NCBI RefSeq assembly: GCF_000515335.1
Contig: NZ_KI911563.1
Span: 4,663,233 to 4,727,232 of the forward strand
DNA length: 64,000 bases
Reading direction: 5' to 3'
DNA from: Cohnella panacarvi Gsoil 349
GTDB taxonomy: Bacteria > Bacillota > Bacilli > Paenibacillales > Paenibacillaceae
Part shown: positions 1 to 64,000 of the stretch, piece after piece
How positions within the stretch are numbered: position 1 is the stretch's first letter
Layout of the letters: each line of letters starts with the position of its first letter
Translations under genes and position numbers: made by a program
The notes under the pieces: model-generated
What the model saw: the letters and a program-made list of their open reading frames with translations, nothing else
What the model was told of the DNA's origin: nothing
The model's database searches: none

Positions 1-991
1 CCCGCTCAGCGACGCCGTCCGAGAGGTCGACCCGAACGGCTGGCTCGTCGCGGAGCTGAGCAGCTTCCAGCTCAAAGGGACGACGGACTTCCGTCCGCGC
101 ATCGGCTGCTTGCTCAACGTCGCGGAGACGCACCTCGATTACCATGGGGACATGGAGGATTACGTCGGTTCGAAGGCGAAATTGTTTTCTAACCAGACGG
201 ATTCCGACATTGCGATCTACAACGCCGATTACGAAGCTTGCGTACGGGTAACCGAGCGCGTCAAGGCGCGGCATTATCCGTTCTCGCTGACGAAACGTCT
301 TGCGGTCGGCGTATTCGTCGATCCGCCGTACGCGGCTATTAAGCCCGGCGCGGAAGGGGAAGACGAAGCCGAGCGTTGGATCGTGAGCCGGACGGAAGAG
401 GGGACGGAAGACCGCGTCATCCGCGTCGGAGAGCTTGGCCTCCCCGGAAGGCACAATACGGCGAACGCGATGGCCGCGATCGCCATCGCGTTGTGCGCCG
501 GTGCCAAGCCGGAACAGCTCGTTCCGTCGCTTAGGAACTTCCGCGGCGTCGAGCATCGTCTCGAGTTCGTCGGAACGATTCAAGGCGTCAAGTATTACAA
601 CGACTCCAAAGCGACGAACCCGATGGCCACGACGATGTCGATCCTATCGCTGCCCTCGCCGCTTATTCTGATCGCGGGCGGTCTGGATCGCGGCTCGGAT
701 TACATGGAGCTCGTTCCGGTATTCCGGGATCGGATCAAAGGGCTCGTGGCGATCGGAGAGACGAGAGAGAAATTAGGGCGCGTGGCCGCGCTCGCCGGTT
801 TAGAGGCGGTTAAACTCGTCGAACCTATGAGAGACGCCGAGAGCACCGTTCGCCGCGCGGTAGAGGAAGCTGCCGCCATGGCAGGGCCGGGAGACATCGT
901 TCTGTTGTCGCCCGCATGCGCGAGCTGGGATATGTTTCCGTCTTACGAAACGAGAGGTCGCATGTTTAAGCAATCGGCGCATACGTTGTAG
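1..991 (+). CDS. murD: UDP-N-acetylmuramoyl-L-alanine--D-glutamate ligase (MurD), 3' part
   Basis: Cytoplasmic ligase that adds D-glutamate to UDP-MurNAc-L-Ala in peptidoglycan precursor synthesis. The gene enters from the left edge; the frame is open from base 2 and about 329 C-terminal residues of the usual 450 or so are present. ELSSFQL and LNVAETHLDYHG belong to the central ATPase domain, and NDSKATNP and the LIAGGLDRG strand to the central/C-terminal ligase domains, all typical of MurD. The N-terminal UDP-binding domain and the P-loop lie outside the window. It precedes spoVE/ftsW by 42 bp in the usual dcw order. Confidence 0.95.
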   Translation, partial: PLSDAVREVDPNGWLVAELSSFQLKGTTDFRPRIGCLLNVAETHLDYHGDMEDYVGSKAKLFSNQTDSDIAIYNADYEACVRVTERVKARHYPFSLTKRLAVGVFVDPPYAAIKPGAEGEDEAERWIVSRTEEGTEDRVIRVGELGLPGRHNTANAMAAIAIALCAGAKPEQLVPSLRNFRGVEHRLEFVGTIQGVKYYNDSKATNPMATTMSILSLPSPLILIAGGLDRGSDYMELVPVFRDRIKGLVAIGETREKLGRVAALAGLEAVKLVEPMRDAESTVRRAVEEAAAMAGPGDIVLLSPACASWDMFPSYETRGRMFKQSAHTL

Positions 992-1033
992 AAGGGGGCT
1001 TGTCCCTACTTCTGCTTTCGAGGTGTCCGGTTC

Positions 1034-2131
1034 ATGGCCAAAACCCGTTCCGTTCCCGATTTGTGGATGATCGTCGCCATCATAGGCATCTTGGCCATTG
1101 GCGTGGTCATGGTGTACAGCGCAAGCGCGGTCGCCGCTTTCCACGATTACGGGGACGCTTACTATTACGTCAAGAGACAGCTGTTATTCGCGACGCTTGG
1201 CGTCGGCGCAATGTTCGTAACGATGAACGTAGAGTACACGGCTTGGCGCAAATATGCCGTTCCCGCCGTGTTGCTGTGCTTCGGCTTGCTCGTGATCGTG
1301 CTGACCCCCGGTCTCGGGGTCGTGCGCGGGGGAGCGCGAAGCTGGCTCGGCATCGGGTCGTTCGGCATTCAGCCTTCGGAGTTCATGAAGCTGGCGATGG
1401 TGCTTTTCCTAGCCAAGCTGCTCTCCGAACGGCAAAATCAAATTCAGCAATTCACGACGGGATTAATGCCGCCTCTTGGCACCCTGGGACTCGCATTCGG
1501 GCTTATCATGCTGCAGCCCGATCTCGGAACGGGCGCCGTCATGATCGGAGCGTCGCTCCTCGTCATCTATGTCGCCGGGGCGCGAATCGCTCATCTCGGC
1601 GGACTAGCCCTCGTCGGGTTGGTCGGATTCGTCGGACTCATCGCCGCTGCGCCTTATCGGCTTCAGCGGATTACGGCGTTCCTCGATCCTTGGCAGGATC
1701 CGCTCGGCGCGGGATATCAATCGATTCAATCGCTTTACGCGATCGGACCGGGCGGTTTGGTCGGTCTCGGGCTCGGCATGAGCCGTCAGAAGTACAACTA
1801 CTTGCCCGAACCGCAGACGGATTTTATTTTCTCTATCTTGGCCGAAGAGCTCGGATTTATCGGCGGCACGCTGCTGCTTCTCCTGTTCCTGCTGCTTATT
1901 TGGCGAGGAATGCGGACGGCCATCACGATAACGGACCCGTTCGGCAGCCTGCTCGCTTCGGGCATCGTCGGCATTATCGCCGTGCAAGTGCTCATCAATA
2001 TCGGCGTCGTCATCGGACTTATGCCGGTTACGGGGATTACGCTTCCCCTCGTGAGCTACGGCGGATCTTCTTTGACGTTGCTATTGACCGCGCTAGGAAT
2101 TTTGCTTAATCTATCTCGGTACGCAAGATGA
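1034..2131 (+). CDS. spoVE: SEDS peptidoglycan glycosyltransferase FtsW/SpoVE
   Basis: Polytopic membrane protein (365 aa) that polymerises lipid II together with a class B penicillin-binding protein at the division or spore septum. About ten hydrophobic segments are visible. Signatures include VMVYSAS in the first segment, GIQPSEFMKLAMV, the DFIFSILAEELGF loop and VSYGGSSLTLLLTALGILLNLSRY near the C-terminus. The ATG at 1034 follows GAGGTG by 8 nt. The position after murD matches spoVE of Bacillus, so the role may be sporulation cortex, vegetative division or both; sequence alone does not decide between SpoVE and FtsW. A strong terminator follows the stop within 10 bp, and murG, expected next, is absent. 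Confidence 0.9.
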   Translation: MAKTRSVPDLWMIVAIIGILAIGVVMVYSASAVAAFHDYGDAYYYVKRQLLFATLGVGAMFVTMNVEYTAWRKYAVPAVLLCFGLLVIVLTPGLGVVRGGARSWLGIGSFGIQPSEFMKLAMVLFLAKLLSERQNQIQQFTTGLMPPLGTLGLAFGLIMLQPDLGTGAVMIGASLLVIYVAGARIAHLGGLALVGLVGFVGLIAAAPYRLQRITAFLDPWQDPLGAGYQSIQSLYAIGPGGLVGLGLGMSRQKYNYLPEPQTDFIFSILAEELGFIGGTLLLLLFLLLIWRGMRTAITITDPFGSLLASGIVGIIAVQVLINIGVVIGLMPVTGITLPLVSYGGSSLTLLLTALGILLNLSRYAR

Positions 2132-2140
2132 GAGATCCCG

Positions 2141-2168
2141 GCGCCCCGCGCGGGCGCTTCTTTTTATT
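2141..2168 (+). terminator. Rho-independent terminator after spoVE
   Basis: Perfect stem GCGCCC/GGGCGC with a 5-nt loop followed by TTCTTTTTATT. It separates murD-spoVE from murB, so murB must have its own promoter in the 180 bp that follow; no confident promoter was found there. Confidence 0.85.
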
Positions 2169-2348
2169 ACATTCGCCAACGACCGGTTCGTCCGGAGAAC
2201 ATAGAGCGCGTCCAAGGGGGCGAACCCTGGGCGATTGTCACCACCCTTGCCTACCTGTCATAAGATACAGCGTGATCGTGACAGCCGAATGCAAGGCGCC
2301 GGCATCGTCAGCAGCACAGCCCCTTTAGGAACGCGCAAGGAGGTAGTT

Positions 2349-3257
2349 ATGATGCAGCAGTTGATCTCGGAGCTGATGGAGGCTCAGATCGGATGCGTGC
2401 GCGCGAACGAACCGCTCGCGAAATATACGACATGGGAGATCGGCGGACCCGCCGATGTGCTTCTCGTCCCCGAGAACGAAGACCAGCTGTCGCGCGCGCT
2501 GATGCTGTTGCACCGTCACGGGACGCCTTGGTGCGTGCTTGGCCGAGGCTCCAATACGCTCGTATCCGATAAAGGGGTTCGCGGAGCCGTCATCAAACTT
2601 GGAGACGGCTTCGACGACGTGCAATTCGAAGGGACTACGGTGACTGCAGGCGCTTCGTACTCCTTCATCAAGCTGTCGGTAATGGTAGGTAAGGAAGGGT
2701 TGACCGGACTGGAATTCGCGGGAGGAATTCCCGGAACGGTCGGCGGTGCCGTGTACATGAATGCCGGCGCTCACCATTCGGACGTTTCACGTATCTTAAA
2801 GTCAGCCGACATCATCTGGGAGGACGGAAGTCGGTCTGTACTCGGGAATGAGGAGATGGGCTTCGCTTACCGCCACTCCGTTCTTCACCAGCGGCGGGGT
2901 ATCGTCGTCCGGGCCGTATTCGAGCTCGCGAGCGGAGACCGCAAGGAGATCGCGGCGGCGATGGCGACGTACAAAGACAGGCGAAGACGGACTCAGCCGC
3001 TCACGATGGCTTGCGCAGGCAGCGTGTTCCGAAATCCGCCAGGCGATCACGCCGCGAGGCTGATCGAAGCAGCCGGTCTGAAGGGGCTGCGCGAGGGCGC
3101 AGCCGAAGTTTCCCAAGTGCACGCCAATTTCATCGTGAATCACGGAGGTGCGACGGCTGAGGACGTCCTCACCCTTATACGACGCGTTCAAGCGACAATC
3201 GAACAACAATATGGAGTAAAACTTGTACCAGAGGTTCTATTGATGGGTGAGCGGTAA
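2349..3257 (+). CDS. murB: UDP-N-acetylenolpyruvoylglucosamine reductase (MurB)
   Basis: FAD/NADPH-dependent enzyme that reduces UDP-GlcNAc-enolpyruvate to UDP-MurNAc, the second step of peptidoglycan precursor synthesis. The 302-residue protein fits the type II MurB size. Visible motifs: KYTTWEIGGPAD at the start of the FAD-binding domain, LGRGSNTLVSDKGVRGAVI, GLEFAGGIPGTVGGAVYMNAG, the catalytic-serine region CAGSVFRNP, and a C-terminal SQVHANFIVNHG. An upstream in-frame extension to 2235 is open, but the AAGGAGG at 2337 sets the start at the ATG at 2349 (a second ATG follows at 2352). It lies 16 bp before murA, so MurB and MurA, which act in succession, are probably cotranscribed. Confidence 0.95.
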   Translation: MMQQLISELMEAQIGCVRANEPLAKYTTWEIGGPADVLLVPENEDQLSRALMLLHRHGTPWCVLGRGSNTLVSDKGVRGAVIKLGDGFDDVQFEGTTVTAGASYSFIKLSVMVGKEGLTGLEFAGGIPGTVGGAVYMNAGAHHSDVSRILKSADIIWEDGSRSVLGNEEMGFAYRHSVLHQRRGIVVRAVFELASGDRKEIAAAMATYKDRRRRTQPLTMACAGSVFRNPPGDHAARLIEAAGLKGLREGAAEVSQVHANFIVNHGGATAEDVLTLIRRVQATIEQQYGVKLVPEVLLMGER

Positions 3258-3273
3258 CCCGGAGGTGAATCCC

Positions 3274-4548
3274 TTGGACAATTTGGTGATTGAAGGCGGT
3301 CAGCCGCTTTCGGGCACCATTCGTATCCACGGAGCCAAAAACGCCGCTTTGCCGATTTTGGCTGCCAGCTTGCTCGCGGAAGGAAAAGTGACGATCCGCA
3401 ACGTACCCAGACTGCTCGATATCGAAGTGATGCTGGATATTTTGCGGGATATCGGGTGTCAGGCCCGGCATCAGGATACGGTGGTGACCGTCGAACCGGC
3501 GGCAGCGACATCCTCTCACATTCCGGAGACGCTGATGCGGAAGATGCGATCTTCGGTATTTTTGATGGGGCCTCTCTTAGCCAGATTCGGCGAGGTCCAG
3601 CTCTATCAGCCTGGAGGCTGCGCCATCGGCGAAAGAAAGATCGATTTGCATTTAAGGGGCCTTACGGCGCTTGGCGCCAATATTAGAGAAAAGGGCAGCC
3701 GTATCGTATGTACGGCCCGCAGGCTAACCGGCGCGGAAATTATATTGGATTTCCCGAGCGTCGGAGCGACGGAGAACATGATGATGGCCGCCGTTCTCGC
3801 GCAAGGGAGCACGACGATCGTCGGTTCGGCGAGAGAGCCCGAAATCCAAGACTTGCAGCAATTCCTGAATGCCATGGGCGCGAAAGTTAGAGGCGCAGGC
3901 ACGGATATTATTACGATCGACGGCGTCTCTTCCCTTAGCGGATGCGATTACGAGGTTATACCGGACCGCATCGTGTCGGGTACGGTGATGGTCGCGGCTG
4001 CTGCTACAAGAGGGGAAGTCACGTTAGAGAATACCCGCCCCGATCACCTTACCTCGTTGATTCATGCGCTTCGGCGAGCAGGTGTTCAAATCGATATCGG
4101 CAATGATATAATGAAAGTCGGATCGTCAGGTCGCCCGAAGGCGGTCGAACGTATCGTGACTTCGCCTTACCCCGCTTTTCCGACGGACCTGCAGGCGCAA
4201 GTGATGACGCTGCTCGCATTGTCCGACGGCGTCAGCATCATGAAGGAAACGATATTCGAAGGCCGTTTCAAGCATGTGGAGGAGCTGTGCCGCATGGGAG
4301 CCGACATTCGAGTCGATCTGAATAACGCGTTCATCCGCGGCGTGCCCCAACTTTACGGGACGAACGTGGAAGCTACCGACCTAAGGGCGGGAGCAGCGCT
4401 CGTCATTGCCGGGTTGGCCGCGCAAGGACGGACGGTCGTAGAGCAGGTGCACCATATCGATCGAGGATACGACCGGATCGAAGAGATGTTCCGCCAGATC
4501 GGCGGCAACATCGTCAGAGAACGGAATGCGAGCAAGGTATTCAGCTAG
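3274..4548 (+). CDS. murA: UDP-N-acetylglucosamine 1-carboxyvinyltransferase (MurA)
   Basis: Cytoplasmic enzyme that transfers enolpyruvate from PEP to UDP-GlcNAc, the committed step of peptidoglycan synthesis. It has 424 residues with the inside-out alpha/beta barrel signature: HGAKNAALP near the N-terminus (conserved Lys) and PGGCAIGERKIDLHL carrying the catalytic Cys, the residue attacked by fosfomycin, so this copy should be fosfomycin-sensitive by sequence. The start is TTG at 3274, 7 nt after GGAGGTG; an upstream GTG at 3247 lies inside murB and lacks a good site. Firmicutes often have a second paralogue (MurAB), so the MurAA/MurAB assignment is open. It ends at a strong terminator. Confidence 0.95.
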   Translation: MDNLVIEGGQPLSGTIRIHGAKNAALPILAASLLAEGKVTIRNVPRLLDIEVMLDILRDIGCQARHQDTVVTVEPAAATSSHIPETLMRKMRSSVFLMGPLLARFGEVQLYQPGGCAIGERKIDLHLRGLTALGANIREKGSRIVCTARRLTGAEIILDFPSVGATENMMMAAVLAQGSTTIVGSAREPEIQDLQQFLNAMGAKVRGAGTDIITIDGVSSLSGCDYEVIPDRIVSGTVMVAAAATRGEVTLENTRPDHLTSLIHALRRAGVQIDIGNDIMKVGSSGRPKAVERIVTSPYPAFPTDLQAQVMTLLALSDGVSIMKETIFEGRFKHVEELCRMGADIRVDLNNAFIRGVPQLYGTNVEATDLRAGAALVIAGLAAQGRTVVEQVHHIDRGYDRIEEMFRQIGGNIVRERNASKVFS

Positions 4549-4557
4549 TTCAGGCGT

Positions 4558-4597
4558 CCCCGCCGATGCGGTTAACGATGCGGCGGGGAGCTTTTTT
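4558..4597 (+). terminator. Rho-independent terminator after murA
   Basis: CCCCGCCG pairs with CGGCGGGG (ATGCG and loop between) and is followed by AGCTTTTTT. It ends the murB-murA unit just before divIB. Confidence 0.85.
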
Positions 4598-4623
4598 GTG
4601 ACGTATAAGTAGGAGGACGAATC

Positions 4624-5409
4624 ATGACGCAGCGTATTCCTGCTTTGAAGGAAGAACCGGTGAAACGGACAAGCCGCGGAAAAAAAGTGTTGCTAGGCAT
4701 CGTTGTCGCTCTTGTCGTTTTTATCTTAATTTTTTTGTTCTTCCGCTCGTCTCTTTCGAAATATTCGGACATCCAGGTAGTCGGTACGTCCTATCTTAGC
4801 GAGCAGGAAGTGCTTCAAGCGCTCGACGTAAAGACCGGAGACTCGTTTTTCTTCCCGAAAATCAGCGAGCTCAAAGCTCGCGTCTCTAAGCTGGAACCGC
4901 TGAAGTCCGTCACGATTTCGAAAAAATTTCCCGGCGTGCTGCGGGTTGCCGTCAGCGAACATCCGGAGGTCGCGATCCAGCTGTCCGAGGACGGGAAAGT
5001 GTTTTCCGTGCTGGCGAACGGCCTCGTGCTGCCGCTCCGTGACGGACATTTTCCGGACAAGCCGATCCTGTCGGGGTGGGAGCAGAAGGCCCCGAACTTT
5101 ATCGAGTTATGTCGAATATTGAGCGAGGTTCCGGCGTCTTTCTTGTCGGATCTTTCCGAAATCCATCCGGATCCGTCGACGGCGTATCCCGACCGGCTCA
5201 AGCTGTTTACTCGTTCTAGATTCGAAGTCGTAACGACCGTAAACAAGCTGTCCGATAAAATCGCCTACCTCAGCGACATCGTCCAGAACCGCGAGCCGGG
5301 CAAGGTCGTTATGCTTGAGGCGGACACCTATTTGCCATATTCGGCAGAAAATGCAAACCTTGAGACGGAAGAAGCCGATAATATTAAGGAAAAGGACTCT
5401 ACTCAATAA
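4624..5409 (+). CDS. divIB: Cell division protein DivIB/FtsQ
   Basis: Single-pass membrane protein of the divisome that links FtsL/DivIC to the septal synthase. It has 261 aa: a basic cytoplasmic N-terminus (about 1-20), one transmembrane helix (about 21-41), a POTRA domain starting YSDIQVVGTSYLSEQEV and a beta domain, with an acidic C-terminal tail. The ATG at 4624 follows AGGAGG by 8 nt. The position between murA and ftsA is that of divIB in Bacillus and Paenibacillus. A 190-bp gap to ftsA probably holds the ftsAZ promoter. Confidence 0.9.
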   Translation: MTQRIPALKEEPVKRTSRGKKVLLGIVVALVVFILIFLFFRSSLSKYSDIQVVGTSYLSEQEVLQALDVKTGDSFFFPKISELKARVSKLEPLKSVTISKKFPGVLRVAVSEHPEVAIQLSEDGKVFSVLANGLVLPLRDGHFPDKPILSGWEQKAPNFIELCRILSEVPASFLSDLSEIHPDPSTAYPDRLKLFTRSRFEVVTTVNKLSDKIAYLSDIVQNREPGKVVMLEADTYLPYSAENANLETEEADNIKEKDSTQ

Positions 5410-5601
5410 TCAAAAAGAATGCTAGAATTTCATCTATGGGCAAAGCGAGAGAGCGTTAGTTAAACTGTTATTATCGCCCTTGACGAATAATCAAAAAAAT
5501 TGTTGAAAAAAGAGGGAAAACCTCACGGATGTGGAATATGTAGTAGGAAGCATCCCTTGTATGCGGCTATTTTTTCATTGATCTACGGGAGGTGCCACCG
5601 G

Positions 5602-6843
5602 TTGAGCAACAATGACCTCATCGTCAGCCTGGATATTGGAACTTCGAAAATCCGGGTGATTATCGGGGAGATCAGCAACGGGGCCATTAACATCATTGGC
5701 GTAGGCTCTTCGGATTCCGATGGAATTCGCAAGGGTGCCATTGTAGATATTGACCAAACCGTGCAATCCATCCGTAATGCCGTCGATCATGCCGAGCGCA
5801 TGGTCGGTATCGGAATAAGCGAGGTTTATGTCGGGATTGCGGGCAATCACATTGCACTGCAGAGCAATCATGGCGTGGTAGCCGTCTCCAACGAAGATCG
5901 GGAGATCGGCGAAGAAGACATCGAACGGGTACTGCAAGCGGCCAAAGTCGTCGCGTTGCCTCCCGAACGGGAAATTATCGGCCTTGTGCCGAAGCAGTAT
6001 TTGGTTGACGGTCTTTCGGGGATTCAGGACCCGCGGGGCATGATCGGCGTTCGCCTCGAGGTGGAATGTACGATCATCACCGGTACGAAAGCCGCCATAC
6101 ACAATCTGATGAGATGCGTGGAGAAAGCAGGTCTGCGTATTTCCGGAGTTATCTTGATGTCTTTGGCATCGGGTATGATGGCGCTCACGAAAGACGAGAA
6201 AATGATGGGCACGGTACTCGCTGACGTCGGCGCCGGAGCAACGACGCTGGCGATTTTCGAAGGCGGAAGCTTGGCGGCGGTATCGACGCTGCCGATCGGC
6301 GGGGACTACGTCACGAGCGATATTTGCTACGGACTCAAAACCCAGACGGAGCATGCCGAGAAAATCAAGCTGAAGTACGGCTGCGCAAGAATCGAAGACG
6401 CGGCAGAAGACCAGAAATTCAAAGTCATGCGGGTCGGAAGCAACGTGGAGAAGGAATTCTCCCAGCTCGATCTGGCGAACATTATCGAGCCTCGCATGCA
6501 AGAAATTTTCCAGATGATTCGCCAAGAGGTGAAGCGTCTGGGATACCTGGATAAGATCAACGGATACGTGTTGACCGGCGGTTCCGTATCGCTGCCGAGC
6601 GTACTTCCGTTGGCCCAATTCGAACTGGAGTCCAATGTCAGAGTGGCCGTTCCCGACTATATCGGGGTAAGGGACCCGTCCTTCAGCAGCGGCGTCGGCA
6701 TGATACAATATGTGAGCAAGCATGTCCGCACGCGCGGAGCAACGGGCGTGAAGCGTCCTAGCAAAACGAAATCGACCGGAAGCACGGCATCCAAACCTGG
6801 CATTGTTGAATGGTTCAAAAACATGTTCAAGGAATTTATTTAA
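5602..6843 (+). CDS. ftsA: Cell division protein FtsA
   Basis: Actin-like ATPase that ties FtsZ filaments to the membrane. The 413-residue protein shows [14 protein letters not shown] (phosphate 1) near the N-terminus, the [16 protein letters not shown] strand (phosphate 2) and [12 protein letters not shown] (adenosine site). It ends with an amphipathic helix, [12 protein letters not shown], the membrane-targeting sequence. The frame is open upstream to 5500, but GGGAGGTG at 5588 points to TTG at 5602, which gives the normal FtsA N-terminus. ftsZ follows by 50 bp, so the pair is probably coexpressed. A Pro/Thr/Ser-rich linker precedes the C-terminal helix. Confidence 0.93.
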
Positions 6844-6893
6844 GCCGCCGCTTACGAGAACCATTCGAACGAAGCGAGGAGGAGTTAGGATTT

Positions 6894-8060
6894 ATGTTGG
6901 AATTTGATTTTGAAATGGAACCGCTCGCTAAAATTAAGGTCATCGGTGTAGGTGGCGGCGGAAGCAACGCAGTCAATCGAATGATCGAAAACGGCGTCAA
7001 GGGCGTCGAATTCATTACGGCTAACACCGATGCGCAAGCGTTGCAATTAACGAAATCCGAAATAAAGCTTCAGATCGGGGACAAGCTCACGCGCGGTCTC
7101 GGCGCAGGCGCCAAGCCCGAAATCGGCAAAAAAGCGGCTGAAGAGTCCCGCGAGCATATTACGACCGCCCTTAAAGGCGCGGACATGGTATTCGTTACGG
7201 CGGGCATGGGCGGCGGTACGGGAACCGGCGCGGCTCCTGTCGTAGCCGAGCTTGCCAAAGAAGCAGGCGCTCTGACGGTCGGCGTCGTAACGCGTCCTTT
7301 CACGTTCGAAGGACCTAAGCGCTCATCCCAAGCCGTTCTTGGCATCGAAGAACTGAAAGAAAAAGTAGATACGCTTATCGTCATCCCGAACGACCGTTTG
7401 CTTGAGATCGTAGATAAGAAAACGCCGATGGTGGAAGCGTTCCGCGAAGCGGATAATGTGTTACGCCAAGCGGTACAAGGCATCTCCGACCTTATCGCCG
7501 TTCCGGGCTTGATCAACCTCGACTTCGCGGACGTGAAGACGATCATGTCCGAGCGCGGTTCGGCGCTTATGGGCATCGGAATGGCCACTGGCGAGAATCG
7601 CGCGATGGATGCGGCCCGTAAAGCGATTCAAAGCCCGTTGCTCGAAACTTCGATCGACGGCGCGAAGGGGATCATCATTAACGTAACCGGCGGTTCTAAC
7701 CTTTCATTGTACGAAGTTAACGAAGCGGCCGAAATCATCATCGCAGCTTGCGATCCGGAAGTGAACATGATATTCGGCGCAAGCATCGACGACAACATGA
7801 AGGAAGAGATCAAGGTAACGGTAATCGCGACCGGATTCGAGCACAAGAGCGCGGCCCGTCGTCCGACTGCTTCGTCTTCGCAGCCCATGCAACAGGCTTC
7901 GCAGCCGAGTCAGCAACCGTTGAACAATGCAGCGGAACCGGCGACGAACGTTGGCGATTCCCGCTCTTCCTCGAATAACCTTCGTCCGTTCAACTCTCAG
8001 AATTTGACGAGCGACCAGCTGGATATTCCGGCTTTCTTGCGTAATCGTCGCGATCGCTAA
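6894..8060 (+). CDS. ftsZ: Cell division protein FtsZ
   Basis: Tubulin-like GTPase that polymerises into the division ring. It has 388 aa. The start is ATG 6894 after GAGGAGGAG; the open frame reaches back to 6810 inside ftsA but those codons are not FtsZ. Motifs: [14 protein letters not shown], the tubulin signature [10 protein letters not shown], and [10 protein letters not shown] with the T7-loop region following. A low-complexity Gln/Ser/Asn linker (about 325-372) leads to the conserved C-terminal peptide [13 protein letters not shown], the binding site for FtsA, SepF and other partners. sepF itself lies 6 kb downstream. Confidence 0.97.
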
Positions 8061-8081
8061 TATGCAGTTGAAACTGCGCTA

Positions 8082-8126
8082 AAGCTCCTCTTCCACTTCG
8101 TGGGGGCGGGGCTTCATCTTTTTTTT
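8082..8126 (+). terminator. Terminator after ftsZ
   Basis: An imperfect stem begins AAGCTCC, its other arm ends GGGGCTT, and it runs into eight T residues at 8119-8126. A small perfect inverted repeat, GCAGTT/AACTGC, lies at 8064-8077 just after the stop. Confidence 0.65.
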
Positions 8127-8155
8127 CCCTTTATAGCGATATCCCCTTCGCTCAG
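8127..8155 (-). repeat. Dispersed repeat copy (cluster 1, left)
   Basis: Full-length copy, in inverted orientation, of a repeat with core CTGAGCGAMGGGGATATCG followed by a TTATAAAGGG-like end. It sits between the convergent 3' ends of ftsZ and the transposase gene. Other copies: 9225-9352, 19816-19925, 20412-20484 and 38353-38476. Confidence 0.8.
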
Positions 8156-8206
8156 AAAACTCGCATAATAGAGATGATCCGAGGCGGATCCGGCTTAGAT
8201 GGGTCC

Positions 8207-9124
8207 TTAACCAGCCTGTCGTGCCGAATGATCGTTCTTTCGTCTAACCGGTCTAGAAGACCGCTTCTCCTTAGTTCCGATAAGCGTAGGGTAATCGATA
8301 CCTCTTTGACGTACGCAATCGCGGAGTAACTCGTTATATAAAGACTTTTTGCGCCGAGTTTCAATGTAACAATAGTGGTCTAAATAGACTTGCAAATGCT
8401 TGAGCCACACTCCTCGAAAAGTGAATGCCATCCACATCTCCGCATGTCTGCAAAAGTAAATCAACTCGGGATTCCTCATTTTGCCATGTCTCTTCGTAAC
8501 GATGGTATCGGGTATTGCTTCCGGCGCCACGCACTGCTGAACAAATTCGGACATATCCGGCGAACTGTGTCGGGTCTCGCGCAACGAGCGGGGGGATATT
8601 CTTATTTTGACATGGGTAAACTCCCCGTTCTCATCTTCCGTAGAGCCGGCGATGACGGGCTGTTCGATTTCATGATAGTTGCTAGGCGGGATCATTCTCC
8701 TATACAAAAGAGCATCCGTCACTCGTACGATACCGTCCAGCAATATCTCGCCATCGGTTCGGCTCATGGCGTAGCGGATTTTATGGCACATTAGCCAGGC
8801 TGTTTTGTAAGTGACATGAATCGTCTCGGAGAGCTGACGCGCGTTAATTCCCCTCCAGCGTGTATGCAGGAATATCGCTTGAAACCATAATTTCAGCGGC
8901 GTGCGAGAAGATCGGAAGATCGTATCGGATATAAGCGAAGTTTGAGTATGGCACCTCGTGCACTGGTAGAGCGGCAGCCTGCGAGTCGAGATCACGAAAC
9001 TTTGCGGATGCGAACAGACAGGGCAACGGAATCCGTCAGGCCATTTGGCCTTGAATAGCAGTTCTATGCAATCCTCCTCTGACTGCACTAAGCTGCAAAA
9101 TGATTCGAAAGTTATTTCCATCAT
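8207..9124 (-). CDS. IS1595-family-like transposase, possibly degenerate or domesticated
   Basis: 305-residue protein resembling IS1595/ISXO2-type transposases. An N-terminal zinc ribbon (two Cys pairs, CPVC and CTRC, about residues 28-55) is followed by SLISDTIFRSSRTPLKLWFQ and the helix-rich RQLSETIHVTYKTAWLMCHKIR typical of the family. The catalytic core looks altered: the expected DE after the VEVD-type strand reads LLDGIV, and the C-terminal YLDEFVFRFNRR block reads YLDHYCYIETRR, with the Asn changed. ATG 9124 was chosen over TTG 9148; the ribosome binding site is weak. No terminal inverted repeats or target duplication were seen, but copies of a short dispersed repeat lie on both sides. 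It is the only minus-strand gene in the first 20 kb and interrupts ftsZ-spoIIGA. Confidence 0.7.
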   Translation of the reverse strand: MMEITFESFCSLVQSEEDCIELLFKAKWPDGFRCPVCSHPQSFVISTRRLPLYQCTRCHTQTSLISDTIFRSSRTPLKLWFQAIFLHTRWRGINARQLSETIHVTYKTAWLMCHKIRYAMSRTDGEILLDGIVRVTDALLYRRMIPPSNYHEIEQPVIAGSTEDENGEFTHVKIRISPRSLRETRHSSPDMSEFVQQCVAPEAIPDTIVTKRHGKMRNPELIYFCRHAEMWMAFTFRGVWLKHLQVYLDHYCYIETRRKKSLYNELLRDCVRQRGIDYPTLIGTKEKRSSRPVRRKNDHSARQAG

Positions 9125-9224
9125 TCGCGCCCCCACCCTATCGAACAAGTGTTCTGTATCCTAATTTTAGCAAACATATGTTCTTATTTCAAGTGAAAAA
9201 TGCGCCTTTTGATGAAGAAACCGA

Positions 9225-9352
9225 CTGAGCGACGGGGATATCGAGGGTTGGCATTTTCTTAGAAAGTTTCTTCTGAGCGACGGGGATATCGGTGTAAAAG
9301 CGGGCAAACGCGTCGGCGAACGAGGCGAAGACCGCTGAACGAAGGGGATGCC
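9225..9352 (+). repeat. Three dispersed repeat copies before spoIIGA
   Basis: Three tandemly spaced copies of the core CTGAGCGAMGGGGATATCG at 9225-9243, 9273-9291 and 9334-9352 (the last reads CTGAACGAAGGGGATGCCG). All are in direct orientation, opposite to the copy at 8127-8155 across the transposase gene. They fill most of the 366-bp gap between the transposase start and spoIIGA. Confidence 0.8.
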
Positions 9353-9489
9353 GAAGTCGACAAAAAAAGGTTTGAAAGGCCGGCAGGATTAGACAGACAC
9401 CTTATTTGAAAGCGATTATACTGATTTCATCCATCCCGGCCTTTGTACACGGCGGTTTCCGGGCGAACAAGGATGGGGGCAGGTTGCGA

Positions 9490-10452
9490 ATGGTCGTTTA
9501 TGTGGATCTCGTGTTTTTCACCAATCTTGCCGTTGACGGGATCGTACTGTTGTTAACGGCCAAAGCGAGACGGCTATACCCCGCGAGAGCGAAGCTGATC
9601 GGCGCCGCGGTCTTCGGGGCGCTGTACGCGGCATCGATGTTCGTGACGGATATCCCGTATGCGTATTCTTTTGCAGGCAAAGTAATCGTATCTCTCGTCA
9701 TGGTCCTCATCACGTTCGGTTATGGCGGACCTATGCAATTGCTGCGCAATGCCGGTGCCTTCTACACAGTGAGCTTCGCAACGCTTGGCGGAGTGATCGG
9801 CTTAACTTATTTGGTCAAGTCGTCGGGAACGTCCTGGGCCGGAATGTCCTTTACGCAAGACGGCGGCATCGTCGTGCGGTGGCCAATGCAGTTGGGCCTT
9901 ATTGCGGTAGCGTTCTTACTGTCCGCTTGGTTGTTTCACGGTACCGGAGAGACGCGCCGAAAGCGGTATGACGTAGAGGCGCTGATCTGGGACGTCGAGG
10001 TTAGGATCGAAGGGAGATCGTGGACGGTACGAGGCCTTCTGGACACCGGTAATCGGTTGTACGAGCCGTTGACCCGAACGCCGGTCATGATCATGGAAGC
10101 AAGCGTATGGAAAGACCTATTGCCAGCCGGATGGACCGACCGGTTAAAAGGCGAGTCCGCGGACCGTTTGATCGCAGAGCTGGGAACGAGCGGCTCCGAG
10201 CCTTACCAATGGAGCCATCGGCTTCGGCTTATCCCGTATCGCGCCGTCAACGGCAGTCCCAAGCTCATGCTCGGGATTAAGCCGGATGCGGTCATCCTAT
10301 CGCGGCCGGAGCAGTCCCCGCTGACAACGGAGCGCGTGTTGATCGGATTGGACGGAGGGACGTTATCCTCGGACGCGAGCTACCGCGCGATCGTCCACCC
10401 GGACTTGCCGCAAGCGAAAGGGGCGGCGCCGGCGCCATCCCAGCCAGCCTGA
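9490..10452 (+). CDS. spoIIGA: Sporulation sigma-E factor-processing peptidase SpoIIGA
   Basis: Membrane-embedded aspartic protease that cleaves pro-sigma-E in the mother cell once SpoIIR signals from the forespore. The 320-residue protein has about five N-terminal transmembrane segments (roughly 1-155) and a soluble protease domain with the DTG motif in [19 protein letters not shown]. The open frame extends to 9406, but the family N-terminus ([15 protein letters not shown]) fits ATG 9490, preceded by GGGGGCAGG. A Spo0A-box-like TGTCGAC (reverse strand, 9356-9362) lies upstream, as expected for a Spo0A-driven operon, though it is one mismatch from consensus. sigE follows by 16 bp, its substrate. 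Confidence 0.93.
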
Positions 10453-10468
10453 CAGGAGGATTGCAGAT

Positions 10469-11191
10469 ATGCCTTTGAATTTAAAGTTGAAATCTCAATT
10501 GACGCTCTACCGCCTGTTGTTCTTGCTAGGCTGGAAGAGCGAAGAAGTGTACTATATCGGCGGAAGCGAGGCGTTGCCTCCGCCGTTAAGCCGAGAAGAG
10601 GAAGAGTACTTGCTGGAGCGGTTGAATACGGGCGACGCGGCGATTCGGGCGATGCTCATCGAACGCAACCTTCGGCTCGTCGTCTATATCGCCCGCAAAT
10701 TCGAGAATACCGGCATCCACATCGAGGATCTCGTGTCCATCGGCGCCATCGGGCTTATTAAAGCCGTAAATACGTTCGATCCGGAAAAAAAGATAAAATT
10801 GGCCACGTACGCCTCGCGATGCATCGAGAACGAGATTCTGATGTATTTGCGCAGAAACAGCAAGACCCGCACGGAAGTATCGTTCGACGAGCCGCTTAAT
10901 ATCGACTGGGACGGCAACGAGCTGCTGCTATCCGACGTGCTCGGGACCGAGAACGATACGATCTACCGGAACATCGAGGAGCAAGTCGACCGCAAGCTGC
11001 TTCATAAGGCGCTCGACAAGCTCAGCGATCGCGAGCGAACGATCATGGAGCTTCGTTTCGGACTGGCCGACGGCGAGGAGAAAACGCAGAAGGACGTCGC
11101 GGATTTACTCGGCATCTCCCAGTCTTATATCTCCCGCTTGGAAAAGCGCATCATCAAGCGGCTGCGCAAGGAATTTAACAAAATGGTATGA
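10469..11191 (+). CDS. sigE: RNA polymerase sporulation sigma-E factor precursor
   Basis: Mother-cell sigma factor of early engulfment, made as an inactive membrane-bound precursor. It has 240 aa. The amphipathic pro-sequence covers about residues 1-28 and ends at [17 protein letters not shown], where SpoIIGA of the Bacillus system cuts. Region 2 ([37 protein letters not shown]) and region 4 ([22 protein letters not shown]) are almost identical to the Bacillus protein. The ATG at 10469 follows AGGAGG. It forms one operon with spoIIGA. Confidence 0.97.
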
Positions 11192-11314
11192 ATTTCAGCA
11201 AAAATTCGGTCTTTTCGCACATTTTCCTCCGGTGGCAGAAGGTCTCTTGGCGGGGAATAAAAACCCCCTTCGCGGAGATACTTACATTAACGCTGCTCCC
11301 CGGGAGGAATTGCC

Positions 11315-12097
11315 TTGACCCGCAACAAAGTGGAGATTTGTGGAGTGGACACCTCAAAGCTGCCCGTTCTGACCAATGCCGAGATGAGGGAACTGTTCCT
11401 GGCTCTGCAGACACGAGGAGAGATTACGGCCCGGGAGAAATTGGTGAATGGCAATCTGCGGCTTGTGCTGAGCGTCATTCAAAGGTTCAACAATCGGGGC
11501 GAGTTCGTCGACGACCTGTTCCAGGTCGGCTGCATCGGTCTCATGAAGGCGATCGACAACTTCGATCTCGGCCAGAACGTCCGTTTCTCGACCTACGCGG
11601 TACCGATGATTATCGGAGAAATCCGCAGATATTTGAGGGACAACAATCCGATTCGCGTCTCTAGGAGCCTTCGCGACATCGCCTATAAGGCGTTGCAAGT
11701 AAGGGACCAGTTAACGAACCAGCATGCCCGCGAGCCGACGATCCTGGAAATCTCAGAGGCATTGAACGTGCCTAAGGAGGACATCGTATTCGCGCTCGAC
11801 GCGATTCAAGATCCCGTGTCCCTGTTCGAGCCGATTTACCATGACGGCGGCGATCCGATATTCGTCATGGATCAAATCAGCGACGAGCGGAACAAGGACA
11901 TTCAATGGATTGAAGAGATTGCGCTGAGAGAAGCGATGCGCAAGCTGAACGAACGCGAGAAAATGATCTTATCGATGCGGTTTTTCGAAGGGAAAACCCA
12001 AATGGAAGTGGCCGACGAAATCGGCATTTCGCAGGCGCAAGTGTCGCGTCTGGAGAAATCGGCTATTCAGCAAATGCAAAAGCACGTGAAAACTTAA
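11315..12097 (+). CDS. sigG: RNA polymerase sporulation sigma-G factor
   Basis: Late forespore-specific sigma factor, active after engulfment. It has 260 aa. The N-terminal TRNKVEICGVDTSKLPVL is diagnostic of sigma-G and is the anti-sigma (SpoIIAB/Gin) contact region. Region 2 shows GNLRLVLSVIQRFNNRGE and DLFQVGCIGLMKAIDNFD, and region 4 ends with ISQAQVSRLEKSAIQQM. The start is TTG at 11315, 7 nt after GGGAGG. It lies 123 bp after sigE, as in Bacillus, where it is also read from its own forespore promoter; no clear sigma-F/G promoter was identified here. A terminator follows. Confidence 0.96.
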   Translation: MTRNKVEICGVDTSKLPVLTNAEMRELFLALQTRGEITAREKLVNGNLRLVLSVIQRFNNRGEFVDDLFQVGCIGLMKAIDNFDLGQNVRFSTYAVPMIIGEIRRYLRDNNPIRVSRSLRDIAYKALQVRDQLTNQHAREPTILEISEALNVPKEDIVFALDAIQDPVSLFEPIYHDGGDPIFVMDQISDERNKDIQWIEEIALREAMRKLNEREKMILSMRFFEGKTQMEVADEIGISQAQVSRLEKSAIQQMQKHVKT

Positions 12098-12111
12098 TAT
12101 CGAACGGGATG

Positions 12112-12143
12112 AAAGGTGAGGCCTTCGCGCTTCACCTTTTTTT
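12112..12143 (+). terminator. Rho-independent terminator after sigG
   Basis: AAAGGTGA pairs with TCACCTTT around a 12-nt loop and runs into a T tract. It ends the spoIIG-sigG block. Confidence 0.8.
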
Positions 12144-12225
12144 GCTGACGAGAGTAAAATCGAAGCGTACGGTTCATATATTGATTTATAGGGTACGTAG
12201 CCCGGCCAGCGGGGAGCGTGAACGC

Positions 12226-12507
12226 ATGAAAATATCCGATTTTCAGACGAAGGACGTCATCAATATCGTCGACGGCAAAAAACTCGGGCAAGTAAGCGAC
12301 CTGGAACTCGATCTGCGGCAAGGGAGAATCGATGCCATCGTCGTGCCGACGTCGACGCGCCTGTTCGGCATGTTCGGAGGGGGGGCCGACGTCATTATCC
12401 CTTGGCGAAACATCGTGAAAATCGGTACGGACGTCGTTCTTGTCCGATTAGACGACGCGAAGCCGACGTATCGGTTGGAGGACGGGGAACAACATATCGT
12501 GAGGTAA
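12226..12507 (+). CDS. ylmC: YlmC/YmxH family sporulation-associated PRC-barrel protein
   Basis: Small protein (93 aa) of the YlmC/YmxH family, a PRC-barrel fold. MKISDFQTKDVINIVDGKKLG and the stretch ADVIIPWRNIVKIGTDVVLVR are characteristic. The family is conserved beside sigG in endospore formers; its molecular role is not known. ATG 12226 lies 12 nt after GGGGAG; the open frame to 12109 runs back through the sigG terminator and is not coding. It is the first gene of the ylm run leading to divIVA. Confidence 0.85.
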   Translation: MKISDFQTKDVINIVDGKKLGQVSDLELDLRQGRIDAIVVPTSTRLFGMFGGGADVIIPWRNIVKIGTDVVLVRLDDAKPTYRLEDGEQHIVR

Positions 12508-12549
12508 CCGTTTCCTGTCCTCGGCGCGGGTATGGTACACTGTGCTACA

Positions 12550-12596
12550 GGGTGGGTTAGTTCGAGCCCGACGAGAAGTTATATCTACCGAGGAGG
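12550..12596 (+). repeat. Leader repeat A before pgeF
   Basis: A 47-bp stretch with the pattern GGGTGRGTWAGTTC, GAGCCCGACGA, then about 15 bp to CGAGGAGG. It recurs at 14130-14178 before sepF. Just upstream, TATGGTACACT at 12531-12541 looks like an extended -10 promoter element. Confidence 0.65.
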
Positions 12597-12605
12597 CGTT
12601 CCCTC

Positions 12606-13433
12606 ATGGAACCTTTTCGATTGCGGCAGGACGACGCTGACGAAACCCTGCTGATGCTGCAATCCTGGTGCGCGGAGGAAGGAATCACGGCGGGGTTTAC
12701 GACAAGGCATGCGAATAATACGGCGTTGCATGTCGGAGACGACCCGGCGGCCGTTATTCGCAACCGGAAGCGTGTCGCAGAGCGCCTTGGCTGGTCTTTC
12801 GACGCTTGGACGTGCGCCGAGCAGGTGCACGGCAACGAGGTTCGAATCATCGCTCGCGATAACGCCGGCAGCGGACGTTATGACCGCGAAAGCGCGATCC
12901 CCCATACGGATGCGCTGGTGACGAACGAAGCCGATATACTGTTAGCGATGTTCTACGCGGATTGCGTGCCTTTATATTTTTACGATCCGGTAACGCAGAG
13001 TTTGGGACTCGCGCACGCCGGTTGGAAAGGGACCGTCGCCGATATCGCGGCGCGGACGGTCGGGAAGATGTCCGCCGAATTCGGTGCGGACCCGGCGAAC
13101 ATCCGCGCCGCGATCGGGCCTTCGATCGGCGGATGCTGCTACGAGGTGGACGAAGCGGTTCTACGGCACGTTAGGCCGATCCTAAATACGTCGGCTGATA
13201 CTGGCGTCGACGGGCTTGCCGAGCGATTCGTCGTGCCTTCGCGGGATGGACGAGCTAGACTGGACTTGAAACTATTGAACCGACATCTTATGATAAAAGC
13301 AGGAATTTTGCCGAGCAGCATCGAAATGACATCATGGTGTACTGGCTGCAGTACGGATCTGCTCTATTCCCATCGGATGGAACAGGGAAACGCGGGCCGA
13401 ATGATGAGCCTGCTCGGCAGGAAAACGAGGTGA
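12606..13433 (+). CDS. pgeF: Peptidoglycan editing factor PgeF / YlmD (multicopper-type nucleoside phosphorylase fold)
   Basis: Member of the YfiH/YlmD (DUF152) family, 275 aa. In other bacteria the family acts as a purine nucleoside phosphorylase/adenosine deaminase or removes mis-incorporated L-Ser from UDP-MurNAc precursors. Visible zinc-site motifs are CAEQVHGN, YADCVPLYFYD, LAHAGWKGTV and IGPSIGGCCYEVDE, with CTGCSTDLLYSHR near the end. ATG 12606 follows CGAGGAGGCG. ylmE starts 7 bp downstream and its ribosome binding site overlaps the pgeF stop, suggesting translational coupling. Confidence 0.88.
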   Translation: MEPFRLRQDDADETLLMLQSWCAEEGITAGFTTRHANNTALHVGDDPAAVIRNRKRVAERLGWSFDAWTCAEQVHGNEVRIIARDNAGSGRYDRESAIPHTDALVTNEADILLAMFYADCVPLYFYDPVTQSLGLAHAGWKGTVADIAARTVGKMSAEFGADPANIRAAIGPSIGGCCYEVDEAVLRHVRPILNTSADTGVDGLAERFVVPSRDGRARLDLKLLNRHLMIKAGILPSSIEMTSWCTGCSTDLLYSHRMEQGNAGRMMSLLGRKTR

Positions 13434-13440
13434 ACGTGCC

Positions 13441-14139
13441 GTGACGTTGCAATCCCGTCTGCGGGACGTGGAAAGCCGGCTGATGGACGCTTGCCGCAGA
13501 AGCGGCAGAGCTCGCGAAGAGATTCAAGTGATCGCCGTGACGAAGTATGTATCTACGGCCGCGGCAGAAGCGGTCGTACGCGGAGGCATCGGTCACATCG
13601 GAGAGAATCGATGGCCGGATGCCAAGGAAAAGTGGGAGACGCTTCAAGGACAAGCCGTATTCCACTATATCGGCTCTTTACAGACGAACAAAGTCAAAGA
13701 CGTCGTCGGGAAATTCGACTACGTTCACTCGCTGGATCGCCTCTCGTTAGCCGAAGCGATACAGCATCGCGCGAGTTTGCTCGATGTTACGTTGCAATGC
13801 TTCGTGCAGGTGAACGTCTCGGGCGAACAAACGAAGCACGGATTAGAGCCGGATCAAGCGGCGGCATTCATTCGGGAACTGCGGGCTTTCGATCGGATCA
13901 AGCCGATCGGACTGATGACCATGGCCCCGTATGAAAGCAAGCCGGAGGATACGCGTCCGATCTTCCGTTCGCTTAGACAGCTTAGAGATGACTTGAATCG
14001 GACGACGGAATGGGATGAACCGTTATGGGCCCTATCAATGGGGATGTCTAACGATTTCGAAATCGCCGTGGAAGAAGGCGCAACCCACGTGCGTTTGGGT
14101 ACGGTGTTAGTCGGGAAAGAAGATACTGAGGGTGAGTAA
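13441..14139 (+). CDS. ylmE: YggS/YlmE family PLP homeostasis protein
   Basis: Single-domain pyridoxal-phosphate-binding protein (232 aa) that maintains PLP and amino-acid balance; no enzyme activity is established for the family. Motifs: AVTKYV with the PLP lysine, GGIGHIGENRWPDAKEKW, HYIGSLQTNKVKDVV and LSMGMSNDFEIAVEEGATHVRLGT. The start is GTG 13441, with GAGGTGA spanning the end of pgeF. Its last codons overlap leader repeat B of sepF. Confidence 0.93.
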   Translation: MTLQSRLRDVESRLMDACRRSGRAREEIQVIAVTKYVSTAAAEAVVRGGIGHIGENRWPDAKEKWETLQGQAVFHYIGSLQTNKVKDVVGKFDYVHSLDRLSLAEAIQHRASLLDVTLQCFVQVNVSGEQTKHGLEPDQAAAFIRELRAFDRIKPIGLMTMAPYESKPEDTRPIFRSLRQLRDDLNRTTEWDEPLWALSMGMSNDFEIAVEEGATHVRLGTVLVGKEDTEGE

Positions 14140-14178
14140 GTTCTCGAGCCCGACGAAGATTTCATTAATCGAGGAGGG
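14130..14178 (+). repeat. Leader repeat B before sepF
   Basis: Near-copy of 12550-12596, with two extra bases (TC) before GAGCCCGACGA and the same GAGGAGG end. It overlaps the last codons of ylmE and supplies the sepF ribosome binding site. Confidence 0.65.
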
Positions 14179-14184
14179 AATATC

Positions 14185-14631
14185 ATGAGCGTAATGAACA
14201 AATTTCTGAACTACCTTGGACTTCAAGAAGAGGAAGAAGTCGTCGACCGCCAATCTCCTCATGCCGATGAGCAAGAAATTGAAACCCCGGCGTTCGATTC
14301 GCGTAAACAATCGAGTAAGAACAATGTCGTGAGCATCCATTCGCAGAAAAGCGCCCGCGTCGTGCTGACCGAGCCTCGTACATACGACGAAGCCCAAGAC
14401 ATTGCCGATCAATTGAAATCCCGCCGCGCCGTCGTCGTGAATTTGCAGCGCGTCAGAAGAGAGCAAGCGATTCGTATCGTCGACTTTCTAAGCGGGACGG
14501 TCTATGCGCTCGGCGGACATATCTCCAAAATTGGCACCGACATTTTCCTGTGCACGCCGGATTCGGTTGAAGTATCTGGAACGATTACGGAAATGATGAC
14601 GGAGGAAGCCGACTACCCTAGAATGAGGTGA
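14185..14631 (+). CDS. sepF: Cell division protein SepF
   Basis: Cytoplasmic divisome protein that forms rings, bundles FtsZ and anchors it to the membrane. It has 148 aa: an N-terminal amphipathic membrane helix ([13 protein letters not shown]), a charged flexible linker, then the SepF core starting [17 protein letters not shown], with [22 protein letters not shown] and [18 protein letters not shown] 14185 follows GAGGAGGG. ylmG begins 4 bp downstream. It binds the FtsZ C-terminal peptide seen at the end of ftsZ. Confidence 0.95.
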
Positions 14632-14635
14632 CCCC

Positions 14636-14905
14636 TTGAACGAAGTATCCGGTTATATCGATACGTTGGCGGACATTTATTTTTACATGATTCTCATTTA
14701 CGTCCTCATGTCTTGGCTCCCTAACGTTCGCGAGAGCTTCATCGGAGAGATGCTAGGCAAATTGGTCGAACCGTATTTGAGACCTTTCCGCCGCCTCATT
14801 CCGCCGATCGGCGGAATTCTGGACATTTCCCCGATCGTGGCGCTTATCGCACTGCGTTTCGTGGCCCTTGGCTTGCAGGTCGTTATCGACCCTTTCGTCG
14901 AGTAG
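14636..14905 (+). CDS. ylmG: YggT family membrane protein YlmG
   Basis: Small membrane protein (89 aa) with two hydrophobic segments (about 12-33 and 62-85) around PYLRPFRRLIPPIGGILDISPIV, the YggT signature. It is linked to cell division and membrane-protein placement in other bacteria; its exact role is unclear. The start is TTG 14636, just after AGGTGA overlapping the sepF stop. A ylmH ribosome binding site follows directly. Confidence 0.88.
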   Translation: MNEVSGYIDTLADIYFYMILIYVLMSWLPNVRESFIGEMLGKLVEPYLRPFRRLIPPIGGILDISPIVALIALRFVALGLQVVIDPFVE

Positions 14906-14915
14906 AAGGAGCAAC

Positions 14916-15701
14916 ATGGCACATAAAGAAATTTACGAACATTTTCATCCGGACGAGAAATCGTTCGTGGACCGCGCCTGGGAATGGGTCGAGCGTGCCG
15001 CGCTTTATCACGAGATGAAGCGCACGGACTTCCTCGATCCTCGCCAGGCGTATATTTTGTCGTCATTGGCGAACCGAAATCCGGACGTACAGATCAGGCT
15101 TGAGGGCGGTTATCCCGATGCGGAGCGTCGCAGAGCGCTAATCGCGCCGGATTATCGACGGCTCGAGGACGAAGACATAGGCATCGTCGTGCTGGACATC
15201 GCGTCGGAGGATCGCCGCGTCTCCGAGCTGGATCACGGCGATTACTTGGGCGCAATGCTGGGCGTCGGCATCAAGCGGGATCTGATCGGCGATCTCCACG
15301 TCGGCGAGACAGGCTGCCACGCGCTTGTCGTCGAAGGAATCGGGGATTTTCTGATCGGACATATGAAGCAGGCGCACCGGGTCGATGTGTCCGTTTCCGT
15401 GCGTCCGCTTTCCGAGCTGCGCGCCGCCGCTGCGCAATTGGAGGAGCAGGTGCTTTCCGTCGCATCCATGCGGCTCGACGGGATCGCCAGCGACGTGTTC
15501 CGGCTTAGCCGCGCGAAGATCGTAGACCCGATACGAGCGGGCCGATGCCGCGTGAACTGGAAAGCGGAGGAGGACCCGTCCCAGCCGCTTAAGGCGGGAG
15601 ACGTCGTATCGGTGAAAGGTCTCGGGCGATTTAAGGTTATGGAAGTGGAAGGCGTGTCGAAAAGCGGACGAACTCGGGTAAGAATCGGCAAATTTGTCTA
15701 A
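14916..15701 (+). CDS. ylmH: S4-domain RNA-binding protein YlmH
   Basis: RNA-binding protein (261 aa) with a C-terminal S4 domain (about 185-255, starting SMRLDGIASDVFRLSR). The family binds stalled 50S-peptidyl-tRNA complexes in Bacillus ribosome rescue, and the gene always sits in the sepF-divIVA region. The N-terminal part carries HFHPDEKSFVDRAWEWVE. ATG 14916 follows AAGGAG; an upstream in-frame start at 14868 lies inside ylmG and was rejected. Confidence 0.9.
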   Translation: MAHKEIYEHFHPDEKSFVDRAWEWVERAALYHEMKRTDFLDPRQAYILSSLANRNPDVQIRLEGGYPDAERRRALIAPDYRRLEDEDIGIVVLDIASEDRRVSELDHGDYLGAMLGVGIKRDLIGDLHVGETGCHALVVEGIGDFLIGHMKQAHRVDVSVSVRPLSELRAAAAQLEEQVLSVASMRLDGIASDVFRLSRAKIVDPIRAGRCRVNWKAEEDPSQPLKAGDVVSVKGLGRFKVMEVEGVSKSGRTRVRIGKFV

Positions 15702-15788
15702 AGGAATAGCAGGATTTTCTCGGGATTCGTCGAATTAGTTGAGTTAGCTTATCTTTTCCAACGATCATACCAACTCGGAGGTGCGCCA

Positions 15789-16274
15789 ATGCCATTATCA
15801 CCGTTAGATATCCATAATAAAGAATTCGGCCGCCGACTGCGCGGATACGATGAAGACGAAGTAAACGAGTTCCTCGACCAGATCATCAAGGATTACGAGG
15901 CGATGATTCGCGAGAACAAGGAACTGCAAGCTCAAGTGAGCGCTTCGCAAGAGAAACTTGGCCACTTCTCCAATATCGAGGAGACGCTGAGCAAGACGAT
16001 TATCGTCGCGCAGGAAGCGGCCGACGAGCTGAAGTCCAACTCGAAGAAGGAAGCGCAGCTTATCGTTAAGGAAGCGGAGAAGAACGCAGACCGCATCATT
16101 AACGACGCGCTCGCCAAGTCTCGCAAAGTCGCTCTCGAGGTGGAAGAGCTCAAGAAACAAGCGGCGATCTACCGGGCTCGGTTCCGCGCGCTCGTCGAGA
16201 CGCAGCTCGAATTGCTGACGCAAGACGGCTGGGAATCGCTCGATCACCGGGAGCCGAAAGGCATCGAGGCTTAA
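15789..16274 (+). CDS. divIVA: Cell-pole/septum determinant DivIVA
   Basis: Coiled-coil protein (161 aa) that binds negatively curved membrane at poles and septa and recruits division and sporulation partners. The N-terminal membrane-binding domain reads PLSPLDIHNKEFGRRLRGYD, with the exposed Phe-Gly-Arg region used for membrane insertion, followed by DEDEVNEFLDQIIKDYE. A long coiled coil occupies about residues 35-140. ATG 15789 follows GGAGGTG. It is the last gene of the ylm run; ileS follows under its own promoter. Confidence 0.93.
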   Translation: MPLSPLDIHNKEFGRRLRGYDEDEVNEFLDQIIKDYEAMIRENKELQAQVSASQEKLGHFSNIEETLSKTIIVAQEAADELKSNSKKEAQLIVKEAEKNADRIINDALAKSRKVALEVEELKKQAAIYRARFRALVETQLELLTQDGWESLDHREPKGIEA

Positions 16275-16302
16275 TACGGGCTCAAGGAGTGATGTCCCGG
16301 AA

Positions 16303-16331
16303 TTGACATTTCGCTTCCCGTCCGTTATAAA
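16303..16331 (+). promoter_or_regulatory. Sigma-A promoter of the ileS T-box transcript
   Basis: TTGACA (16303-16308), 17-bp spacer, TATAAA (16326-16331): near-consensus. Transcription should begin near 16338, at the first helix of the T-box. Confidence 0.85.
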
Positions 16332-16337
16332 GAAGGG

Positions 16338-16622
16338 AAGAAGAAGCAATGTCGAAGACGGGAACAGTAAGCTTGTCTTTGGTCTCTAGAGAGTTGGCGG
16401 CAGGTGCAAGCCAATGTCCGAAGCTAGCCGAACATCATCCCCGAGACGCTTACTCGAACTTCGCGCTGGCGCGCGGACAGTAGAGCAAGCCGGCCGCTCG
16501 CCGTTATACGAGCTAGCCGATCATGATCGGCTGCCAAGAGCCGTGCCTTAGGATTCAAGGGTGCGGAACAAGGGTGGTACCGCGAGTCGAACCTCGTCCC
16601 TTACCGGGATGAGGTTTTTTTG
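16338..16622 (+). promoter_or_regulatory. T-box riboswitch, isoleucine-specific
   Basis: Leader RNA that senses uncharged tRNA-Ile and controls ileS by antitermination. The T-box sequence AGGGTGGTACCGCG lies at 16571-16584. Stem I shows the AGAGAG element, GGTGCAAGCC apical part and, on its 3' side, a specifier region GAACATCATCC with ATC at 16434-16436 (a second ATC at 16437-16439), giving the Ile codon followed by A. The terminator AACCTCGTCCC/GGGATGAGGTT with seven T residues ends at 16622. The match to the downstream gene makes the assignment firm. Confidence 0.92.
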
Positions 16623-16669
16623 TATTTCCAGGGTTTGTCATTACCAATTGGGTTAAGGGGTTGAATCGC

Positions 16670-19600
16670 ATGCGTCGCGTAGACGTCAAGGAGCGGGCAA
16701 GAGCTCGGGAGCAGCGCATTTTGGAGCAATGGAGCAAGGAAAATACGTTCCGCCAATCGATCGAGAACCGGGCGGGCCGCCCGAATTTCGTATTCTATGA
16801 AGGGCCGCCGACCGCTAACGGCAAACCGCACATCGGCCACGTGCTAGGGCGAGTCATTAAAGACTTCGTAAGCCGCTACAAAACGATGGCGGGCTACCGC
16901 GTTATCCGCAAAGCCGGTTGGGACACGCACGGTCTTCCGGTAGAGCTTGGCGTCGAGAAGCAGCTCGGCATCTCCGGCAAGCAGGAGATCGAGAAATACG
17001 GCGTCGAGCCGTTCATCATCAAATGCCGGGAGAGCGTGTTCGAGTATGAGCGCCAGTGGCGCGAGCTGACCGAAGCGATCGCTTATTGGACCGATCTTGA
17101 CGATCCGTACATTACGCTGAAAGACGAGTATATCGAGAGCGTGTGGCATATCCTTGCGACGATTCACGAGAAAGGGCTGCTCTACCGCGGACACCGCGTG
17201 AGCCCTTATTGTCCGGACTGCCAGACGACGCTAAGCTCGCACGAAGTGGCGCAAGGCTACGAGGACGTCAAGGACCTCACCGCGACCGCGAAGTTCAAGC
17301 TGTCCGGCAGCGGCGAATATGCGCTCGCATGGACGACGACGCCATGGACGCTGCCCGCGAACGTAGCGCTTGCCGTTCATCCGGACCTCGATTACGCGCG
17401 CGTTCGCCAAGCTGACGGCGTGTATATTCTCGCTAGCGCTCTCGTCGAGAAAGTGATGAAGGGCGAATACGAAGTGCTTGGAACGGTCAAAGGCCGCGAT
17501 CTCGTCGGGCAAACGTATGAGCCGCTGTTCCCTTACGTGAAAGTAGAAGGCGCGTACCGGATCATCGACGCGGACTACGTTAGCGACACGAGCGGTACCG
17601 GTATCGTCCATATCGCGCCTGCGCACGGGGAAGACGATCATCGCGTCGCTCGCCAGCACGGCATCCCGATGCTCATGGTCGTGAACGGCGCGGGACGTTA
17701 CATCGACGAAGTGACGGATTTGGCCGGCCGATTCGTGAAAGAATGCGACGTGGACATCGTGCGCAAGCTTTCCGAGCGGGGCTTGCTGTACCATAAGGAA
17801 AAATACGAGCACAGCTATCCTTTCTGCTGGCGCTGCAAAACACCGTTGCTCTATTACGCGACGGAAAGCTGGTTCATCAAGACGACGGCGGTCAAAGACC
17901 AACTGATCGAGAACAACAAATCGATCCAGTGGTACCCGGAGCATTTGCGGGACGGACGCTTCGGCAAGTTCCTCGAGGATCTCGTCGATTGGAACATCAG
18001 CCGCAACCGTTATTGGGGCACGCCGCTTAACGTCTGGACGTGCGAATCTTGCGGCCAGGAGAAAGCCGTGCATAACCGGGCAGAGCTACGCGAGCTAGCG
18101 GTAGGCGACGTAGCGGCGGATTTGGAGCTGCACAAGCCGTACGTCGACGCAGTGCAATTGAAGTGCTCTTGCGGCGGCGTCATGAACCGCGCTTCCGAAG
18201 TCATCGACGTGTGGTTCGACAGCGGTTCGATGCCGTTCGCCCAGTACCATCACCCGCTTGGCGACGAGAAGACGTTCGCCGAGCAGTATCCGGCGGACTT
18301 CATCTGCGAGGGCATTGACCAGACGCGCGGCTGGTTCTTCAGCTTGCTGGCCGTCTCGACGCTCTATAACGGCAAGGCGCCGTACAAATCCGTTATTTCC
18401 ACGGGGCACGTTCTGGACGAGAACGGGCAGAAAATGAGCAAATCCAAAGGCAACGTCATCGATCCTTGGGAAATCATCAACGAGTTCGGCACCGACGCGT
18501 TCCGTTGGGCGCTTCTTGCGGACAGCGCGCCTTGGAACAGCAAACGGTTCTCCAAAGGCATCGTCGCCGAAGCGAAATCGAAAGTCGTCGATACGCTGGT
18601 GAACACTCACGCGTTCTACGCGCTGTATGCGACGATCGACGGGTACGTGCCCGGGCAGCATGCGAAGGCGAAGAGCGACAACAAGCTGGACAGATGGATC
18701 GTCTCCCGCTTGAACTCGCTCGTGTCGTCCGTCGGCGGAGGACTGGAAGCGAACGACTTCCTCAACCCCGCGAAAAATATCGAGTCGTTCATCGACGAAC
18801 TGTCCAATTGGTACGTCCGCCGTTCGCGCGACCGTTTCTGGGGAAGCGGGCTAACGGACGATAAGCTGGCTGCTTATCAGACGCTTGGCGAAGTGCTCAT
18901 GACGTTGTCCCGGTTGATCGCGCCATATGCGCCTTTTGTAGCGGAAGACATCTACGGCAACTTGGGCGGAACGGGTAGCGTGCACTTGACCGACTATCCG
19001 GTCGCGGACGTCTCGGCGATCGACGAGGAGCTCGAGCGCGATATGGCGACTGCGCGTAACCTCGTCGAACTTGCTCGCAATATCCGCAACGAGAACAACA
19101 TTAAAACGCGTCAACCGTTGTCCGATCTGCTTGTATCGCTGAGCGGCGAGTTCAACTTGGCCGACTATGAAGAGATCATTAAAGACGAGATTAACGTGAA
19201 GACGATCACGATCGCCTCGGACGACAGCAGCTTCGTAAACTTCAACTTGAAGCTCAATCTGAAAGCGGCGGGTAAAAAATACGGCAAAAACGTCGGTCCG
19301 ATTCAAGCGGCTTTGAAAGGATTGTCCGGGGACGAGTCTCGTGGGGTCGTGCAATCGGGCGTGTTCGGCTTCGTCTCGCCGGAAGGCGAGTCGCTGGCCG
19401 TCGGAATCGACGAGCTGCTTGTCGAGAAGGAAGCGAAATCCGGCTTCGCCTCGGCATCCGGCGGGGGCGTAACCGTCGCGCTCAATACGGAGATTACGCC
19501 GGAACTGGAGAAGGAAGGCTGGGTGAGGGAAGTGATCCGCGCGGTGCAAGACCAACGGAAGAAGCTCGATTTGCCGATCGAGAAGCGGGTGGATCTCGTT

Positions 19601-19753
19601 TTCGAAGTCGAACCGGAACTTCGCGGGGCGTTGGCGCTGTTCGATGAAGTACTGCGGTCTAACGTGCTGGTCAATAACGTCACTTTCGGAACGGCTTCAA
19701 ACATGGATACGATCATCGCGGGAGATTTCACGATCCGTCTTGCCATCCAGTGA
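16670..19753 (+). CDS. ileS: Isoleucyl-tRNA synthetase, type 2 (eukaryote-like)
   Basis: Class I synthetase that charges tRNA-Ile. The 1027-residue length and motifs EGPPTANGKPHIGHV, KAGWDTHGLPVELGVEK, SHEVAQGYEDV, FICEGIDQTRGWFFSL and KMSKSKGN are those of the IleRS2 class, which is longer than the usual Bacillus type 1 enzyme (about 920 aa). Type 2 enzymes are commonly insensitive to mupirocin. The CP1 editing domain is present (AWTTTPWTLPANVALAVHP). ATG 16670, 9 nt after AAGGGG, is preferred over TTG 16661. It is preceded by a T-box with an Ile specifier and followed by a hairpin that contains a dispersed repeat. Confidence 0.95.
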   Translation: MRRVDVKERARAREQRILEQWSKENTFRQSIENRAGRPNFVFYEGPPTANGKPHIGHVLGRVIKDFVSRYKTMAGYRVIRKAGWDTHGLPVELGVEKQLGISGKQEIEKYGVEPFIIKCRESVFEYERQWRELTEAIAYWTDLDDPYITLKDEYIESVWHILATIHEKGLLYRGHRVSPYCPDCQTTLSSHEVAQGYEDVKDLTATAKFKLSGSGEYALAWTTTPWTLPANVALAVHPDLDYARVRQADGVYILASALVEKVMKGEYEVLGTVKGRDLVGQTYEPLFPYVKVEGAYRIIDADYVSDTSGTGIVHIAPAHGEDDHRVARQHGIPMLMVVNGAGRYIDEVTDLAGRFVKECDVDIVRKLSERGLLYHKEKYEHSYPFCWRCKTPLLYYATESWFIKTTAVKDQLIENNKSIQWYPEHLRDGRFGKFLEDLVDWNISRNRYWGTPLNVWTCESCGQEKAVHNRAELRELAVGDVAADLELHKPYVDAVQLKCSCGGVMNRASEVIDVWFDSGSMPFAQYHHPLGDEKTFAEQYPADFICEGIDQTRGWFFSLLAVSTLYNGKAPYKSVISTGHVLDENGQKMSKSKGNVIDPWEIINEFGTDAFRWALLADSAPWNSKRFSKGIVAEAKSKVVDTLVNTHAFYALYATIDGYVPGQHAKAKSDNKLDRWIVSRLNSLVSSVGGGLEANDFLNPAKNIESFIDELSNWYVRRSRDRFWGSGLTDDKLAAYQTLGEVLMTLSRLIAPYAPFVAEDIYGNLGGTGSVHLTDYPVADVSAIDEELERDMATARNLVELARNIRNENNIKTRQPLSDLLVSLSGEFNLADYEEIIKDEINVKTITIASDDSSFVNFNLKLNLKAAGKKYGKNVGPIQAALKGLSGDESRGVVQSGVFGFVSPEGESLAVGIDELLVEKEAKSGFASASGGGVTVALNTEITPELEKEGWVREVIRAVQDQRKKLDLPIEKRVDLVFEVEPELRGALALFDEVLRSNVLVNNVTFGTASNMDTIIAGDFTIRLAIQ

Positions 19754-19807
19754 ATGAAGCATAATCGCGCGATCGATTAGCTAAACATAATAGGAACAAC
19801 GATAACG

Positions 19808-19873
19808 ACGAGCTCTTATCCCCGTCGCTCAGGCGCATGTTGCGTTTGCGTCGGATGGGGAGAGCTCGTTTTG
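19808..19873 (+). terminator. Hairpin/terminator after ileS containing a dispersed repeat fragment
   Basis: ACGAGCTC (19808-19815) pairs with GAGCTCGT (19862-19869), the stem is extended by CCCC/GGGG, and a short T run follows. The left arm includes TTATCCCCGTCGCTCAG (19816-19832), a partial copy of the dispersed repeat, so the repeat seems to have become part of the terminator. Confidence 0.6.
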
Positions 19874-19897
19874 CATTCGATCGGTGAGGGTAAACTG

Positions 19898-19925
19898 CCT
19901 TTATAACGATATCCCCGTCGCTCAG
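19898..19925 (-). repeat. Dispersed repeat copy (cluster 2, left)
   Basis: Full-length copy in inverted orientation, 43 bp before the DUF5665-type gene. Direct-orientation copies lie just after that gene at 20412 and 20456. Confidence 0.8.
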
Positions 19926-19968
19926 GAGCGATGTACCAACGGGGCTCATAGGGCGAGGGGGCATTCGC

Positions 19969-20406
19969 GTGAACAATATGGATCTTAACAACAATGGCAA
20001 CGGAAAAAACGGGAGCGGTAAAATCAATCAGATCAAAGTAAAAGTGACGGCAGACCCGGGAATGACCAAGATCGACGGAACGTCGAAGCTGGCGGAAGAG
20101 GCAAGCGCGCTTAGAAGTACGCTTGATTTTTTGTCCGAACGGATTAATAAGCTGGCTTTAGATATGGAGAAAGCGCAGCTTAAGGAATACGTAAACCTCA
20201 TGCATAAGCCTTGGCAGCTCATCCTCAAAAATTTTCTTGCCGGACTGTCTCGGGGTGTCGGCATCGCGCTAGGATTCACGTTTTTCGCGGCGACGATCGT
20301 GTGGCTGTTGCAGCTGCTCGGCGCGCTGAATCTTCCGATCGTAGGCGATTACATCGCGGATATCGTGCGGATCGTCAAACGGCAGTTGGAAATTAATCCG
20401 TATTAA
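19969..20406 (+). CDS. DUF5665-type small membrane protein
   Basis: 145-residue protein of unknown function. It has an Asn/Gly/Lys-rich start, a possible coiled coil (about 45-70) and one strong transmembrane segment (about 95-117, ALGFTFFAATIVWLLQLLG) followed by a short amphipathic tail VGDYIADIVRIVKRQLE. The helix before the membrane (LKEYVNLMHKPWQLILKNFLAGLSRGVGIALG) resembles DUF5665 proteins. The start is GTG 19969, 7 nt after GAGGGGG; ATG 19978 is possible. The gene is enclosed by opposite-facing copies of the dispersed repeat, the right-hand one beginning 5 bp after the stop. Confidence 0.65.
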   Translation: MNNMDLNNNGNGKNGSGKINQIKVKVTADPGMTKIDGTSKLAEEASALRSTLDFLSERINKLALDMEKAQLKEYVNLMHKPWQLILKNFLAGLSRGVGIALGFTFFAATIVWLLQLLGALNLPIVGDYIADIVRIVKRQLEINPY

Positions 20407-20411
20407 CGCGC

Positions 20412-20484
20412 CTGAGCGAAGGGGATACCGGTATGCGCGGCAAGTTTAGCGATTCCTGAGCGAAGGGGATATCGTTATAAAGGG
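20412..20484 (+). repeat. Two dispersed repeat copies between convergent genes
   Basis: CTGAGCGAAGGGGATACCG at 20412-20430 and a full-length copy at 20456-20484 that ends TTATAAAGGG. They lie between the 3' ends of the DUF5665-type gene and yteA. Confidence 0.8.
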
Positions 20485-20548
20485 GCGATGCAGAGGATGA
20501 CTATTCCTGATCCTCCGACGCCCCCATGCTTCAACGGCACAAAGCTAT

Positions 20549-21280
20549 TCACTCGTCCACGTACTCATCGGGTTCGAGCAAATGCTCTCCTTCGCCGGCG
20601 GCCATATACTGGCGATAGGCGCGATTGCGCACGATGCTCACGTGACTGCCGGTAATGTCCGTGGCAAGAAAGCTTTCGAGCGGTTCGACGAAGCCGTCGT
20701 TCTCGTCCGACTCGATCGCCATCGAATCGTAGTTGTCGATGTTGCGGCCTTCCGCCATTGCCGGACTGTTCGAACTGCCCCACGATTCGACGATCTGCCA
20801 AGCGTCTTCGCCGTCGAACCCGTTCTGGCTTTCTTTCTCGTCCAAGCTCGTTCGGCCGAACGGCGGCGTTAAGAACAACTCCTCGGCGGGACGCCGCTCG
20901 ATGTTCTCCTGACGCGGCTCATGTTCGATACAGTAGATCGCCGTCGGAAGCGCCTCCAGACGTTCGAGCGGAATGAACTTGCCGCATGCGACGCAACGGC
21001 CGTATTCGCCGCTCTCCATGCGGCCCAGCGCCGCGTCGACGCGCGCCAGCCGAAGCTCTTCTTTTTCCATGAGCGCATAGTCTTTGCTTCGTTCGAACGT
21101 CTCCGTTCCGGCATCTCCGGGATGGTTGTCGATTCCGGACAATTCGCCGGTCGATTCTTTGAATGAAGAAGTCAGTCCGAAATGGTCGTTATCGCTGATT
21201 CGAGCTTCAAGCTCGCTTTTCTCCTGCAGCAGCCTTCGTTTAAGGCGCTCCATTCGCCCATGGTCCAACTGCATCGTCAA
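20549..21280 (-). CDS. yteA: TraR/DksA-type zinc finger protein, YteA family
   Basis: 243-residue protein of the YteA/YocK sporulation-associated DksA-like family. An N-terminal coiled coil (MERLKRRLLQEKSELE) and TGELSGIDNHPGDAGTETFERSKD precede the zinc finger CVACGKFIPLERLEALPTAIYCIEH, a C-C-C-H version seen in this family. A long acidic C-terminal tail follows. In DksA relatives the coiled coil enters the RNA polymerase secondary channel; the function here is not established. TTG 21280 with GGGAG 8 nt upstream was chosen; ATG 21274 is an alternative. It is divergent from lspA. Confidence 0.8.
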   Translation of the reverse strand: MTMQLDHGRMERLKRRLLQEKSELEARISDNDHFGLTSSFKESTGELSGIDNHPGDAGTETFERSKDYALMEKEELRLARVDAALGRMESGEYGRCVACGKFIPLERLEALPTAIYCIEHEPRQENIERRPAEELFLTPPFGRTSLDEKESQNGFDGEDAWQIVESWGSSNSPAMAEGRNIDNYDSMAIESDENDGFVEPLESFLATDITGSHVSIVRNRAYRQYMAAGEGEHLLEPDEYVDE

Positions 21281-21334
21281 GCTGTCCACTCCCTTCTTCC
21301 TTTCACAGGATGTAGTTTTCCCGCCGGATGTCGT

Positions 21335-21363
21335 TTTACGAGTGGAAAGCAATGTGATAAAAT
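21335..21363 (+). promoter_or_regulatory. Likely sigma-A promoter for lspA-rluD
   Basis: TTTACG (21335-21340), 17-bp spacer, TAAAAT (21358-21363), with TG upstream of the -10. It lies in the divergent gap between yteA and lspA, 36 bp before the lspA start. Confidence 0.45.
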
Positions 21364-21398
21364 GGGCACGCAGGAGAATCGAAGAGGAGCGAGATTTC

Positions 21399-21938
21399 AT
21401 GGAACAGCGCCGCCCGCCGATCGGTCTTTATTACGCTATCGCGGCATTCGTTTTTTTACTGGACTACGTGACTAAAAAAATGATCGCTCGCAACGTCGAT
21501 CTTAATACGGAGCAAATCAGCGTCATCGGAGATTTTTTCTTGATCTCGCATATTCGCAATCGCGGCGCGGCTTTCGGCATCCTGGAGGGACAGCGTTGGT
21601 TTTTCGTCCTGATTACGATCGTGGTCGTCAGCGCGATCGTCTGGTATCTGCATCGTTCTTATCGCCAAGGGAGAGTACTGTTGCTTGTCGCGCTGGGCAT
21701 GATCCTGGGCGGTGCGATCGGCAATTTTCTAGATCGTTCGATTTACGGCGAAGTCGTCGATTTTCTGCAATTCAACTTCGGCTCTTACACGTTTCCTCTA
21801 TTCAACGTAGCGGATTGCGGCATCGTCTGCGGCGTTGGTCTTGTCATCTTGGACGCGCTGCTTACCCCGAAACAGGAGAATGAATCTAATGACAACGGAG
21901 AACAAACCCGAGATCGCGGAGAACAAACAACCGTTTGA
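21399..21938 (+). CDS. lspA: Lipoprotein signal peptidase (LspA)
   Basis: Membrane aspartyl peptidase that removes the signal peptide of prolipoproteins after lipid transfer; the window encodes several candidate substrates (the lipoproteins near 39.8, 42.6 and 47.5 kb). It has 179 aa and four transmembrane helices. The catalytic motifs are GNFLDRSIYGEVVDF and FNVADCGI, each with its Asp. ATG 21399 follows GAGGAG. The C-terminal hydrophilic tail is longer than usual because the gene runs 50 bp into rluD. Confidence 0.93.
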   Translation: MEQRRPPIGLYYAIAAFVFLLDYVTKKMIARNVDLNTEQISVIGDFFLISHIRNRGAAFGILEGQRWFFVLITIVVVSAIVWYLHRSYRQGRVLLLVALGMILGGAIGNFLDRSIYGEVVDFLQFNFGSYTFPLFNVADCGIVCGVGLVILDALLTPKQENESNDNGEQTRDRGEQTTV

Positions 21939-22896
21939 GGCTTGGGCGCAAGATACGGAATCGGACGAATCCGATAACCGGGTAGAGTGGCGCGTGAACG
22001 ACGCTTCCTCCGGAGAGCGCATCGACAAGCATTTGACCGAGCGTCTGGCGGACAGGCAGGTGTCGCGTTCGCAGGTTCAAGAATGGATTCGGACCGGCGC
22101 CGTTACGGTGAACGGCGGGCAAGTGAAGCCGAACGCCAAAGTCGCCGCGGGCGACGGCATTATCGTGACGATACCCGGTCCCGAGCCGCTTGAAGCGTTC
22201 CCGGAGAACATTCCGCTCGACGTCGTGTACGAAGACGGAGACGTAATCGTCGTCAATAAGCCGCGCGGCATGGTCGTCCACCCGGCGGCAGGCCATCCGA
22301 ACGGAACGCTCGTGAACGCGCTGTTGTACCATTGCAAAGACTTATCCGGCATTAACGGAGTGATGCGTCCCGGCATCGTGCACCGGATCGATAAAGATAC
22401 GTCCGGATTGCTCATGGTCGCCAAGAACGACTTGGCGCATGCTTCTCTCGCCGCGCAGCTTAAGGCACATACCGTGAATCGCCGCTACTACGCGGTCGTA
22501 TACGGTCAAGTGGAACACGATAAAGGAACGATCGATGCGCCGATCGGCAGGGCGAATCAAGATCGCAAGCTGTACGTCGTGACGGAGAAGAACAGCAAGC
22601 ACGCCGTTACGCATTTTGCCGTATCCGAACGATTCGGCGATTATACGCTGCTCGATCTCAGGCTGGAGACGGGTCGTACGCACCAAATCCGCGTGCATAT
22701 GAAATATATCGGGCATCCGCTTGTCGGAGACCCGGTATACGGAGGCAAGAGCGGGCGCACGCTCGGCATGTCCGGGCAAGCGCTCCATGCGGGCGTACTC
22801 GGATTCGAACATCCGCGAATCGGCGAGTGGCTGGAGTTTGCCGCCCCGATTCCCGAAGACATGGAGCATGCGTTGAATATTCTAAGAACGCGTTGA
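21889..22896 (+). CDS. rluD: RluD-family 23S rRNA pseudouridine synthase
   Basis: Enzyme converting uridines to pseudouridine in structured RNA, of the RluA/RluC/RluD group (335 aa). An N-terminal extension of about 25 residues is followed by an S4 RNA-binding domain (ERIDKHLTERLADRQVSRSQ) and the catalytic domain with the Asp in GIVHRIDKDTSGLLMVAKN. LRLETGRTHQIRVHMKYIGHPLVGD is the conserved C-terminal block. ATG 21889 fits an AGGAGA 9 nt upstream; ATG 21880 is possible. The start lies 50 bp inside lspA in another frame, so the pair is likely translationally coupled. The exact target uridine cannot be read from the sequence. Confidence 0.9.
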   Translation: MTTENKPEIAENKQPFEAWAQDTESDESDNRVEWRVNDASSGERIDKHLTERLADRQVSRSQVQEWIRTGAVTVNGGQVKPNAKVAAGDGIIVTIPGPEPLEAFPENIPLDVVYEDGDVIVVNKPRGMVVHPAAGHPNGTLVNALLYHCKDLSGINGVMRPGIVHRIDKDTSGLLMVAKNDLAHASLAAQLKAHTVNRRYYAVVYGQVEHDKGTIDAPIGRANQDRKLYVVTEKNSKHAVTHFAVSERFGDYTLLDLRLETGRTHQIRVHMKYIGHPLVGDPVYGGKSGRTLGMSGQALHAGVLGFEHPRIGEWLEFAAPIPEDMEHALNILRTR

Positions 22897-23060
22897 TTCA
22901 ATGAAGGCCGCTAGCTTCGGTTTGTTTCGTAATAATGCAAACTTTTGACCGTTTGGTGTATGATACCCGGTTCGCGAAGTACGATAGACTGTACGTAGCG
23001 AAACGGGACGACCAAGCTTGTCTCCCGCATTGACGAACAAACCGGAAGGCGGTCTTTCAT

Positions 23061-24296
23061 TTGGCTAAAATCAACCATAACTTTTTGAACCTGCAAGGCA
23101 GCTATCTTTTCTCGGAAATCGCGAAGCGCCGGACGAAGTTCATCCAGGACAACCCGAACGCGCAAATAATAAGCTTGGGCATCGGCGACGTAACGCGCGC
23201 TTTGCCGGAAGCGGTCACGAAGGCGATGCACGCCGCGGTAGACGAACTGGCGACCGTAAGCGCATTCCGCGGCTACGGCCCGGAGCAAGGCTACGACTTC
23301 CTCATTCACGCGATTATCGAGCACGATTACAAAGCGCGCGGCATCGAGCTGGCTAGCAACGAAGTATTCGTCAGCGACGGTTCTAAGTGCGACGTCGGCA
23401 ACATTCAGGAAATTTTCAGCCAGGACGCCGTGATCGCCGTTCAGGACCCGGTCTATCCGGTCTATGTAGACACGAATGTTATGGCGGGACGTTCGGGCGC
23501 GTTTAACCGCGAGACGAATCGATACGAGAACATCGTCTATCTGCCTTGCAACGCGGAGAACAACTTCAAACCGAGTTTGCCCGATCGCAAAGTCGATCTG
23601 ATTTACCTTTGCTATCCGAACAATCCGACCGGCATGACGCTGACGAAGGCCGAGCTTAAGGTGTGGGTAGACTATGCGAAGGCGAACGATGCGATCATCT
23701 TGTTCGACTCGGCGTACGAAGCATACATCCAAGAGCAAGACGTTCCGCGCAGCATTTATGAAATCGAAGGCGCGAAAGACGTGGCCATCGAATTCCGCAG
23801 TTTCTCCAAGACGGCGGGCTTCACCGGCGTGCGTTGCGCGTATACGATCGTGCCGCGCAACATAAAAGCGAAAGACGGGAACGGCAACGAAGTAACCGTC
23901 GCCGACTTGTGGAACCGCCGGCACACGACGAAGTTCAACGGCGTATCGTACGTCACGCAGCGCGGCGCGGAAGCGATCTATTCGCCGGAAGGCAAAGCGC
24001 AAATCGCAACGATCGTCGAATATTACATGTCGAACGCGGCGGTGATCCGCGACGGATTGAAGTCGCTCGGCCTTACGGTATACGGCGGCGTCAACGCGCC
24101 GTACATTTGGCTGCAAGCTCCGAACGGGCTGGATTCGTGGGCGTTCTTCGATAAGCTGCTGTCCGAAGCGAACATCGTCGGCACCCCGGGCGTGGGCTTC
24201 GGTCAGAGCGGTCAAGGATACTTCCGCTTGACGGCGTTCGGCAGCCGCGAGAACACGGAAAAAGCCGTGGAACGCATCACGAAATTAAGCCTGTAA
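23061..24296 (+). CDS. dapL: LL-diaminopimelate aminotransferase (DapL)
   Basis: PLP enzyme converting tetrahydrodipicolinate directly to LL-diaminopimelate, a short route to meso-DAP and lysine that replaces the usual acetylase steps. The 411-residue protein starts [16 protein letters not shown] and contains [39 protein letters not shown] and the PLP-lysine motif [19 protein letters not shown]. The start is TTG 23061. It stands alone between rluD and the pyr leader. DapL is uncommon in Bacillus but occurs in some Paenibacillaceae. It would feed the wall pathway of the mur genes at the left of the window. Confidence 0.92.
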
Positions 24297-24336
24297 TCGG
24301 GTGTGCTTTTTTTAATCGATAACCCCTGCATCCGCC

Positions 24337-24365
24337 TTGACAGTTCATGTCGAACATGGGATAAT
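24337..24365 (+). promoter_or_regulatory. Sigma-A promoter of the pyr operon
   Basis: TTGACA (24337-24342), 17-bp spacer, GATAAT (24360-24365). Transcription should begin near 24372, just before the PyrR leader. Confidence 0.8.
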
Positions 24366-24371
24366 TCTTGT

Positions 24372-25157
<786 letters not shown>

Positions 25158-25191
25158 CATCCGCAATTTGATAAGCGATAGAGGAGGCACA

Positions 25192-26505
25192 ATGGCTATG
25201 GCATCGATATGGATCAAGAACGCGCTGGCGCTGAACGCCGCTTCCGGACAACTCGAGAAGAAACACGTGCGCATCGAGAACGGCAGCATCGCCGAGTGGC
25301 TAGACGGCGCGAGCGAGCCGAATACGGCAGGCTCCGAAGTGATCGACGCTTCCGGCAAACTGATCTCTCCGGGTTTCATCGACATGCACGTGCACCTTCG
25401 CGAGCCGGGCTTCGAATATAAGGAGACGATCGCAAGCGGCACGGAGTCGGCGGCCAAAGGCGGCTTCACGACGATCGCCCCGATGCCGAACACGCGCCCG
25501 GTCATGGATACGCCGGAGACGATCAAGTTCGTCCTCGATAAGGCGAAGGCGGAAGGCGTCGTACGGGTGCTTCCGTACGCGGCGATAACGAAGAACGAGC
25601 TCGGCCGCGAGTTGACCGATTTCCCGGCGATCAAAGAAGCGGGAGCGATCGGCTTCACGGACGATGGCGTAGGCGTGCAAAACGCGCAAATGATGAAAAA
25701 CGCGATGGCGCTCGCCAAGTCGCTCGACATGCCGATCATCGCGCACTGCGAAGACGATTCGCTCGTCGAAGGCGCCGCGGTGTCCGAGGGCAACTTCGCA
25801 CGCAAACACGGCTTAAAGGGCATTCCGAACGAGTCCGAGGCGATTCACGTCGGGCGGGACATCCTGCTCTCCGAGGCGACCGGCGTTCACTATCACGTCT
25901 GCCACGTCAGTACCGAGCAATCGGTACGCTTGCTGCGCCTCGGCAAGTCGGTCGGCGTTAACGTGACGGCCGAAGTTTGCCCTCACCATCTGCTGCTCTC
26001 CGACGAAGATATTCCGGACAGCATGGACGCCAACTGGAAAATGAACCCGCCGCTCCGTACGCCTAAAGACGTCGAAGCGTGCATTCAAGGGCTTGAGGAC
26101 GGAACGATCGACATCATCGTTACGGACCACGCACCGCACAGCGAAGAAGAGAAGGCGCGGGGCATGGCAAGAGCCCCGTTCGGAATCGTCGGCTTCGAGA
26201 CCGCGTTCCCGCTGCTCTATACGAAGTTCGTCCGCACCGGACGCTGGAGCCTCGAGTTTCTGCTGCGGCGCATGACGAGCGATCCGGCACGCGTCTTCCG
26301 CCTCCCGTACGGGACGATGGAAGCGGGCGCGCCGGCCGACCTCGTTCTAGTCGATTTAGAGAACGAACGCGAGGTTGATCCCGCGACGTTCTTAACGAAG
26401 GGCCGCAACACCCCGTTCACGGGATGGAAGTTGTACGGTTGGCCCGTACTTACGATGGTTAACGGCAAAGTCGTCTGGACCGAAGAGCAAGGCATCGCAC
26501 GATAA
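25192..26505 (+). CDS. pyrC: Dihydroorotase (PyrC, class I)
   Basis: Zinc amidohydrolase that cyclises carbamoyl aspartate to dihydroorotate, the third step of UMP synthesis (437 aa). The metal ligands are visible in FIDMHVHLREPG, IIAHCEDDSL, HVCHVSTEQ and TDHAPHSEEEK. ATG 25192 lies directly after GAGGAGGCACA. The N- and C-terminal strands form the usual amidohydrolase beta-sandwich. Aspartate carbamoyltransferase (pyrB), its usual partner just upstream, is not in this operon. Confidence 0.95.
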   Translation: MAMASIWIKNALALNAASGQLEKKHVRIENGSIAEWLDGASEPNTAGSEVIDASGKLISPGFIDMHVHLREPGFEYKETIASGTESAAKGGFTTIAPMPNTRPVMDTPETIKFVLDKAKAEGVVRVLPYAAITKNELGRELTDFPAIKEAGAIGFTDDGVGVQNAQMMKNAMALAKSLDMPIIAHCEDDSLVEGAAVSEGNFARKHGLKGIPNESEAIHVGRDILLSEATGVHYHVCHVSTEQSVRLLRLGKSVGVNVTAEVCPHHLLLSDEDIPDSMDANWKMNPPLRTPKDVEACIQGLEDGTIDIIVTDHAPHSEEEKARGMARAPFGIVGFETAFPLLYTKFVRTGRWSLEFLLRRMTSDPARVFRLPYGTMEAGAPADLVLVDLENEREVDPATFLTKGRNTPFTGWKLYGWPVLTMVNGKVVWTEEQGIAR

Positions 26506-26527
26506 ACCCGGCTAAGGAGTGATTGGG

Positions 26528-27673
26528 ATGCAAGCAAGATTGTTGTTGGAAGACGGCACGTTATTCACGGGCCGAGGATTCGGCGCGGAAGGCGGTTCCG
26601 TCGGAGAAGTGGTGTTCAACACGGGAATTACGGGCTATCAGGAAGTGCTCTCCGATCCATCCTATTGCGGACAGATCGTTACGATGACGTTCCCTCTCAT
26701 CGGCAACTACGGCATTAACCGCGACGATTTCGAAAGCATTCGTCCATATATCCACGGCTTCGTCGTCAGACGGCACGAAGAAGTGCCGAGCAACTGGCGC
26801 GCGCAATATACGCTGGGCAGCCTGCTTAAAGAATACGGCATCGTCGGCATCAGCGACATCGATACGCGCATGTTGACCCGTATCCTGCGCCAGCACGGCA
26901 CGATGAAAGGCATCATTACGACCGGCAACGAGCGCATCGAGGAGCTCCAGGAGCGCCTTGGCGCGACGCCGCTGCTGCGCGACCAAGTCGCCCGCACGTC
27001 CACGAAAAGCGTGTTCTCCAGCCCCGGCGACAAGGAGCGCATCGTCTTGATCGATTACGGGGCGAAAAGCGGCATTCTTCGCGAGCTTACGAAACGCGGC
27101 TGCGACGTCGTCGTCGTGCCTCAAGACGCGACCGCTGAAGAGATCCGCAAGCTGAAGCCGGACGGCATCCAATTGTCCAACGGCCCTGGGGATCCGAAAG
27201 ACGTCCCTCATGCGGTCGAGACGGTTCGCCAATTGATCGGCGAATATCCGCTGTTCGGCATCTGCCTTGGCCACCAGTTGTTCGCCCTCGCGAGCGGCGC
27301 GGATACGGGCAAGCTGAAGTTCGGCCACCGCGGCGGCAACCATCCGGTTAAAGAACTGGAATCCGGACGCTGCTTCATCACGTCCCAGAACCACGGATAC
27401 ACCGTTATCGAAGAGTCGCTCATCGGCACCGAGCTCGAAGTGACCCATATTAACAACAACGACAAAACGATCGAAGGCTTGAAGCATAAGAAATTCCCGG
27501 CGTTCTCCGTGCAGTACCATCCGGAAGCGGCGCCCGGTCCTTACGATAACAGCTATCTGTTCGACCGATTCATCGATATGATCCGCGCGCACAAGCGCGA
27601 CAATCCTGCACGTTCTCGCCAAGCGGAACTGTCGGAGACGCTGAGAGGAGAGCTGCAGTATGCCCAAAAATAA
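26528..27673 (+). CDS. carA: Carbamoyl-phosphate synthase small subunit (CarA)
   Basis: Glutamine amidotransferase subunit that supplies ammonia to CarB (381 aa). The N-terminal domain has [22 protein letters not shown]. The class I amidotransferase domain shows the nucleophile in GICLGHQL and the partner His in [15 protein letters not shown] 26528 follows AAGGAG by 9 nt, preferred over GTG 26519. Its end overlaps carB by 14 bp, a sign of coupled synthesis of the two subunits. Confidence 0.96.
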
Positions 27674-30600
27674 TTCGCTCAAAAAACTGCTCGTTATCGG
27701 CTCCGGTCCTATCGTCATCGGGCAAGCGGCGGAATTCGACTATGCCGGCACGCAAGCTTGCCAAGCGCTTAAAGAAGAAGGCTTCGAAGTCGTCCTGATC
27801 AACAGCAATCCGGCGACGATCATGACCGATACTAACATCGCCGACAAAGTATACATCGAACCGATTAACCTCGAATTCGTATCCCAGATCATTCGCCAAG
27901 AGCGCCCGGACGGCCTTCTGCCGACACTCGGCGGCCAAACCGGCCTTAACATGGCGGTAGAGCTGGCGAAAGCCGGCGTCCTCGAGAAAGAAGGCGTGAA
28001 GCTGCTCGGAACGCAGTTGACCGCGATCGAACGCGCGGAAGACCGCGACCTGTTCCGCGCGCTGATGCGCGAGCTTGACCAACCGGTCCCCGAGAGCGAT
28101 ATCGTAACGACGGTACAAGCCGCGGTAGATTTCGCGAACACGATCGGCTATCCGGTCATCGTGCGCCCGGCATACACGCTCGGCGGTACGGGCGGCGGCA
28201 TCGCGAGCAGCGAGGAAGAGCTTCGCGAAATCGTCGACAGCGGCATCCGTTACAGCCCGATCGGCCAATGCTTGATCGAGAAGTCGATCGCCGGCATGAA
28301 GGAAGTCGAATACGAAGTCATGCGCGACGCGAACGACAACTGTATCGTCGTCTGCAACATGGAGAACTTCGACCCTGTAGGCGTCCATACGGGCGACAGC
28401 ATCGTCGTGGCTCCTAGCCAGACGCTGTCCGACCGCGAATACCAAATGCTTCGCTCTGCGTCGCTTAAGATTATCCGCGCGCTGAACATCGAAGGCGGCT
28501 GTAACGTACAGTTCGCGCTCGACCCGCAAAGCTATCAGTACTACGTTATCGAAGTTAACCCGCGCGTCAGCCGCTCCTCGGCTCTGGCGTCCAAAGCGAC
28601 AGGCTATCCGATCGCGAAGATGGCTGCCAAGATCGCAATCGGCTATACGCTCGACGAGATCGTCAACCCGGTAACGGGACAAACCTATGCATGCTTCGAG
28701 CCTACGCTGGACTACATCGTTACGAAAATCCCGCGTTGGCCGTTCGATAAGTTTACTTCGGCTAACCGTAAGCTCGGCACGCAAATGAAAGCGACCGGCG
28801 AGGTTATGGCGATCGGCCGCACTTTCGAAGAGTCGATCCAAAAAGCGGTACGCTCGCTCGAAATCGGCGTACACCGCATCTTCCTTAAAGGCGCGAACGA
28901 GATCGACGACGAGACGCTGAAAGCCCGCCTGGTCAAAGCGGACGACGAGCGCATCTTCCTCGTCGCGGAAGCTTTTCGCCGCGGGTGGGCGTTGCAACAG
29001 ATCCAAGATCTGTCCAACATCGACTGGTGGTTCCTCGATAAGATCGAGCGCATCGTTCAGTTCGAGGACGTTATCCGCCGCGAGCCCGGGCTCACGAAAG
29101 AAACGCTGCACCTGGCTAAGCGCAACGGCTTTACGGACCGCGCGATCGCCGAGCTTCGCCGCGAAGGCCATCCGGGCGGCGCGCATACGCAAGAGTCGGA
29201 AGTACGCGAATACCGCAAAGCGCAAGGCTTGACGCCGGTTTATAAAATGGTCGACACGTGCGCGGCGGAATTCGAAGCGACGACGCCATACTACTATTCG
29301 ACCTACGAGACGGAGAACGAAGTTCTTCCGAGCAGCAAAGAGAAAATTATCGTGCTCGGCTCCGGTCCGATCCGGATCGGCCAAGGCATCGAGTTCGACT
29401 ACTCGACGGTTCATGCCGTATGGGCGATCCGCAACGCAGGTTACGAGGCCGTTATTATCAATAACAACCCGGAGACGGTGTCGACGGACTTCTCGACTTC
29501 CGATCGCCTCTATTTCGAGCCGCTCTTCTTCGAAGACGTCATGAACGTCGTCGAGCAAGAGAAGCCGCTGGGCGTTATCGTGCAATTCGGCGGACAGACG
29601 GCGATCAACCTGGCTGCTCCGCTCGCGAAAGCAGGCGTACGCATCCTCGGCACGACGCTGGAATCCATCGACGAAGCGGAAGACCGCAAGAAGTTCGAAG
29701 CGCTGCTGCGCAAGCTGAATATCCCGCAGCCGAAAGGCACGACGGTCACTTCCGTCGACGAAGCGGTAGACGCGGCTCAAGCGCTCGGTTATCCGGTGCT
29801 CGTCCGTCCTTCGTACGTCCTCGGCGGCCGCGCGATGGAAATCGTCTACTCCGACGAAGAGCTGCTCGCTTACATGAAAGTCGCGGTTAAGATCAATCCG
29901 GAGCATCCGGTCCTGATCGACCGTTACATGCTGGGCAAAGAAATCGAAGTCGACGCGATCTGCGACGGCGAGACGGTCGTCATCCCGGGCATCATGGAAC
30001 ACGTCGAACGCGCGGGCGTTCACTCCGGCGACTCGATCGCGGTATATCCTCCGCAATCGCTGACGGACGAAGTGAAACAGCAAGCGATCGATATTACGAT
30101 CAAGATCGCCAAAGAGCTGAAGACGATCGGCCTCGTGAACATCCAGTTCGTCGTATGGCAGGAGCAAGTGTACGTCATCGAGGTTAACCCTCGCTCTTCC
30201 CGTACGGTGCCGTTCCTGTCCAAGGTTACGCGCATCCCGATGGCGAATCTGGCTACGCAGGCGATCCTCGGCAACAAGCTGAAGGATCTCGGCTACCAAG
30301 ACGGCCTGTGGCCGGAAGACGAATTCGTCTCGGTCAAAGTGCCGGTGTTCTCCTTCGCGAAGCTGCGCCGCGTAGACCCTACGCTGACGCCAGAGATGAA
30401 ATCGACTGGCGAAGTGATGGGACGCGACCGCCATTATGCGAAAGCTCTATACAAAGGTCTCATCGGTTCCGGCATGAAAATCCCGCAATCCGGCGCGATC
30501 ATCGCGACGGTAGCCGATAAGGACAAAGCCGAAGCGATCGAGATTCTGAAAGGCTTCTACAATCTCGGCTACAAGCTGATCGCCACGGGCGGCACCGCCG

Positions 30601-30878
30601 ACGCGATCGAAGCGGCGGGCTTGAAGGTTCGCCGCGTCGCCAAGCTGTCCGAGGGCGAGCCGAACATCGTCGATCTGATCCGCACGGGTCAAGCGCAGTT
30701 CGTCGTCAACACGCTGACCAAAGGCAAGACGCCTGAGCGCGACGGCTTCCGCATTCGCCGCGAAGCGGTCGAGAACGGCGTCGTCTGCCTCACGTCGCTC
30801 GATACGGTCAGCGCCCTGCTCCACATGCTGCAAGCGCTCCGCTTCTCGAGCGAAGCCATGCCGGCGTTCCAAGCTTAA
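27660..30878 (+). CDS. carB: Carbamoyl-phosphate synthase large subunit (CarB)
   Basis: Makes carbamoyl phosphate from bicarbonate, ammonia and two ATP. The 1072-residue length is normal. Two homologous ATP-grasp halves are seen: [20 protein letters not shown] near residue 12 and [20 protein letters not shown] near residue 564, each followed by its ATP-grasp domain, for example [20 protein letters not shown] and [20 protein letters not shown]. The C-terminal MGS-like allosteric domain (about 935-1060, [14 protein letters not shown]) binds UMP/PRPP effectors in relatives. ATG 27660 lies after GAGAGGAGAG, inside carA. Confidence 0.97.
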
Positions 30879-30888
30879 TGAAGTTAAT

Positions 30889-30925
30889 GCCCGATCATGC
30901 CGCTAACGCTGCGGCAGGATCGGGC
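30889..30925 (+). terminator. Strong hairpin after carB without a T tract
   Basis: GCCCGATCATGCCGC pairs with GCGGCAGGATCGGGC (one bulge) around a 7-nt loop. It is followed by TAAACTTTG, not a T run, so it may act as an mRNA-stabilising or pausing hairpin within the pyr transcript, not as a full terminator. Confidence 0.5.
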
Positions 30926-30938
30926 TAAACTTTGCCGT

Positions 30939-31122
30939 AATAACAGCAAATGGACAGTTATTTCTCCTGACTTTCCCAGTCGAAGTGGAATAAAAGCAAA
31001 TCGACAGTTATTTTCCTTGAAAATCGCCGATGCGCGTATAGTTCAGATAAATAACTGCAAATTCTTGTTATTATCTTCGAATCGGGGTTAAGCAGGCCAA
31101 ATAAATGCAAATGGTTGTTATT
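30939..31122 (+). repeat. Array of four palindrome-ended units before pyrF
   Basis: Four units of 23-24 bp with the pattern AATAAM-N-GCAAAT-N5/6-GTTATT begin at 30939, 30989, 31050 and 31100, about 50-60 bp apart. The unit ends AATAAC/GTTATT are inverted repeats. Two units (1 and 2) share the inner GACAGTTATTT. They occupy the 282-bp carB-pyrF gap, the only large gap in the pyr operon. Confidence 0.7.
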
Positions 31123-31160
31123 GATATTAAATTGACGAGGAATGAAGGGAGCCCGGTTGA

Positions 31161-31898
31161 ATGGCACTTACTGAGCAACAAGCGGCCGCGAAAGTGATGG
31201 TCGCGCTGGACAAGCCGGACGCGGAAGCGGCGCTTAGGCTCGCCGCGCAGCTGGAAGGCGCGGGCTGCTGGATGAAGGTCGGCATGGAGCTGTTCTACGC
31301 GGCCGGACCCGCGGTCGTCCGCGAGCTTAAAGCCCGGGGCTTCAAGGTGTTCCTCGACCTGAAAATGCACGACATCCCGAACACGGTACGCGGCGGAGCG
31401 CGCAGCATTACGCGCATGGGCGTTGACTTGTTCAACGTCCACGGCGCCGGCGGCGTCGCAATGATGGCCGCGGCTGCTGAGGGTGTGCGTGATGCGGTCG
31501 AAGCAGGTGACTCTGAAGCCTCGCCGATCGTCATCGCCGTCACGCAACTGACGAGCACGAGCCAAACGACGCTGAACGAAGAGATCGGCATCGCGGGTAC
31601 CGTCGAGGACGCGGTCGTGCGCTACGCGAAACTCGCGAAGCAAGCGGGCTTGCAAGGCGTCGTTGCTTCCCCGCTAGAAGTCGCGGCGATCAAAGGCGCT
31701 TGCGGCGAGTCGTTCATCACGGTCACGCCGGGCATTCGCCCCCGCGGAGCGGACGTCGGTGACCAGTCGCGCATTACGACGCCGTACGATGCCGTCATCG
31801 GCGGAACCGACTATCTCGTTATCGGAAGACCGATCACGGCAGCAACAGATCCTGCCGCGGCACTGAACCTTATATTAGAGGAGATGACCCAAGCATGA
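31161..31898 (+). CDS. pyrF: Orotidine 5'-phosphate decarboxylase (PyrF)
   Basis: Last enzyme of UMP synthesis; decarboxylates OMP (245 aa, a TIM barrel). The catalytic motif is FLDLKMHDIPNTV, with Asp-x-Lys-x-x-Asp; VMVALDKPD opens the first strand, and VTPGIRPRG and YLVIGRPITAATDP form the phosphate site. ATG 31161 follows GGGAG. It overlaps pyrE by 4 bp (ATGA), so the two are translated together. Confidence 0.96.
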   Translation: MALTEQQAAAKVMVALDKPDAEAALRLAAQLEGAGCWMKVGMELFYAAGPAVVRELKARGFKVFLDLKMHDIPNTVRGGARSITRMGVDLFNVHGAGGVAMMAAAAEGVRDAVEAGDSEASPIVIAVTQLTSTSQTTLNEEIGIAGTVEDAVVRYAKLAKQAGLQGVVASPLEVAAIKGACGESFITVTPGIRPRGADVGDQSRITTPYDAVIGGTDYLVIGRPITAATDPAAALNLILEEMTQA

Positions 31899-32542
31899 GC
31901 GAAGTGACACTTGAGCAATTACCGTCCGTCATTGCGGGCAACCTGCTGGAGATCGGAGCGGTAACGCTGCGTCCGGACGATCCGTTCACCTGGACTTCCG
32001 GCATCATCTCGCCGATCTACTGCGACAACCGGCTGACGATGGGTTATCCGGCCATTCGCGACCGCATCGCCGAAGGCTTCGCGACGCTGATCCGCGAGCA
32101 TCATCCGGACGCGGAGATCATCGCCGGCACGGCGACGGCGGGCATTCCGCACGCCGCATGGATCGCGCAGAAGCTTAACCTGCCGATGGCGTACATCCGC
32201 GATAAGGCGAAAGGGCACGGCAAGCAGAACATGATCGAAGGCCGCATCGCCCCCGGCCAGAAAGTCGTCGTCATCGAGGATTTGATCTCGACGGGCGGCA
32301 GCTCGCTCAAAGCCGCGTTAGCAGTGCGCGACGTGGGCGCGGAAGCGCTCGGCGTGCTCGCGATCTTCACCTACCAGTTCGCGCAGGCGGAGCAAGCGTT
32401 CGCCGAGGCGGGCATTCCGCTCCGCACGCTGTCCAACTACAGCGCGCTCGTCGAAGAAGCCCGCAAGCAAGGCACGATCACGGACGCTCAAGTGTCGCTC
32501 CTGCAATCGTGGAGAGAAAGCCCGCAAACGTTCGGTAAATAA
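31895..32542 (+). CDS. pyrE: Orotate phosphoribosyltransferase (PyrE)
   Basis: Converts orotate and PRPP to OMP, the substrate of PyrF (215 aa). The PRPP loop is VVVIEDLISTGGSSLKAA; the N-terminal TSGIISPIYCDNR and MAYIRDKAKGHGKQN loop are family features. It starts within the last codon of pyrF and ends the operon at a hairpin 22 bp downstream. pyrK and pyrD, which make orotate, are not in this operon. Confidence 0.96.
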   Translation: MSEVTLEQLPSVIAGNLLEIGAVTLRPDDPFTWTSGIISPIYCDNRLTMGYPAIRDRIAEGFATLIREHHPDAEIIAGTATAGIPHAAWIAQKLNLPMAYIRDKAKGHGKQNMIEGRIAPGQKVVVIEDLISTGGSSLKAALAVRDVGAEALGVLAIFTYQFAQAEQAFAEAGIPLRTLSNYSALVEEARKQGTITDAQVSLLQSWRESPQTFGK

Positions 32543-32563
32543 TCGTCTATCCGCATCAACGAC

Positions 32564-32597
32564 GAAGAGCCCTGCCTTTTCCAAGGTAGGGCTCTTC
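32564..32597 (+). terminator. Hairpin ending the pyr operon
   Basis: GAAGAGCCCTGCCTT pairs with AAGGTAGGGCTCTTC. The stem is long and stable but followed by GCCTATATTA, not a clear T run. Confidence 0.65.
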
Positions 32598-32710
32598 GCC
32601 TATATTATCGCGCAATAGCACTATATATTGATGACTTTCGTCATGATGCAACAAGATACAACAATGTGCTATATTGGATAAAAGAGGAAGAGTCGGGAAG
32701 GGGAGCTCTC

Positions 32711-33490
32711 ATGATCGATATTCATACGCATATTTTGCCGGGATTAGATGATGGTGCCGACAGCATGACGACCGCTCTTGCTATGGCGCGGGCAGCCGCG
32801 GCAGAAGGAATAACCGATATAATCGCTACGCCGCACCACGAGAACGGAAGCTACAGGAATCCGGCATCGGACATTCAGCTCGCGATATGGAATTTTCAAA
32901 GCGAGTTACGTACCGAAGGCATCCCCATTACGCTGCATGCCGGGCAAGAAATCCGGGTTAACGACGATCTCCTTGGGGCATGGGACAGGCGAGAGCTGCT
33001 TACGCTTGCGGGCTCGTCCTACATGCTGATCGAGATGCCCGGACACGAGATGCCGGCGAAGATGAGAGAAGTCGTCCGCGGATTGGCGGACCTCGGCATT
33101 CGCCCAGTCATCGCTCATCCCGAACGCAACCGATCGATTCGCGAACATCCGAGATTGCTGTCCGAGCTCGTCTTTCTAGGCGCGATCGCGCAAGTGACGA
33201 CGCATTCCCTGCTCGGGGATTTCGGAGATCGGATCAAGAAGACCGCATGGTCGCTATGCCGCGCGGGATTAATCCATATCGTATCCTCGGACGCGCACCA
33301 TGTGGAACGCAGGGCGTTCAGTTTATCGCAAGCCTACCAAGCGATATCGGATGAATTGGGACCGGGTTGGACCGAATATTATCAGAATAATGCGGCATCT
33401 TTGCTCGCGAACGAGACCATGCAGACGAATCCGACGATCGTCAAGGAATCCAATCTGATCGATAAGATTACGAGAATGTTCCGTCATTAA
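32711..33490 (+). CDS. ywqE: PHP-type tyrosine-protein phosphatase (YwqE/CpsB family)
   Basis: Manganese-dependent phosphotyrosine phosphatase of the PHP fold (259 aa) that reverses BY-kinase phosphorylation in capsule or exopolysaccharide control. Metal-binding motifs: MIDIHTHILPGLDDG, IATPHHENG, LHAGQEIRV, VIAHPERNRSI and IVSSDAHHVERR. ATG 32711 follows GGGGAG; the open frame to 32666 lacks a site. In other Firmicutes it neighbours the kinase and UDP-glucose dehydrogenase; here the ugd-like gene follows but is broken, and no kinase is nearby. Confidence 0.9.
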   Translation: MIDIHTHILPGLDDGADSMTTALAMARAAAAEGITDIIATPHHENGSYRNPASDIQLAIWNFQSELRTEGIPITLHAGQEIRVNDDLLGAWDRRELLTLAGSSYMLIEMPGHEMPAKMREVVRGLADLGIRPVIAHPERNRSIREHPRLLSELVFLGAIAQVTTHSLLGDFGDRIKKTAWSLCRAGLIHIVSSDAHHVERRAFSLSQAYQAISDELGPGWTEYYQNNAASLLANETMQTNPTIVKESNLIDKITRMFRH

Positions 33491-33503
33491 CGCGAACTCC
33501 GCC

Positions 33504-33528
33504 AACCGATCCTCGGATCGGTTTTTTT
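33504..33528 (+). terminator. Rho-independent terminator after ywqE
   Basis: AACCGATCC pairs with GGATCGGTT around a 2-nt loop, followed by a run of T. Confidence 0.85.
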
Positions 33529-33615
33529 CGTGCGGCAGGATATCGGTTTCCCATTGAAGAAGACAATGTATAGACCAACGCCATACAACTTAGTTGCAGA
33601 TAAGGATGGGACGCT

Positions 33616-34590
33616 ATGAACATCGCAGTAGCAGGTACCGGATATGTCGGACTAGCGACGGCTGTATGTCTTGCGGAACAAGGGCATTCGGTTGTTTGCG
33701 TTGACGTCGACAAGGGTAAAATCGATCTTCTTCAGCAAGGCAAATGCTTGATCTACGAGGCCGATCTCGAACCGATGATGCATCGCACCCCGATCGGCTC
33801 GTCTACACGACGGACGGTTCAAGCGCTTATCAGGAAGCCGAGGTCATTATGATCTGCGTCGGCACGCCCGAGGCGGTCAAGGATACGCTATATGCTTCGC
33901 GCATCGTCATCGGCGCGGAGGACGATTTCGGCGTCGAGATCATGAGGCGATTGTACGGGAAATACGAGTGCCCGTTCGTCATCACGGACCGCCGTAGCGC
34001 GGAGATGACCAAGTATGCCGCGAATGATTTTCTAGCATTGAAAATATCGTATATGAACGAGATCGCGAATTTGTGCGAAATCGTTGGCGCCAACGTCGAG
34101 GACGTCGCCAAAGGGATGGGGTACGACGAGCGGATCGGCGGCCGGTTCCTACGGCGGCTCGTGTTTCCCTAAGGACACAAAGGCTTTGCATTGGCTCGCC
34201 AACTACAACGACTACGAGATTAAGACGATCAAAGCGGCGATCGAAGTGAACGAAGCGCCTGCGCTGGCGAATATCCCGTTCCTTCTCGAAGACGGCGCTA
34301 ACGTTCATGTATGGGACCCGGTGGGCATGGACCATTTGCGGGAGGTTCATGACGGGGAGGTCGTCTATTGCCGGACGATCGAAGAGGCGCTCACGGATGC
34401 GGATGCTTGCTTTATTTTCACGGAGTGGGAGGAAATCAAGAGAATCGACCTGCAGGAATTTCCCCGGTTAATGAAAACCCCGCACGTGTTCGACGGGCGG
34501 AATTGTTACGCGGTCGCCGACGCCAAAGCCGCCGGCATCCTGTACGAGTCGATCGGCAGAAGCGGACGGAAGGAAAGGAGCATGTCTTGA
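33616..34590 (+). pseudogene. ugd: UDP-glucose 6-dehydrogenase, multiply deleted
   Basis: Remnant of a UDP-glucose dehydrogenase (normally about 440 aa; only about 325 codons here in three frames). The intact start NIAVAGTGYVGLATAVCLAEQG is a Rossmann fold. Lesions: a frameshift near 33780-33800 (LEPMM to DRLVYTTDG); an in-frame loss of about 75 residues at 33870, joining GTPE to AVKDTLYASRIVIG and removing the STVPVGT and NPEFLREG blocks; a second frameshift near 34140-34158, just before YGGSCFPKDTKAL with the catalytic Cys; and an in-frame loss of about 40-50 residues near 34250, joining EVNE to APALANIPFLLEDG. Its last codons overlap the epimerase start, so the old operon order is kept. 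Assembly errors are a possible alternative but unlikely for four separate deletions. Confidence 0.85.
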
Positions 34591-35582
34591 TGAAAACCGT
34601 TCTGGTGACGGGCGGCGCCGGGTTTATTGGCTCCCATCTGTGCGAGGCGTTGCTGCTGGCAGGTCATACGGTCGTCAATCTCGATAGTTATAACGACTAT
34701 TACGATCCGGCGATTAAGCGGGCGAACGTAGATGAGACGCGCGCTATGATGAAACGAAGTCAAACGCCGGACGTCCGTTATACGGTAGCCGAAGGCGATA
34801 TCCGGAATCGCGAAATGCTAGGCGAACTCTTCGCGCGGCATTCCTTCGATGCGGTCGTGCATCTTGCCGCTTACGCGGGAGTCAGGCCGTCTATCGAACA
34901 ACCGGTCTTGTACGCGGACGTGAACATTAACGGTACGGTCAACCTGCTCGTGACATGCCGGCAATACGGAGTGCAAAGTTTCTTGTTCGCTTCTTCCTCG
35001 TCCGTCTACGGCAATAACGAGAAGGTTCCTTTCTCCGAAAGCGACATTGTGGATTATCCGATCTCACCTTACGCCGCGACGAAGAAAGCCGGCGAGCTGC
35101 TATGCCACACGTACCATAGCCTTTACGGAATCAACGTGGCATGCTTGCGGTTTTTCACCGTGTTCGGGCCGCGGCAACGTCCCGATCTCGCCATTCATAA
35201 GTTCACGAAGCTGATCTTGGAAGGCAGACCGGTACCTTTCTACGGAGACGGCTCCACGGAGAGGGATTACACGTATATCGAGGATATTATCGACGGCGTT
35301 ACGAAAGCGCTCGATTGGGCGTGCGAGGGCCAAAAGAAATACGATATCTTCAATTTGGGAGAATCGAATACGATCAGACTGGATCGAATGATCCGGGCGA
35401 TCGAGGAAGCGGTGGGGAAGCAGGCGATACTGAATCGGCTGCCGATGCAGCCGGGGGACGTGAAGCGGACGAACGCGGACGTCTCCAAAGCGAAGCGGGA
35501 GCTCGGGTATGCGCCGAGATGGCATTTCGAAGACGGGATCCGCGAGTTCGTCGCTTGGGTGAGAAGCAAAGACGAAAAATAG
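34590..35582 (+). CDS. NAD-dependent nucleotide-sugar epimerase (UDP-glucuronate 4-epimerase-like)
   Basis: Extended short-chain dehydrogenase (330 aa) likely to interconvert UDP-glucuronate and UDP-galacturonate. It has TGGAGFIGSHLCEALL (NAD-binding), LAAYAGVRPSIEQP, the SSSSVYG strand, the catalytic SPYAATKKAGELL (Tyr-x3-Lys) and FTVFGPRQRPDLAI, a pattern typical of the glucuronate epimerase group. ATG 34590 overlaps the stop of the ugd remnant (TGATG) and follows AAAGGAG. The broken ugd would have made its substrate, so either another ugd gene exists or the pathway is idle. Confidence 0.85.
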   Translation: MKTVLVTGGAGFIGSHLCEALLLAGHTVVNLDSYNDYYDPAIKRANVDETRAMMKRSQTPDVRYTVAEGDIRNREMLGELFARHSFDAVVHLAAYAGVRPSIEQPVLYADVNINGTVNLLVTCRQYGVQSFLFASSSSVYGNNEKVPFSESDIVDYPISPYAATKKAGELLCHTYHSLYGINVACLRFFTVFGPRQRPDLAIHKFTKLILEGRPVPFYGDGSTERDYTYIEDIIDGVTKALDWACEGQKKYDIFNLGESNTIRLDRMIRAIEEAVGKQAILNRLPMQPGDVKRTNADVSKAKRELGYAPRWHFEDGIREFVAWVRSKDEK

Positions 35583-35668
35583 CGAAATGTCATAAGTAAA
35601 TATACCCATAATCCGAAAGCTTATGATACTATTAGATCATATGAAGATAGGGTTGGGGGTCTAAAATA

Positions 35669-36073
35669 ATGGACAATGAGCTTCGAGTAGCGCACTGCCC
35701 CAAATGCGGTAAAATCTTTCAATTAAATATGCGAAACATGTGCAACGAATGCTCGGTGGAAGATGATTCCATGCTTCGTCTGATCGAATTGCAATTGCTG
35801 CGAAACCGGCATATGACGAACGAGGAGTTATCGGAAGCTTCCTCCGTCCCGCCGGATCGGATTCGCTCCTTCATCCGTTCGGGAAAGCTGAAGCTTTACG
35901 ATTACCCGAAGCTCGCGGACGAATGCGACCGCTGCCAGAAGCCGATCCGCAGCGGGACGATGTGCCTCGCCTGCAAAACGCAAATCCAAGACGATATCGC
36001 CAACGCCCTTGAACAAGAGAGATTGATGAAAGAACGGATTCGTCAGAACACGTATATGTCCCGAGATCGATAA
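35669..36073 (+). CDS. yvyF: YvyF-like flagellar operon protein with two zinc-knuckle pairs
   Basis: 134-residue protein matching the YvyF family (flagellar operon protein of the comF-flgM region). There are two Cys clusters: CPKCGKIF with CNECS (about 10-30) and CDRCQKPI with CLACK (about 89-108). The middle contains a winged-helix-like MTNEELSEASSVPPDRIRSFIRSGKLKL that could bind nucleic acid or protein. Its usual neighbours (comFA, flgM, flgK) are absent; it stands alone between the epimerase and an ABC transporter, with its own terminator. Identity to YvyF was judged from the pattern. Confidence 0.7.
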   Translation: MDNELRVAHCPKCGKIFQLNMRNMCNECSVEDDSMLRLIELQLLRNRHMTNEELSEASSVPPDRIRSFIRSGKLKLYDYPKLADECDRCQKPIRSGTMCLACKTQIQDDIANALEQERLMKERIRQNTYMSRDR

Positions 36074-36085
36074 CCCCGATCCGAT

Positions 36086-36124
36086 AAGCTGACTCATGCG
36101 CCCGCGCGCAGGGTCGGCTTTTCT
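36086..36124 (+). terminator. Terminator after the yvyF-like gene
   Basis: AAGCTGAC pairs with GTCGGCTT (one G-T pair); the loop holds a further GC-rich palindrome; a short T run follows. Confidence 0.6.
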
Positions 36125-36239
36125 ATTGCTCCGTCTTCAGACCGAGACAACCGGCATCCCGAAGACCGTCGTGCGACATTGACACGTTAAGTTACAATAG
36201 ATGAGGAATCGTTAATTGGAAAATGAAGGAGCGACGCTC

Positions 36240-37169
36240 ATGCCCGTATTAGAAGTGAAAGGCTTGCGCAAAACGTTCGGAGCCGTAACGGCGGTCGCGG
36301 AGATCAGTTTCTCCGTCGAAGCCGGAGAAGTATTCACGATCATCGGTCCGAACGGCGCCGGCAAAACGACGACGTTGGAAATGATCGAAGGCTTGGTGCC
36401 GCCCGATGCGGGTACGATTACCGTAGACGGGCTGACGTGGGAAAAGAACGAAGATGAGATTAAATACAAGATCGGCGTGCAGCCGCAGTCGAGCGCGATG
36501 TTCGATTTGCTGACCATCGAGGAGAATCTCGATCTGTTCGCATCGTTCTACCCCCGCTCCAAGAGCATTGCGGAAGTGCTCGAGATGATTAACTTGACCG
36601 ACCATCGGAGCAAGTACGTCAAGTCGCTCTCGGGAGGACAGCGTCAAAGGCTTGCGATCGGACTGGCGATGATTAGCGATCCGGACGTTATTTTCTTGGA
36701 CGAACCGACGACCGGACTGGACCCTCAAGCCCGCCGCAACATCTGGGACATCGTGCTGAAGCTGAAAGAGCTCGGGAAAACGACGATCCTTACGACGCAT
36801 TATATGGAAGAAGCGGAGAAGCTTAGCGACCGAGTCTGCATCGTAGACCAAGGCCGCATCGTTACGCTGGATACGCCGGCTGCACTCATCGATAGATTGA
36901 CCAAGGAGCGCGAAGTCAGAGTTTCGTTCTTGGACGGCGAATCGGCCGCGGCGGAGGCCGAGAGCGTCGCGGCGCAACTGCCGGGCGTCACGAAGACGGT
37001 TCGGGAAGGCGCGTTCCTGCAACTATGGTCGGTTCAACCGGAAGAGTCCCTCTACGGGCTGTTCGGCTTCACGAAGGAACGGGGCTTCCGCGTCGAGCAA
37101 GTGTCGATTCGCGAGCTAAGCCTTGAAGACGTATTCATTGCCTTTACGGGCAAGGAATGGAGGGATTAG
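36240..37169 (+). CDS. ABC transporter ATP-binding protein (ABC-2/drug export type)
   Basis: ATPase of an export system (309 aa). Walker A GPNGAGKTT, signature LSGGQRQRLAIGLAM, Walker B VIFLDEPTTGLDPQARR and the H-loop TTHYMEE are present. The C-terminal extension (about 220-309) is typical of DrrA/CcmA-like ATPases. ATG 36240 follows AAGGAG. The permease starts 2 bp after the stop, so the two form one exporter; substrate unknown, possibly an antibiotic or lipid. Confidence 0.9.
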   Translation: MPVLEVKGLRKTFGAVTAVAEISFSVEAGEVFTIIGPNGAGKTTTLEMIEGLVPPDAGTITVDGLTWEKNEDEIKYKIGVQPQSSAMFDLLTIEENLDLFASFYPRSKSIAEVLEMINLTDHRSKYVKSLSGGQRQRLAIGLAMISDPDVIFLDEPTTGLDPQARRNIWDIVLKLKELGKTTILTTHYMEEAEKLSDRVCIVDQGRIVTLDTPAALIDRLTKEREVRVSFLDGESAAAEAESVAAQLPGVTKTVREGAFLQLWSVQPEESLYGLFGFTKERGFRVEQVSIRELSLEDVFIAFTGKEWRD

Positions 37170-37170
37170 G

Positions 37171-38286
37171 ATGAGTCGCACGAGGCAACTCGGCAAGCTG
37201 TTCGTCGCGGATATGAAACTTATGTTCCGCGAGAAGCAAGTATGGTTCTGGAATATTTTCTTTCCTATTATTCTCATGGTTATCTTCATGCTCATCTTCG
37301 GAAGCAGCAGCGAGAATTTCAAGGCTAAGGTCGCGATCGTAGAGACTAGCGCGAACGCGACGTCGGATCGGTTGGAACAGGAGCTGCGTAACGTGCCGGT
37401 GTTCGAGTGGAAATCCGAGCAGCCGGTCGACCAAGCCCAAGCGGACAAGTGGATCGAAGATAAAGACGTGGACGCGGTCATCGTGCTTCCTGCGACCGAG
37501 GACGCGAAGACGTTGAAGCTTATTTTCAACAAAGAAACAGAGATGAGCGCGACATCCCAAGCGATATCCGGCATCGTCGGCCAATTCATCGAACAGGCGA
37601 ACTGGAGCGAAGCCGGCGTCACGCCGACCTTCAACTTGGACGTAAGCTCGATTTCCGGCGGCAGCGAGGATCTCGAATACGCGGACTTCCTCATGACGGG
37701 ACAGATCGCTCTCGCGATCGCGCAAGGCGGCTTGTTCGGCATGGTCGGCATGGTGGAAATGCGCCGCAAAGGCTTGCTTAAGCGGCTGAAGATGACGCCG
37801 GTTAGATTAGGGCTGCTCGGGTTGTCGGGTATGATCGTACGGTTTATTCTAGGCGTGTTCCAAATCCTGGTGTTAACGGCGATCGGCGCGGGCTTCTTCG
37901 GCGTGAATCTGCACATCGACCCGGCGACGCTGATCGTGGCGTTCTTCGTCGGAGCGATTACCTTCAATGCGCTAGGCTACTTATTCTCCTCGTTCAGCAA
38001 GACGATGGAAGCTTATATGGGGTATGCCAATATCGCAAGCTTCGTCATGATGTTCCTGAGCGGAATTTTCTTCCCGACGAGCGGATTCCCGGATTGGCTC
38101 AAGACGGTCAGCGAGGTGCTGCCGCTCACTTACTTCGTGGAAGGCATGCGCGACGGCATGGCGTACGGCAGCGGAATCGGATCTTCCGATTATTGGTTGG
38201 GCATCGCCATTCTGGCCGGTTGGGGAGCGGTCACCTATGCGATCGGCGCGTTGGTGTATCGGAGAACGAAGATCGAGGCTAGATAG
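37171..38286 (+). CDS. ABC-2 type transporter permease
   Basis: 371-residue membrane subunit. One transmembrane helix near the N-terminus (FWNIFFPIILMVIFMLIFG) is followed by a large outside domain of about 150 residues and five further helices toward the C-terminus. The segment LPLTYFVEGMRDGM is typical of ABC-2 permeases. ATG 37171 follows GGAGGG; the upstream open frame overlaps the ATPase and is not used. The substrate is not deducible. Confidence 0.88.
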   Translation: MSRTRQLGKLFVADMKLMFREKQVWFWNIFFPIILMVIFMLIFGSSSENFKAKVAIVETSANATSDRLEQELRNVPVFEWKSEQPVDQAQADKWIEDKDVDAVIVLPATEDAKTLKLIFNKETEMSATSQAISGIVGQFIEQANWSEAGVTPTFNLDVSSISGGSEDLEYADFLMTGQIALAIAQGGLFGMVGMVEMRRKGLLKRLKMTPVRLGLLGLSGMIVRFILGVFQILVLTAIGAGFFGVNLHIDPATLIVAFFVGAITFNALGYLFSSFSKTMEAYMGYANIASFVMMFLSGIFFPTSGFPDWLKTVSEVLPLTYFVEGMRDGMAYGSGIGSSDYWLGIAILAGWGAVTYAIGALVYRRTKIEAR

Positions 38287-38352
38287 TCAATGATGGGAAA
38301 ATGGCTGTTGTCTTCGCTTACGGGCGGGGGCGACGGCCTTCTTTGTTTGTCC

Positions 38353-38476
38353 CTTATAACGATATCCCCGTCGCTCAGGGGCGCGGCGTTGCCGCATGCC
38401 TGAGTGACGGGGATGTCGTGAGGGAAGGAATGTAACCCTGCTGCAAACCTGAGCGAAAGGGATATTGTTATAAGGG
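38353..38476. repeat. Dispersed repeat cluster 3 (three copies)
   Basis: One inverted full-length copy (38353-38380) and two direct ones (38400-38418 CTGAGTGACGGGGATGTCG; 38449-38476 full length). They lie between the convergent ends of the ABC permease and the GH3 gene and account for most of this 203-bp gap. Confidence 0.8.
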
Positions 38477-38489
38477 AGCGGAATCCGCG

Positions 38490-39839
38490 TTACTTCCGCC
38501 CGGACGTCGCTTGATTCAGACGAGTTTTCCACTCGCGAATTTGCTCGTTCGGCAAATCCGCGGCCGTAGGGATCGGCGTCGGCTCGTCCGAAATCGCGTA
38601 TTTCAGCTTAAGCGAGAGGATGCGGCGGACGCTCTCGTCGATGCGCCGTTCCGATAAAGTGCCGTCTTTCGCGGAATTCAAGAGCTTATTGTGCACAGAC
38701 TGCATTTTCGAGTATTCGTGGGCTACCATGACGATATCGCTGCCCGCGAGGATCGCTTTCAGAGAGCCGTTAACGATGCCGTAGTTGTTCGCGATCGCCC
38801 CCATCGTCATCTCGTCGGTGATGACGACGCCGTCGAAGCCAAGCGTGCCGCGAAGCTGGTCGCCGATAATGACCTTCGACAACGATGCAGGCACCTCGTT
38901 ATCGACGCGCGGGAACAAGATATGCGCGGCCATGACGACGTCGGCTCCGCTTTCGATCGCCGACCGGAAAGGCACCCATTCGAAGTCCTGAAGTTCCTCC
39001 AACGATTTGCTAACCACCGGAAGCTCCCGATGGGAATCGACCGACGTGTCCCCGTGACCGGGAAAATGCTTGACCGCCGCGATGATCCCGGCGTCTTGAA
39101 GCCCCTGCATCTCGGCTACGCCCATCTTGGCGACAAGGTCCGGTTTGTTGCCGAACGAACGGACCCCGATGACCGGATTGTTCGGATTGCTGTTAATGTC
39201 GAGCACGGGAGCGAAATTCAAGTTTAATCCCATCGCGCGCAGTTCGTCCGCGAGCAAACCGCCGAGCGCCTTGGCCAAGTTCGCGTCGTTAGACTTCCCG
39301 ACGGCATGGCTGTCGGGAATCGTTTCGAAATCGGCCGGCATCCGGTTGATCTTCCCGCCTTCCTGATCCACCGCCAAGAATAGCGGAGCCGCGCCCTTAT
39401 GGTTGGCGGCTTTCAGGTCGTTCACGAGCTTGACGGCACCGCCTATCGTCTTCAAGTTGTTCTGATAGAAAATAACTCCGCCGACATGCAGATCCTGGAT
39501 CAACCGTTCGGCGGTCTGGTCCATCGCCGTGCCATCGACGCCGATCATGATCATTTGGCCGATTTTCTCTTCGAGGGTCATTCGGGACAGGATCGCCGAA
39601 ACGGCGTCAACCTCGCCTGCGGGCGGAGGAGAAGCAGCATTCGACGGCTCGGGTTCATGGGTTTGCGATTCCGCGGGCGGCGCGGAAACCGATGGGGTCG
39701 GCGTACCCGTCTCCCCGGCAGATCCTTGCTCGATCGGCAGCGGATCGGCAGCTTCATTGCCGTTGTCCCCGCTGCTGCACCCGATGATGATTGCGAGAGT
39801 CAGCAGCGTGACTAAACATGCGATATGGCGTTTCATCAT
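38490..39839 (-). CDS. nagZ: Glycoside hydrolase family 3 lipoprotein (beta-N-acetylhexosaminidase, NagZ-like)
   Basis: Secreted, membrane-anchored enzyme (449 aa) likely to release GlcNAc from peptidoglycan fragments. The signal peptide ends in a lipobox IIGC (Cys 21), followed by a Pro/Ser/Glu-rich spacer (about 22-75) and the GH3 barrel: LEEKIGQMIMIGVDG, LFLAVDQEGGKINRM, the HFPGHGDTSVDSHRELP loop with the catalytic His-Asp pair, and the nucleophile Asp in GVVITDEMTMGAI. ATG 39839 was chosen; the frame extends to 39866 with no better site. A beta-lactam-response role, known for Gram-negative NagZ, should not be assumed. Confidence 0.88.
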   Translation of the reverse strand: MMKRHIACLVTLLTLAIIIGCSSGDNGNEAADPLPIEQGSAGETGTPTPSVSAPPAESQTHEPEPSNAASPPPAGEVDAVSAILSRMTLEEKIGQMIMIGVDGTAMDQTAERLIQDLHVGGVIFYQNNLKTIGGAVKLVNDLKAANHKGAAPLFLAVDQEGGKINRMPADFETIPDSHAVGKSNDANLAKALGGLLADELRAMGLNLNFAPVLDINSNPNNPVIGVRSFGNKPDLVAKMGVAEMQGLQDAGIIAAVKHFPGHGDTSVDSHRELPVVSKSLEELQDFEWVPFRSAIESGADVVMAAHILFPRVDNEVPASLSKVIIGDQLRGTLGFDGVVITDEMTMGAIANNYGIVNGSLKAILAGSDIVMVAHEYSKMQSVHNKLLNSAKDGTLSERRIDESVRRILSLKLKYAISDEPTPIPTAADLPNEQIREWKTRLNQATSGRK

Positions 39840-39864
39840 CAACACTTCCCCGTCGGATTGTAAC

Positions 39865-39903
39865 AAAAACGCCCCTGGAACCCGTCTTGGGGTTGCCGGA
39901 GCG
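39865..39903 (-). terminator. Terminator of glnS
   Basis: On the minus strand, AACCC pairs with GGGTT inside an outer GCTCC/GGGGC stem, then five T residues. It separates glnS from nagZ. Confidence 0.6.
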
Positions 39904-39931
39904 CTAATGCAATATAGGCGATCGCAAAAAC

Positions 39932-41584
39932 TTAAACTTCGAAAGAGCTTTTCAGCGATACGATGCGGTTGAATACGGGCGCATCGGGCGTCGAGTCTTT
40001 AGGATCGACGTTAAAATAACCGTGGCGGAACAATTGGAATTTGTCTCCGCCGGCCGCTTCTTTCATGCCGGGCTCGACGAAGCCTTCCTGCACTTGCAGC
40101 GAGTTCGGGTTGATCCGCTCCAAGAACGATTGGCTGTCGTCCTCATCATCTTCGGCAATAAGCGGTTCGTATAAACGGAATTTCGCCGGAACCGCGTGAT
40201 TCGCGTCGACCCAGTGGAGCGTGCCTTTGACTTTGCGTCCGGTAAAGCCGGAACCGCTCCTCGTCTCCGGATCGTACGTACAGCGAAGTTCCGCGACTTT
40301 GCCGTCCGCGTCCTTGATCACTTCTTCGCACTTGATGAAATACGCGCCTTTCAGTCGCACTTCGTTGCCCGGGAACAGGCGGAAGTACTTCGGCGGAGGC
40401 GTCTCCATAAAGTCGTCCGACTCGATGTAGATTTCGCGAGAGAACGGGATTTTACGGTGGCCCATCTCCGGATTCTCGGCATTGTTCTCGATGTCCAGCC
40501 ATTCCGTTTGGCCTTCCGGATAGTTCGTAATGACGACTTTAAGCGGCTGCAGCACGGCCATCGTCCGAAGCGCCTTCAGCTTCAAGTCCTCGCGAATGAA
40601 GTGCTCGAGCATCCGTTCGTCGACGATGCCGTAGCTCCGGGCTACGCCGATTTCGCGGCAGAAGGCGCGAATCGCTTCCGGCGTATAGCCTTTGCGGCGA
40701 AGGCCGGATATCGTCGGCATGCGCGGGTCGTCCCAACCGTCCACGACTTTCTCGTCCACAAGCAGCTTTAGCTTTCTTTTGCTCATGACCGTGTTGGTCA
40801 AGTTAAGGCGCGCGAACTCGTATTGATGCGGCGTGGCCGGCATCTCGCACTCGCGGATCACCCAATCGTAGAAAGGCCGTTGGTCCTCGAACTCGAGCGT
40901 GCAGATGGAGTGCGTAACGCCTTCGATCGCGTCCTCGAGCGGGTGCGCGAACGTGTACATCGGATAGATGCACCACTTGTCGCCCGTATTGTGATGATGA
41001 GCGTGCAGCACGCGGTAAATGATCGGGTCGCGCAAGTTCACGTTCGGGGAGGCCATGTCGATCTTCGCGCGGAGCACTTTCTCGCCGTCGGCGAACTCGC
41101 CGTTTCTCATCCGGGTGAAGAGATCCAGGTTTTCGTCTACCGTACGGTTGCGATATGGACTTTCTTGGCCCGGTGACGTCAGCGTGCCGCGGGACTCCCG
41201 GATTTGATCCGGCGTCTGGTCGTCCACGTAGGCGAGACCTTTGCGGATGAGCAGAACGGCGCGATCGTACATTTGCTCGAAATAATCGGACGCGAAGAAC
41301 AAGCCGTCCCATTGATAGCCAAGCCATGCGACGTCTTGCTTGATCGACTCGACGTACTCCACGTCTTCCTTGACCGGATTCGTATCGTCGAAGCGCAGGT
41401 TCGTCCTGCCTTTGAATTCGTCGGCAAGCTCGAAGTTAAGCACGATCGACTTGGCATGTCCGATGTGCAGATAGCCGTTCGGCTCGGGCGGAAAGCGGGT
41501 GACGATCTCTTGCACTTTGCCGGCTTCGAGATCCTCGATCACGATATTTTTAATAAAGTTTGATGACGGCGTCTTCGTTTCCAA
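39932..41584 (-). CDS. glnS: Glutaminyl-tRNA synthetase (GlnRS)
   Basis: Charges tRNA-Gln directly (550 aa). The class I motifs [16 protein letters not shown] and [11 protein letters not shown] (KMSKS-like) flank an insertion with [15 protein letters not shown] and WLGYQWDG. Two C-terminal beta-barrel domains bind the anticodon. The start is TTG 41584 after GAGAGAGG; the longer frame to 41719 has no clear site. GlnRS is not universal in Firmicutes, most of which use GatCAB to make Gln-tRNA-Gln, so this gene was probably acquired by an ancestor. It is transcribed toward nagZ. Confidence 0.93.
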
Positions 41585-41819
41585 TCCGACCAACCTCTCT
41601 CCAGGTGAATGTATATCTTCTAATAATACACAAGATCGTCCCCTTTTATAAAGGGCTATGCCCAAAAATGGTGAAGGTCCGTAGGCGGTTTCCGTCAATG
41701 AAAGGAGAATGTTCTCCATTTTCTCTTAAAAAAATGATAAAGGTTTAATTTTTCCCGTAACTTTTCTAACGTAACTCTCGTTATAAATGATGAAGAGTTT
41801 GGCAAGGGAGGAAATTCAC

Positions 41820-42593
41820 ATGCTGTCATGGCTGCGCCGCGAGACGACGGCGAGTTCGCCGAGCGATCCGAACGACGAATCGGCAGAACGGGCGGACGGG
41901 CAACGAAAGCCCTCATCGCAAGAGCCGCTGTTGACCGTTCGAGACGTAGAGCGCTCTTTCGATGTCGGTGGCAGCAAGCTTAAGGTTCTGAAAGGCATCA
42001 ATCTTACGCTCTATCCGAATCAGCTCATCATGCTTAGAGGGCGTTCGGGTTCGGGGAAGACGACGCTGATGAACCTTATGGGGGGCCTGGACACGCCGAC
42101 CGCAGGGGAAATTATGTTCCAAGATCGGCCGCTGCACAAGTGGGGAGACGATAGACGAACCGAGGTTCGCCGCAAAGATATCGGATTTATCTTTCAAGCA
42201 TACGCCCTATTGCCGCTGTTATCGGCATACGAGAACGTTGAATTGTCGCTTCGGATGGCCAAAGTGCCGCGCAGCGAGTGGAAATCCAGAGTAACGTCTT
42301 GCCTGGAGCTAGTGGGCCTAGGCAAACGCATGCATCATCGGCCGTTCGAGCTGTCGGGCGGCGAGCAGCAACGCGTGGCGATCGCCAAAGCGATCGCGCA
42401 TCAGCCCGTCCTGCTGCTGGCGGACGAACCGACGGCCGAATTGGACAGCCAGATGGCGGCGCAAGTGATGCAAGTGTTCAAAGAGATCGTCGCTACGCAG
42501 AACGTGACGATCTGCATGACGACGCATGACCCGACAATAATGGAGGTTGCAGACCATGTCTATGAAATGGTGGACGGCGTATTCGTCTCCTAA
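41820..42593 (+). CDS. MacB-type ABC transporter ATP-binding protein
   Basis: First gene of a five-gene export operon (257 aa). Walker A GRSGSGKTT, the KDIGFIFQAYALLPLLSAYENVELSLRMA stretch, signature LSGGEQQRVAIAKAI and Walker B LLLADEPTAELD are those of the MacB/LolD/FtsE group. An N-terminal extension of about 35 residues is rich in Ser, Asp and Arg. ATG 41820 follows GGGAGG. Its last 38 bp overlap the adaptor gene. Confidence 0.9.
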   Translation: MLSWLRRETTASSPSDPNDESAERADGQRKPSSQEPLLTVRDVERSFDVGGSKLKVLKGINLTLYPNQLIMLRGRSGSGKTTLMNLMGGLDTPTAGEIMFQDRPLHKWGDDRRTEVRRKDIGFIFQAYALLPLLSAYENVELSLRMAKVPRSEWKSRVTSCLELVGLGKRMHHRPFELSGGEQQRVAIAKAIAHQPVLLLADEPTAELDSQMAAQVMQVFKEIVATQNVTICMTTHDPTIMEVADHVYEMVDGVFVS

Positions 42594-43668
42594 TCATGCT
42601 AATAGGAACGCGCGGCAGAGAGGCCGCCTCGTCTCGACCTTAATCGCGACGATGGCCTTGTCCGTTGCGATAACAGGATGCAGCGTGCTGCCTGACGAGC
42701 CGGAGGAAGAAGATTTCTCCGCGATCGAGCTTCCGAAAATTTCGGAGAAGCCGACCTACGAGGTAACGACGAAGACGCTCGAAACGAAGGTGCAGGGCTC
42801 CGGCAGAATGCTGTCGTTAACGGAGAAAACCCTCTATTTTACTTTGGAAGGCAAACGGCTTAAGAAGCTATACATACAGCCCGGTCAACAAGTCGAGGAA
42901 GGGCAGCTGATCGCCGAGCTGGACGTAGACGATCTGAAGAAGACTTTGCGCACGCAGTCTCTTGCCTTTAAGCAACAAGAGCTGCAGATGAAGAAGACGC
43001 TCCAAACGAAGGATGAGATGGACGCGCTAGAATACGAGCAAGCCGTGCTTAACTTCGAGCAGGCGCGTCAAGGACTCATCGACATGCAGGAAGAGATCGA
43101 CAAAGCCGTGCTGACCGCCCCTTACAGCGGCACGGTCGTCGGGCTTTCCGTGCAAGAGGGTTCGCAGATCAAGGCCTACGACGCGATTTGCACGATCGCC
43201 GATCCTAACAATCTTGTCGTAGCGGCTACGATGTCCCGCGACGACTTGGAGAAAGTCGCGATCGGCATGGAAGTGCAAGTAGACATCAACAATGCGGGCA
43301 AATTCACGGGCAAGGTCAAGCAGATGCCGACGACCGACACGAGCAACGACAACGGCGGCGGTGGCGGGCAAGGCGGCAATCAGGCGCCGCTTCGTCTCGA
43401 TCAATTCCTGCTCGTCGACGTGAAGGATCTTCCGAAGACGGTTACGCGCGGAACTCCGCTCTCCATCGGGGTCGTCACGAATCGCAAGGAGAACGTCGTC
43501 GTCATCCCGACGGTGGCGCTGCGCACGATCGGGGCGCGCGCCTACGTGCAAATCGCCGAGGCGGACGGCACGAAGCGCGAGGTCGACGTGGAAATCGGCC
43601 AGCAAACCGCGACGGACGTCGAAATTCTGCAAGGCCTGACGCCGGGACAGAAAGTCGTAGGAAGGTAA
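42556..43668 (+). CDS. Membrane-fusion/HlyD-like adaptor lipoprotein
   Basis: Adaptor subunit (370 aa) of the ABC export system. The signal peptide with lipobox ITGC (Cys 42) anchors it to the outer face of the membrane. It has a biotinyl-lipoyl-like hairpin (KLYIQPGQQVEEGQLIAELD and VLTAPYSGTVVGLSVQEGSQI) interrupted by a coiled coil (about 110-170), and a beta-barrel region with a Gly-rich loop near 265. ATG 42556 fits GGAGG 9 nt upstream, inside the preceding ATPase gene. Such adaptors accompany MacB-type permeases and usually mechanically link substrate release to ATP turnover. Confidence 0.87.
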   Translation: MSMKWWTAYSSPNHANRNARQRGRLVSTLIATMALSVAITGCSVLPDEPEEEDFSAIELPKISEKPTYEVTTKTLETKVQGSGRMLSLTEKTLYFTLEGKRLKKLYIQPGQQVEEGQLIAELDVDDLKKTLRTQSLAFKQQELQMKKTLQTKDEMDALEYEQAVLNFEQARQGLIDMQEEIDKAVLTAPYSGTVVGLSVQEGSQIKAYDAICTIADPNNLVVAATMSRDDLEKVAIGMEVQVDINNAGKFTGKVKQMPTTDTSNDNGGGGGQGGNQAPLRLDQFLLVDVKDLPKTVTRGTPLSIGVVTNRKENVVVIPTVALRTIGARAYVQIAEADGTKREVDVEIGQQTATDVEILQGLTPGQKVVGR

Positions 43669-43671
43669 CCG

Positions 43672-46575
43672 ATGGCGCTCATTCGATTTCTATTCCGCAA
43701 AATGTGGAACACGCGCTGGTTGACGCTTAGCACGCTAGCCGGATTGTTCATCGCCGTCGCGTTCACGACGAGCATTCCGATGTATGCGGATGGAGCGCTG
43801 AAGCGCGTCGTCTCCCAATCGCTGCAGGATAACAGCCAAGGCTTGCCGGCCGGCGCGCTGCTCATCAGCTATCAGTCGACCGACGGCCAGACCAGGATGG
43901 AAGCCTTCGACGACGTCAACGGCTACATCGAGAACGAAGTGACAGCCGACATCGGCTTTCCGATCGATTCGTCGCAGCGGAGCTTGACGCTGCGAAGCTC
44001 GGAGGTGTATCCCGAGGACTCTACCAAAGTCGATGCGAGCCGAACGCGCAAGCTGACGATTTCCGCATTCAGCGACTTGAAGTCGCAAGCGGAGCAGGCG
44101 AGAGGCGAATGGTTCTCCGACAAGTCGGACCAAGACGGCACGATTCAAGCCGTCATGCTGGACGAGGCGATGTTCCGCAACGACCTGCACGTCGGCGACG
44201 TGCTGCTCTATCCGATATCCGGAGGCAGGGAGCTTCGCGTGCAGATCGTCGGCTCGATCAAAGCGAAGGAAGCCGACGGGGGCTACTGGTATCAAGGTTT
44301 CGAAGGACTCATGAACAGCTTGTTCATCTCGGAGAACGTGTTCGTTAACGAGTTGAACAAAGGAATGGGGCTTCCGATTCAGATCGCGAACTGGTATTCC
44401 GCGTTCGACCTGCGCGAGATCAAGACGAGTCAGCTGTCTCCGCTGTCGAGCACGTTAAACCGTATCGACATCGAAGTGTTCAAACGGCTGAACGACACGC
44501 ATCTGAGCATTTCGTTCGCCGATATGCTTAAAGAATTCCGCCGCGACAGCATACAGCTCCAGACGATGCTGTTCACGCTGGCGGCGCCTATGATCGCGAT
44601 GGTGTTCTACTTTATTACGATGAACTCCCGGCAAGCGCTGGAGAAGCAACGCTCGGATATCGCGGTGCTGCGCAGCCGCGGGGCGAGCACGAGGCAGATC
44701 TTCCTCCTGTTCCTTCTAGAAGGAGCGCTGCTAGGCATCGTAGCGTTGGTCGTCGGACCTCTCTTCGGATGGTTCATGGCGAAGAGCATCGGCTCGGCGA
44801 GCGATTTCCTCTATTTCGTCGACCGTAAATCGATACCGGTCGGTTTCTCGTCCGACAGCGTCATAGCGGGTCTAGGCGCGGTTATCGTAGCGATCGGCGC
44901 GGCGGTCATTCCGGCTCTCGTATTCACGCGAACGTCTATCGTCGACTACAAGCGGCAAGTCGCGCGGTCGGATCGCAAGCCGTTCTGGCAGAAGTGGTTC
45001 CTCGACGTCGTTCTGATCGGCGTAGCCGGCTACGGCTGGTATCTGTTCAACGAGCGTCAGATGGTATCGTTCACGACCGGCGTCACGACGGACCAACTGA
45101 ATGTGCAGCCGTTCCTGTTCTTCGTGCCGGCGATCAGCATCTTCGCGGGAGGGCTCTTGTTCCTTCGGCTGTTCCCGCTCTTGTTGAAGCTGTTCAATCT
45201 GATCTGGAAGAAGCTGTTGCCGGTTCCGTTGTATTTGACGCTGACGCAGCTGTCGAGGTCGGCCACGTCTTACTATCCGCTCATGATCTTGCTTATTCTG
45301 ACGCTCGGGCTCGGCGTATACAATTCGTCCGCTGCACGTACGATCGGACTTAATTCGGAAGAGCGCACGATGTACAAGTACGGAGCCGACGTCGTCGTCA
45401 AAACCGTATGGGAAGGCAGCCCCGAGTTCGAGCTCCCGTCCGGCAACTCCGGCGGAGGCTCAGGCGGGGGAGGAAGCGGAGGCGGCGCTGGCGGCGGGCA
45501 AGGAGGCGGCCAGGGCGGAGGCCAAGGCGGCAGTCCCGGAGGTCCGGGCGGCGGGCAAGGCGCAACGCCGACTCGAATCAATTTCAACGAACCGCCGTTC
45601 GAAGTGTTCCGCACGTTGCCGGGCGTCGAGCACGCGGCTCGCGTGCTGCAAACCAAAGGCAGCCTGACGATTTCCGGCAAGACAGCGGGGCAGGCGACCA
45701 TCATGGGCTTCGATAACGTCGATTTTGCCCGCGTCGCTTGGTTTCGCGAAGATTTGTACCCGCACAGCCCGCTCAAGTACTTGGAGTGGATGGGTAAATT
45801 CCCGAACGGGGCGTTCATTTCGTCGAACGTAGCGAAGAAGTTCGATCTGAAGCGCGGGGATATCGTCCGCACGGTGCTGCAGGAGCAGCCGATCGAATTC
45901 GTCATTATCGATACGTTGCCGTACTGGCCGAGCCAATATCCGGATCAGTCGCCGTTCCTGATCGCCAACCTCGATTATATTTATGATCAGGTACCGCTCA
46001 TTCCTTACGACGTGTGGCTGAAGATGGAGCCCGGCGCCCCTACGGGTCCGATCATTCCGGTACTCCAAGGGCAGGGCATCGAGCTGCAATCGATCGAAGA
46101 CATGAGCAGCGAGCTGGCCGTGCAGAACAAGCATCCGGCGCGCGGCGGCGTATTCGGAATCCTAAGCTTAGGCTTTATCGTAACGATTATCGTCTCCTTG
46201 TCCGGCTATATTCTGTTCTGGTTTTTCAACCTTTCGCGCCGCGTCGTGCAAATCGGCATCTTGCGGGCGATGGGCTTGTCGCGCAAACAGCTGACCGGCA
46301 TGCTGCTCTTGGAGCAAGTGTTCACGGCCGGCTTGTCGATCGGACTCGGTATCGGCATCGGCAAGATCACGAGTTTGCTGTTCTTGCCGTTCCTGCAGAC
46401 GACCGACAATGCGGCGAACCAAATTCCGCCGTTCCGCGTCGTATTCGAAGCCGCGGATACGAATCGGCTGTATATCGTCGTCGGCGTCATGATGACCATC
46501 GGCGTCGCCCTGCTCTTTGCGCATATTCGCAGATTGAAGGTCCATCAAGCCGTCAAGCTGGGAGAGGAAAGATAA
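43672..46575 (+). CDS. Large FtsX-like ABC permease with a glycine-rich extracellular insert
   Basis: 967-residue permease with two FtsX-type units. One helix near the N-terminus and an outside domain precede a first helix group (about 300-540), a second outside domain (about 560-810) and three C-terminal helices ending IRRLKVHQAVKLGEER. At about residues 590-632 the second outside domain carries a run of Gly, Ser and Gln, an unusually long flexible linker. ATG 43672 starts 3 bp after the adaptor stop. MacB-type exporters move peptides, lipoproteins or siderophores; the substrate is unknown. Confidence 0.88.
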   Translation: MALIRFLFRKMWNTRWLTLSTLAGLFIAVAFTTSIPMYADGALKRVVSQSLQDNSQGLPAGALLISYQSTDGQTRMEAFDDVNGYIENEVTADIGFPIDSSQRSLTLRSSEVYPEDSTKVDASRTRKLTISAFSDLKSQAEQARGEWFSDKSDQDGTIQAVMLDEAMFRNDLHVGDVLLYPISGGRELRVQIVGSIKAKEADGGYWYQGFEGLMNSLFISENVFVNELNKGMGLPIQIANWYSAFDLREIKTSQLSPLSSTLNRIDIEVFKRLNDTHLSISFADMLKEFRRDSIQLQTMLFTLAAPMIAMVFYFITMNSRQALEKQRSDIAVLRSRGASTRQIFLLFLLEGALLGIVALVVGPLFGWFMAKSIGSASDFLYFVDRKSIPVGFSSDSVIAGLGAVIVAIGAAVIPALVFTRTSIVDYKRQVARSDRKPFWQKWFLDVVLIGVAGYGWYLFNERQMVSFTTGVTTDQLNVQPFLFFVPAISIFAGGLLFLRLFPLLLKLFNLIWKKLLPVPLYLTLTQLSRSATSYYPLMILLILTLGLGVYNSSAARTIGLNSEERTMYKYGADVVVKTVWEGSPEFELPSGNSGGGSGGGGSGGGAGGGQGGGQGGGQGGSPGGPGGGQGATPTRINFNEPPFEVFRTLPGVEHAARVLQTKGSLTISGKTAGQATIMGFDNVDFARVAWFREDLYPHSPLKYLEWMGKFPNGAFISSNVAKKFDLKRGDIVRTVLQEQPIEFVIIDTLPYWPSQYPDQSPFLIANLDYIYDQVPLIPYDVWLKMEPGAPTGPIIPVLQGQGIELQSIEDMSSELAVQNKHPARGGVFGILSLGFIVTIIVSLSGYILFWFFNLSRRVVQIGILRAMGLSRKQLTGMLLLEQVFTAGLSIGLGIGIGKITSLLFLPFLQTTDNAANQIPPFRVVFEAADTNRLYIVVGVMMTIGVALLFAHIRRLKVHQAVKLGEER

Positions 46576-46578
46576 CCG

Positions 46579-47469
46579 ATGATTACATGCGAAGGGCTAG
46601 TGAAGATTTACAAAGCCGACGATCTAGAAGTCGTCGCGCTGCAAGGGCTTAACCTTAGCGTAAAGCCCGGCGAGATGATGGCGATCATCGGCAACAGCGG
46701 AAGCGGAAAGTCGACGCTGCTGAACATTCTCGGCGGATTGGATCGACCGTCCGCCGGGCAAGTGCAGGTCGGGCCTTGGAATCTGCTAAAGGTAAGCGAC
46801 GAGGATCTCGTTAAGTATAAGCGCGATACCGTCGGCTTCATCTGGCAGAACAACGCGCGCAACTTGCTGCCTTTCCTTACCGCGCTCGAGAACGTCGAGA
46901 TGCCGATGATGTTCGCCGGCAAGCTGGACCGGGCGTATGCGAAGCAGTTGCTCGAATGGGTCGGGTTGAAGGACCGTATGCACAATAAGCTGCAGCAGCT
47001 GTCCGGAGGCGAGCAGCAGCGCGTGGCGATCGCCATCTCCTTGGCGAACCGTCCGCAACTGCTGCTGGCGGACGAACCGACAGGCTCCGTCGATACGCGC
47101 ACCTCCGACGTCATCATGGACATTTTCCGCAGGTTCAATAAGGAACTCGGGCTTACGATCGTGATCGTCACGCACGACCTGTCGCTCGCCGGCAAAGTCG
47201 ACCGCGTCGTCGCCATTCGGGACGGATTAACGAGCACGGAATTCCTCAAGCGCAACCCGAATCTCGATCTGTCGTTGCCGCTGTCCGGCGGACATTCGCT
47301 CGAGGAAGTGCACGAAGCTTACGTCGTCGTCGACCGCGTAGGACGGATGCAAATCCCGAAGGAATACTTGAAGGCGCTCGAGATCGGAGACAAAGCGACG
47401 ATGGAATTCGACGGAGACAAAATCATTATTACCGCACCGAAAACTTTGGAGGGGGAAGAAACCGCATGA
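46579..47469 (+). CDS. ABC transporter ATPase fused to an AbrB-like domain
   Basis: Second ATPase of the operon (296 aa). The ABC domain (1-225) has Walker A GNSGSGKST, signature LSGGEQQRVAIAISL and Walker B LLLADEPTGSVD. The C-terminal part (about 249-289) reads VVDRVGRMQIPKEYLKALEI, then a DKATMEF and IIITAPK pattern: the swapped-hairpin AbrB/SpoVT fold, normally a DNA-binding domain. In this context it may serve as a dimerisation module; binding to DNA is possible but not shown. ATG 46579 starts 3 bp after the permease; it overlaps the next gene by 4 bp (ATGA). Confidence 0.88.
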   Translation: MITCEGLVKIYKADDLEVVALQGLNLSVKPGEMMAIIGNSGSGKSTLLNILGGLDRPSAGQVQVGPWNLLKVSDEDLVKYKRDTVGFIWQNNARNLLPFLTALENVEMPMMFAGKLDRAYAKQLLEWVGLKDRMHNKLQQLSGGEQQRVAIAISLANRPQLLLADEPTGSVDTRTSDVIMDIFRRFNKELGLTIVIVTHDLSLAGKVDRVVAIRDGLTSTEFLKRNPNLDLSLPLSGGHSLEEVHEAYVVVDRVGRMQIPKEYLKALEIGDKATMEFDGDKIIITAPKTLEGEETA

Positions 47470-49175
47470 CACAAAGACATCAAGCACGCAAATGGCTCCT
47501 CGCCGGGACGGCTCTTACGCTGCTCGTTCCCGTATTGGCGGCATGCAGCACGAAGAACGATGAAAGCGACCCGAACAACCGCCACACGCTCCGTATCGGT
47601 ACGCTGTACGGCAGCGCGCAGGACGATCAGTATTACCGCCAGCAGTATACGGATTTATTCGAGTTCGATCACGGCAATATCGACATCGAGATCGTTCCGG
47701 CGATCGACTGGAACCAAATGCAATTCGACCAGGATCCATCGAAGCCTTACCAACAGCCGGATCCGATGGAGAAAGTCAAAGCCATTATGACCGGAGATCG
47801 TCCGGTAGACGTCATGATTCTCGATATGAGCTTGCTCCCGCAGCTTGTGAACGAGAACATGCTGAAGCAGCTCGATCCGCTTCTTAAGGAAGACGAGATC
47901 GACACCAATGCGTTCGTGCCGACCGTGATCGACGGCATTAAGGAGCAGGGGAACGGATTCATCTACGCGCTGACGCCGACGTTCTCTCCTTCCGCGCTAT
48001 ATTACAATAAGAAGCTATTCTCCAAGCAGGGAGTAGAGCCGCCTACCGACGGTATGAGCTGGGATGACGTGTTTAACCTGGCTAGACGCATGAAGCAAGG
48101 CCAAGGCAAAGACGCGGTCTTCGGCTTCACGTTCAACCAATGGGGCGGAAGCAATGGATATTACGATATTCAAGGCTTCGGAGCGCCGTTGCAGCTTCGC
48201 ATGTTCGATGACAAAGCAGAGACGATGACCGTTAATACGCCGCAGTGGGAAGCGCTGTGGAAGATGGTAACCGACCTGAGCAAAGATCATATCATTCCGA
48301 CCCAAGAAGATATGCAGGCGATTTACGACGAGCAGAACAAAGCGGCTACGGATGGGAATATCCGCTACAATCCTTATCAAGGCCAGCTGTTCCTGAACGG
48401 CAAAGTGGCCATGACGGTCGGCGACTACGGCATGATCAGCCAAATTCAGCAGATGAACGCGAACGCGGATAAGCTGAAAATGGATAAGCTGGAGTGGGAT
48501 GTCGTCACGATGCCTTTCTTCCAAGAGAAACCGGGAGTCGGCGGCAGCATTTATTTGAACCAATTGGCCGGCATTAACGCGAAAGCGGAAAATCCGGACG
48601 ACGCATGGGAATTCATCAAGTTCATGAACGGCGAGAAGTCGGCGAAGTTCAAGTCCCGCAGCACGTATGAAATGTCCTCTCTTAAATCGTTCATCAAAAT
48701 CAGAGAAGGCATGGATTCGTTCAATATCGATGCGTTCACGAAGATGAAGCCTGCGCCGGTATCCCAGTCGTCCCTTAAGGACCAGGAGCTGTACCGCCAG
48801 AAGCCTAACCTGAACATGGTGAACGAGCTCGGCAACCAGGCTTACAACAAAATCATTCAAGGAACGAAGACGGTCAAGGAAGCGCTCGAGGAATGGCAGA
48901 CGAGAGGCAACGATCTGCTGCAGAAGATCAAGACGAATCCGGACGGCCCGATCGAAGGCATCTATGACGACGTATACGGTGGCGGCGGCAACATCCCGTT
49001 CGAGAAGCTTGAGTTGATGAGAGCGGCCGGAGAGGTCGTCGAGTCCGACGCCGCGGAATCGTCCGAAGCAACGACGGAAGAAGCGCCGGCAGATGACACG
49101 GCAGATGATTCTGCAGCGTCCGATTCCGCAGAAGGTTCCGCTGCATCATCGGAAGCCGTTCAAGTCGTTGAATAA
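47466..49175 (+). CDS. Extracellular solute-binding lipoprotein (family 1)
   Basis: 569-residue substrate-binding protein of the sugar type. Lipobox LAAC (Cys 27). The body shows NIDIEIVPAIDWNQM, DVMILDMSLLPQLVNENML, YALTPTFSPSALYYNKKLF and EDAWEF-like (NPDDAWEFIKFMNGEKSA) features. It ends in a low-complexity tail (about 525-569) of Ala, Ser, Asp and Glu. Such proteins normally serve importers, yet this one ends an export-type operon, and no importer permeases are near. It overlaps the ATPase gene by 4 bp, so it is surely coexpressed. Confidence 0.88.
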   Translation: MTQRHQARKWLLAGTALTLLVPVLAACSTKNDESDPNNRHTLRIGTLYGSAQDDQYYRQQYTDLFEFDHGNIDIEIVPAIDWNQMQFDQDPSKPYQQPDPMEKVKAIMTGDRPVDVMILDMSLLPQLVNENMLKQLDPLLKEDEIDTNAFVPTVIDGIKEQGNGFIYALTPTFSPSALYYNKKLFSKQGVEPPTDGMSWDDVFNLARRMKQGQGKDAVFGFTFNQWGGSNGYYDIQGFGAPLQLRMFDDKAETMTVNTPQWEALWKMVTDLSKDHIIPTQEDMQAIYDEQNKAATDGNIRYNPYQGQLFLNGKVAMTVGDYGMISQIQQMNANADKLKMDKLEWDVVTMPFFQEKPGVGGSIYLNQLAGINAKAENPDDAWEFIKFMNGEKSAKFKSRSTYEMSSLKSFIKIREGMDSFNIDAFTKMKPAPVSQSSLKDQELYRQKPNLNMVNELGNQAYNKIIQGTKTVKEALEEWQTRGNDLLQKIKTNPDGPIEGIYDDVYGGGGNIPFEKLELMRAAGEVVESDAAESSEATTEEAPADDTADDSAASDSAEGSAASSEAVQVVE

Positions 49176-49192
49176 AGCGTAAGGATTGCGAA

Positions 49193-49245
49193 GCACCCCG
49201 CAGCGTATCGTCGGAGATCCGATAATCTGCTGCGGGGTGCATTCT
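49193..49245 (+). terminator. Hairpin ending the ABC export operon
   Basis: Perfect 12-bp stem GCACCCCGCAGC/GCTGCGGGGTGC with a 24-nt loop, followed by ATTCTATTG. Stable, but with only a weak T run. Confidence 0.65.
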
Positions 49246-49322
49246 ATTGTCAGGAGCGGGTTTCAAAAACGGTTCCGCCGTGCATCCTAGAAGGAACGAC
49301 CCGGATTACGGAGGGATGTACG

Positions 49323-49487
49323 TTGAAATGGGTATACTGGTCCAGGCTGTATGAGAGCAAGTTCCAAGTAGGATGTCTTGTGCAAAGGATGGAGCATGAC
49401 GGCTGGGTGTTCGGCATCGATATGCCGCGCGAAATCGAGGTATACCGGTCCCGCAAAGGGCGCTACGGCGTCCGCTACCTGCCTTGA
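49323..49487 (+). CDS. Small conserved-looking ORF, unknown function
   Basis: 54-codon ORF: TTG 49323 preceded by GGAGGG 6 nt before. It begins KWVYWSRLYESKFQVG and ends REIEVYRSRKGRYGVRYLP, aromatic- and arginine-rich, without signal or membrane helix. No family was recognised. The ribosome binding site and backbone-like codon use support a real gene, but it is too short to be sure. Confidence 0.45.
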   Translation: MKWVYWSRLYESKFQVGCLVQRMEHDGWVFGIDMPREIEVYRSRKGRYGVRYLP

Positions 49488-49504
49488 GCTTGTCGTCCCG
49501 ACTC

Positions 49505-49533
49505 TTGGCATTCGAGGCCGTCTGTGCTAAGCT
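49505..49533 (+). promoter_or_regulatory. Possible sigma-A promoter before the YycC-like gene
   Basis: TTGGCA (49505-49510), 17-bp spacer, TAAGCT (49528-49533), 33 bp before the start codon. Confidence 0.35.
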
Positions 49534-49566
49534 GAGACCGACGCCAGTTGCTTAGGAGGAACGACG

Positions 49567-49740
49567 ATGAGACCGATGCCGATATCGGCGGATACAGCCC
49601 TGAAACTTTCGAAATTCATGAACGTGCCGGTGGAGCATTTGATGCATATGCCCCAACATGTCTTGCTCCAGAAGCTTGCGGAGATGGCGATGGCCGAAGG
49701 CGGTAAAGACAAATCCGATAATGGCGGGAAAACCGAATAA
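49567..49740 (+). CDS. YycC-like small protein
   Basis: 57-residue protein starting ATG 49567 directly after AGGAGGAACGACG. ISADTALKLSKFMNVPVEHL and MHMPQHVLLQKLAEM match the pattern remembered for the YycC-like family of Bacilli, small cytoplasmic proteins of unknown role. The C-terminus is hydrophilic and Lys/Gly/Asp-rich. It lies just before a tRNA cluster with its own promoter. Confidence 0.65.
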   Translation: MRPMPISADTALKLSKFMNVPVEHLMHMPQHVLLQKLAEMAMAEGGKDKSDNGGKTE

Positions 49741-49753
49741 GTCAATTCGGAAG

Positions 49754-49783
49754 TTGACACGGGGCATGGCAATAGGGTATATT
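49754..49783 (+). promoter_or_regulatory. Sigma-A promoter of the tRNA-fMet/tRNA-Ile unit
   Basis: TTGACA (49754-49759), 18-bp spacer, TATATT (49778-49783). The first tRNA begins 38 bp downstream. Confidence 0.75.
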
Positions 49784-49821
49784 ATTATTTGTCGCCAATA
49801 AAAGGCACCTATTACTATCGA

Positions 49822-49898
<77 letters not shown>

Positions 49899-49922
49899 AC
49901 CTTTTTCACCGGACCTAGACGA

Positions 49923-49999
<77 letters not shown>

Positions 50000-50036
50000 A
50001 CAGCAGAATTGAAGAACGAACTCATAGGTATCCAAT

Positions 50037-50083
50037 CAAGAGAGATCCCGTTGCTCGCAGGAGCATGGGGTCTCTTGCTTTTA
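50037..50083 (+). terminator. Terminator after tRNA-Ile2
   Basis: CAAGAGA-x-ATCCC pairs with GGGG-TCTCTTG, with a GCTC..GAGC inner hairpin, then CTTTTATT. Confidence 0.7.
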
Positions 50084-50210
50084 TTCGAATTTACTTTGAC
50101 GAATTGGGGGAGGGATTGGATAAGTTGACCTTGCTATAAGCCGCCGATCCGTGGTAATATAAAGTCTGTTGTCACGGTTAGCGGATCATTCCGAAGCTGG
50201 CAACGAACGT

Positions 50211-50299
50211 GCCGGGGTGGCGGAATTGGCAGACGCACAGGACTTAAAATCCTGCGGTGGGTGACCACCGTACGGGTTCGACCCCCGTCCTCGGCACCA
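50211..50299 (+). tRNA. tRNA-Leu(UAA), island insertion site
   Basis: 89 nt, type II tRNA with a long variable arm (GGTGGGTGACCACC) and encoded CCA; the anticodon loop CTTAAAA gives TAA. Its 3' 68 nt are duplicated at 60805, marking site-specific integration of the island that follows. Confidence 0.95.
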
Positions 50300-50301
50300 C
50301 T
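50232..50301 (+). repeat. Left attachment repeat (inside tRNA-Leu)
   Basis: 70 bp starting GACGCACAGGACTTAAAATC and ending CGGCACCACT, identical to 60805-60874. It covers the anticodon arm, variable arm, T arm and acceptor 3' strand. Confidence 0.95.
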
Positions 50302-50389
50302 TAATTTTATTGGTTTTTTGCATAACGGTGCTAATGCTAAAAGTGCACGAGTCCTGTGGTACTATTCACTACACAGGATTTCGAAAGAT

Positions 50390-50437
50390 AAATCCCTTTT
50401 TTGACTTGCTGAGATCAGGTCAAGGAGGGATTTTTTT
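50390..50437 (+). terminator. Hairpin overlapping the recombinase start
   Basis: AAATCCCT pairs with AGGGATTT, with an inner GAC/GTC stem, then seven T residues. It resembles a terminator for tRNA-Leu supplied by the island, and its right arm contains the AGGAGGG ribosome binding site of the recombinase, so folding would also hide that site. An inverted repeat TCCTGTG/CACAGGA lies upstream at about 50351-50378. Confidence 0.55.
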
Positions 50438-51054
50438 GTACAAGAAAAGAGTAAAGGGAGTGCAATCTAAATTCATTGCGGATTGGAAAGAATGCTTGGA
50501 GAGGTTCTTACGTTTTAAACGAGCTCAAAGTAAAAGTGAGTTAACGAATGGATGACTATCGGAGACATATCTCGATGTTTTTTCGGAGATATGATTCGGA
50601 CTGGGTGGTGTATGAAAATATCGACCAAAAATCTTGAAGCGTCTGTTGGAACTACCCGACAAACACACATTTGCTGGTACCGATTAGAATGCAAACTATA
50701 CGGTCTATAAAACAGTTGCTTTCAGCACGGCATTCAGAGTGGTCTGCTAAAACGCCCATATTTTGCACATGGGAAGGAAATTCGCTAACAAGGCATACAT
50801 GGGGGATAGGATGGAGGTTTACTCTAACGCACGTGGAATGAAAATAAGACCATATGATTTGCGGCATGTTTTTCGTTGAATTTTCTACGCAATGGTGCTT
50901 CGGTATTTGCATTACAAAAAGCTTAGGACATACAGATTTGACGATGACAAAGCGGTATGTTGCTCTTTCGAATGAAGATCTAAAGAAACAACATAACTAT
51001 GCATCACCAATCCATTCGCTAGTACCTGAGAAAAATCGGATAGGTAAATTATAG
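50436..51054 (+). pseudogene. Tyrosine recombinase (island integrase), broken
   Basis: Pieces of one integrase in different frames. N-terminus from TTG 50436: YKKRVKGVQSKFIADWKECL and LERFLRFKRAQSKSELTN, then a stop; the next frame continues DDYRRHISMFFRRYDSDW. A large central part is missing. The C-terminal catalytic part appears in three frames: RPYDLRHVF (Arg-x-x-His box), LNFLRNGASVFALQK, and SLGHTDLTMTKRYVALSNED with the Leu-Gly-His box and the catalytic Tyr. A one-base loss in an A run (near 50917) breaks the last two. The gene starts at the tRNA end of the island, the normal place for its integrase. It cannot encode an active enzyme. Confidence 0.85.
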
Positions 51055-51056
51055 TT

Positions 51057-51506
51057 CTAAGGGGCGGAAAATCCGTCCCTTTTTACTTTTTTGGATAATT
51101 TCTCAATGACCCAGTTCTCTACTTCTTTAATTGAAACCCCATGATCTAAAGCCACTTGCTATTCTAACCTTCAAATATTGTGGTTGATATCCCTTACGCA
51201 CTCATATGAATAGCGGAGGGAAATTGACCATTTTTACTCTTACAGCGAAATCACCATTCTAGAACAAAAAGATTAGGTTTGAAGAAGGTGTGTAGCTAAT
51301 TATGACGAATTATTGGAGACAAATATTAATATTGAGAATTAGAGAGTGGGTAACTCAAAAAACAAGTATTTGACCTGAGTGGATTATCCCTATAAGTACG
51401 ATCTTCTAAGATTGTGTCTTATGGTTACTTTGCGATAAGTAATATTAAAGTTGATCTTACTAAAGACATAACCCTATATTGCAATTCTTCAAAGGAGTAT
51501 TGTCCA
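51057..51506. other. AT-rich gap with a minus-strand gene remnant
   Basis: 450 bp without an intact gene. On the minus strand (51158 to 51057) an open stretch reads LDHGVSIKEVENWVIEKLSK and ends at a stop; it looks like the C-terminus of a lost gene. A possible promoter for the SIR2 gene, TTGACC at 51370 and TATAAG at 51391, has a short 15-bp spacer. Nothing else was recognised. Confidence 0.35.
51059..51084 (+). terminator. Terminator after the recombinase remnant
   Basis: AGGGGCGGA pairs with TCCGTCCCT around AAA, then five T residues. Confidence 0.7.
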
Positions 51507-54500
51507 ATGTGGATAACGAAACATATCGATCTTCCTGATGAAATAATTGAAGCCCAGAAAAAAGGTGAACTTGTAATTTTCGCTGGAGCAGGTGTATCAA
51601 CACCACCTCCATCAAATTTACCGAATTTCGAAAAATTAGCTAATGCGATTGCACAAGGTTATATTCCGTATAATAAATCCACTTCAATAGACACCTTTTT
51701 GGGGAAATTGCTAAACAGAGGAATAAGAGTGCATGAAAAAGTCATAGAGCTACTAACCTCACCAGATTCTAAACCTTGTTCTTATCATAAAAACATAATA
51801 AAGCTATTCGATAAAGATGATATTAAAATTGTAACAACGAACTTCGACGATCATTTTAGAAGTGCAGCTTATGGTCTTGAATTGCCTATTTATTCAGCTC
51901 CAGCACTGCCATTGGGTCGTGATTTTACTGGAATTATTCATTTACATGGAAGTGTAACAAAGAGACCGCATGATTTAGTGATAACAGATAGCGATTTCGG
52001 AAGAGCATATTTTACAGATGGCTGGGCTACTACATTTTTAAGGGGTATGTTCTCTAACTATGTAGTTCTTTTTATTGGATTTAGTGCAAATGATCCCGTT
52101 ATTCAATACATTGCACGTGGATTGGGATCAAACAATCGTAATAGATATGCATTTACTGAAGAAGGGCAACACGAACATTGGAATCACCTACAGATCAAAT
52201 ACATTGAATACCCGTATTCCAGGCATCAATTGTTAGAAGAAGCAATTGAAGCTTGGGTTGTTCGGACACAAATGGGTGTATTTGAACAACGGAAGCTTAT
52301 AAAAGATATTGCTGAAAACCCTCCTGAATTGAATGCAGTCGATGAAAGCTATATCAGACATCAGTTAAAAGACCAGTTAGGAGCACAACATTTTTTTGAG
52401 TTCTCTAAGGATTTTCAATGGGTAGAGTGGATGGATAGTAACAATTATTTGGATTCCCTCTTTAAGATTGATACAGAACTTACGCCGATTAAACATATGC
52501 AAGCGATATGGTTTTCCAGTTTCCTTGGCGATGACTCAGAGAGAATGTTAAAACTAATCATGGATAAAAATGCCATAGGAAGTTATTTTAAAGACTATCT
52601 AATGAGAGCATTGCAATTGAAAAGTGTAAACCTATCTGCTGATCATTTTGGTAAATGGCTACCGGTTATTTTGAACCATGTTAATTTTAATAGGAAGGAA
52701 GATCAAATAGAATTTATTTGTAAAGATTTGGAGTATCCGAAAAACAGGGACCAAATTATTGTTTTTATTAAATACTTGACTACTCCAATTACTAAGTATA
52801 GAAAGAAATTTTCACTTTCTGAAAGCAATAATGAATTCGTTGATGTAGAAATAGAAATTCAAGGTGATACTTATTGGTTAAGACAGATTTGGTCAAAGTA
52901 TGTCGCACCAAACCTTGATTTTTTTTCATTTCCTATACTGAATCTATTAATTAATCAACTTCAACTGGTAACTCACCTTCAAAAAGCAACAGGGCATGGA
53001 GATTGGGACCCTATTAGTTTCTCGCGTTCTGCAATCGAACCGCATGAACAAGACCGATATCCAGATAGTATGGATATTGTTATTGATGGTTGTAGAGACT
53101 CACTAAAATACTTAATCGATCATGATGTGGATCTTGCTTCTTCGATTATTAACCAATGTTTTATGAGTGATAGCAAATTACTAAAACGAATTGCTATCCA
53201 TTCATTTAAGTTACTTGATACAATCACTTATGATGGAAAGTTACAATGGGTAATAGAAAATGAATTATTGTTTAAATCAGATTTTAAGCATGAGGTATAT
53301 CAGCTAATTAAACATGTATATTTTCAAGTGACAATCAAAAGTAAGAGGCAGTTTTTGAAGAATATTAAGGATGAGTTTGAGAAGAAAAGAGCGGTATTAG
53401 AAGATTCCAGAAAAGAAAGTATGGATTATGAAGAGTTTAATTTATACTACTGGCTTACTGTTTCAGACGAAAATTGCAGATTAGCAAGAAGAGCCTTTAA
53501 AGATGCAAAAAGGAGAAATAAGCGTTTTGAGGCGAGAGACGAATATCCTGATTTTACTCACTGGAGTTCGACTGGTGGTTTTGTAAGGTTATCTAGCAAA
53601 GTAACAGTAGATAAATTATTATCAAAAGACCCTGATGATCCTACCGATTTAAATTGGCTTATGAATTACAAAGAGAAAGATAGTTTCTTTGATAGACGAG
53701 AAGGTTTTTTAGAGGTTGTTAGTTCCGCAATTGCCACTCAACCTGCATGGGGGTGGAAATTGATGAGGCGTTTGGTAGCTCCTCCGAAAAAGTGGAAAAC
53801 TGATCTGTGGAAGTCTGTTATAAATGGTTTAAAAGAAACGAATTTATCAAATGAAATGTGGTTTGAACTTTCTAAAACCTTATTAGACCATCGGTACCTC
53901 AATACGCTGCGTTATGAGATTGCATATCTTTTTGATAAGGCAACAAAGTCTGTTGGAACAGATTTTCAACAAAGTATCAGTGTAATAATAAAAATTTTTA
54001 ATAAAATATTCAACGCGTCGGAAAATTCCGATATCTCTGCGACTGATGATCCATTTATTCAAGCTATCAATCATCCTGTTGGTAAGCTAACTGAATTTTT
54101 CTTCTGGGTATATATAGAGAGCTTTAATGATGATGGGGCTAATAAGCAAATCATAAGTGAAATTAAGAAGGATGTTTTTTCTAAGCTGATTAATCAAAAA
54201 AATGATAAAGCTCAGTTGGGTCAAGTTATCCTTGCTCACAGATTGCATATTTTCTTGTCCGTTGATGAGAAATGGAGTAAAGATAATTTAATCCCATTAT
54301 TTGATCCTACGTATGATAAAGAAATGGCCATAAAGGCCTGGAATGGATATGCATATGGCGTAAGATGGAATGAGCGAATTCTAGAAAGTCTTTTCCCGAA
54401 CTTATTGTTGATATTACCTTTCACTAACGATATGAAAGCTAAAATTGAAGAAAGCATTTATCGCCTGTGCTCATCGATATTGTTATTCTCAACGGATTTC

Positions 54501-55046
54501 CATGAACCATTAATGAATCATTTTATTACGTCAGGAAATGGATACCAATTAACACTTCTGACCAAAGAGCTGAAACACAATACTATTCAGCTTGATGAAC
54601 AAGCTCTACTGACTGCTTGGCAAAATTGGTTAGGTAATTACATCACAGCCAGGCTTCAAAACCTTCCAGTCAGAATCAGTGATGATGAAATACTTGAAAT
54701 AATCGATTGGGTTCCTTACGTAGAACCTGTCATTGAAGAATTTGTAAATCTGTTGGTTACCTCTAGGCAGGTAAGATTGAAGAACAGTCATTTTATATAC
54801 CAAATCAGCGAAAATGAATTAGGCAAAAGGTATCCATTTACAATGTTGATTTTTTTAGATTACATTTTGAAAGATACTGATTTGGCCTTTTATGCTGAAG
54901 AGGCCTTCACCATTATGACGCATATACTTGAAGCACTAGGTAATAAAAATGATCACTATCCAATCGTTTGCGAGAAATTAATGCAATCCAATGTTTTGAG
55001 AGCTGTTGAGCTAAGGGAACAATATTATTTTAAGTTTAGATCATAA
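51507..55046 (+). CDS. SIR2-domain protein with long helical C-terminus, probable antiphage NADase
   Basis: 1179-residue protein. The N-terminal SIR2-like domain (about 20-270) shows the NAD-binding VIFAGAGVSTPP, TTNFDDHF (Asn-Asp), HLHGSVTK with the catalytic His and FIGFSANDPVIQYIARGL. The remaining 900 residues are mostly helical and charged, without a Walker A motif, so it is not a STAND ATPase; the end may correspond to DUF4020, known behind SIR2 domains. Related SIR2 defence proteins (DSR1/DSR2, Avs5, SIR2-HerA) deplete NAD on sensing phage, with the C-terminal part as sensor. ATG 51507 with AAGGAG 9 nt upstream was chosen over the frame start at 51414. It stands alone between the integrase remnant and hsdR; codon use is AT-rich. 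Confidence 0.85.
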   Translation: MWITKHIDLPDEIIEAQKKGELVIFAGAGVSTPPPSNLPNFEKLANAIAQGYIPYNKSTSIDTFLGKLLNRGIRVHEKVIELLTSPDSKPCSYHKNIIKLFDKDDIKIVTTNFDDHFRSAAYGLELPIYSAPALPLGRDFTGIIHLHGSVTKRPHDLVITDSDFGRAYFTDGWATTFLRGMFSNYVVLFIGFSANDPVIQYIARGLGSNNRNRYAFTEEGQHEHWNHLQIKYIEYPYSRHQLLEEAIEAWVVRTQMGVFEQRKLIKDIAENPPELNAVDESYIRHQLKDQLGAQHFFEFSKDFQWVEWMDSNNYLDSLFKIDTELTPIKHMQAIWFSSFLGDDSERMLKLIMDKNAIGSYFKDYLMRALQLKSVNLSADHFGKWLPVILNHVNFNRKEDQIEFICKDLEYPKNRDQIIVFIKYLTTPITKYRKKFSLSESNNEFVDVEIEIQGDTYWLRQIWSKYVAPNLDFFSFPILNLLINQLQLVTHLQKATGHGDWDPISFSRSAIEPHEQDRYPDSMDIVIDGCRDSLKYLIDHDVDLASSIINQCFMSDSKLLKRIAIHSFKLLDTITYDGKLQWVIENELLFKSDFKHEVYQLIKHVYFQVTIKSKRQFLKNIKDEFEKKRAVLEDSRKESMDYEEFNLYYWLTVSDENCRLARRAFKDAKRRNKRFEARDEYPDFTHWSSTGGFVRLSSKVTVDKLLSKDPDDPTDLNWLMNYKEKDSFFDRREGFLEVVSSAIATQPAWGWKLMRRLVAPPKKWKTDLWKSVINGLKETNLSNEMWFELSKTLLDHRYLNTLRYEIAYLFDKATKSVGTDFQQSISVIIKIFNKIFNASENSDISATDDPFIQAINHPVGKLTEFFFWVYIESFNDDGANKQIISEIKKDVFSKLINQKNDKAQLGQVILAHRLHIFLSVDEKWSKDNLIPLFDPTYDKEMAIKAWNGYAYGVRWNERILESLFPNLLLILPFTNDMKAKIEESIYRLCSSILLFSTDFHEPLMNHFITSGNGYQLTLLTKELKHNTIQLDEQALLTAWQNWLGNYITARLQNLPVRISDDEILEIIDWVPYVEPVIEEFVNLLVTSRQVRLKNSHFIYQISENELGKRYPFTMLIFLDYILKDTDLAFYAEEAFTIMTHILEALGNKNDHYPIVCEKLMQSNVLRAVELREQYYFKFRS

Positions 55047-55093
55047 TGGGAGAGTATGCTAATTACTACGTATTCTTTTAAATAACTGGGTTC

Positions 55094-55177
55094 GGTAAGA
55101 TAAATTCACTAATAGGTCGTGGATGGTTGACTTATCAAGTCTTTCCTGCGACTAGAGGACGCACAGGATCATAAAAT
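55094..55177 (+). repeat. Decayed internal copy of the island right-end sequence
   Basis: Aligns with 60742-60825: shared blocks include GTAARATAAAYTCA, GGTTGAYTTATCAAGYCTTT and GAGGACGCACAGGA, then ATAAAAT in place of CTTAAAATC. The similarity stops inside the tRNA part. An inverted repeat GACTT-ATC-AAGTC lies within it, a possible recombinase site. Confidence 0.75.
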
Positions 55178-55221
55178 GAACAATGAATGTGATTGTGTAA
55201 AATGTATACTACGGTCTAATT

Positions 55222-55245
55222 GAGCCCATTATTTTGGGCTCTTTT
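55222..55245 (+). terminator. Terminator between the SIR2 gene and hsdR
   Basis: GAGCCCA pairs with TGGGCTC, followed by TTTTATTTG. The rest of the 380-bp gap holds the decayed attachment copy and AT-rich sequence before hsdR. Confidence 0.75.
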
Positions 55246-55427
55246 ATTTGACTAAAATACAAATGACATAACAAACTTCTATTGAATCATTCTTTTTCTC
55301 ACTCTTTATAGATTTTTTAGTAGTATTATTACAGGAGATAACGTCCAATAGTGGAATAAGTCTATTGAACTACTTTTTTGATATCTTAATTAATAAAAAA
55401 GGAATTGTACTAAGGAGCGTGTCGGTT

Positions 55428-57788
55428 TTGAGTAAAAAAGATCTTTCAGAACGGGATATATGCTCTAAATACATTACACCAGCTGTAGTTCAATCGGGTT
55501 GGGATCTACAGAAGCAAATACGTGAAGAAGTTTCTTTCACAGACGGCCGTATTATCGTTCGCAAGAAGATGGTAAGTCGCGGTGAGAAAAAGCGTGCTGA
55601 TTATATCCTTTATTATAAAGCTAACCTTCCTATCGCCATTATTGAAGTCAAGGATAATAAGCATTCTATCGGTGCAGGGATGCAGCAAGCGATTAACTAT
55701 GGCGATATCCTGGATATTCCTTTTGTCTATTCCTCGAATGGGGATGGGTTTCTTGAACATGACAGGACAGCTACCTCAGGAGAAGTTGAGCGTGAACTAA
55801 CATTGTCGCAATTTCCTTCTCCTGAGGAACTGTGGCAGAGATATAAAATCGCCAAAGGTATTGCTGTAAAAACTGAAGAAACAATTGTCGAGGAGTATTA
55901 CTTCACACAGGAGTCTAAAAGCCCTCGCTATTACCAACGTATAGCCATTAACCGGACAGTTGAAGCAATTGCCAAAGGCCAAGACCGTATCCTACTTGTA
56001 ATGGCGACTGGAACAGGTAAAACATATACAGCGTTCCAAATCATTTATCGTTTATGGAAATCCAAGACAAAGAAACGCATTCTCTTTCTCGCTGACAGGA
56101 ACATTCTTGTTGATCAAACAATGACCAATGATTTTGCTCCGTTTGGCGACAAGATGACTAAGATAAAGAACCGTAAAATAGATAAAGCTCATGAAATATA
56201 CCTTGCATTATACCAAGGTATTACAGGTACGGAAGATTTTCAGAATGCTTATAAAGAATTCTCTAGAGACTTCTTCGATTTGATAATCATAGACGAGTGT
56301 CATCGCGGCAGTGCTAAAGAGGATTCGGCATGGCGGGAGATATTAAATTATTTTGATTCTGCTACCCATGTTGGACTAACTGCAACGCCTAAGGAAACCA
56401 AGGAAGTTTCAAACTTGAGTTATTTTGGCGATCCGTTATATACATATTCGTTAAAACAAGGTATCGAGGATGGGTTCCTTGCTCCATATAAAGTCGTTCG
56501 AGTACTACTAGATAAAGATGTCGAGGGATTCCGACCGACCAAAGGCCAGCGAGATAAGTACGGTTATGAAATAGAAGATCGGGAGTATAACATCAAGGAT
56601 TACGATAAAAATCTGATCTTGGAAAAACGTACACATACTGTTGCGAAAATGGTTTCGGATTATTTGAAGTCCAACAAGTCACGCATGGCAAAAACGATTT
56701 TCTTCTGTGTGGACATTGATCATGCCGAACGTATGCGACAAGCATTAGTTAATGAAAATGCAGACTTGGTAGCTAAGAACTCGAAGTATGTAATGAGGAT
56801 CACGGGCGATAATGACGAAGGAAAAGCTGAATTAGATAATTTCATCGATCCTAATGAACCATATCCAGTTCTTGTCACTACAAGTAAACTCATGACTACT
56901 GGTGTTGATGCGAAAACATGCCAGTATATTGTTCTAGACTCCAATATCAACAATATGATCGAGTTCAAACAAATTATCGGACGTGGAACTCGAATTCGAG
57001 AGGATTTTGGAAAGTTATATTTTACGATTATCGATTTTAGAAATGTAACCAAGTTATTTGCCGATCCTGATTTTGACGGTGATCCGATTGTCGTCAAACC
57101 AGTCACAGGAGATATTCCTCCAGAAGATGGTCCTGAAGATGGAGGCGAAGCTGGAGGGTCAGGTGACGATACTCCTGGGGGAGGGTATGGAGATCCTCCT
57201 GGCGGAGATGGAGGAACCAATGAGCCACCTGCCAAATATTACGTGCATAATATTGAAGTCAAAGTTCTTAACCATCGTGTCTATTACTACGACAAAGATG
57301 GTAAACTGATTACCGAGTCACTAATCGATTACACTAAGAAAAATGTGAAAAATGAGTATCAGTCACTAAATGATTTTTTAGTCAAATGGAACGATGCCGA
57401 AAAGAAGAATGCCGTGTTAAAGGAATTAGAGGCTCAAGGCATTTTATTGGATGAACTGCAGGAGGAAGTGGGTAAGGACTTTGACCCATTTGATCTGATT
57501 TGCCACGTGGCGTTCGATCAACCGCCTCTTACACGTCGAGAGCGGGCTGAGAACGTAAAGAAACGTAATTATTTTGCGAAATACAGTGAGCAAGCTAGAC
57601 TCGTTTTAGAAGCTTTACTGGAGAAATACGCAGACGAGGGAATCGTGAATCTAGAGAGCATTGAGATATTAAAGATTCCAGAATTCCAATCCTTTGGTTC
57701 ACCAATTGAGATAGTAAAAAGATTTGGTGGGAAACAAGGTTATTTAACCGCAATTAAAGAGTTAGAACAAGTAATTTATTCAGCATAG
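55428..57788 (+). CDS. hsdR: Type I restriction endonuclease subunit R (EcoEI-like)
   Basis: 786-residue motor and nuclease subunit. The N-terminal nuclease domain has [20 protein letters not shown] (Asp..Glu-x-Lys). The SF2 helicase motifs follow: [13 protein letters not shown] (I), [11 protein letters not shown] (II), GLTATPKET (III) and [12 protein letters not shown] (VI). A Gly/Pro/Asp-rich linker (about 560-603) joins the motor to a C-terminal helical domain of the EcoEI-R type that docks on HsdM. TTG 55428, 10 nt after AAGGAG, is preferred. It is the first gene of an R-M-S operon. Confidence 0.92.
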
Positions 57789-57812
57789 AAGCAACTGGGA
57801 GGATAATCACAA

Positions 57813-59255
57813 ATGTCAGTTTCAGCAGTAATTAAATCAGTACAAGATACAATGCGTAAAGATGCAGGTGTCGATGGCGATGCTCAACGAATTTCTCAAT
57901 TAGTATGGATGGTGTTCTTAAAAGTCTTCGATGCTAAGGAAGAAGAATGGGAGTTATTGCGTGACGAGTATTTGCCAATTGTGCCTGAAGGATTACGTTG
58001 GCGTGATTGGGCAGCCAATGACGAAGGCATGACAGGTGACGATCTTCTTGACTTCGTGAACAATAAGCTGTTCAAAGAGTTAAAAGATATGCAATTAGAT
58101 GAATACAGCGATCCAAAGGCTTTTATTGTGAAAGCTGTATTTGAAGATTCCTATAACTATATGAAGTCAGGTACTTTAATGCGTCAAGTGATCAATAAGC
58201 TGAATGAAATTGATTTTACTACGCAACAGGACCGCCATATGTTTAATGATATATACGAGAATATACTGAAAGACTTGCAGAATGCGGGTAATGCTGGGGA
58301 ATACTATACTCCACGTCCTGTAACACAATTTGTTGTAGATATGGTTAATCCGCAGCTTGGTGAGAAAGTCCTGGACTTCGCTTGTGGAACTGGTGGTTAT
58401 TTGACGAGCACAATCGAACACTATATAAGTACAGATCAAATCAAGAATATTGAATCAAACCATTTATTACAGGAAACGATTATGGGAATTGAAAAAAAGC
58501 CTCTACCACATATGCTGGCTATGACGAATTTGATCTTACATGATATTGATGCACCTAAGATTAAGCATGATAACTCACTTTCGAAAAATGTTAGGGAATA
58601 TCGCCCCATTGATCAAGTTGATGTAATTGTGACGAATCCACCGTTTGGTGGGATTGAAGAAGACGGTATTGAAATTAACTTTCCTGAAAAGTTTCGTACT
58701 AAGGAAACAGCCGATTTATTCATGGTTTTGCTTATGTATCTTCTAAAAGATGGTGGTCGAGCGGGAATAGTCTTACCTGATGGATTTTTATTTGGGGAGG
58801 GAGTTAAAACAGCAATTAAGGAAAAGTTGCTAGATGAATTTAACCTTCATACCATTATTCGCCTACCAAGTGGGGTCTTTGCACCTTATACGAGTATAAG
58901 TACAAATGTTTTATTCTTTGAAAAAGGGAAGTCTACGAATTTAATTGATTATTATCAAGTACCTTTGCCTAAAGGCTATAATAGTTTTTCCAAAACTCGT
59001 CCATTCAGATCTGAACATATGGAACAAGTGCGAAAATGGTGGAATAATCGTGATTATGACTTGAATGGTTATCAAGTGACAATCGAACAGATTAAAGCTA
59101 GAAACTATAACATTGATTTTAAAAATCCTAACTTAATACAAGAACAGCCAGATTATTCTTTAGAACAGTTATCAGTTATGCTAGAACTAAAGTCATTACA
59201 CTTCTCAACTCTTGTTGGAAAGATTAAAGCGTCTATTCAAGGAATGGAGAAGTAA
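57813..59255 (+). CDS. hsdM: Type I DNA methyltransferase subunit M
   Basis: N6-adenine methyltransferase (480 aa). N-terminal helical domain (QDTMRKDAGVDGDAQRISQL) and catalytic domain with SAM motif VLDFACGTGGYL (I) and VDVIVTNPPFGG (IV, NPPF). GNAGEYYTPRPVTQFVV is the conserved lead-in. ATG 57813 follows GGGAGG. It acts with HsdS as M2S1 and protects the host DNA; it is required for HsdR cleavage too. HsdS starts 2 bp downstream. Confidence 0.95.
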   Translation: MSVSAVIKSVQDTMRKDAGVDGDAQRISQLVWMVFLKVFDAKEEEWELLRDEYLPIVPEGLRWRDWAANDEGMTGDDLLDFVNNKLFKELKDMQLDEYSDPKAFIVKAVFEDSYNYMKSGTLMRQVINKLNEIDFTTQQDRHMFNDIYENILKDLQNAGNAGEYYTPRPVTQFVVDMVNPQLGEKVLDFACGTGGYLTSTIEHYISTDQIKNIESNHLLQETIMGIEKKPLPHMLAMTNLILHDIDAPKIKHDNSLSKNVREYRPIDQVDVIVTNPPFGGIEEDGIEINFPEKFRTKETADLFMVLLMYLLKDGGRAGIVLPDGFLFGEGVKTAIKEKLLDEFNLHTIIRLPSGVFAPYTSISTNVLFFEKGKSTNLIDYYQVPLPKGYNSFSKTRPFRSEHMEQVRKWWNNRDYDLNGYQVTIEQIKARNYNIDFKNPNLIQEQPDYSLEQLSVMLELKSLHFSTLVGKIKASIQGMEK

Positions 59256-59257
59256 TC

Positions 59258-60712
59258 ATGTTTATTGATGAGTTGAAAGCTACTATGTTGGCACTTGCGA
59301 TGCAAGGAAAACTTGTTCAGCAAAATTTGATGAATGAGACGATTAGTTCTTTTTATAAAAGTGATGAAAGTAAATTAGATTTGAATCTGTCAGCAAATGC
59401 AAGTGAAATTCCCTTTGAACTACCAAATGGATGGCAGTGGGTCAGGGTTCCTGAATTCCTCTTTTTTCAAGAGGGCCCTGGCGTGAGGAGTTATCAATAT
59501 ACAGACACGGGTGTTAAACTGTTGAATGTTGCCAATCTACAAAAAGGGAAACTGGATTTAACAACATCTTACAGGTATATATCTGAAGAGGAAGCATGTG
59601 GCAGGTACAATCATTTTCTTGTAGATGAAGGTGACTTGATAATCGCAAGTTCAGGGATTACCGTTGAAACTTTTGAAAAAAAAATGGGGTTTGCGGAAAA
59701 AGAACATCTACCATTATGTATGAATACAAGTACAATAAGGTTCAAATCCCTAAATCCAAAAGAATTGGATATACGATTTTTTATGTACTTTTTAAAAAGT
59801 GAAATTTTTAAAAAGCAATTATCAGAATTAATTACAGGCTCAGCACAATTAAACTTTGGCCCGTCCCATTTACAAAAGGTTATATTTCCGTTGCCGAGTT
59901 ATGAAGAACAACAACAAATCATATTTAAGATTGATGAAATGTTTGCCTTAATTAAAGATTTAGAAGAAATAAAAAATGATACACACGACTTGGTTAATAA
60001 AATGAGGAAAAAAGTCCTTCAAGACGCCGTCGAAGGTAAACTTGTTCCACAAGATCCAAATGATGAACCAGCAAACGTTTTGTTTGAGAGGATTATGGAA
60101 GAGAAAGAACGGTTGATAAAGGAAAAGATAATCAATAAAGAGAAGCCTCTTCCTCCAATACAAGAACATGAGATCCCTTATACGCTACCACAAGGTTGGA
60201 CATGGGTTCGCTTAGGAGAAGTGGCGTATCATTCTCTTGGTAAAATGCTTGATAACCAAAAAAATAAGGGTAATCTTCATAATTACCTTAGAAATTACAA
60301 TGTGAAATGGTCTTATTTTGAATTAGATGACGTATTACAAATGAAATTTGAAGATAATGAGTTTGAGAAATATTCAGTTATAAAAGGTGATCTAATTATT
60401 TGCGAAGGTGGGTATCCAGGAAGGGCAGCAGTATGGGAGCAAGATTATTCAATATTTTTTCAGAAAGCACTTCATAGAGTTAGATTTCTATCAACATATA
60501 CGAATTATTTTTTCTTAAATTATTTGTTGTTAAGTGATATGAATGGGGAATTAGAAAAGCACTATACCGGTTCTGGGATACAACATCTTACAGGAAAGTC
60601 TTTAAATAAAATAACATTCCCACTTCCTCCATTAAATGAACAGAAACGTATAGTTGAAAAAGTTAATCAATTTATGGCTCTATGTGATGAAATGGAAAAG
60701 TCAGTGATATAA
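59258..60712 (+). CDS. hsdS: Type I restriction specificity subunit S
   Basis: 484-residue DNA-recognition subunit with two target recognition domains (about 45-225 and 305-465), each introduced by a similar PNGWQWVRVPE/PQGWTWVRLGE segment and ended by a coiled spacer (LPSYEEQQQIIFKIDEMFAL and LPPLNEQKRIVEKVNQFMAL). The central conserved region reads VLQDAVEGKLVPQDPNDEPA. Two intact domains imply a bipartite, asymmetric target. The gene ends 92 bp before the right attachment repeat. Confidence 0.93.
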   Translation: MFIDELKATMLALAMQGKLVQQNLMNETISSFYKSDESKLDLNLSANASEIPFELPNGWQWVRVPEFLFFQEGPGVRSYQYTDTGVKLLNVANLQKGKLDLTTSYRYISEEEACGRYNHFLVDEGDLIIASSGITVETFEKKMGFAEKEHLPLCMNTSTIRFKSLNPKELDIRFFMYFLKSEIFKKQLSELITGSAQLNFGPSHLQKVIFPLPSYEEQQQIIFKIDEMFALIKDLEEIKNDTHDLVNKMRKKVLQDAVEGKLVPQDPNDEPANVLFERIMEEKERLIKEKIINKEKPLPPIQEHEIPYTLPQGWTWVRLGEVAYHSLGKMLDNQKNKGNLHNYLRNYNVKWSYFELDDVLQMKFEDNEFEKYSVIKGDLIICEGGYPGRAAVWEQDYSIFFQKALHRVRFLSTYTNYFFLNYLLLSDMNGELEKHYTGSGIQHLTGKSLNKITFPLPPLNEQKRIVEKVNQFMALCDEMEKSVI

Positions 60713-60804
60713 TCTTAATTTGCAACAAACAACCAAGTCCTGTAAAATAAACTCATCGGCAAGTCGCAAAAGGTTGATTTATCAAGCCTTTTCAGCGTTT
60801 TGAG

Positions 60805-60874
60805 GACGCACAGGACTTAAAATCCTGCGGTGGGTGACCACCGTACGGGTTCGACCCCCGTCCTCGGCACCACT
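60805..60874 (+). repeat. Right attachment repeat (tRNA-Leu 3' fragment)
   Basis: Perfect copy of 50232-50301. It is not a functional tRNA, as the 5' third is missing. Upstream (60742-60804) lies the end-specific sequence that is also found, decayed, at 55094-55177. Confidence 0.95.
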
Positions 60875-60886
60875 ACATCGATATAC

Positions 60887-60933
60887 AAATCCCTTTTCGT
60901 CCTTGTTCTTGCAAGGCGAATAAGGGATTTTTT
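60887..60933 (+). terminator. Original tRNA-Leu terminator, displaced by the island
   Basis: AAATCCCTT pairs with AAGGGATTT (inner CCTTG/CAAGG), followed by six T residues. It lies 12 bp after the right repeat, where the tRNA-Leu terminator would be in an island-free chromosome. Confidence 0.75.
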
Positions 60934-60953
60934 GTGATGTACATGCCTATCTT

Positions 60954-61676
60954 TCAAAGAAGAGGAATTTCAAGCTTGAATGTAATTTGACCGCCTTTAT
61001 TCTGGTATTGCAATCTCCCTCCTAACCTGGCCGCAATTTCTTGTACGATCGGAAGACCGATACCTCCATGATCATGCTTGGTGGTATAGCCTTGCTTAAG
61101 CATGTTTCTAGAAACGCACTTGGGAAGTTTTCCCGGATTAATGACCCTAACGAGCAGCTTATCATTCTTCATATTCCCGTGGACGCGAACCCACCGATCA
61201 TGTTGATCTCGGCAGGCCGCATATTCGATGGCGTTATCGATCAAGTTTCCGAATAATCTCACGAGTTCTAACGGCGACAGATGAGCTGGAATCAATCTCC
61301 AATTCTCAAACTGGAACATGAATAGCACGCCGCGCGTTTCGGCATCTGCCTGTTTCGTTTGAAGTAAGGCAGTAAGCACCGGGTGGCCAAGCTCGTACTT
61401 CTCGAACGTATACGTTACATCATTGGCCCATCGTTCCGTGTATTCGAGTAGATCCGCATATTCTTGCATGGACACCAGAGCGTTGATGGTATTCACATGG
61501 TTCAGAAGATCATGCTTCTGCGCTCGTATTTCGAATTGCTGATCTCTCATTTCCTTCACTTGCTCCGCATAACAGCGAATGCTGTGTTTCAATCGGGATT
61601 CCGAGCGTTTGATTAATATGATCCATAGGCTTAAAACCGCAATAATGCCGATGCTCCAGTAGAAAGGCAGGTTCAC
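60954..61676 (-). CDS. Sensor histidine kinase, GHKL family (partner of LytTR regulator)
   Basis: 240-residue kinase with one N-terminal transmembrane helix (WSIGIIAVLSLWIILI), a coiled region, the phosphorylation motif AQKHDLLNHVNTI (His), N-box LFGNLIDNAIEYA and G-box GGIGLPIVQEIAARLGG. It resembles SpoOB/CitA/AgrC-type sensors but has only one membrane helix and almost no outside sensor domain. GTG 61676 begins 1 nt after the regulator stop, with GAGGTG overlapping that gene, so the pair is coupled. The signal is unknown. Confidence 0.85.
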   Translation of the reverse strand: MNLPFYWSIGIIAVLSLWIILIKRSESRLKHSIRCYAEQVKEMRDQQFEIRAQKHDLLNHVNTINALVSMQEYADLLEYTERWANDVTYTFEKYELGHPVLTALLQTKQADAETRGVLFMFQFENWRLIPAHLSPLELVRLFGNLIDNAIEYAACRDQHDRWVRVHGNMKNDKLLVRVINPGKLPKCVSRNMLKQGYTTKHDHGGIGLPIVQEIAARLGGRLQYQNKGGQITFKLEIPLL

Positions 61677-61677
61677 C

Positions 61678-62454
61678 TCACTCACCTCGGTTTCGGCGCT
61701 CCAACTGTTCGGCGAATTTCGATACTTGAGCACGGCCGAGCGGGGCTGTCAAGGTGCTGTTCCGGAAGAGAATGACGAACCTTCGAATTAATCCGCTCTT
61801 CGGAGTGTCGGGATCCTTCGTGAATCCGGATACGTGCCGTAAGTTGACTAATACTCCTCGAATGGTTTCGACCAAGTTCGGCGCCATCATCTCCTTGAGT
61901 TGCTGAAGCGTATAGATACTGCGAATACGTTCGCCGTTCGTCAGGAAGATCGTAACCGATTTTTTGGAGGGTAGCTTCTCGATCATAAGAATCATGCTTT
62001 CCGAAATGGCGAAATTTTGTTTGGAACGAGAGGATTCTACAAGAATTTCTTGCGTATTTTCAATCGAGCTGACTTTGGCTGCGGACGCGGCCTTCTCCTT
62101 AATTTTATCGATGGCAATGTTCCACCGGTCGCTCGTGATCGGTTTGACGACGTAATACGCCCCGATCTCGTTGACCGCCATCATGACGTTGTACGGATCC
62201 GTAGAGCCCGTAACGAACATGATCGTCAAGTCGGTTTCACCTAACTCGCGCAATCTAAGCGCGGCGTCAATCCCTGACATATCCTCTAATTCGATGTCCA
62301 GAATGACCAGTACCGGCCGGTACTTTAGGACCAGCTCCACGAATTCGAGCCCGGAATGCGTCTCGGCTATGACGTCGAGGTCGCTCGCTGCACATAAAGA
62401 CCTAATTTGTTTGCGTACATGCTGTACATCTTCGGCAATAATTGTCCTCATCAT
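61678..62454 (-). CDS. LytTR-family response regulator
   Basis: 258-residue regulator. The receiver domain (1-120) has the acidic pair (AEDVQ), the phospho-acceptor in VILDIELEDMSG, the Thr in FVTGSTDPY and the Lys in VVKPI. The C-terminal domain (about 150-250) carries IFLTNGERIRSIYTLQQLKEMM, VETIRGVLVNLRHVSGF, typical of LytTR DNA-binding domains. ATG 62454 follows AAGG by 10 nt. Two 9-12-9 repeat sites lie just upstream in the divergent gap, so it probably controls itself and the SseB-like gene. Confidence 0.87.
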   Translation of the reverse strand: MMRTIIAEDVQHVRKQIRSLCAASDLDVIAETHSGLEFVELVLKYRPVLVILDIELEDMSGIDAALRLRELGETDLTIMFVTGSTDPYNVMMAVNEIGAYYVVKPITSDRWNIAIDKIKEKAASAAKVSSIENTQEILVESSRSKQNFAISESMILMIEKLPSKKSVTIFLTNGERIRSIYTLQQLKEMMAPNLVETIRGVLVNLRHVSGFTKDPDTPKSGLIRRFVILFRNSTLTAPLGRAQVSKFAEQLERRNRGE

Positions 62455-62671
62455 CCATCTTCTACCTTCTCTTAAAAGATTTTCATTCCATGTTAGCAGA
62501 AAAATGATATTATTTTCCACACTTCGATCAAAACTAACATTATTTTATTTGTCAAGGCTACCAAAGAGAGTTAAATGTATTTTCATGTCTAATCATGTCT
62601 ATTACTAGCGAATTAGGTTTGCAGATAGAGCGAATAGGTAAATACAACATCATTAATGATTTGTCAAGTGC

Positions 62672-62763
62672 ATTTCGAGGTCGTTTTATAACATTTCGCG
62701 GCTCAATTCTGCCAACTTCGAACCCCTTATATCATTTCGAGGTCGATTACTGACATTTCGCGC
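62672..62763. promoter_or_regulatory. Two LytTR-type operator sites
   Basis: Each site is a pair of 9-bp direct repeats separated by 12 bp: CATTTCGAG (62672-62680) and CATTTCGCG (62693-62701); CATTTCGAG (62734-62742) and CATTTCGCG (62755-62763). The 9-12-9 spacing (two turns) is the known LytTR binding layout. The two sites are 62 bp apart, about six turns, so they face the same way. The second ends 9 bp before the -35 of the promoter at 62773. Confidence 0.72.
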
Positions 62764-62772
62764 CTATCCCAT

Positions 62773-62801
62773 TTCAAAGGTGTAAAGATTTCCATATACT
62801 A
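62773..62801 (+). promoter_or_regulatory. Activator-dependent promoter of the SseB-like gene
   Basis: -10 TATACT (62796-62801) with a 17-bp spacer to TTTCAA, a poor -35. A weak -35 beside an operator suggests activation by the LytTR regulator. Confidence 0.5.
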
Positions 62802-62841
62802 GAAGGTATGATAATTACATCGAATGGGAGTTGATCATGGC

Positions 62842-63612
62842 ATGTTGTCTGATCAAATGAATCTCGATCCGCTTGACGGTCTCTTATCGGCAGCAATAGA
62901 GGAATCGACAGGGCGCTATGCCTTCTACCTAGCGTTCCTGGAGCATGAGCTTGTTGTCATCGGCACGGTTTCGGATGAGTCTACGTTGCAATTGAAGTAC
63001 GTCGAGATGGAGGGGCAATTGGTTCTTCCCGTCTATTCCAGCTGGCATAAATTCCATTCGGTCTACGGTTCGAAATACGCTTATATTAAAATTCCGGCGT
63101 ACCTGTTGCTTGACGCGGTGGAGTTGAACGATCCATGGGTGCTTAATCCGGGCTTCGTTCCTAGCAAAATGATCATTCCCGAAGAGTTGCAAACGCTCAA
63201 AGACGGGACGATTCTAGACTATTGCTGGGAACAGCTCAGCGAACAAGACAGGAAAGCAATGCTGGAGGAGCGGTTGACCGAAATTCCGGAGCTATCTTTT
63301 CAAGTGCTGATCAAGTGTCTCGAATCGTATCCTTCCATCCGAAAAGCCTACGTTACCCGCATATATCGACCGTCCGCTAGCGAGCAGCCTTTTCCGTTAG
63401 TTGGACTAGAACTGGATGACTCGGATCGGGAGACGGCTAGCGCGTTGATCGCCTCGATCAATGCGGCGGTGCGGGAATTGCCGCAGACAGATCACGCGTT
63501 CGAATTTGTAGTGCTTGACGATGCCGTTCCTCTCGCCAAGTCTATGAAGGCGCAATTGCAGCCGGTTTACGTGCGAAAGACGATTGAGGATATACGCTCG
63601 ATGTTTCGTTAA
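62842..63612 (+). CDS. SseB-family protein
   Basis: 256-residue cytoplasmic protein. The N-terminal half (DPLDGLLSAAIEESTGRYAFY) and the C-terminal half (SFQVLIKCLESYPSIRKAYV, PLVGLELDDSDRETASALI) match the two-domain layout of SseB (enhanced serine sensitivity) proteins, often found near secretion and toxin genes in Firmicutes. ATG 62842 was chosen because GGGAG lies 11 nt upstream; ATG 62824 is alternative. It probably forms an operon with the next gene, 24 bp downstream. Confidence 0.7.
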   Translation: MLSDQMNLDPLDGLLSAAIEESTGRYAFYLAFLEHELVVIGTVSDESTLQLKYVEMEGQLVLPVYSSWHKFHSVYGSKYAYIKIPAYLLLDAVELNDPWVLNPGFVPSKMIIPEELQTLKDGTILDYCWEQLSEQDRKAMLEERLTEIPELSFQVLIKCLESYPSIRKAYVTRIYRPSASEQPFPLVGLELDDSDRETASALIASINAAVRELPQTDHAFEFVVLDDAVPLAKSMKAQLQPVYVRKTIEDIRSMFR

Positions 63613-63636
63613 GCATCCTGAAGGAGGGCGACCGGG

Positions 63637-64000
63637 ATGTCGCAGATTAAAATTAACGTGAACGACGTGCGGGCCGTGAACAAAACGTTCAAGAGAATGA
63701 TCGGCAGGATGGGCGACGAAAGAGACGATCTGTCTTCGTTACGCCGTAGATTGGACGGAGATATTACCCGGAGGCGGAACATCGACTCGCGGATGAGTCA
63801 AGCGGGTTCAAAACTAGGTGACTTACAAACTCAGCTTCAAGCGTTGTATAATTTTATTGATTACGGAATGGACGAGTACATACAAGCGGACGAGAAGGCC
63901 AAAGACCATCCGTTCGAGAAAAAGAAGAAGAAGTCGGTCTGGGATAAAATCGGTGGCGCCATCAACGCGGCGGCTGACGGCGTAACAGGGTTCGTGGAAG
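63637..64000 (+). CDS. N-terminus of a WXG/LXG-like probable secreted toxin-type protein (partial)
   Basis: First 121 codons of a gene that runs off the right edge. ATG 63637 follows AAGGAGGG. The visible part starts SQIKINVNDVRAVNKTFKRM, is helical with a hairpin pattern (GSKLGDLQTQLQALYNFIDY), then has a Lys-rich linker and WDKIGGAINAAADGV, a small hydrophobic segment. That layout (helical N-terminus then a pre-toxin-like hydrophobic segment) is seen in type VII secretion effectors (LXG/WXG). No toxin domain is visible here; a phage-like or structural protein is possible. Confidence 0.45.
   Translation, partial: MSQIKINVNDVRAVNKTFKRMIGRMGDERDDLSSLRRRLDGDITRRRNIDSRMSQAGSKLGDLQTQLQALYNFIDYGMDEYIQADEKAKDHPFEKKKKKSVWDKIGGAINAAADGVTGFVE

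Follow-up and report, generated by a model that had tools for sequence, protein, structure and literature searches.

Is the AT-rich block behind the tRNA-Leu(UAA) gene of Cohnella panacarvi Gsoil 349 one simple mobile unit, as an earlier note on this DNA had it, or a product of more than one insertion? The window is the whole stretch of DNA analysed, 64,000 nucleotides in length and belonging to a single-contig genome of 4.77 Mb; G and L numbers are our handles for genomes and loci. The answer that we consider probable, taken as a whole, is a composite island: an element with a SIR2 gene entered, an hsdRMS segment accreted and the island became fixed, int being controlled in relatives through its leader and an outward promoter, and the cargo having defence roles.

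Outer ends and the island-free arrangement

The outer ends are defined by four features:

50211..50299, + strand: tRNA-Leu(UAA), the target gene, complete at the left end (ARAGORN)
50232..50301, + strand: attL-side 70-bp direct repeat (tRNA 3' part), 100% identical to 60805-60874
60805..60874, + strand: attR-side 70-bp repeat, the displaced tRNA 3' part, 100% identical to 50232-50301
60887..60933, + strand: displaced tRNA-Leu terminator, stem and T6 (by eye; sequence match to the G030 terminator)

The repeat comprises the last 68 bases of tRNA-Leu(UAA) and two more, its copies start 10573 nt apart, and a search of the genome itself gave no full third copy. Both exact ends described in the earlier note were confirmed, and the island has a complete tRNA at one end and a displaced tRNA fragment at the other, in the same orientation. 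The block between the repeats is AT-rich, as had been stated: 2-kb windows lying within it have a GC content of 0.34-0.40, compared to 0.51-0.60 in the left flank and 0.46-0.47 in the right flank, because of which the contrast is weaker on the right side. The proposed displacement of the tRNA terminator to behind the outer copy is supported by the terminator-like stem found there, and the predicted island-free relative, reading from tRNA-Leu into the terminator, was found in one genome, the same-genus G030. There, the terminator directly behind tRNA-Leu is similar in sequence to that at 60887 (77% over 49 nt, E = 1.5 × 10−4), with no second tRNA fragment seen in the 13.5 kb fetched; the genes downstream of tRNA-Leu differ from those of the window, and among the other fetched relatives none has a terminator matching that of the window in sequence. 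Paired tRNA-Met genes upstream of tRNA-Leu are common to several compared genomes, and the downstream flank (60875-61733) is without a match at the DNA level in the 59 other genomes of the set of 60, so that synteny on the two sides is not tied together. When ORFs that start no more than 6 kb from tRNA-Leu and are at least 120 aa long were counted, an integrase was present downstream in 2 of 18 same-genus loci (G018 and G031, both from the set used to build the profile).

These observations support a genomic island at tRNA-Leu that carries defence genes, has precisely defined outer ends and has displaced the terminator. An element with a tyrosine integrase, of a Paenibacillaceae family directed to tRNA-Leu(UAA), would have entered the anticodon-stem core, bringing the SIR2 defence gene; as the anatomy and the island-free relative show, such an entry would have restored the tRNA 3' part and moved the native terminator to the far side.

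Defence cargo and the integrase remnant

The island carries the following genes:

50448..51051, + strand: decayed tyrosine integrase, with a C-terminal 66-aa piece in 50854-51054 (tblastn with related integrases)
51507..55046, + strand: SIR2 and helical-repeat protein, 1179 aa, Dsr1-like N-terminus, DUF4020-type relatives
55428..57788, + strand: hsdR, about 786 aa, start uncertain within 55365-55428
57813..59255, + strand: hsdM, 480 aa
59258..60712, + strand: hsdS, 484 aa, two specificity-domain stretches

The SIR2 protein and HsdRMS are the only products of island ORFs of at least 200 aa, among which no conjugation genes, the criterion for an ICE, were found. That a SIR2-domain protein and a full type I restriction-modification system lie inside was borne out: hsdR, hsdM and hsdS are all complete with the expected domains, and the 1179-aa protein has a SIR2_2 domain with the conserved Asn and His, which we take to be the active site. 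The PADLOC model Dsr1 matches this protein with 247 bits in 2 stretches, the best of which covers residues 36-343 (model positions 6-353 of 1248), and its best Foldseek and VIA matches are the SIR2 defence proteins DSR2, Dsr1 and ThsA. As far as the published accounts of these three proteins describe them, they combine a SIR2 fold with a long helical part, as the window protein does; unlike them, the latter is 1179 aa long with DUF4020-type relatives, and its sequence matches to the solved DSR2 are confined to the SIR2 domain. Fold matches past that domain were set aside, as they are to general helical repeats and the pTM is low (0.49). Judging from the families, the SIR2 protein probably halts infection through NAD+ depletion, and HsdRMS would cut unmodified DNA.

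The window protein alone, as a query of the genome contigs, recovered no SIR2 relatives, whereas an alignment of ten relatives did, among them a frame-broken one (59% identity) in the same-genus G008 and in Cohnella kolymensis. Cargo located elsewhere had been named as the finding that would speak against an island. This was observed in half: an hsdR/M relative (90%) occurs in G320 elsewhere than at this island, as does the SIR2 relative in C. kolymensis, and the island reading stands. These separate locations in other genomes fit cargo that may be separately mobile.

The integrase remnant is broken into pieces whose frames alternate and lacks about two internal stretches; int is a pseudogene, and the island lacks a functional integrase. 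An intact relative, a 336-aa frame with PF00589, lies directly behind the tRNA-Leu of G018 and is 41% identical to the remnant over 137 residues; its frame opens ~105 bp past the tRNA, with the likely start codon ~175 bp past it, behind a leader hairpin. Integrase relatives at E ≤ 1e-30 are present in 75 of 392 genomes of the order. We fetched 32 integrase loci, picked from the best matches; 24 of these have the integrase directly behind a whole or partial tRNA-Leu(UAA) (19 complete tRNAs, three 5' halves and two 3' fragments), one has it behind tRNA-Leu(CAG), and 7 have no tRNA-Leu upstream. Because of these 24 loci, the Paenibacillaceae family appears, by sequence, to be mostly directed to tRNA-Leu(UAA). 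Among the matches listed in a literature search, there was no paper on such a family. Islands with a 5' tRNA fragment are already counted by Islander (159 of 3919, according to PMC4383910). A sole-copy split tRNA-Leu(UAA) was considered for G322, G208 and G178 and rejected, given that a tRNA cluster in each of these genomes contains a second tRNA-Leu(UAA).

Excision in cis by the island's own integrase is unlikely, because int is a pseudogene and no close family member was found elsewhere in the genome. Could another recombinase of the cell still move the island in trans? The genome has nine Phage_integrase loci, and the identical 70-bp ends could reflect a recent event; however, a search of this genome with the G018 integrase gave nothing at E ≤ 1e-30, and one with the C-terminal piece of the remnant recovered the piece itself alone at E ≤ 1e-6, which makes continued mobility quite improbable. 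In the preferred explanation, the island would now be fixed, the integrase being a pseudogene, unless an integrase acts in trans.

A separate observation concerns the outer repeats, which are identical although int has decayed; this fits our explanation poorly. Either int decayed fast and not long ago, or a later event renewed the ends.

An internal third end and tandem segments

Two further features bear on how the island was assembled:

55080..55168, + strand: decayed internal right end, finishing in GAGGACGCACAGGA, tRNA 3' part lost (similarity to 60727-60815)
60727..60804, + strand: right end of the island, similar to 55080-55157 (ungapped comparison, BLAST)

Comparison of 55080-55168 with 60727-60815 gives 72% ungapped identity over 89 nt, and BLAST pairs the last 44 nt of the internal and outer ends at 84% (E = 7 × 10−7 in this genome). 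Both copies reach GAGGACGCACAGGA, which leads into the 70-bp repeat; beyond 55168, TAAAAT is all that remains of the tRNA part, and the internal site retains the left half of the core only. The right end of the window type was not detected in the other 36 of the 37 genomes of the genus. On sequence grounds, the simplest reading takes 55080-55168, which is followed by the hsdRMS segment, for an old right end that splits the island into a segment with integrase and SIR2 and an integrase-less hsdRMS segment; tblastn with the G018 integrase inside the island detected the left-end remnant only and no second integrase trace. Since this third, decayed end is similar to the outer right one, a composite island is probable, and accretion of the hsdRMS segment is likely, a former attachment site at 55080 being unproven because half a core is left and a duplicated piece of the right end would look alike.

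Such a duplication is central to the view that SIR2 and hsdRMS arrived together on one integrase element. The presence of just two intact attachment repeats, the lack of a second integrase and the AT-rich composition common to both segments agree with a single arrival, but the internal copy continues into the first 14 nt common to the outer junction and relatives have tandem arrays at tRNA-Leu(UAA), and we consider this view unlikely. We assign a similarly low probability to the entry of hsdRMS near the right end of an existing SIR2 island through homologous recombination or another route than site-specific accretion. This would leave the two similar right ends that flank the cluster unexplained, even though the DNA similarity to G320 starts near the hsdR start and stops in hsdM (55421-59129) and there is no tRNA in the 20 kb fetched around the G320 relative. 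Under the preferred composite reading, a second, related segment with type I restriction-modification genes would have joined the right end of the first element, after which the junction would have decayed; the third end suggests that the hsdRMS segment would now be integrase-less, like a cis-mobilizable element. The simple mobile unit of the earlier note is contradicted by the third decayed end, the pseudogene integrase and the integrase-less hsdRMS segment; the locus looks like two stacked islands with a decayed integrase, an ordinary kind of genomic island.

Three or four clustered copies or fragments of tRNA-Leu(UAA) were found in 5 of 23 integrase-bearing genomes (G060, G196, G326, G409 and G125), and three in G010. 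The integrase profile found none in two G010 and two G060 segments, and the same profile found distant integrases in G196 and G326; by analogy, these integrase-less segments agree with the notion of CIMEs. The accretion in tandem of segments without an integrase (CIMEs) has already been described (PMC5704250), and 15 Dehalococcoides ssrA islands without an integration module are reported (PMC3146451). In these two accounts, several segments lie in tandem at a single RNA gene and some of them lack integration genes, which resembles the arrangement here; unlike the cases described there, the window has a decayed inner attachment site, SIR2 and type I restriction-modification cargo, a tyrosine integrase and tRNA-Leu as target, in another bacterial family. 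Set against the CIME criteria, the hsdRMS segment has an intact outer site, half a core as inner site and no integrase match. Islander-type islands, as defined in PMC4383910, share with this one a restored tRNA, a displaced fragment and a tyrosine integrase adjoining the tRNA, whereas here the integrase has decayed and one segment lacks an integrase; therefore, the island would be unresolvable by the Islander rule as given there, which takes one integrase and one fragment per tandem member. A more speculative proposal, which we ourselves doubt, is that tRNA-Leu(UAA) in Paenibacillaceae may be the place where cassettes dock and form an array; short integrase-less segments with matching right ends, some bearing defence genes, would be gained and lost through integrases in trans, the hsdRMS segment being one of them.

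Signals in the integrase leader and at the right end

Three features may relate to integrase control:

50352..50378, + strand: inverted repeat TCCTGTG-N13-CACAGGA, whose half-site is also that of the tRNA anticodon stem
50391..50437, + strand: leader hairpin and T-run, terminator-like, enclosing AAGGAGG, the SD-like box of int (z = -3.1 for the window)
60720..60748, + strand: possible outward promoter TTGCAA-N17-TAAAAT in the right end (consensus match only)

Leaders between tRNA and int were compared in 26 of 34 oriented loci (the 24 fetched loci, G018 and the window), leaving out L120, where the int start has decayed, and seven loci without an upstream tRNA-Leu. The inverted repeat, allowing up to one mismatch per arm, is present in 22 of the 26 leaders, compared to 0.2 expected from mononucleotide shuffles; three of the 4 leaders without it come from islands with a 5' tRNA half. 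Its half-site is that of the anticodon stem of the target tRNA, and we presume that the repeat is an accessory site of the integrase. A hairpin followed by a T-run just 5' of the int start codon has z < -2 in 24 of the 26 leaders (mean -3.7), values that lean low because the leader segments were picked to end at an already-found hairpin, and the SD-like box has 3 to 5 of its 5 bases paired in the 26 leaders. Folding alignments used 12 and 10 of the 26 leaders, with L095, L096, L113 and L116 left out. In the 12 alignable leaders the stem covaries, with 94.1% of cells paired, 16 double-change cells vs. 6.8 in shuffled alignments and a covariation score of 0.462 vs. 0.323 (0/500 for each); two of the five measures were weaker (6 double-change pairs vs. 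3.9, 34/500, and further pair types, 21/500). RNAalifold found no common fold in the second set of 10 leaders, which was poorly aligned automatically. The right ends of G018, G368, G088 and G409 have TTGYGT-N17-TATAWT (read by eye, and not flagged by our scan), followed by CACAGGA...TCCTGT; that of the window has TTGCAA-N17-TAAAAT and a single TCCTGT.

In ICEKp1, experiments described in PMC13023037 (2026) show that the tRNA terminator is displaced on integration, that transcription of int starts at the tRNA promoter and is attenuated by stem-loops in the int leader, and that a promoter at the 3' end drives int in the circle; ICEclc and ICEEc1 are described there as behaving alike. The displaced terminator, int shortly behind the tRNA, the leader stem-loop attenuator and the outward 3'-end promoter are likenesses to ICEKp1 and ICEclc as that account presents them, and the anatomy from tRNA through leader to int fits, by analogy, the ICEKp1 scheme. 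Unlike in those elements, the hairpin here holds the int ribosome-binding site, int is broken in the window, the host belongs to the Paenibacillaceae and the integrase to another family, and the scheme is known from sequence alone. By the same analogy, the tRNA promoter of intact relatives probably reads through the leader into int, the hairpin would serve as a substitute terminator and a lock on the ribosome-binding site that keeps int low, and the outward right-end promoter would drive int in the circle only. In the window this control scheme is a relic, because int is broken.

Both tandem accretion of CIMEs and the control of int by tRNA promoter and attenuator, as in ICEKp1 and ICEclc, are already known elsewhere. 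The locus adds a clear case of defence cargo stacked at one tRNA gene, and the integrase family, with its leader and ends recognisable in sequence, opens the way to a survey of segments, tandem or integrase-less, that may escape island finders based on integrases. Should the leader hairpin function as proposed, integrase control from a tRNA promoter, recently described for proteobacterial ICEs, would be extended to a different phylum and a different integrase family.

Variation within the integrase family

Islands with integrases of the tRNA-Leu family and a tRNA 5' half were found in three compared genomes, and a further family member is interrupted:
G322, C1:503659-565414: island with tRNA 5' half
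G208, C19:617280-681479: island with tRNA 5' half
G178, C1:3038750-3082461: island with tRNA 5' half
Locus L118 (genome G196), 2384-4790: interrupted integrase

In all three islands the left end is the tRNA 5' half and the right end is a complete tRNA-Leu(UAA) preceded by promoter-like sequence, and each genome has a second tRNA-Leu(UAA). The L118 integrase is split by a 406-aa gene that, by eye, we take to be transposase-like.

A SIR2 relative and the island's neighbours

Cohnella kolymensis, NZ_JXAL01000014.1 (locus L122), 7125-22632, reverse-complement coordinates: SIR2 relative and tRNA-Val(GAC) island
Window, 60954-62520 on the minus strand: genes for a GHKL-type sensor kinase and a LytTR response regulator

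The C. kolymensis protein matches the window SIR2 protein at 59%, has a broken reading frame (pieces of 906 and 274 aa) and lies within a tRNA-Val(GAC) island with perfect 84-bp ends. The integrase leader of this island holds a similarly built hairpin. In the window, the kinase and regulator genes immediately adjoin the downstream side of the island.

A second class of right ends

Loci L205, L216-L219, L213 and L037 (genomes G060, G196, G326, G176 and G010): second right-end class at tRNA-Leu(UAA)
L037 (G010), 3043-13177, reverse complement: 10-kb segment flanked by tRNA-Leu fragments

These right ends are mutually similar and bear TTTGCTAAC repeats. In G196 and G326 the opposite strand of the elements encodes an integrase of 389 aa; some of the other segments have none. 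No integrase was detected in the L037 segment, which encodes proteins of 1680 and 655 aa and may represent a defence cassette.
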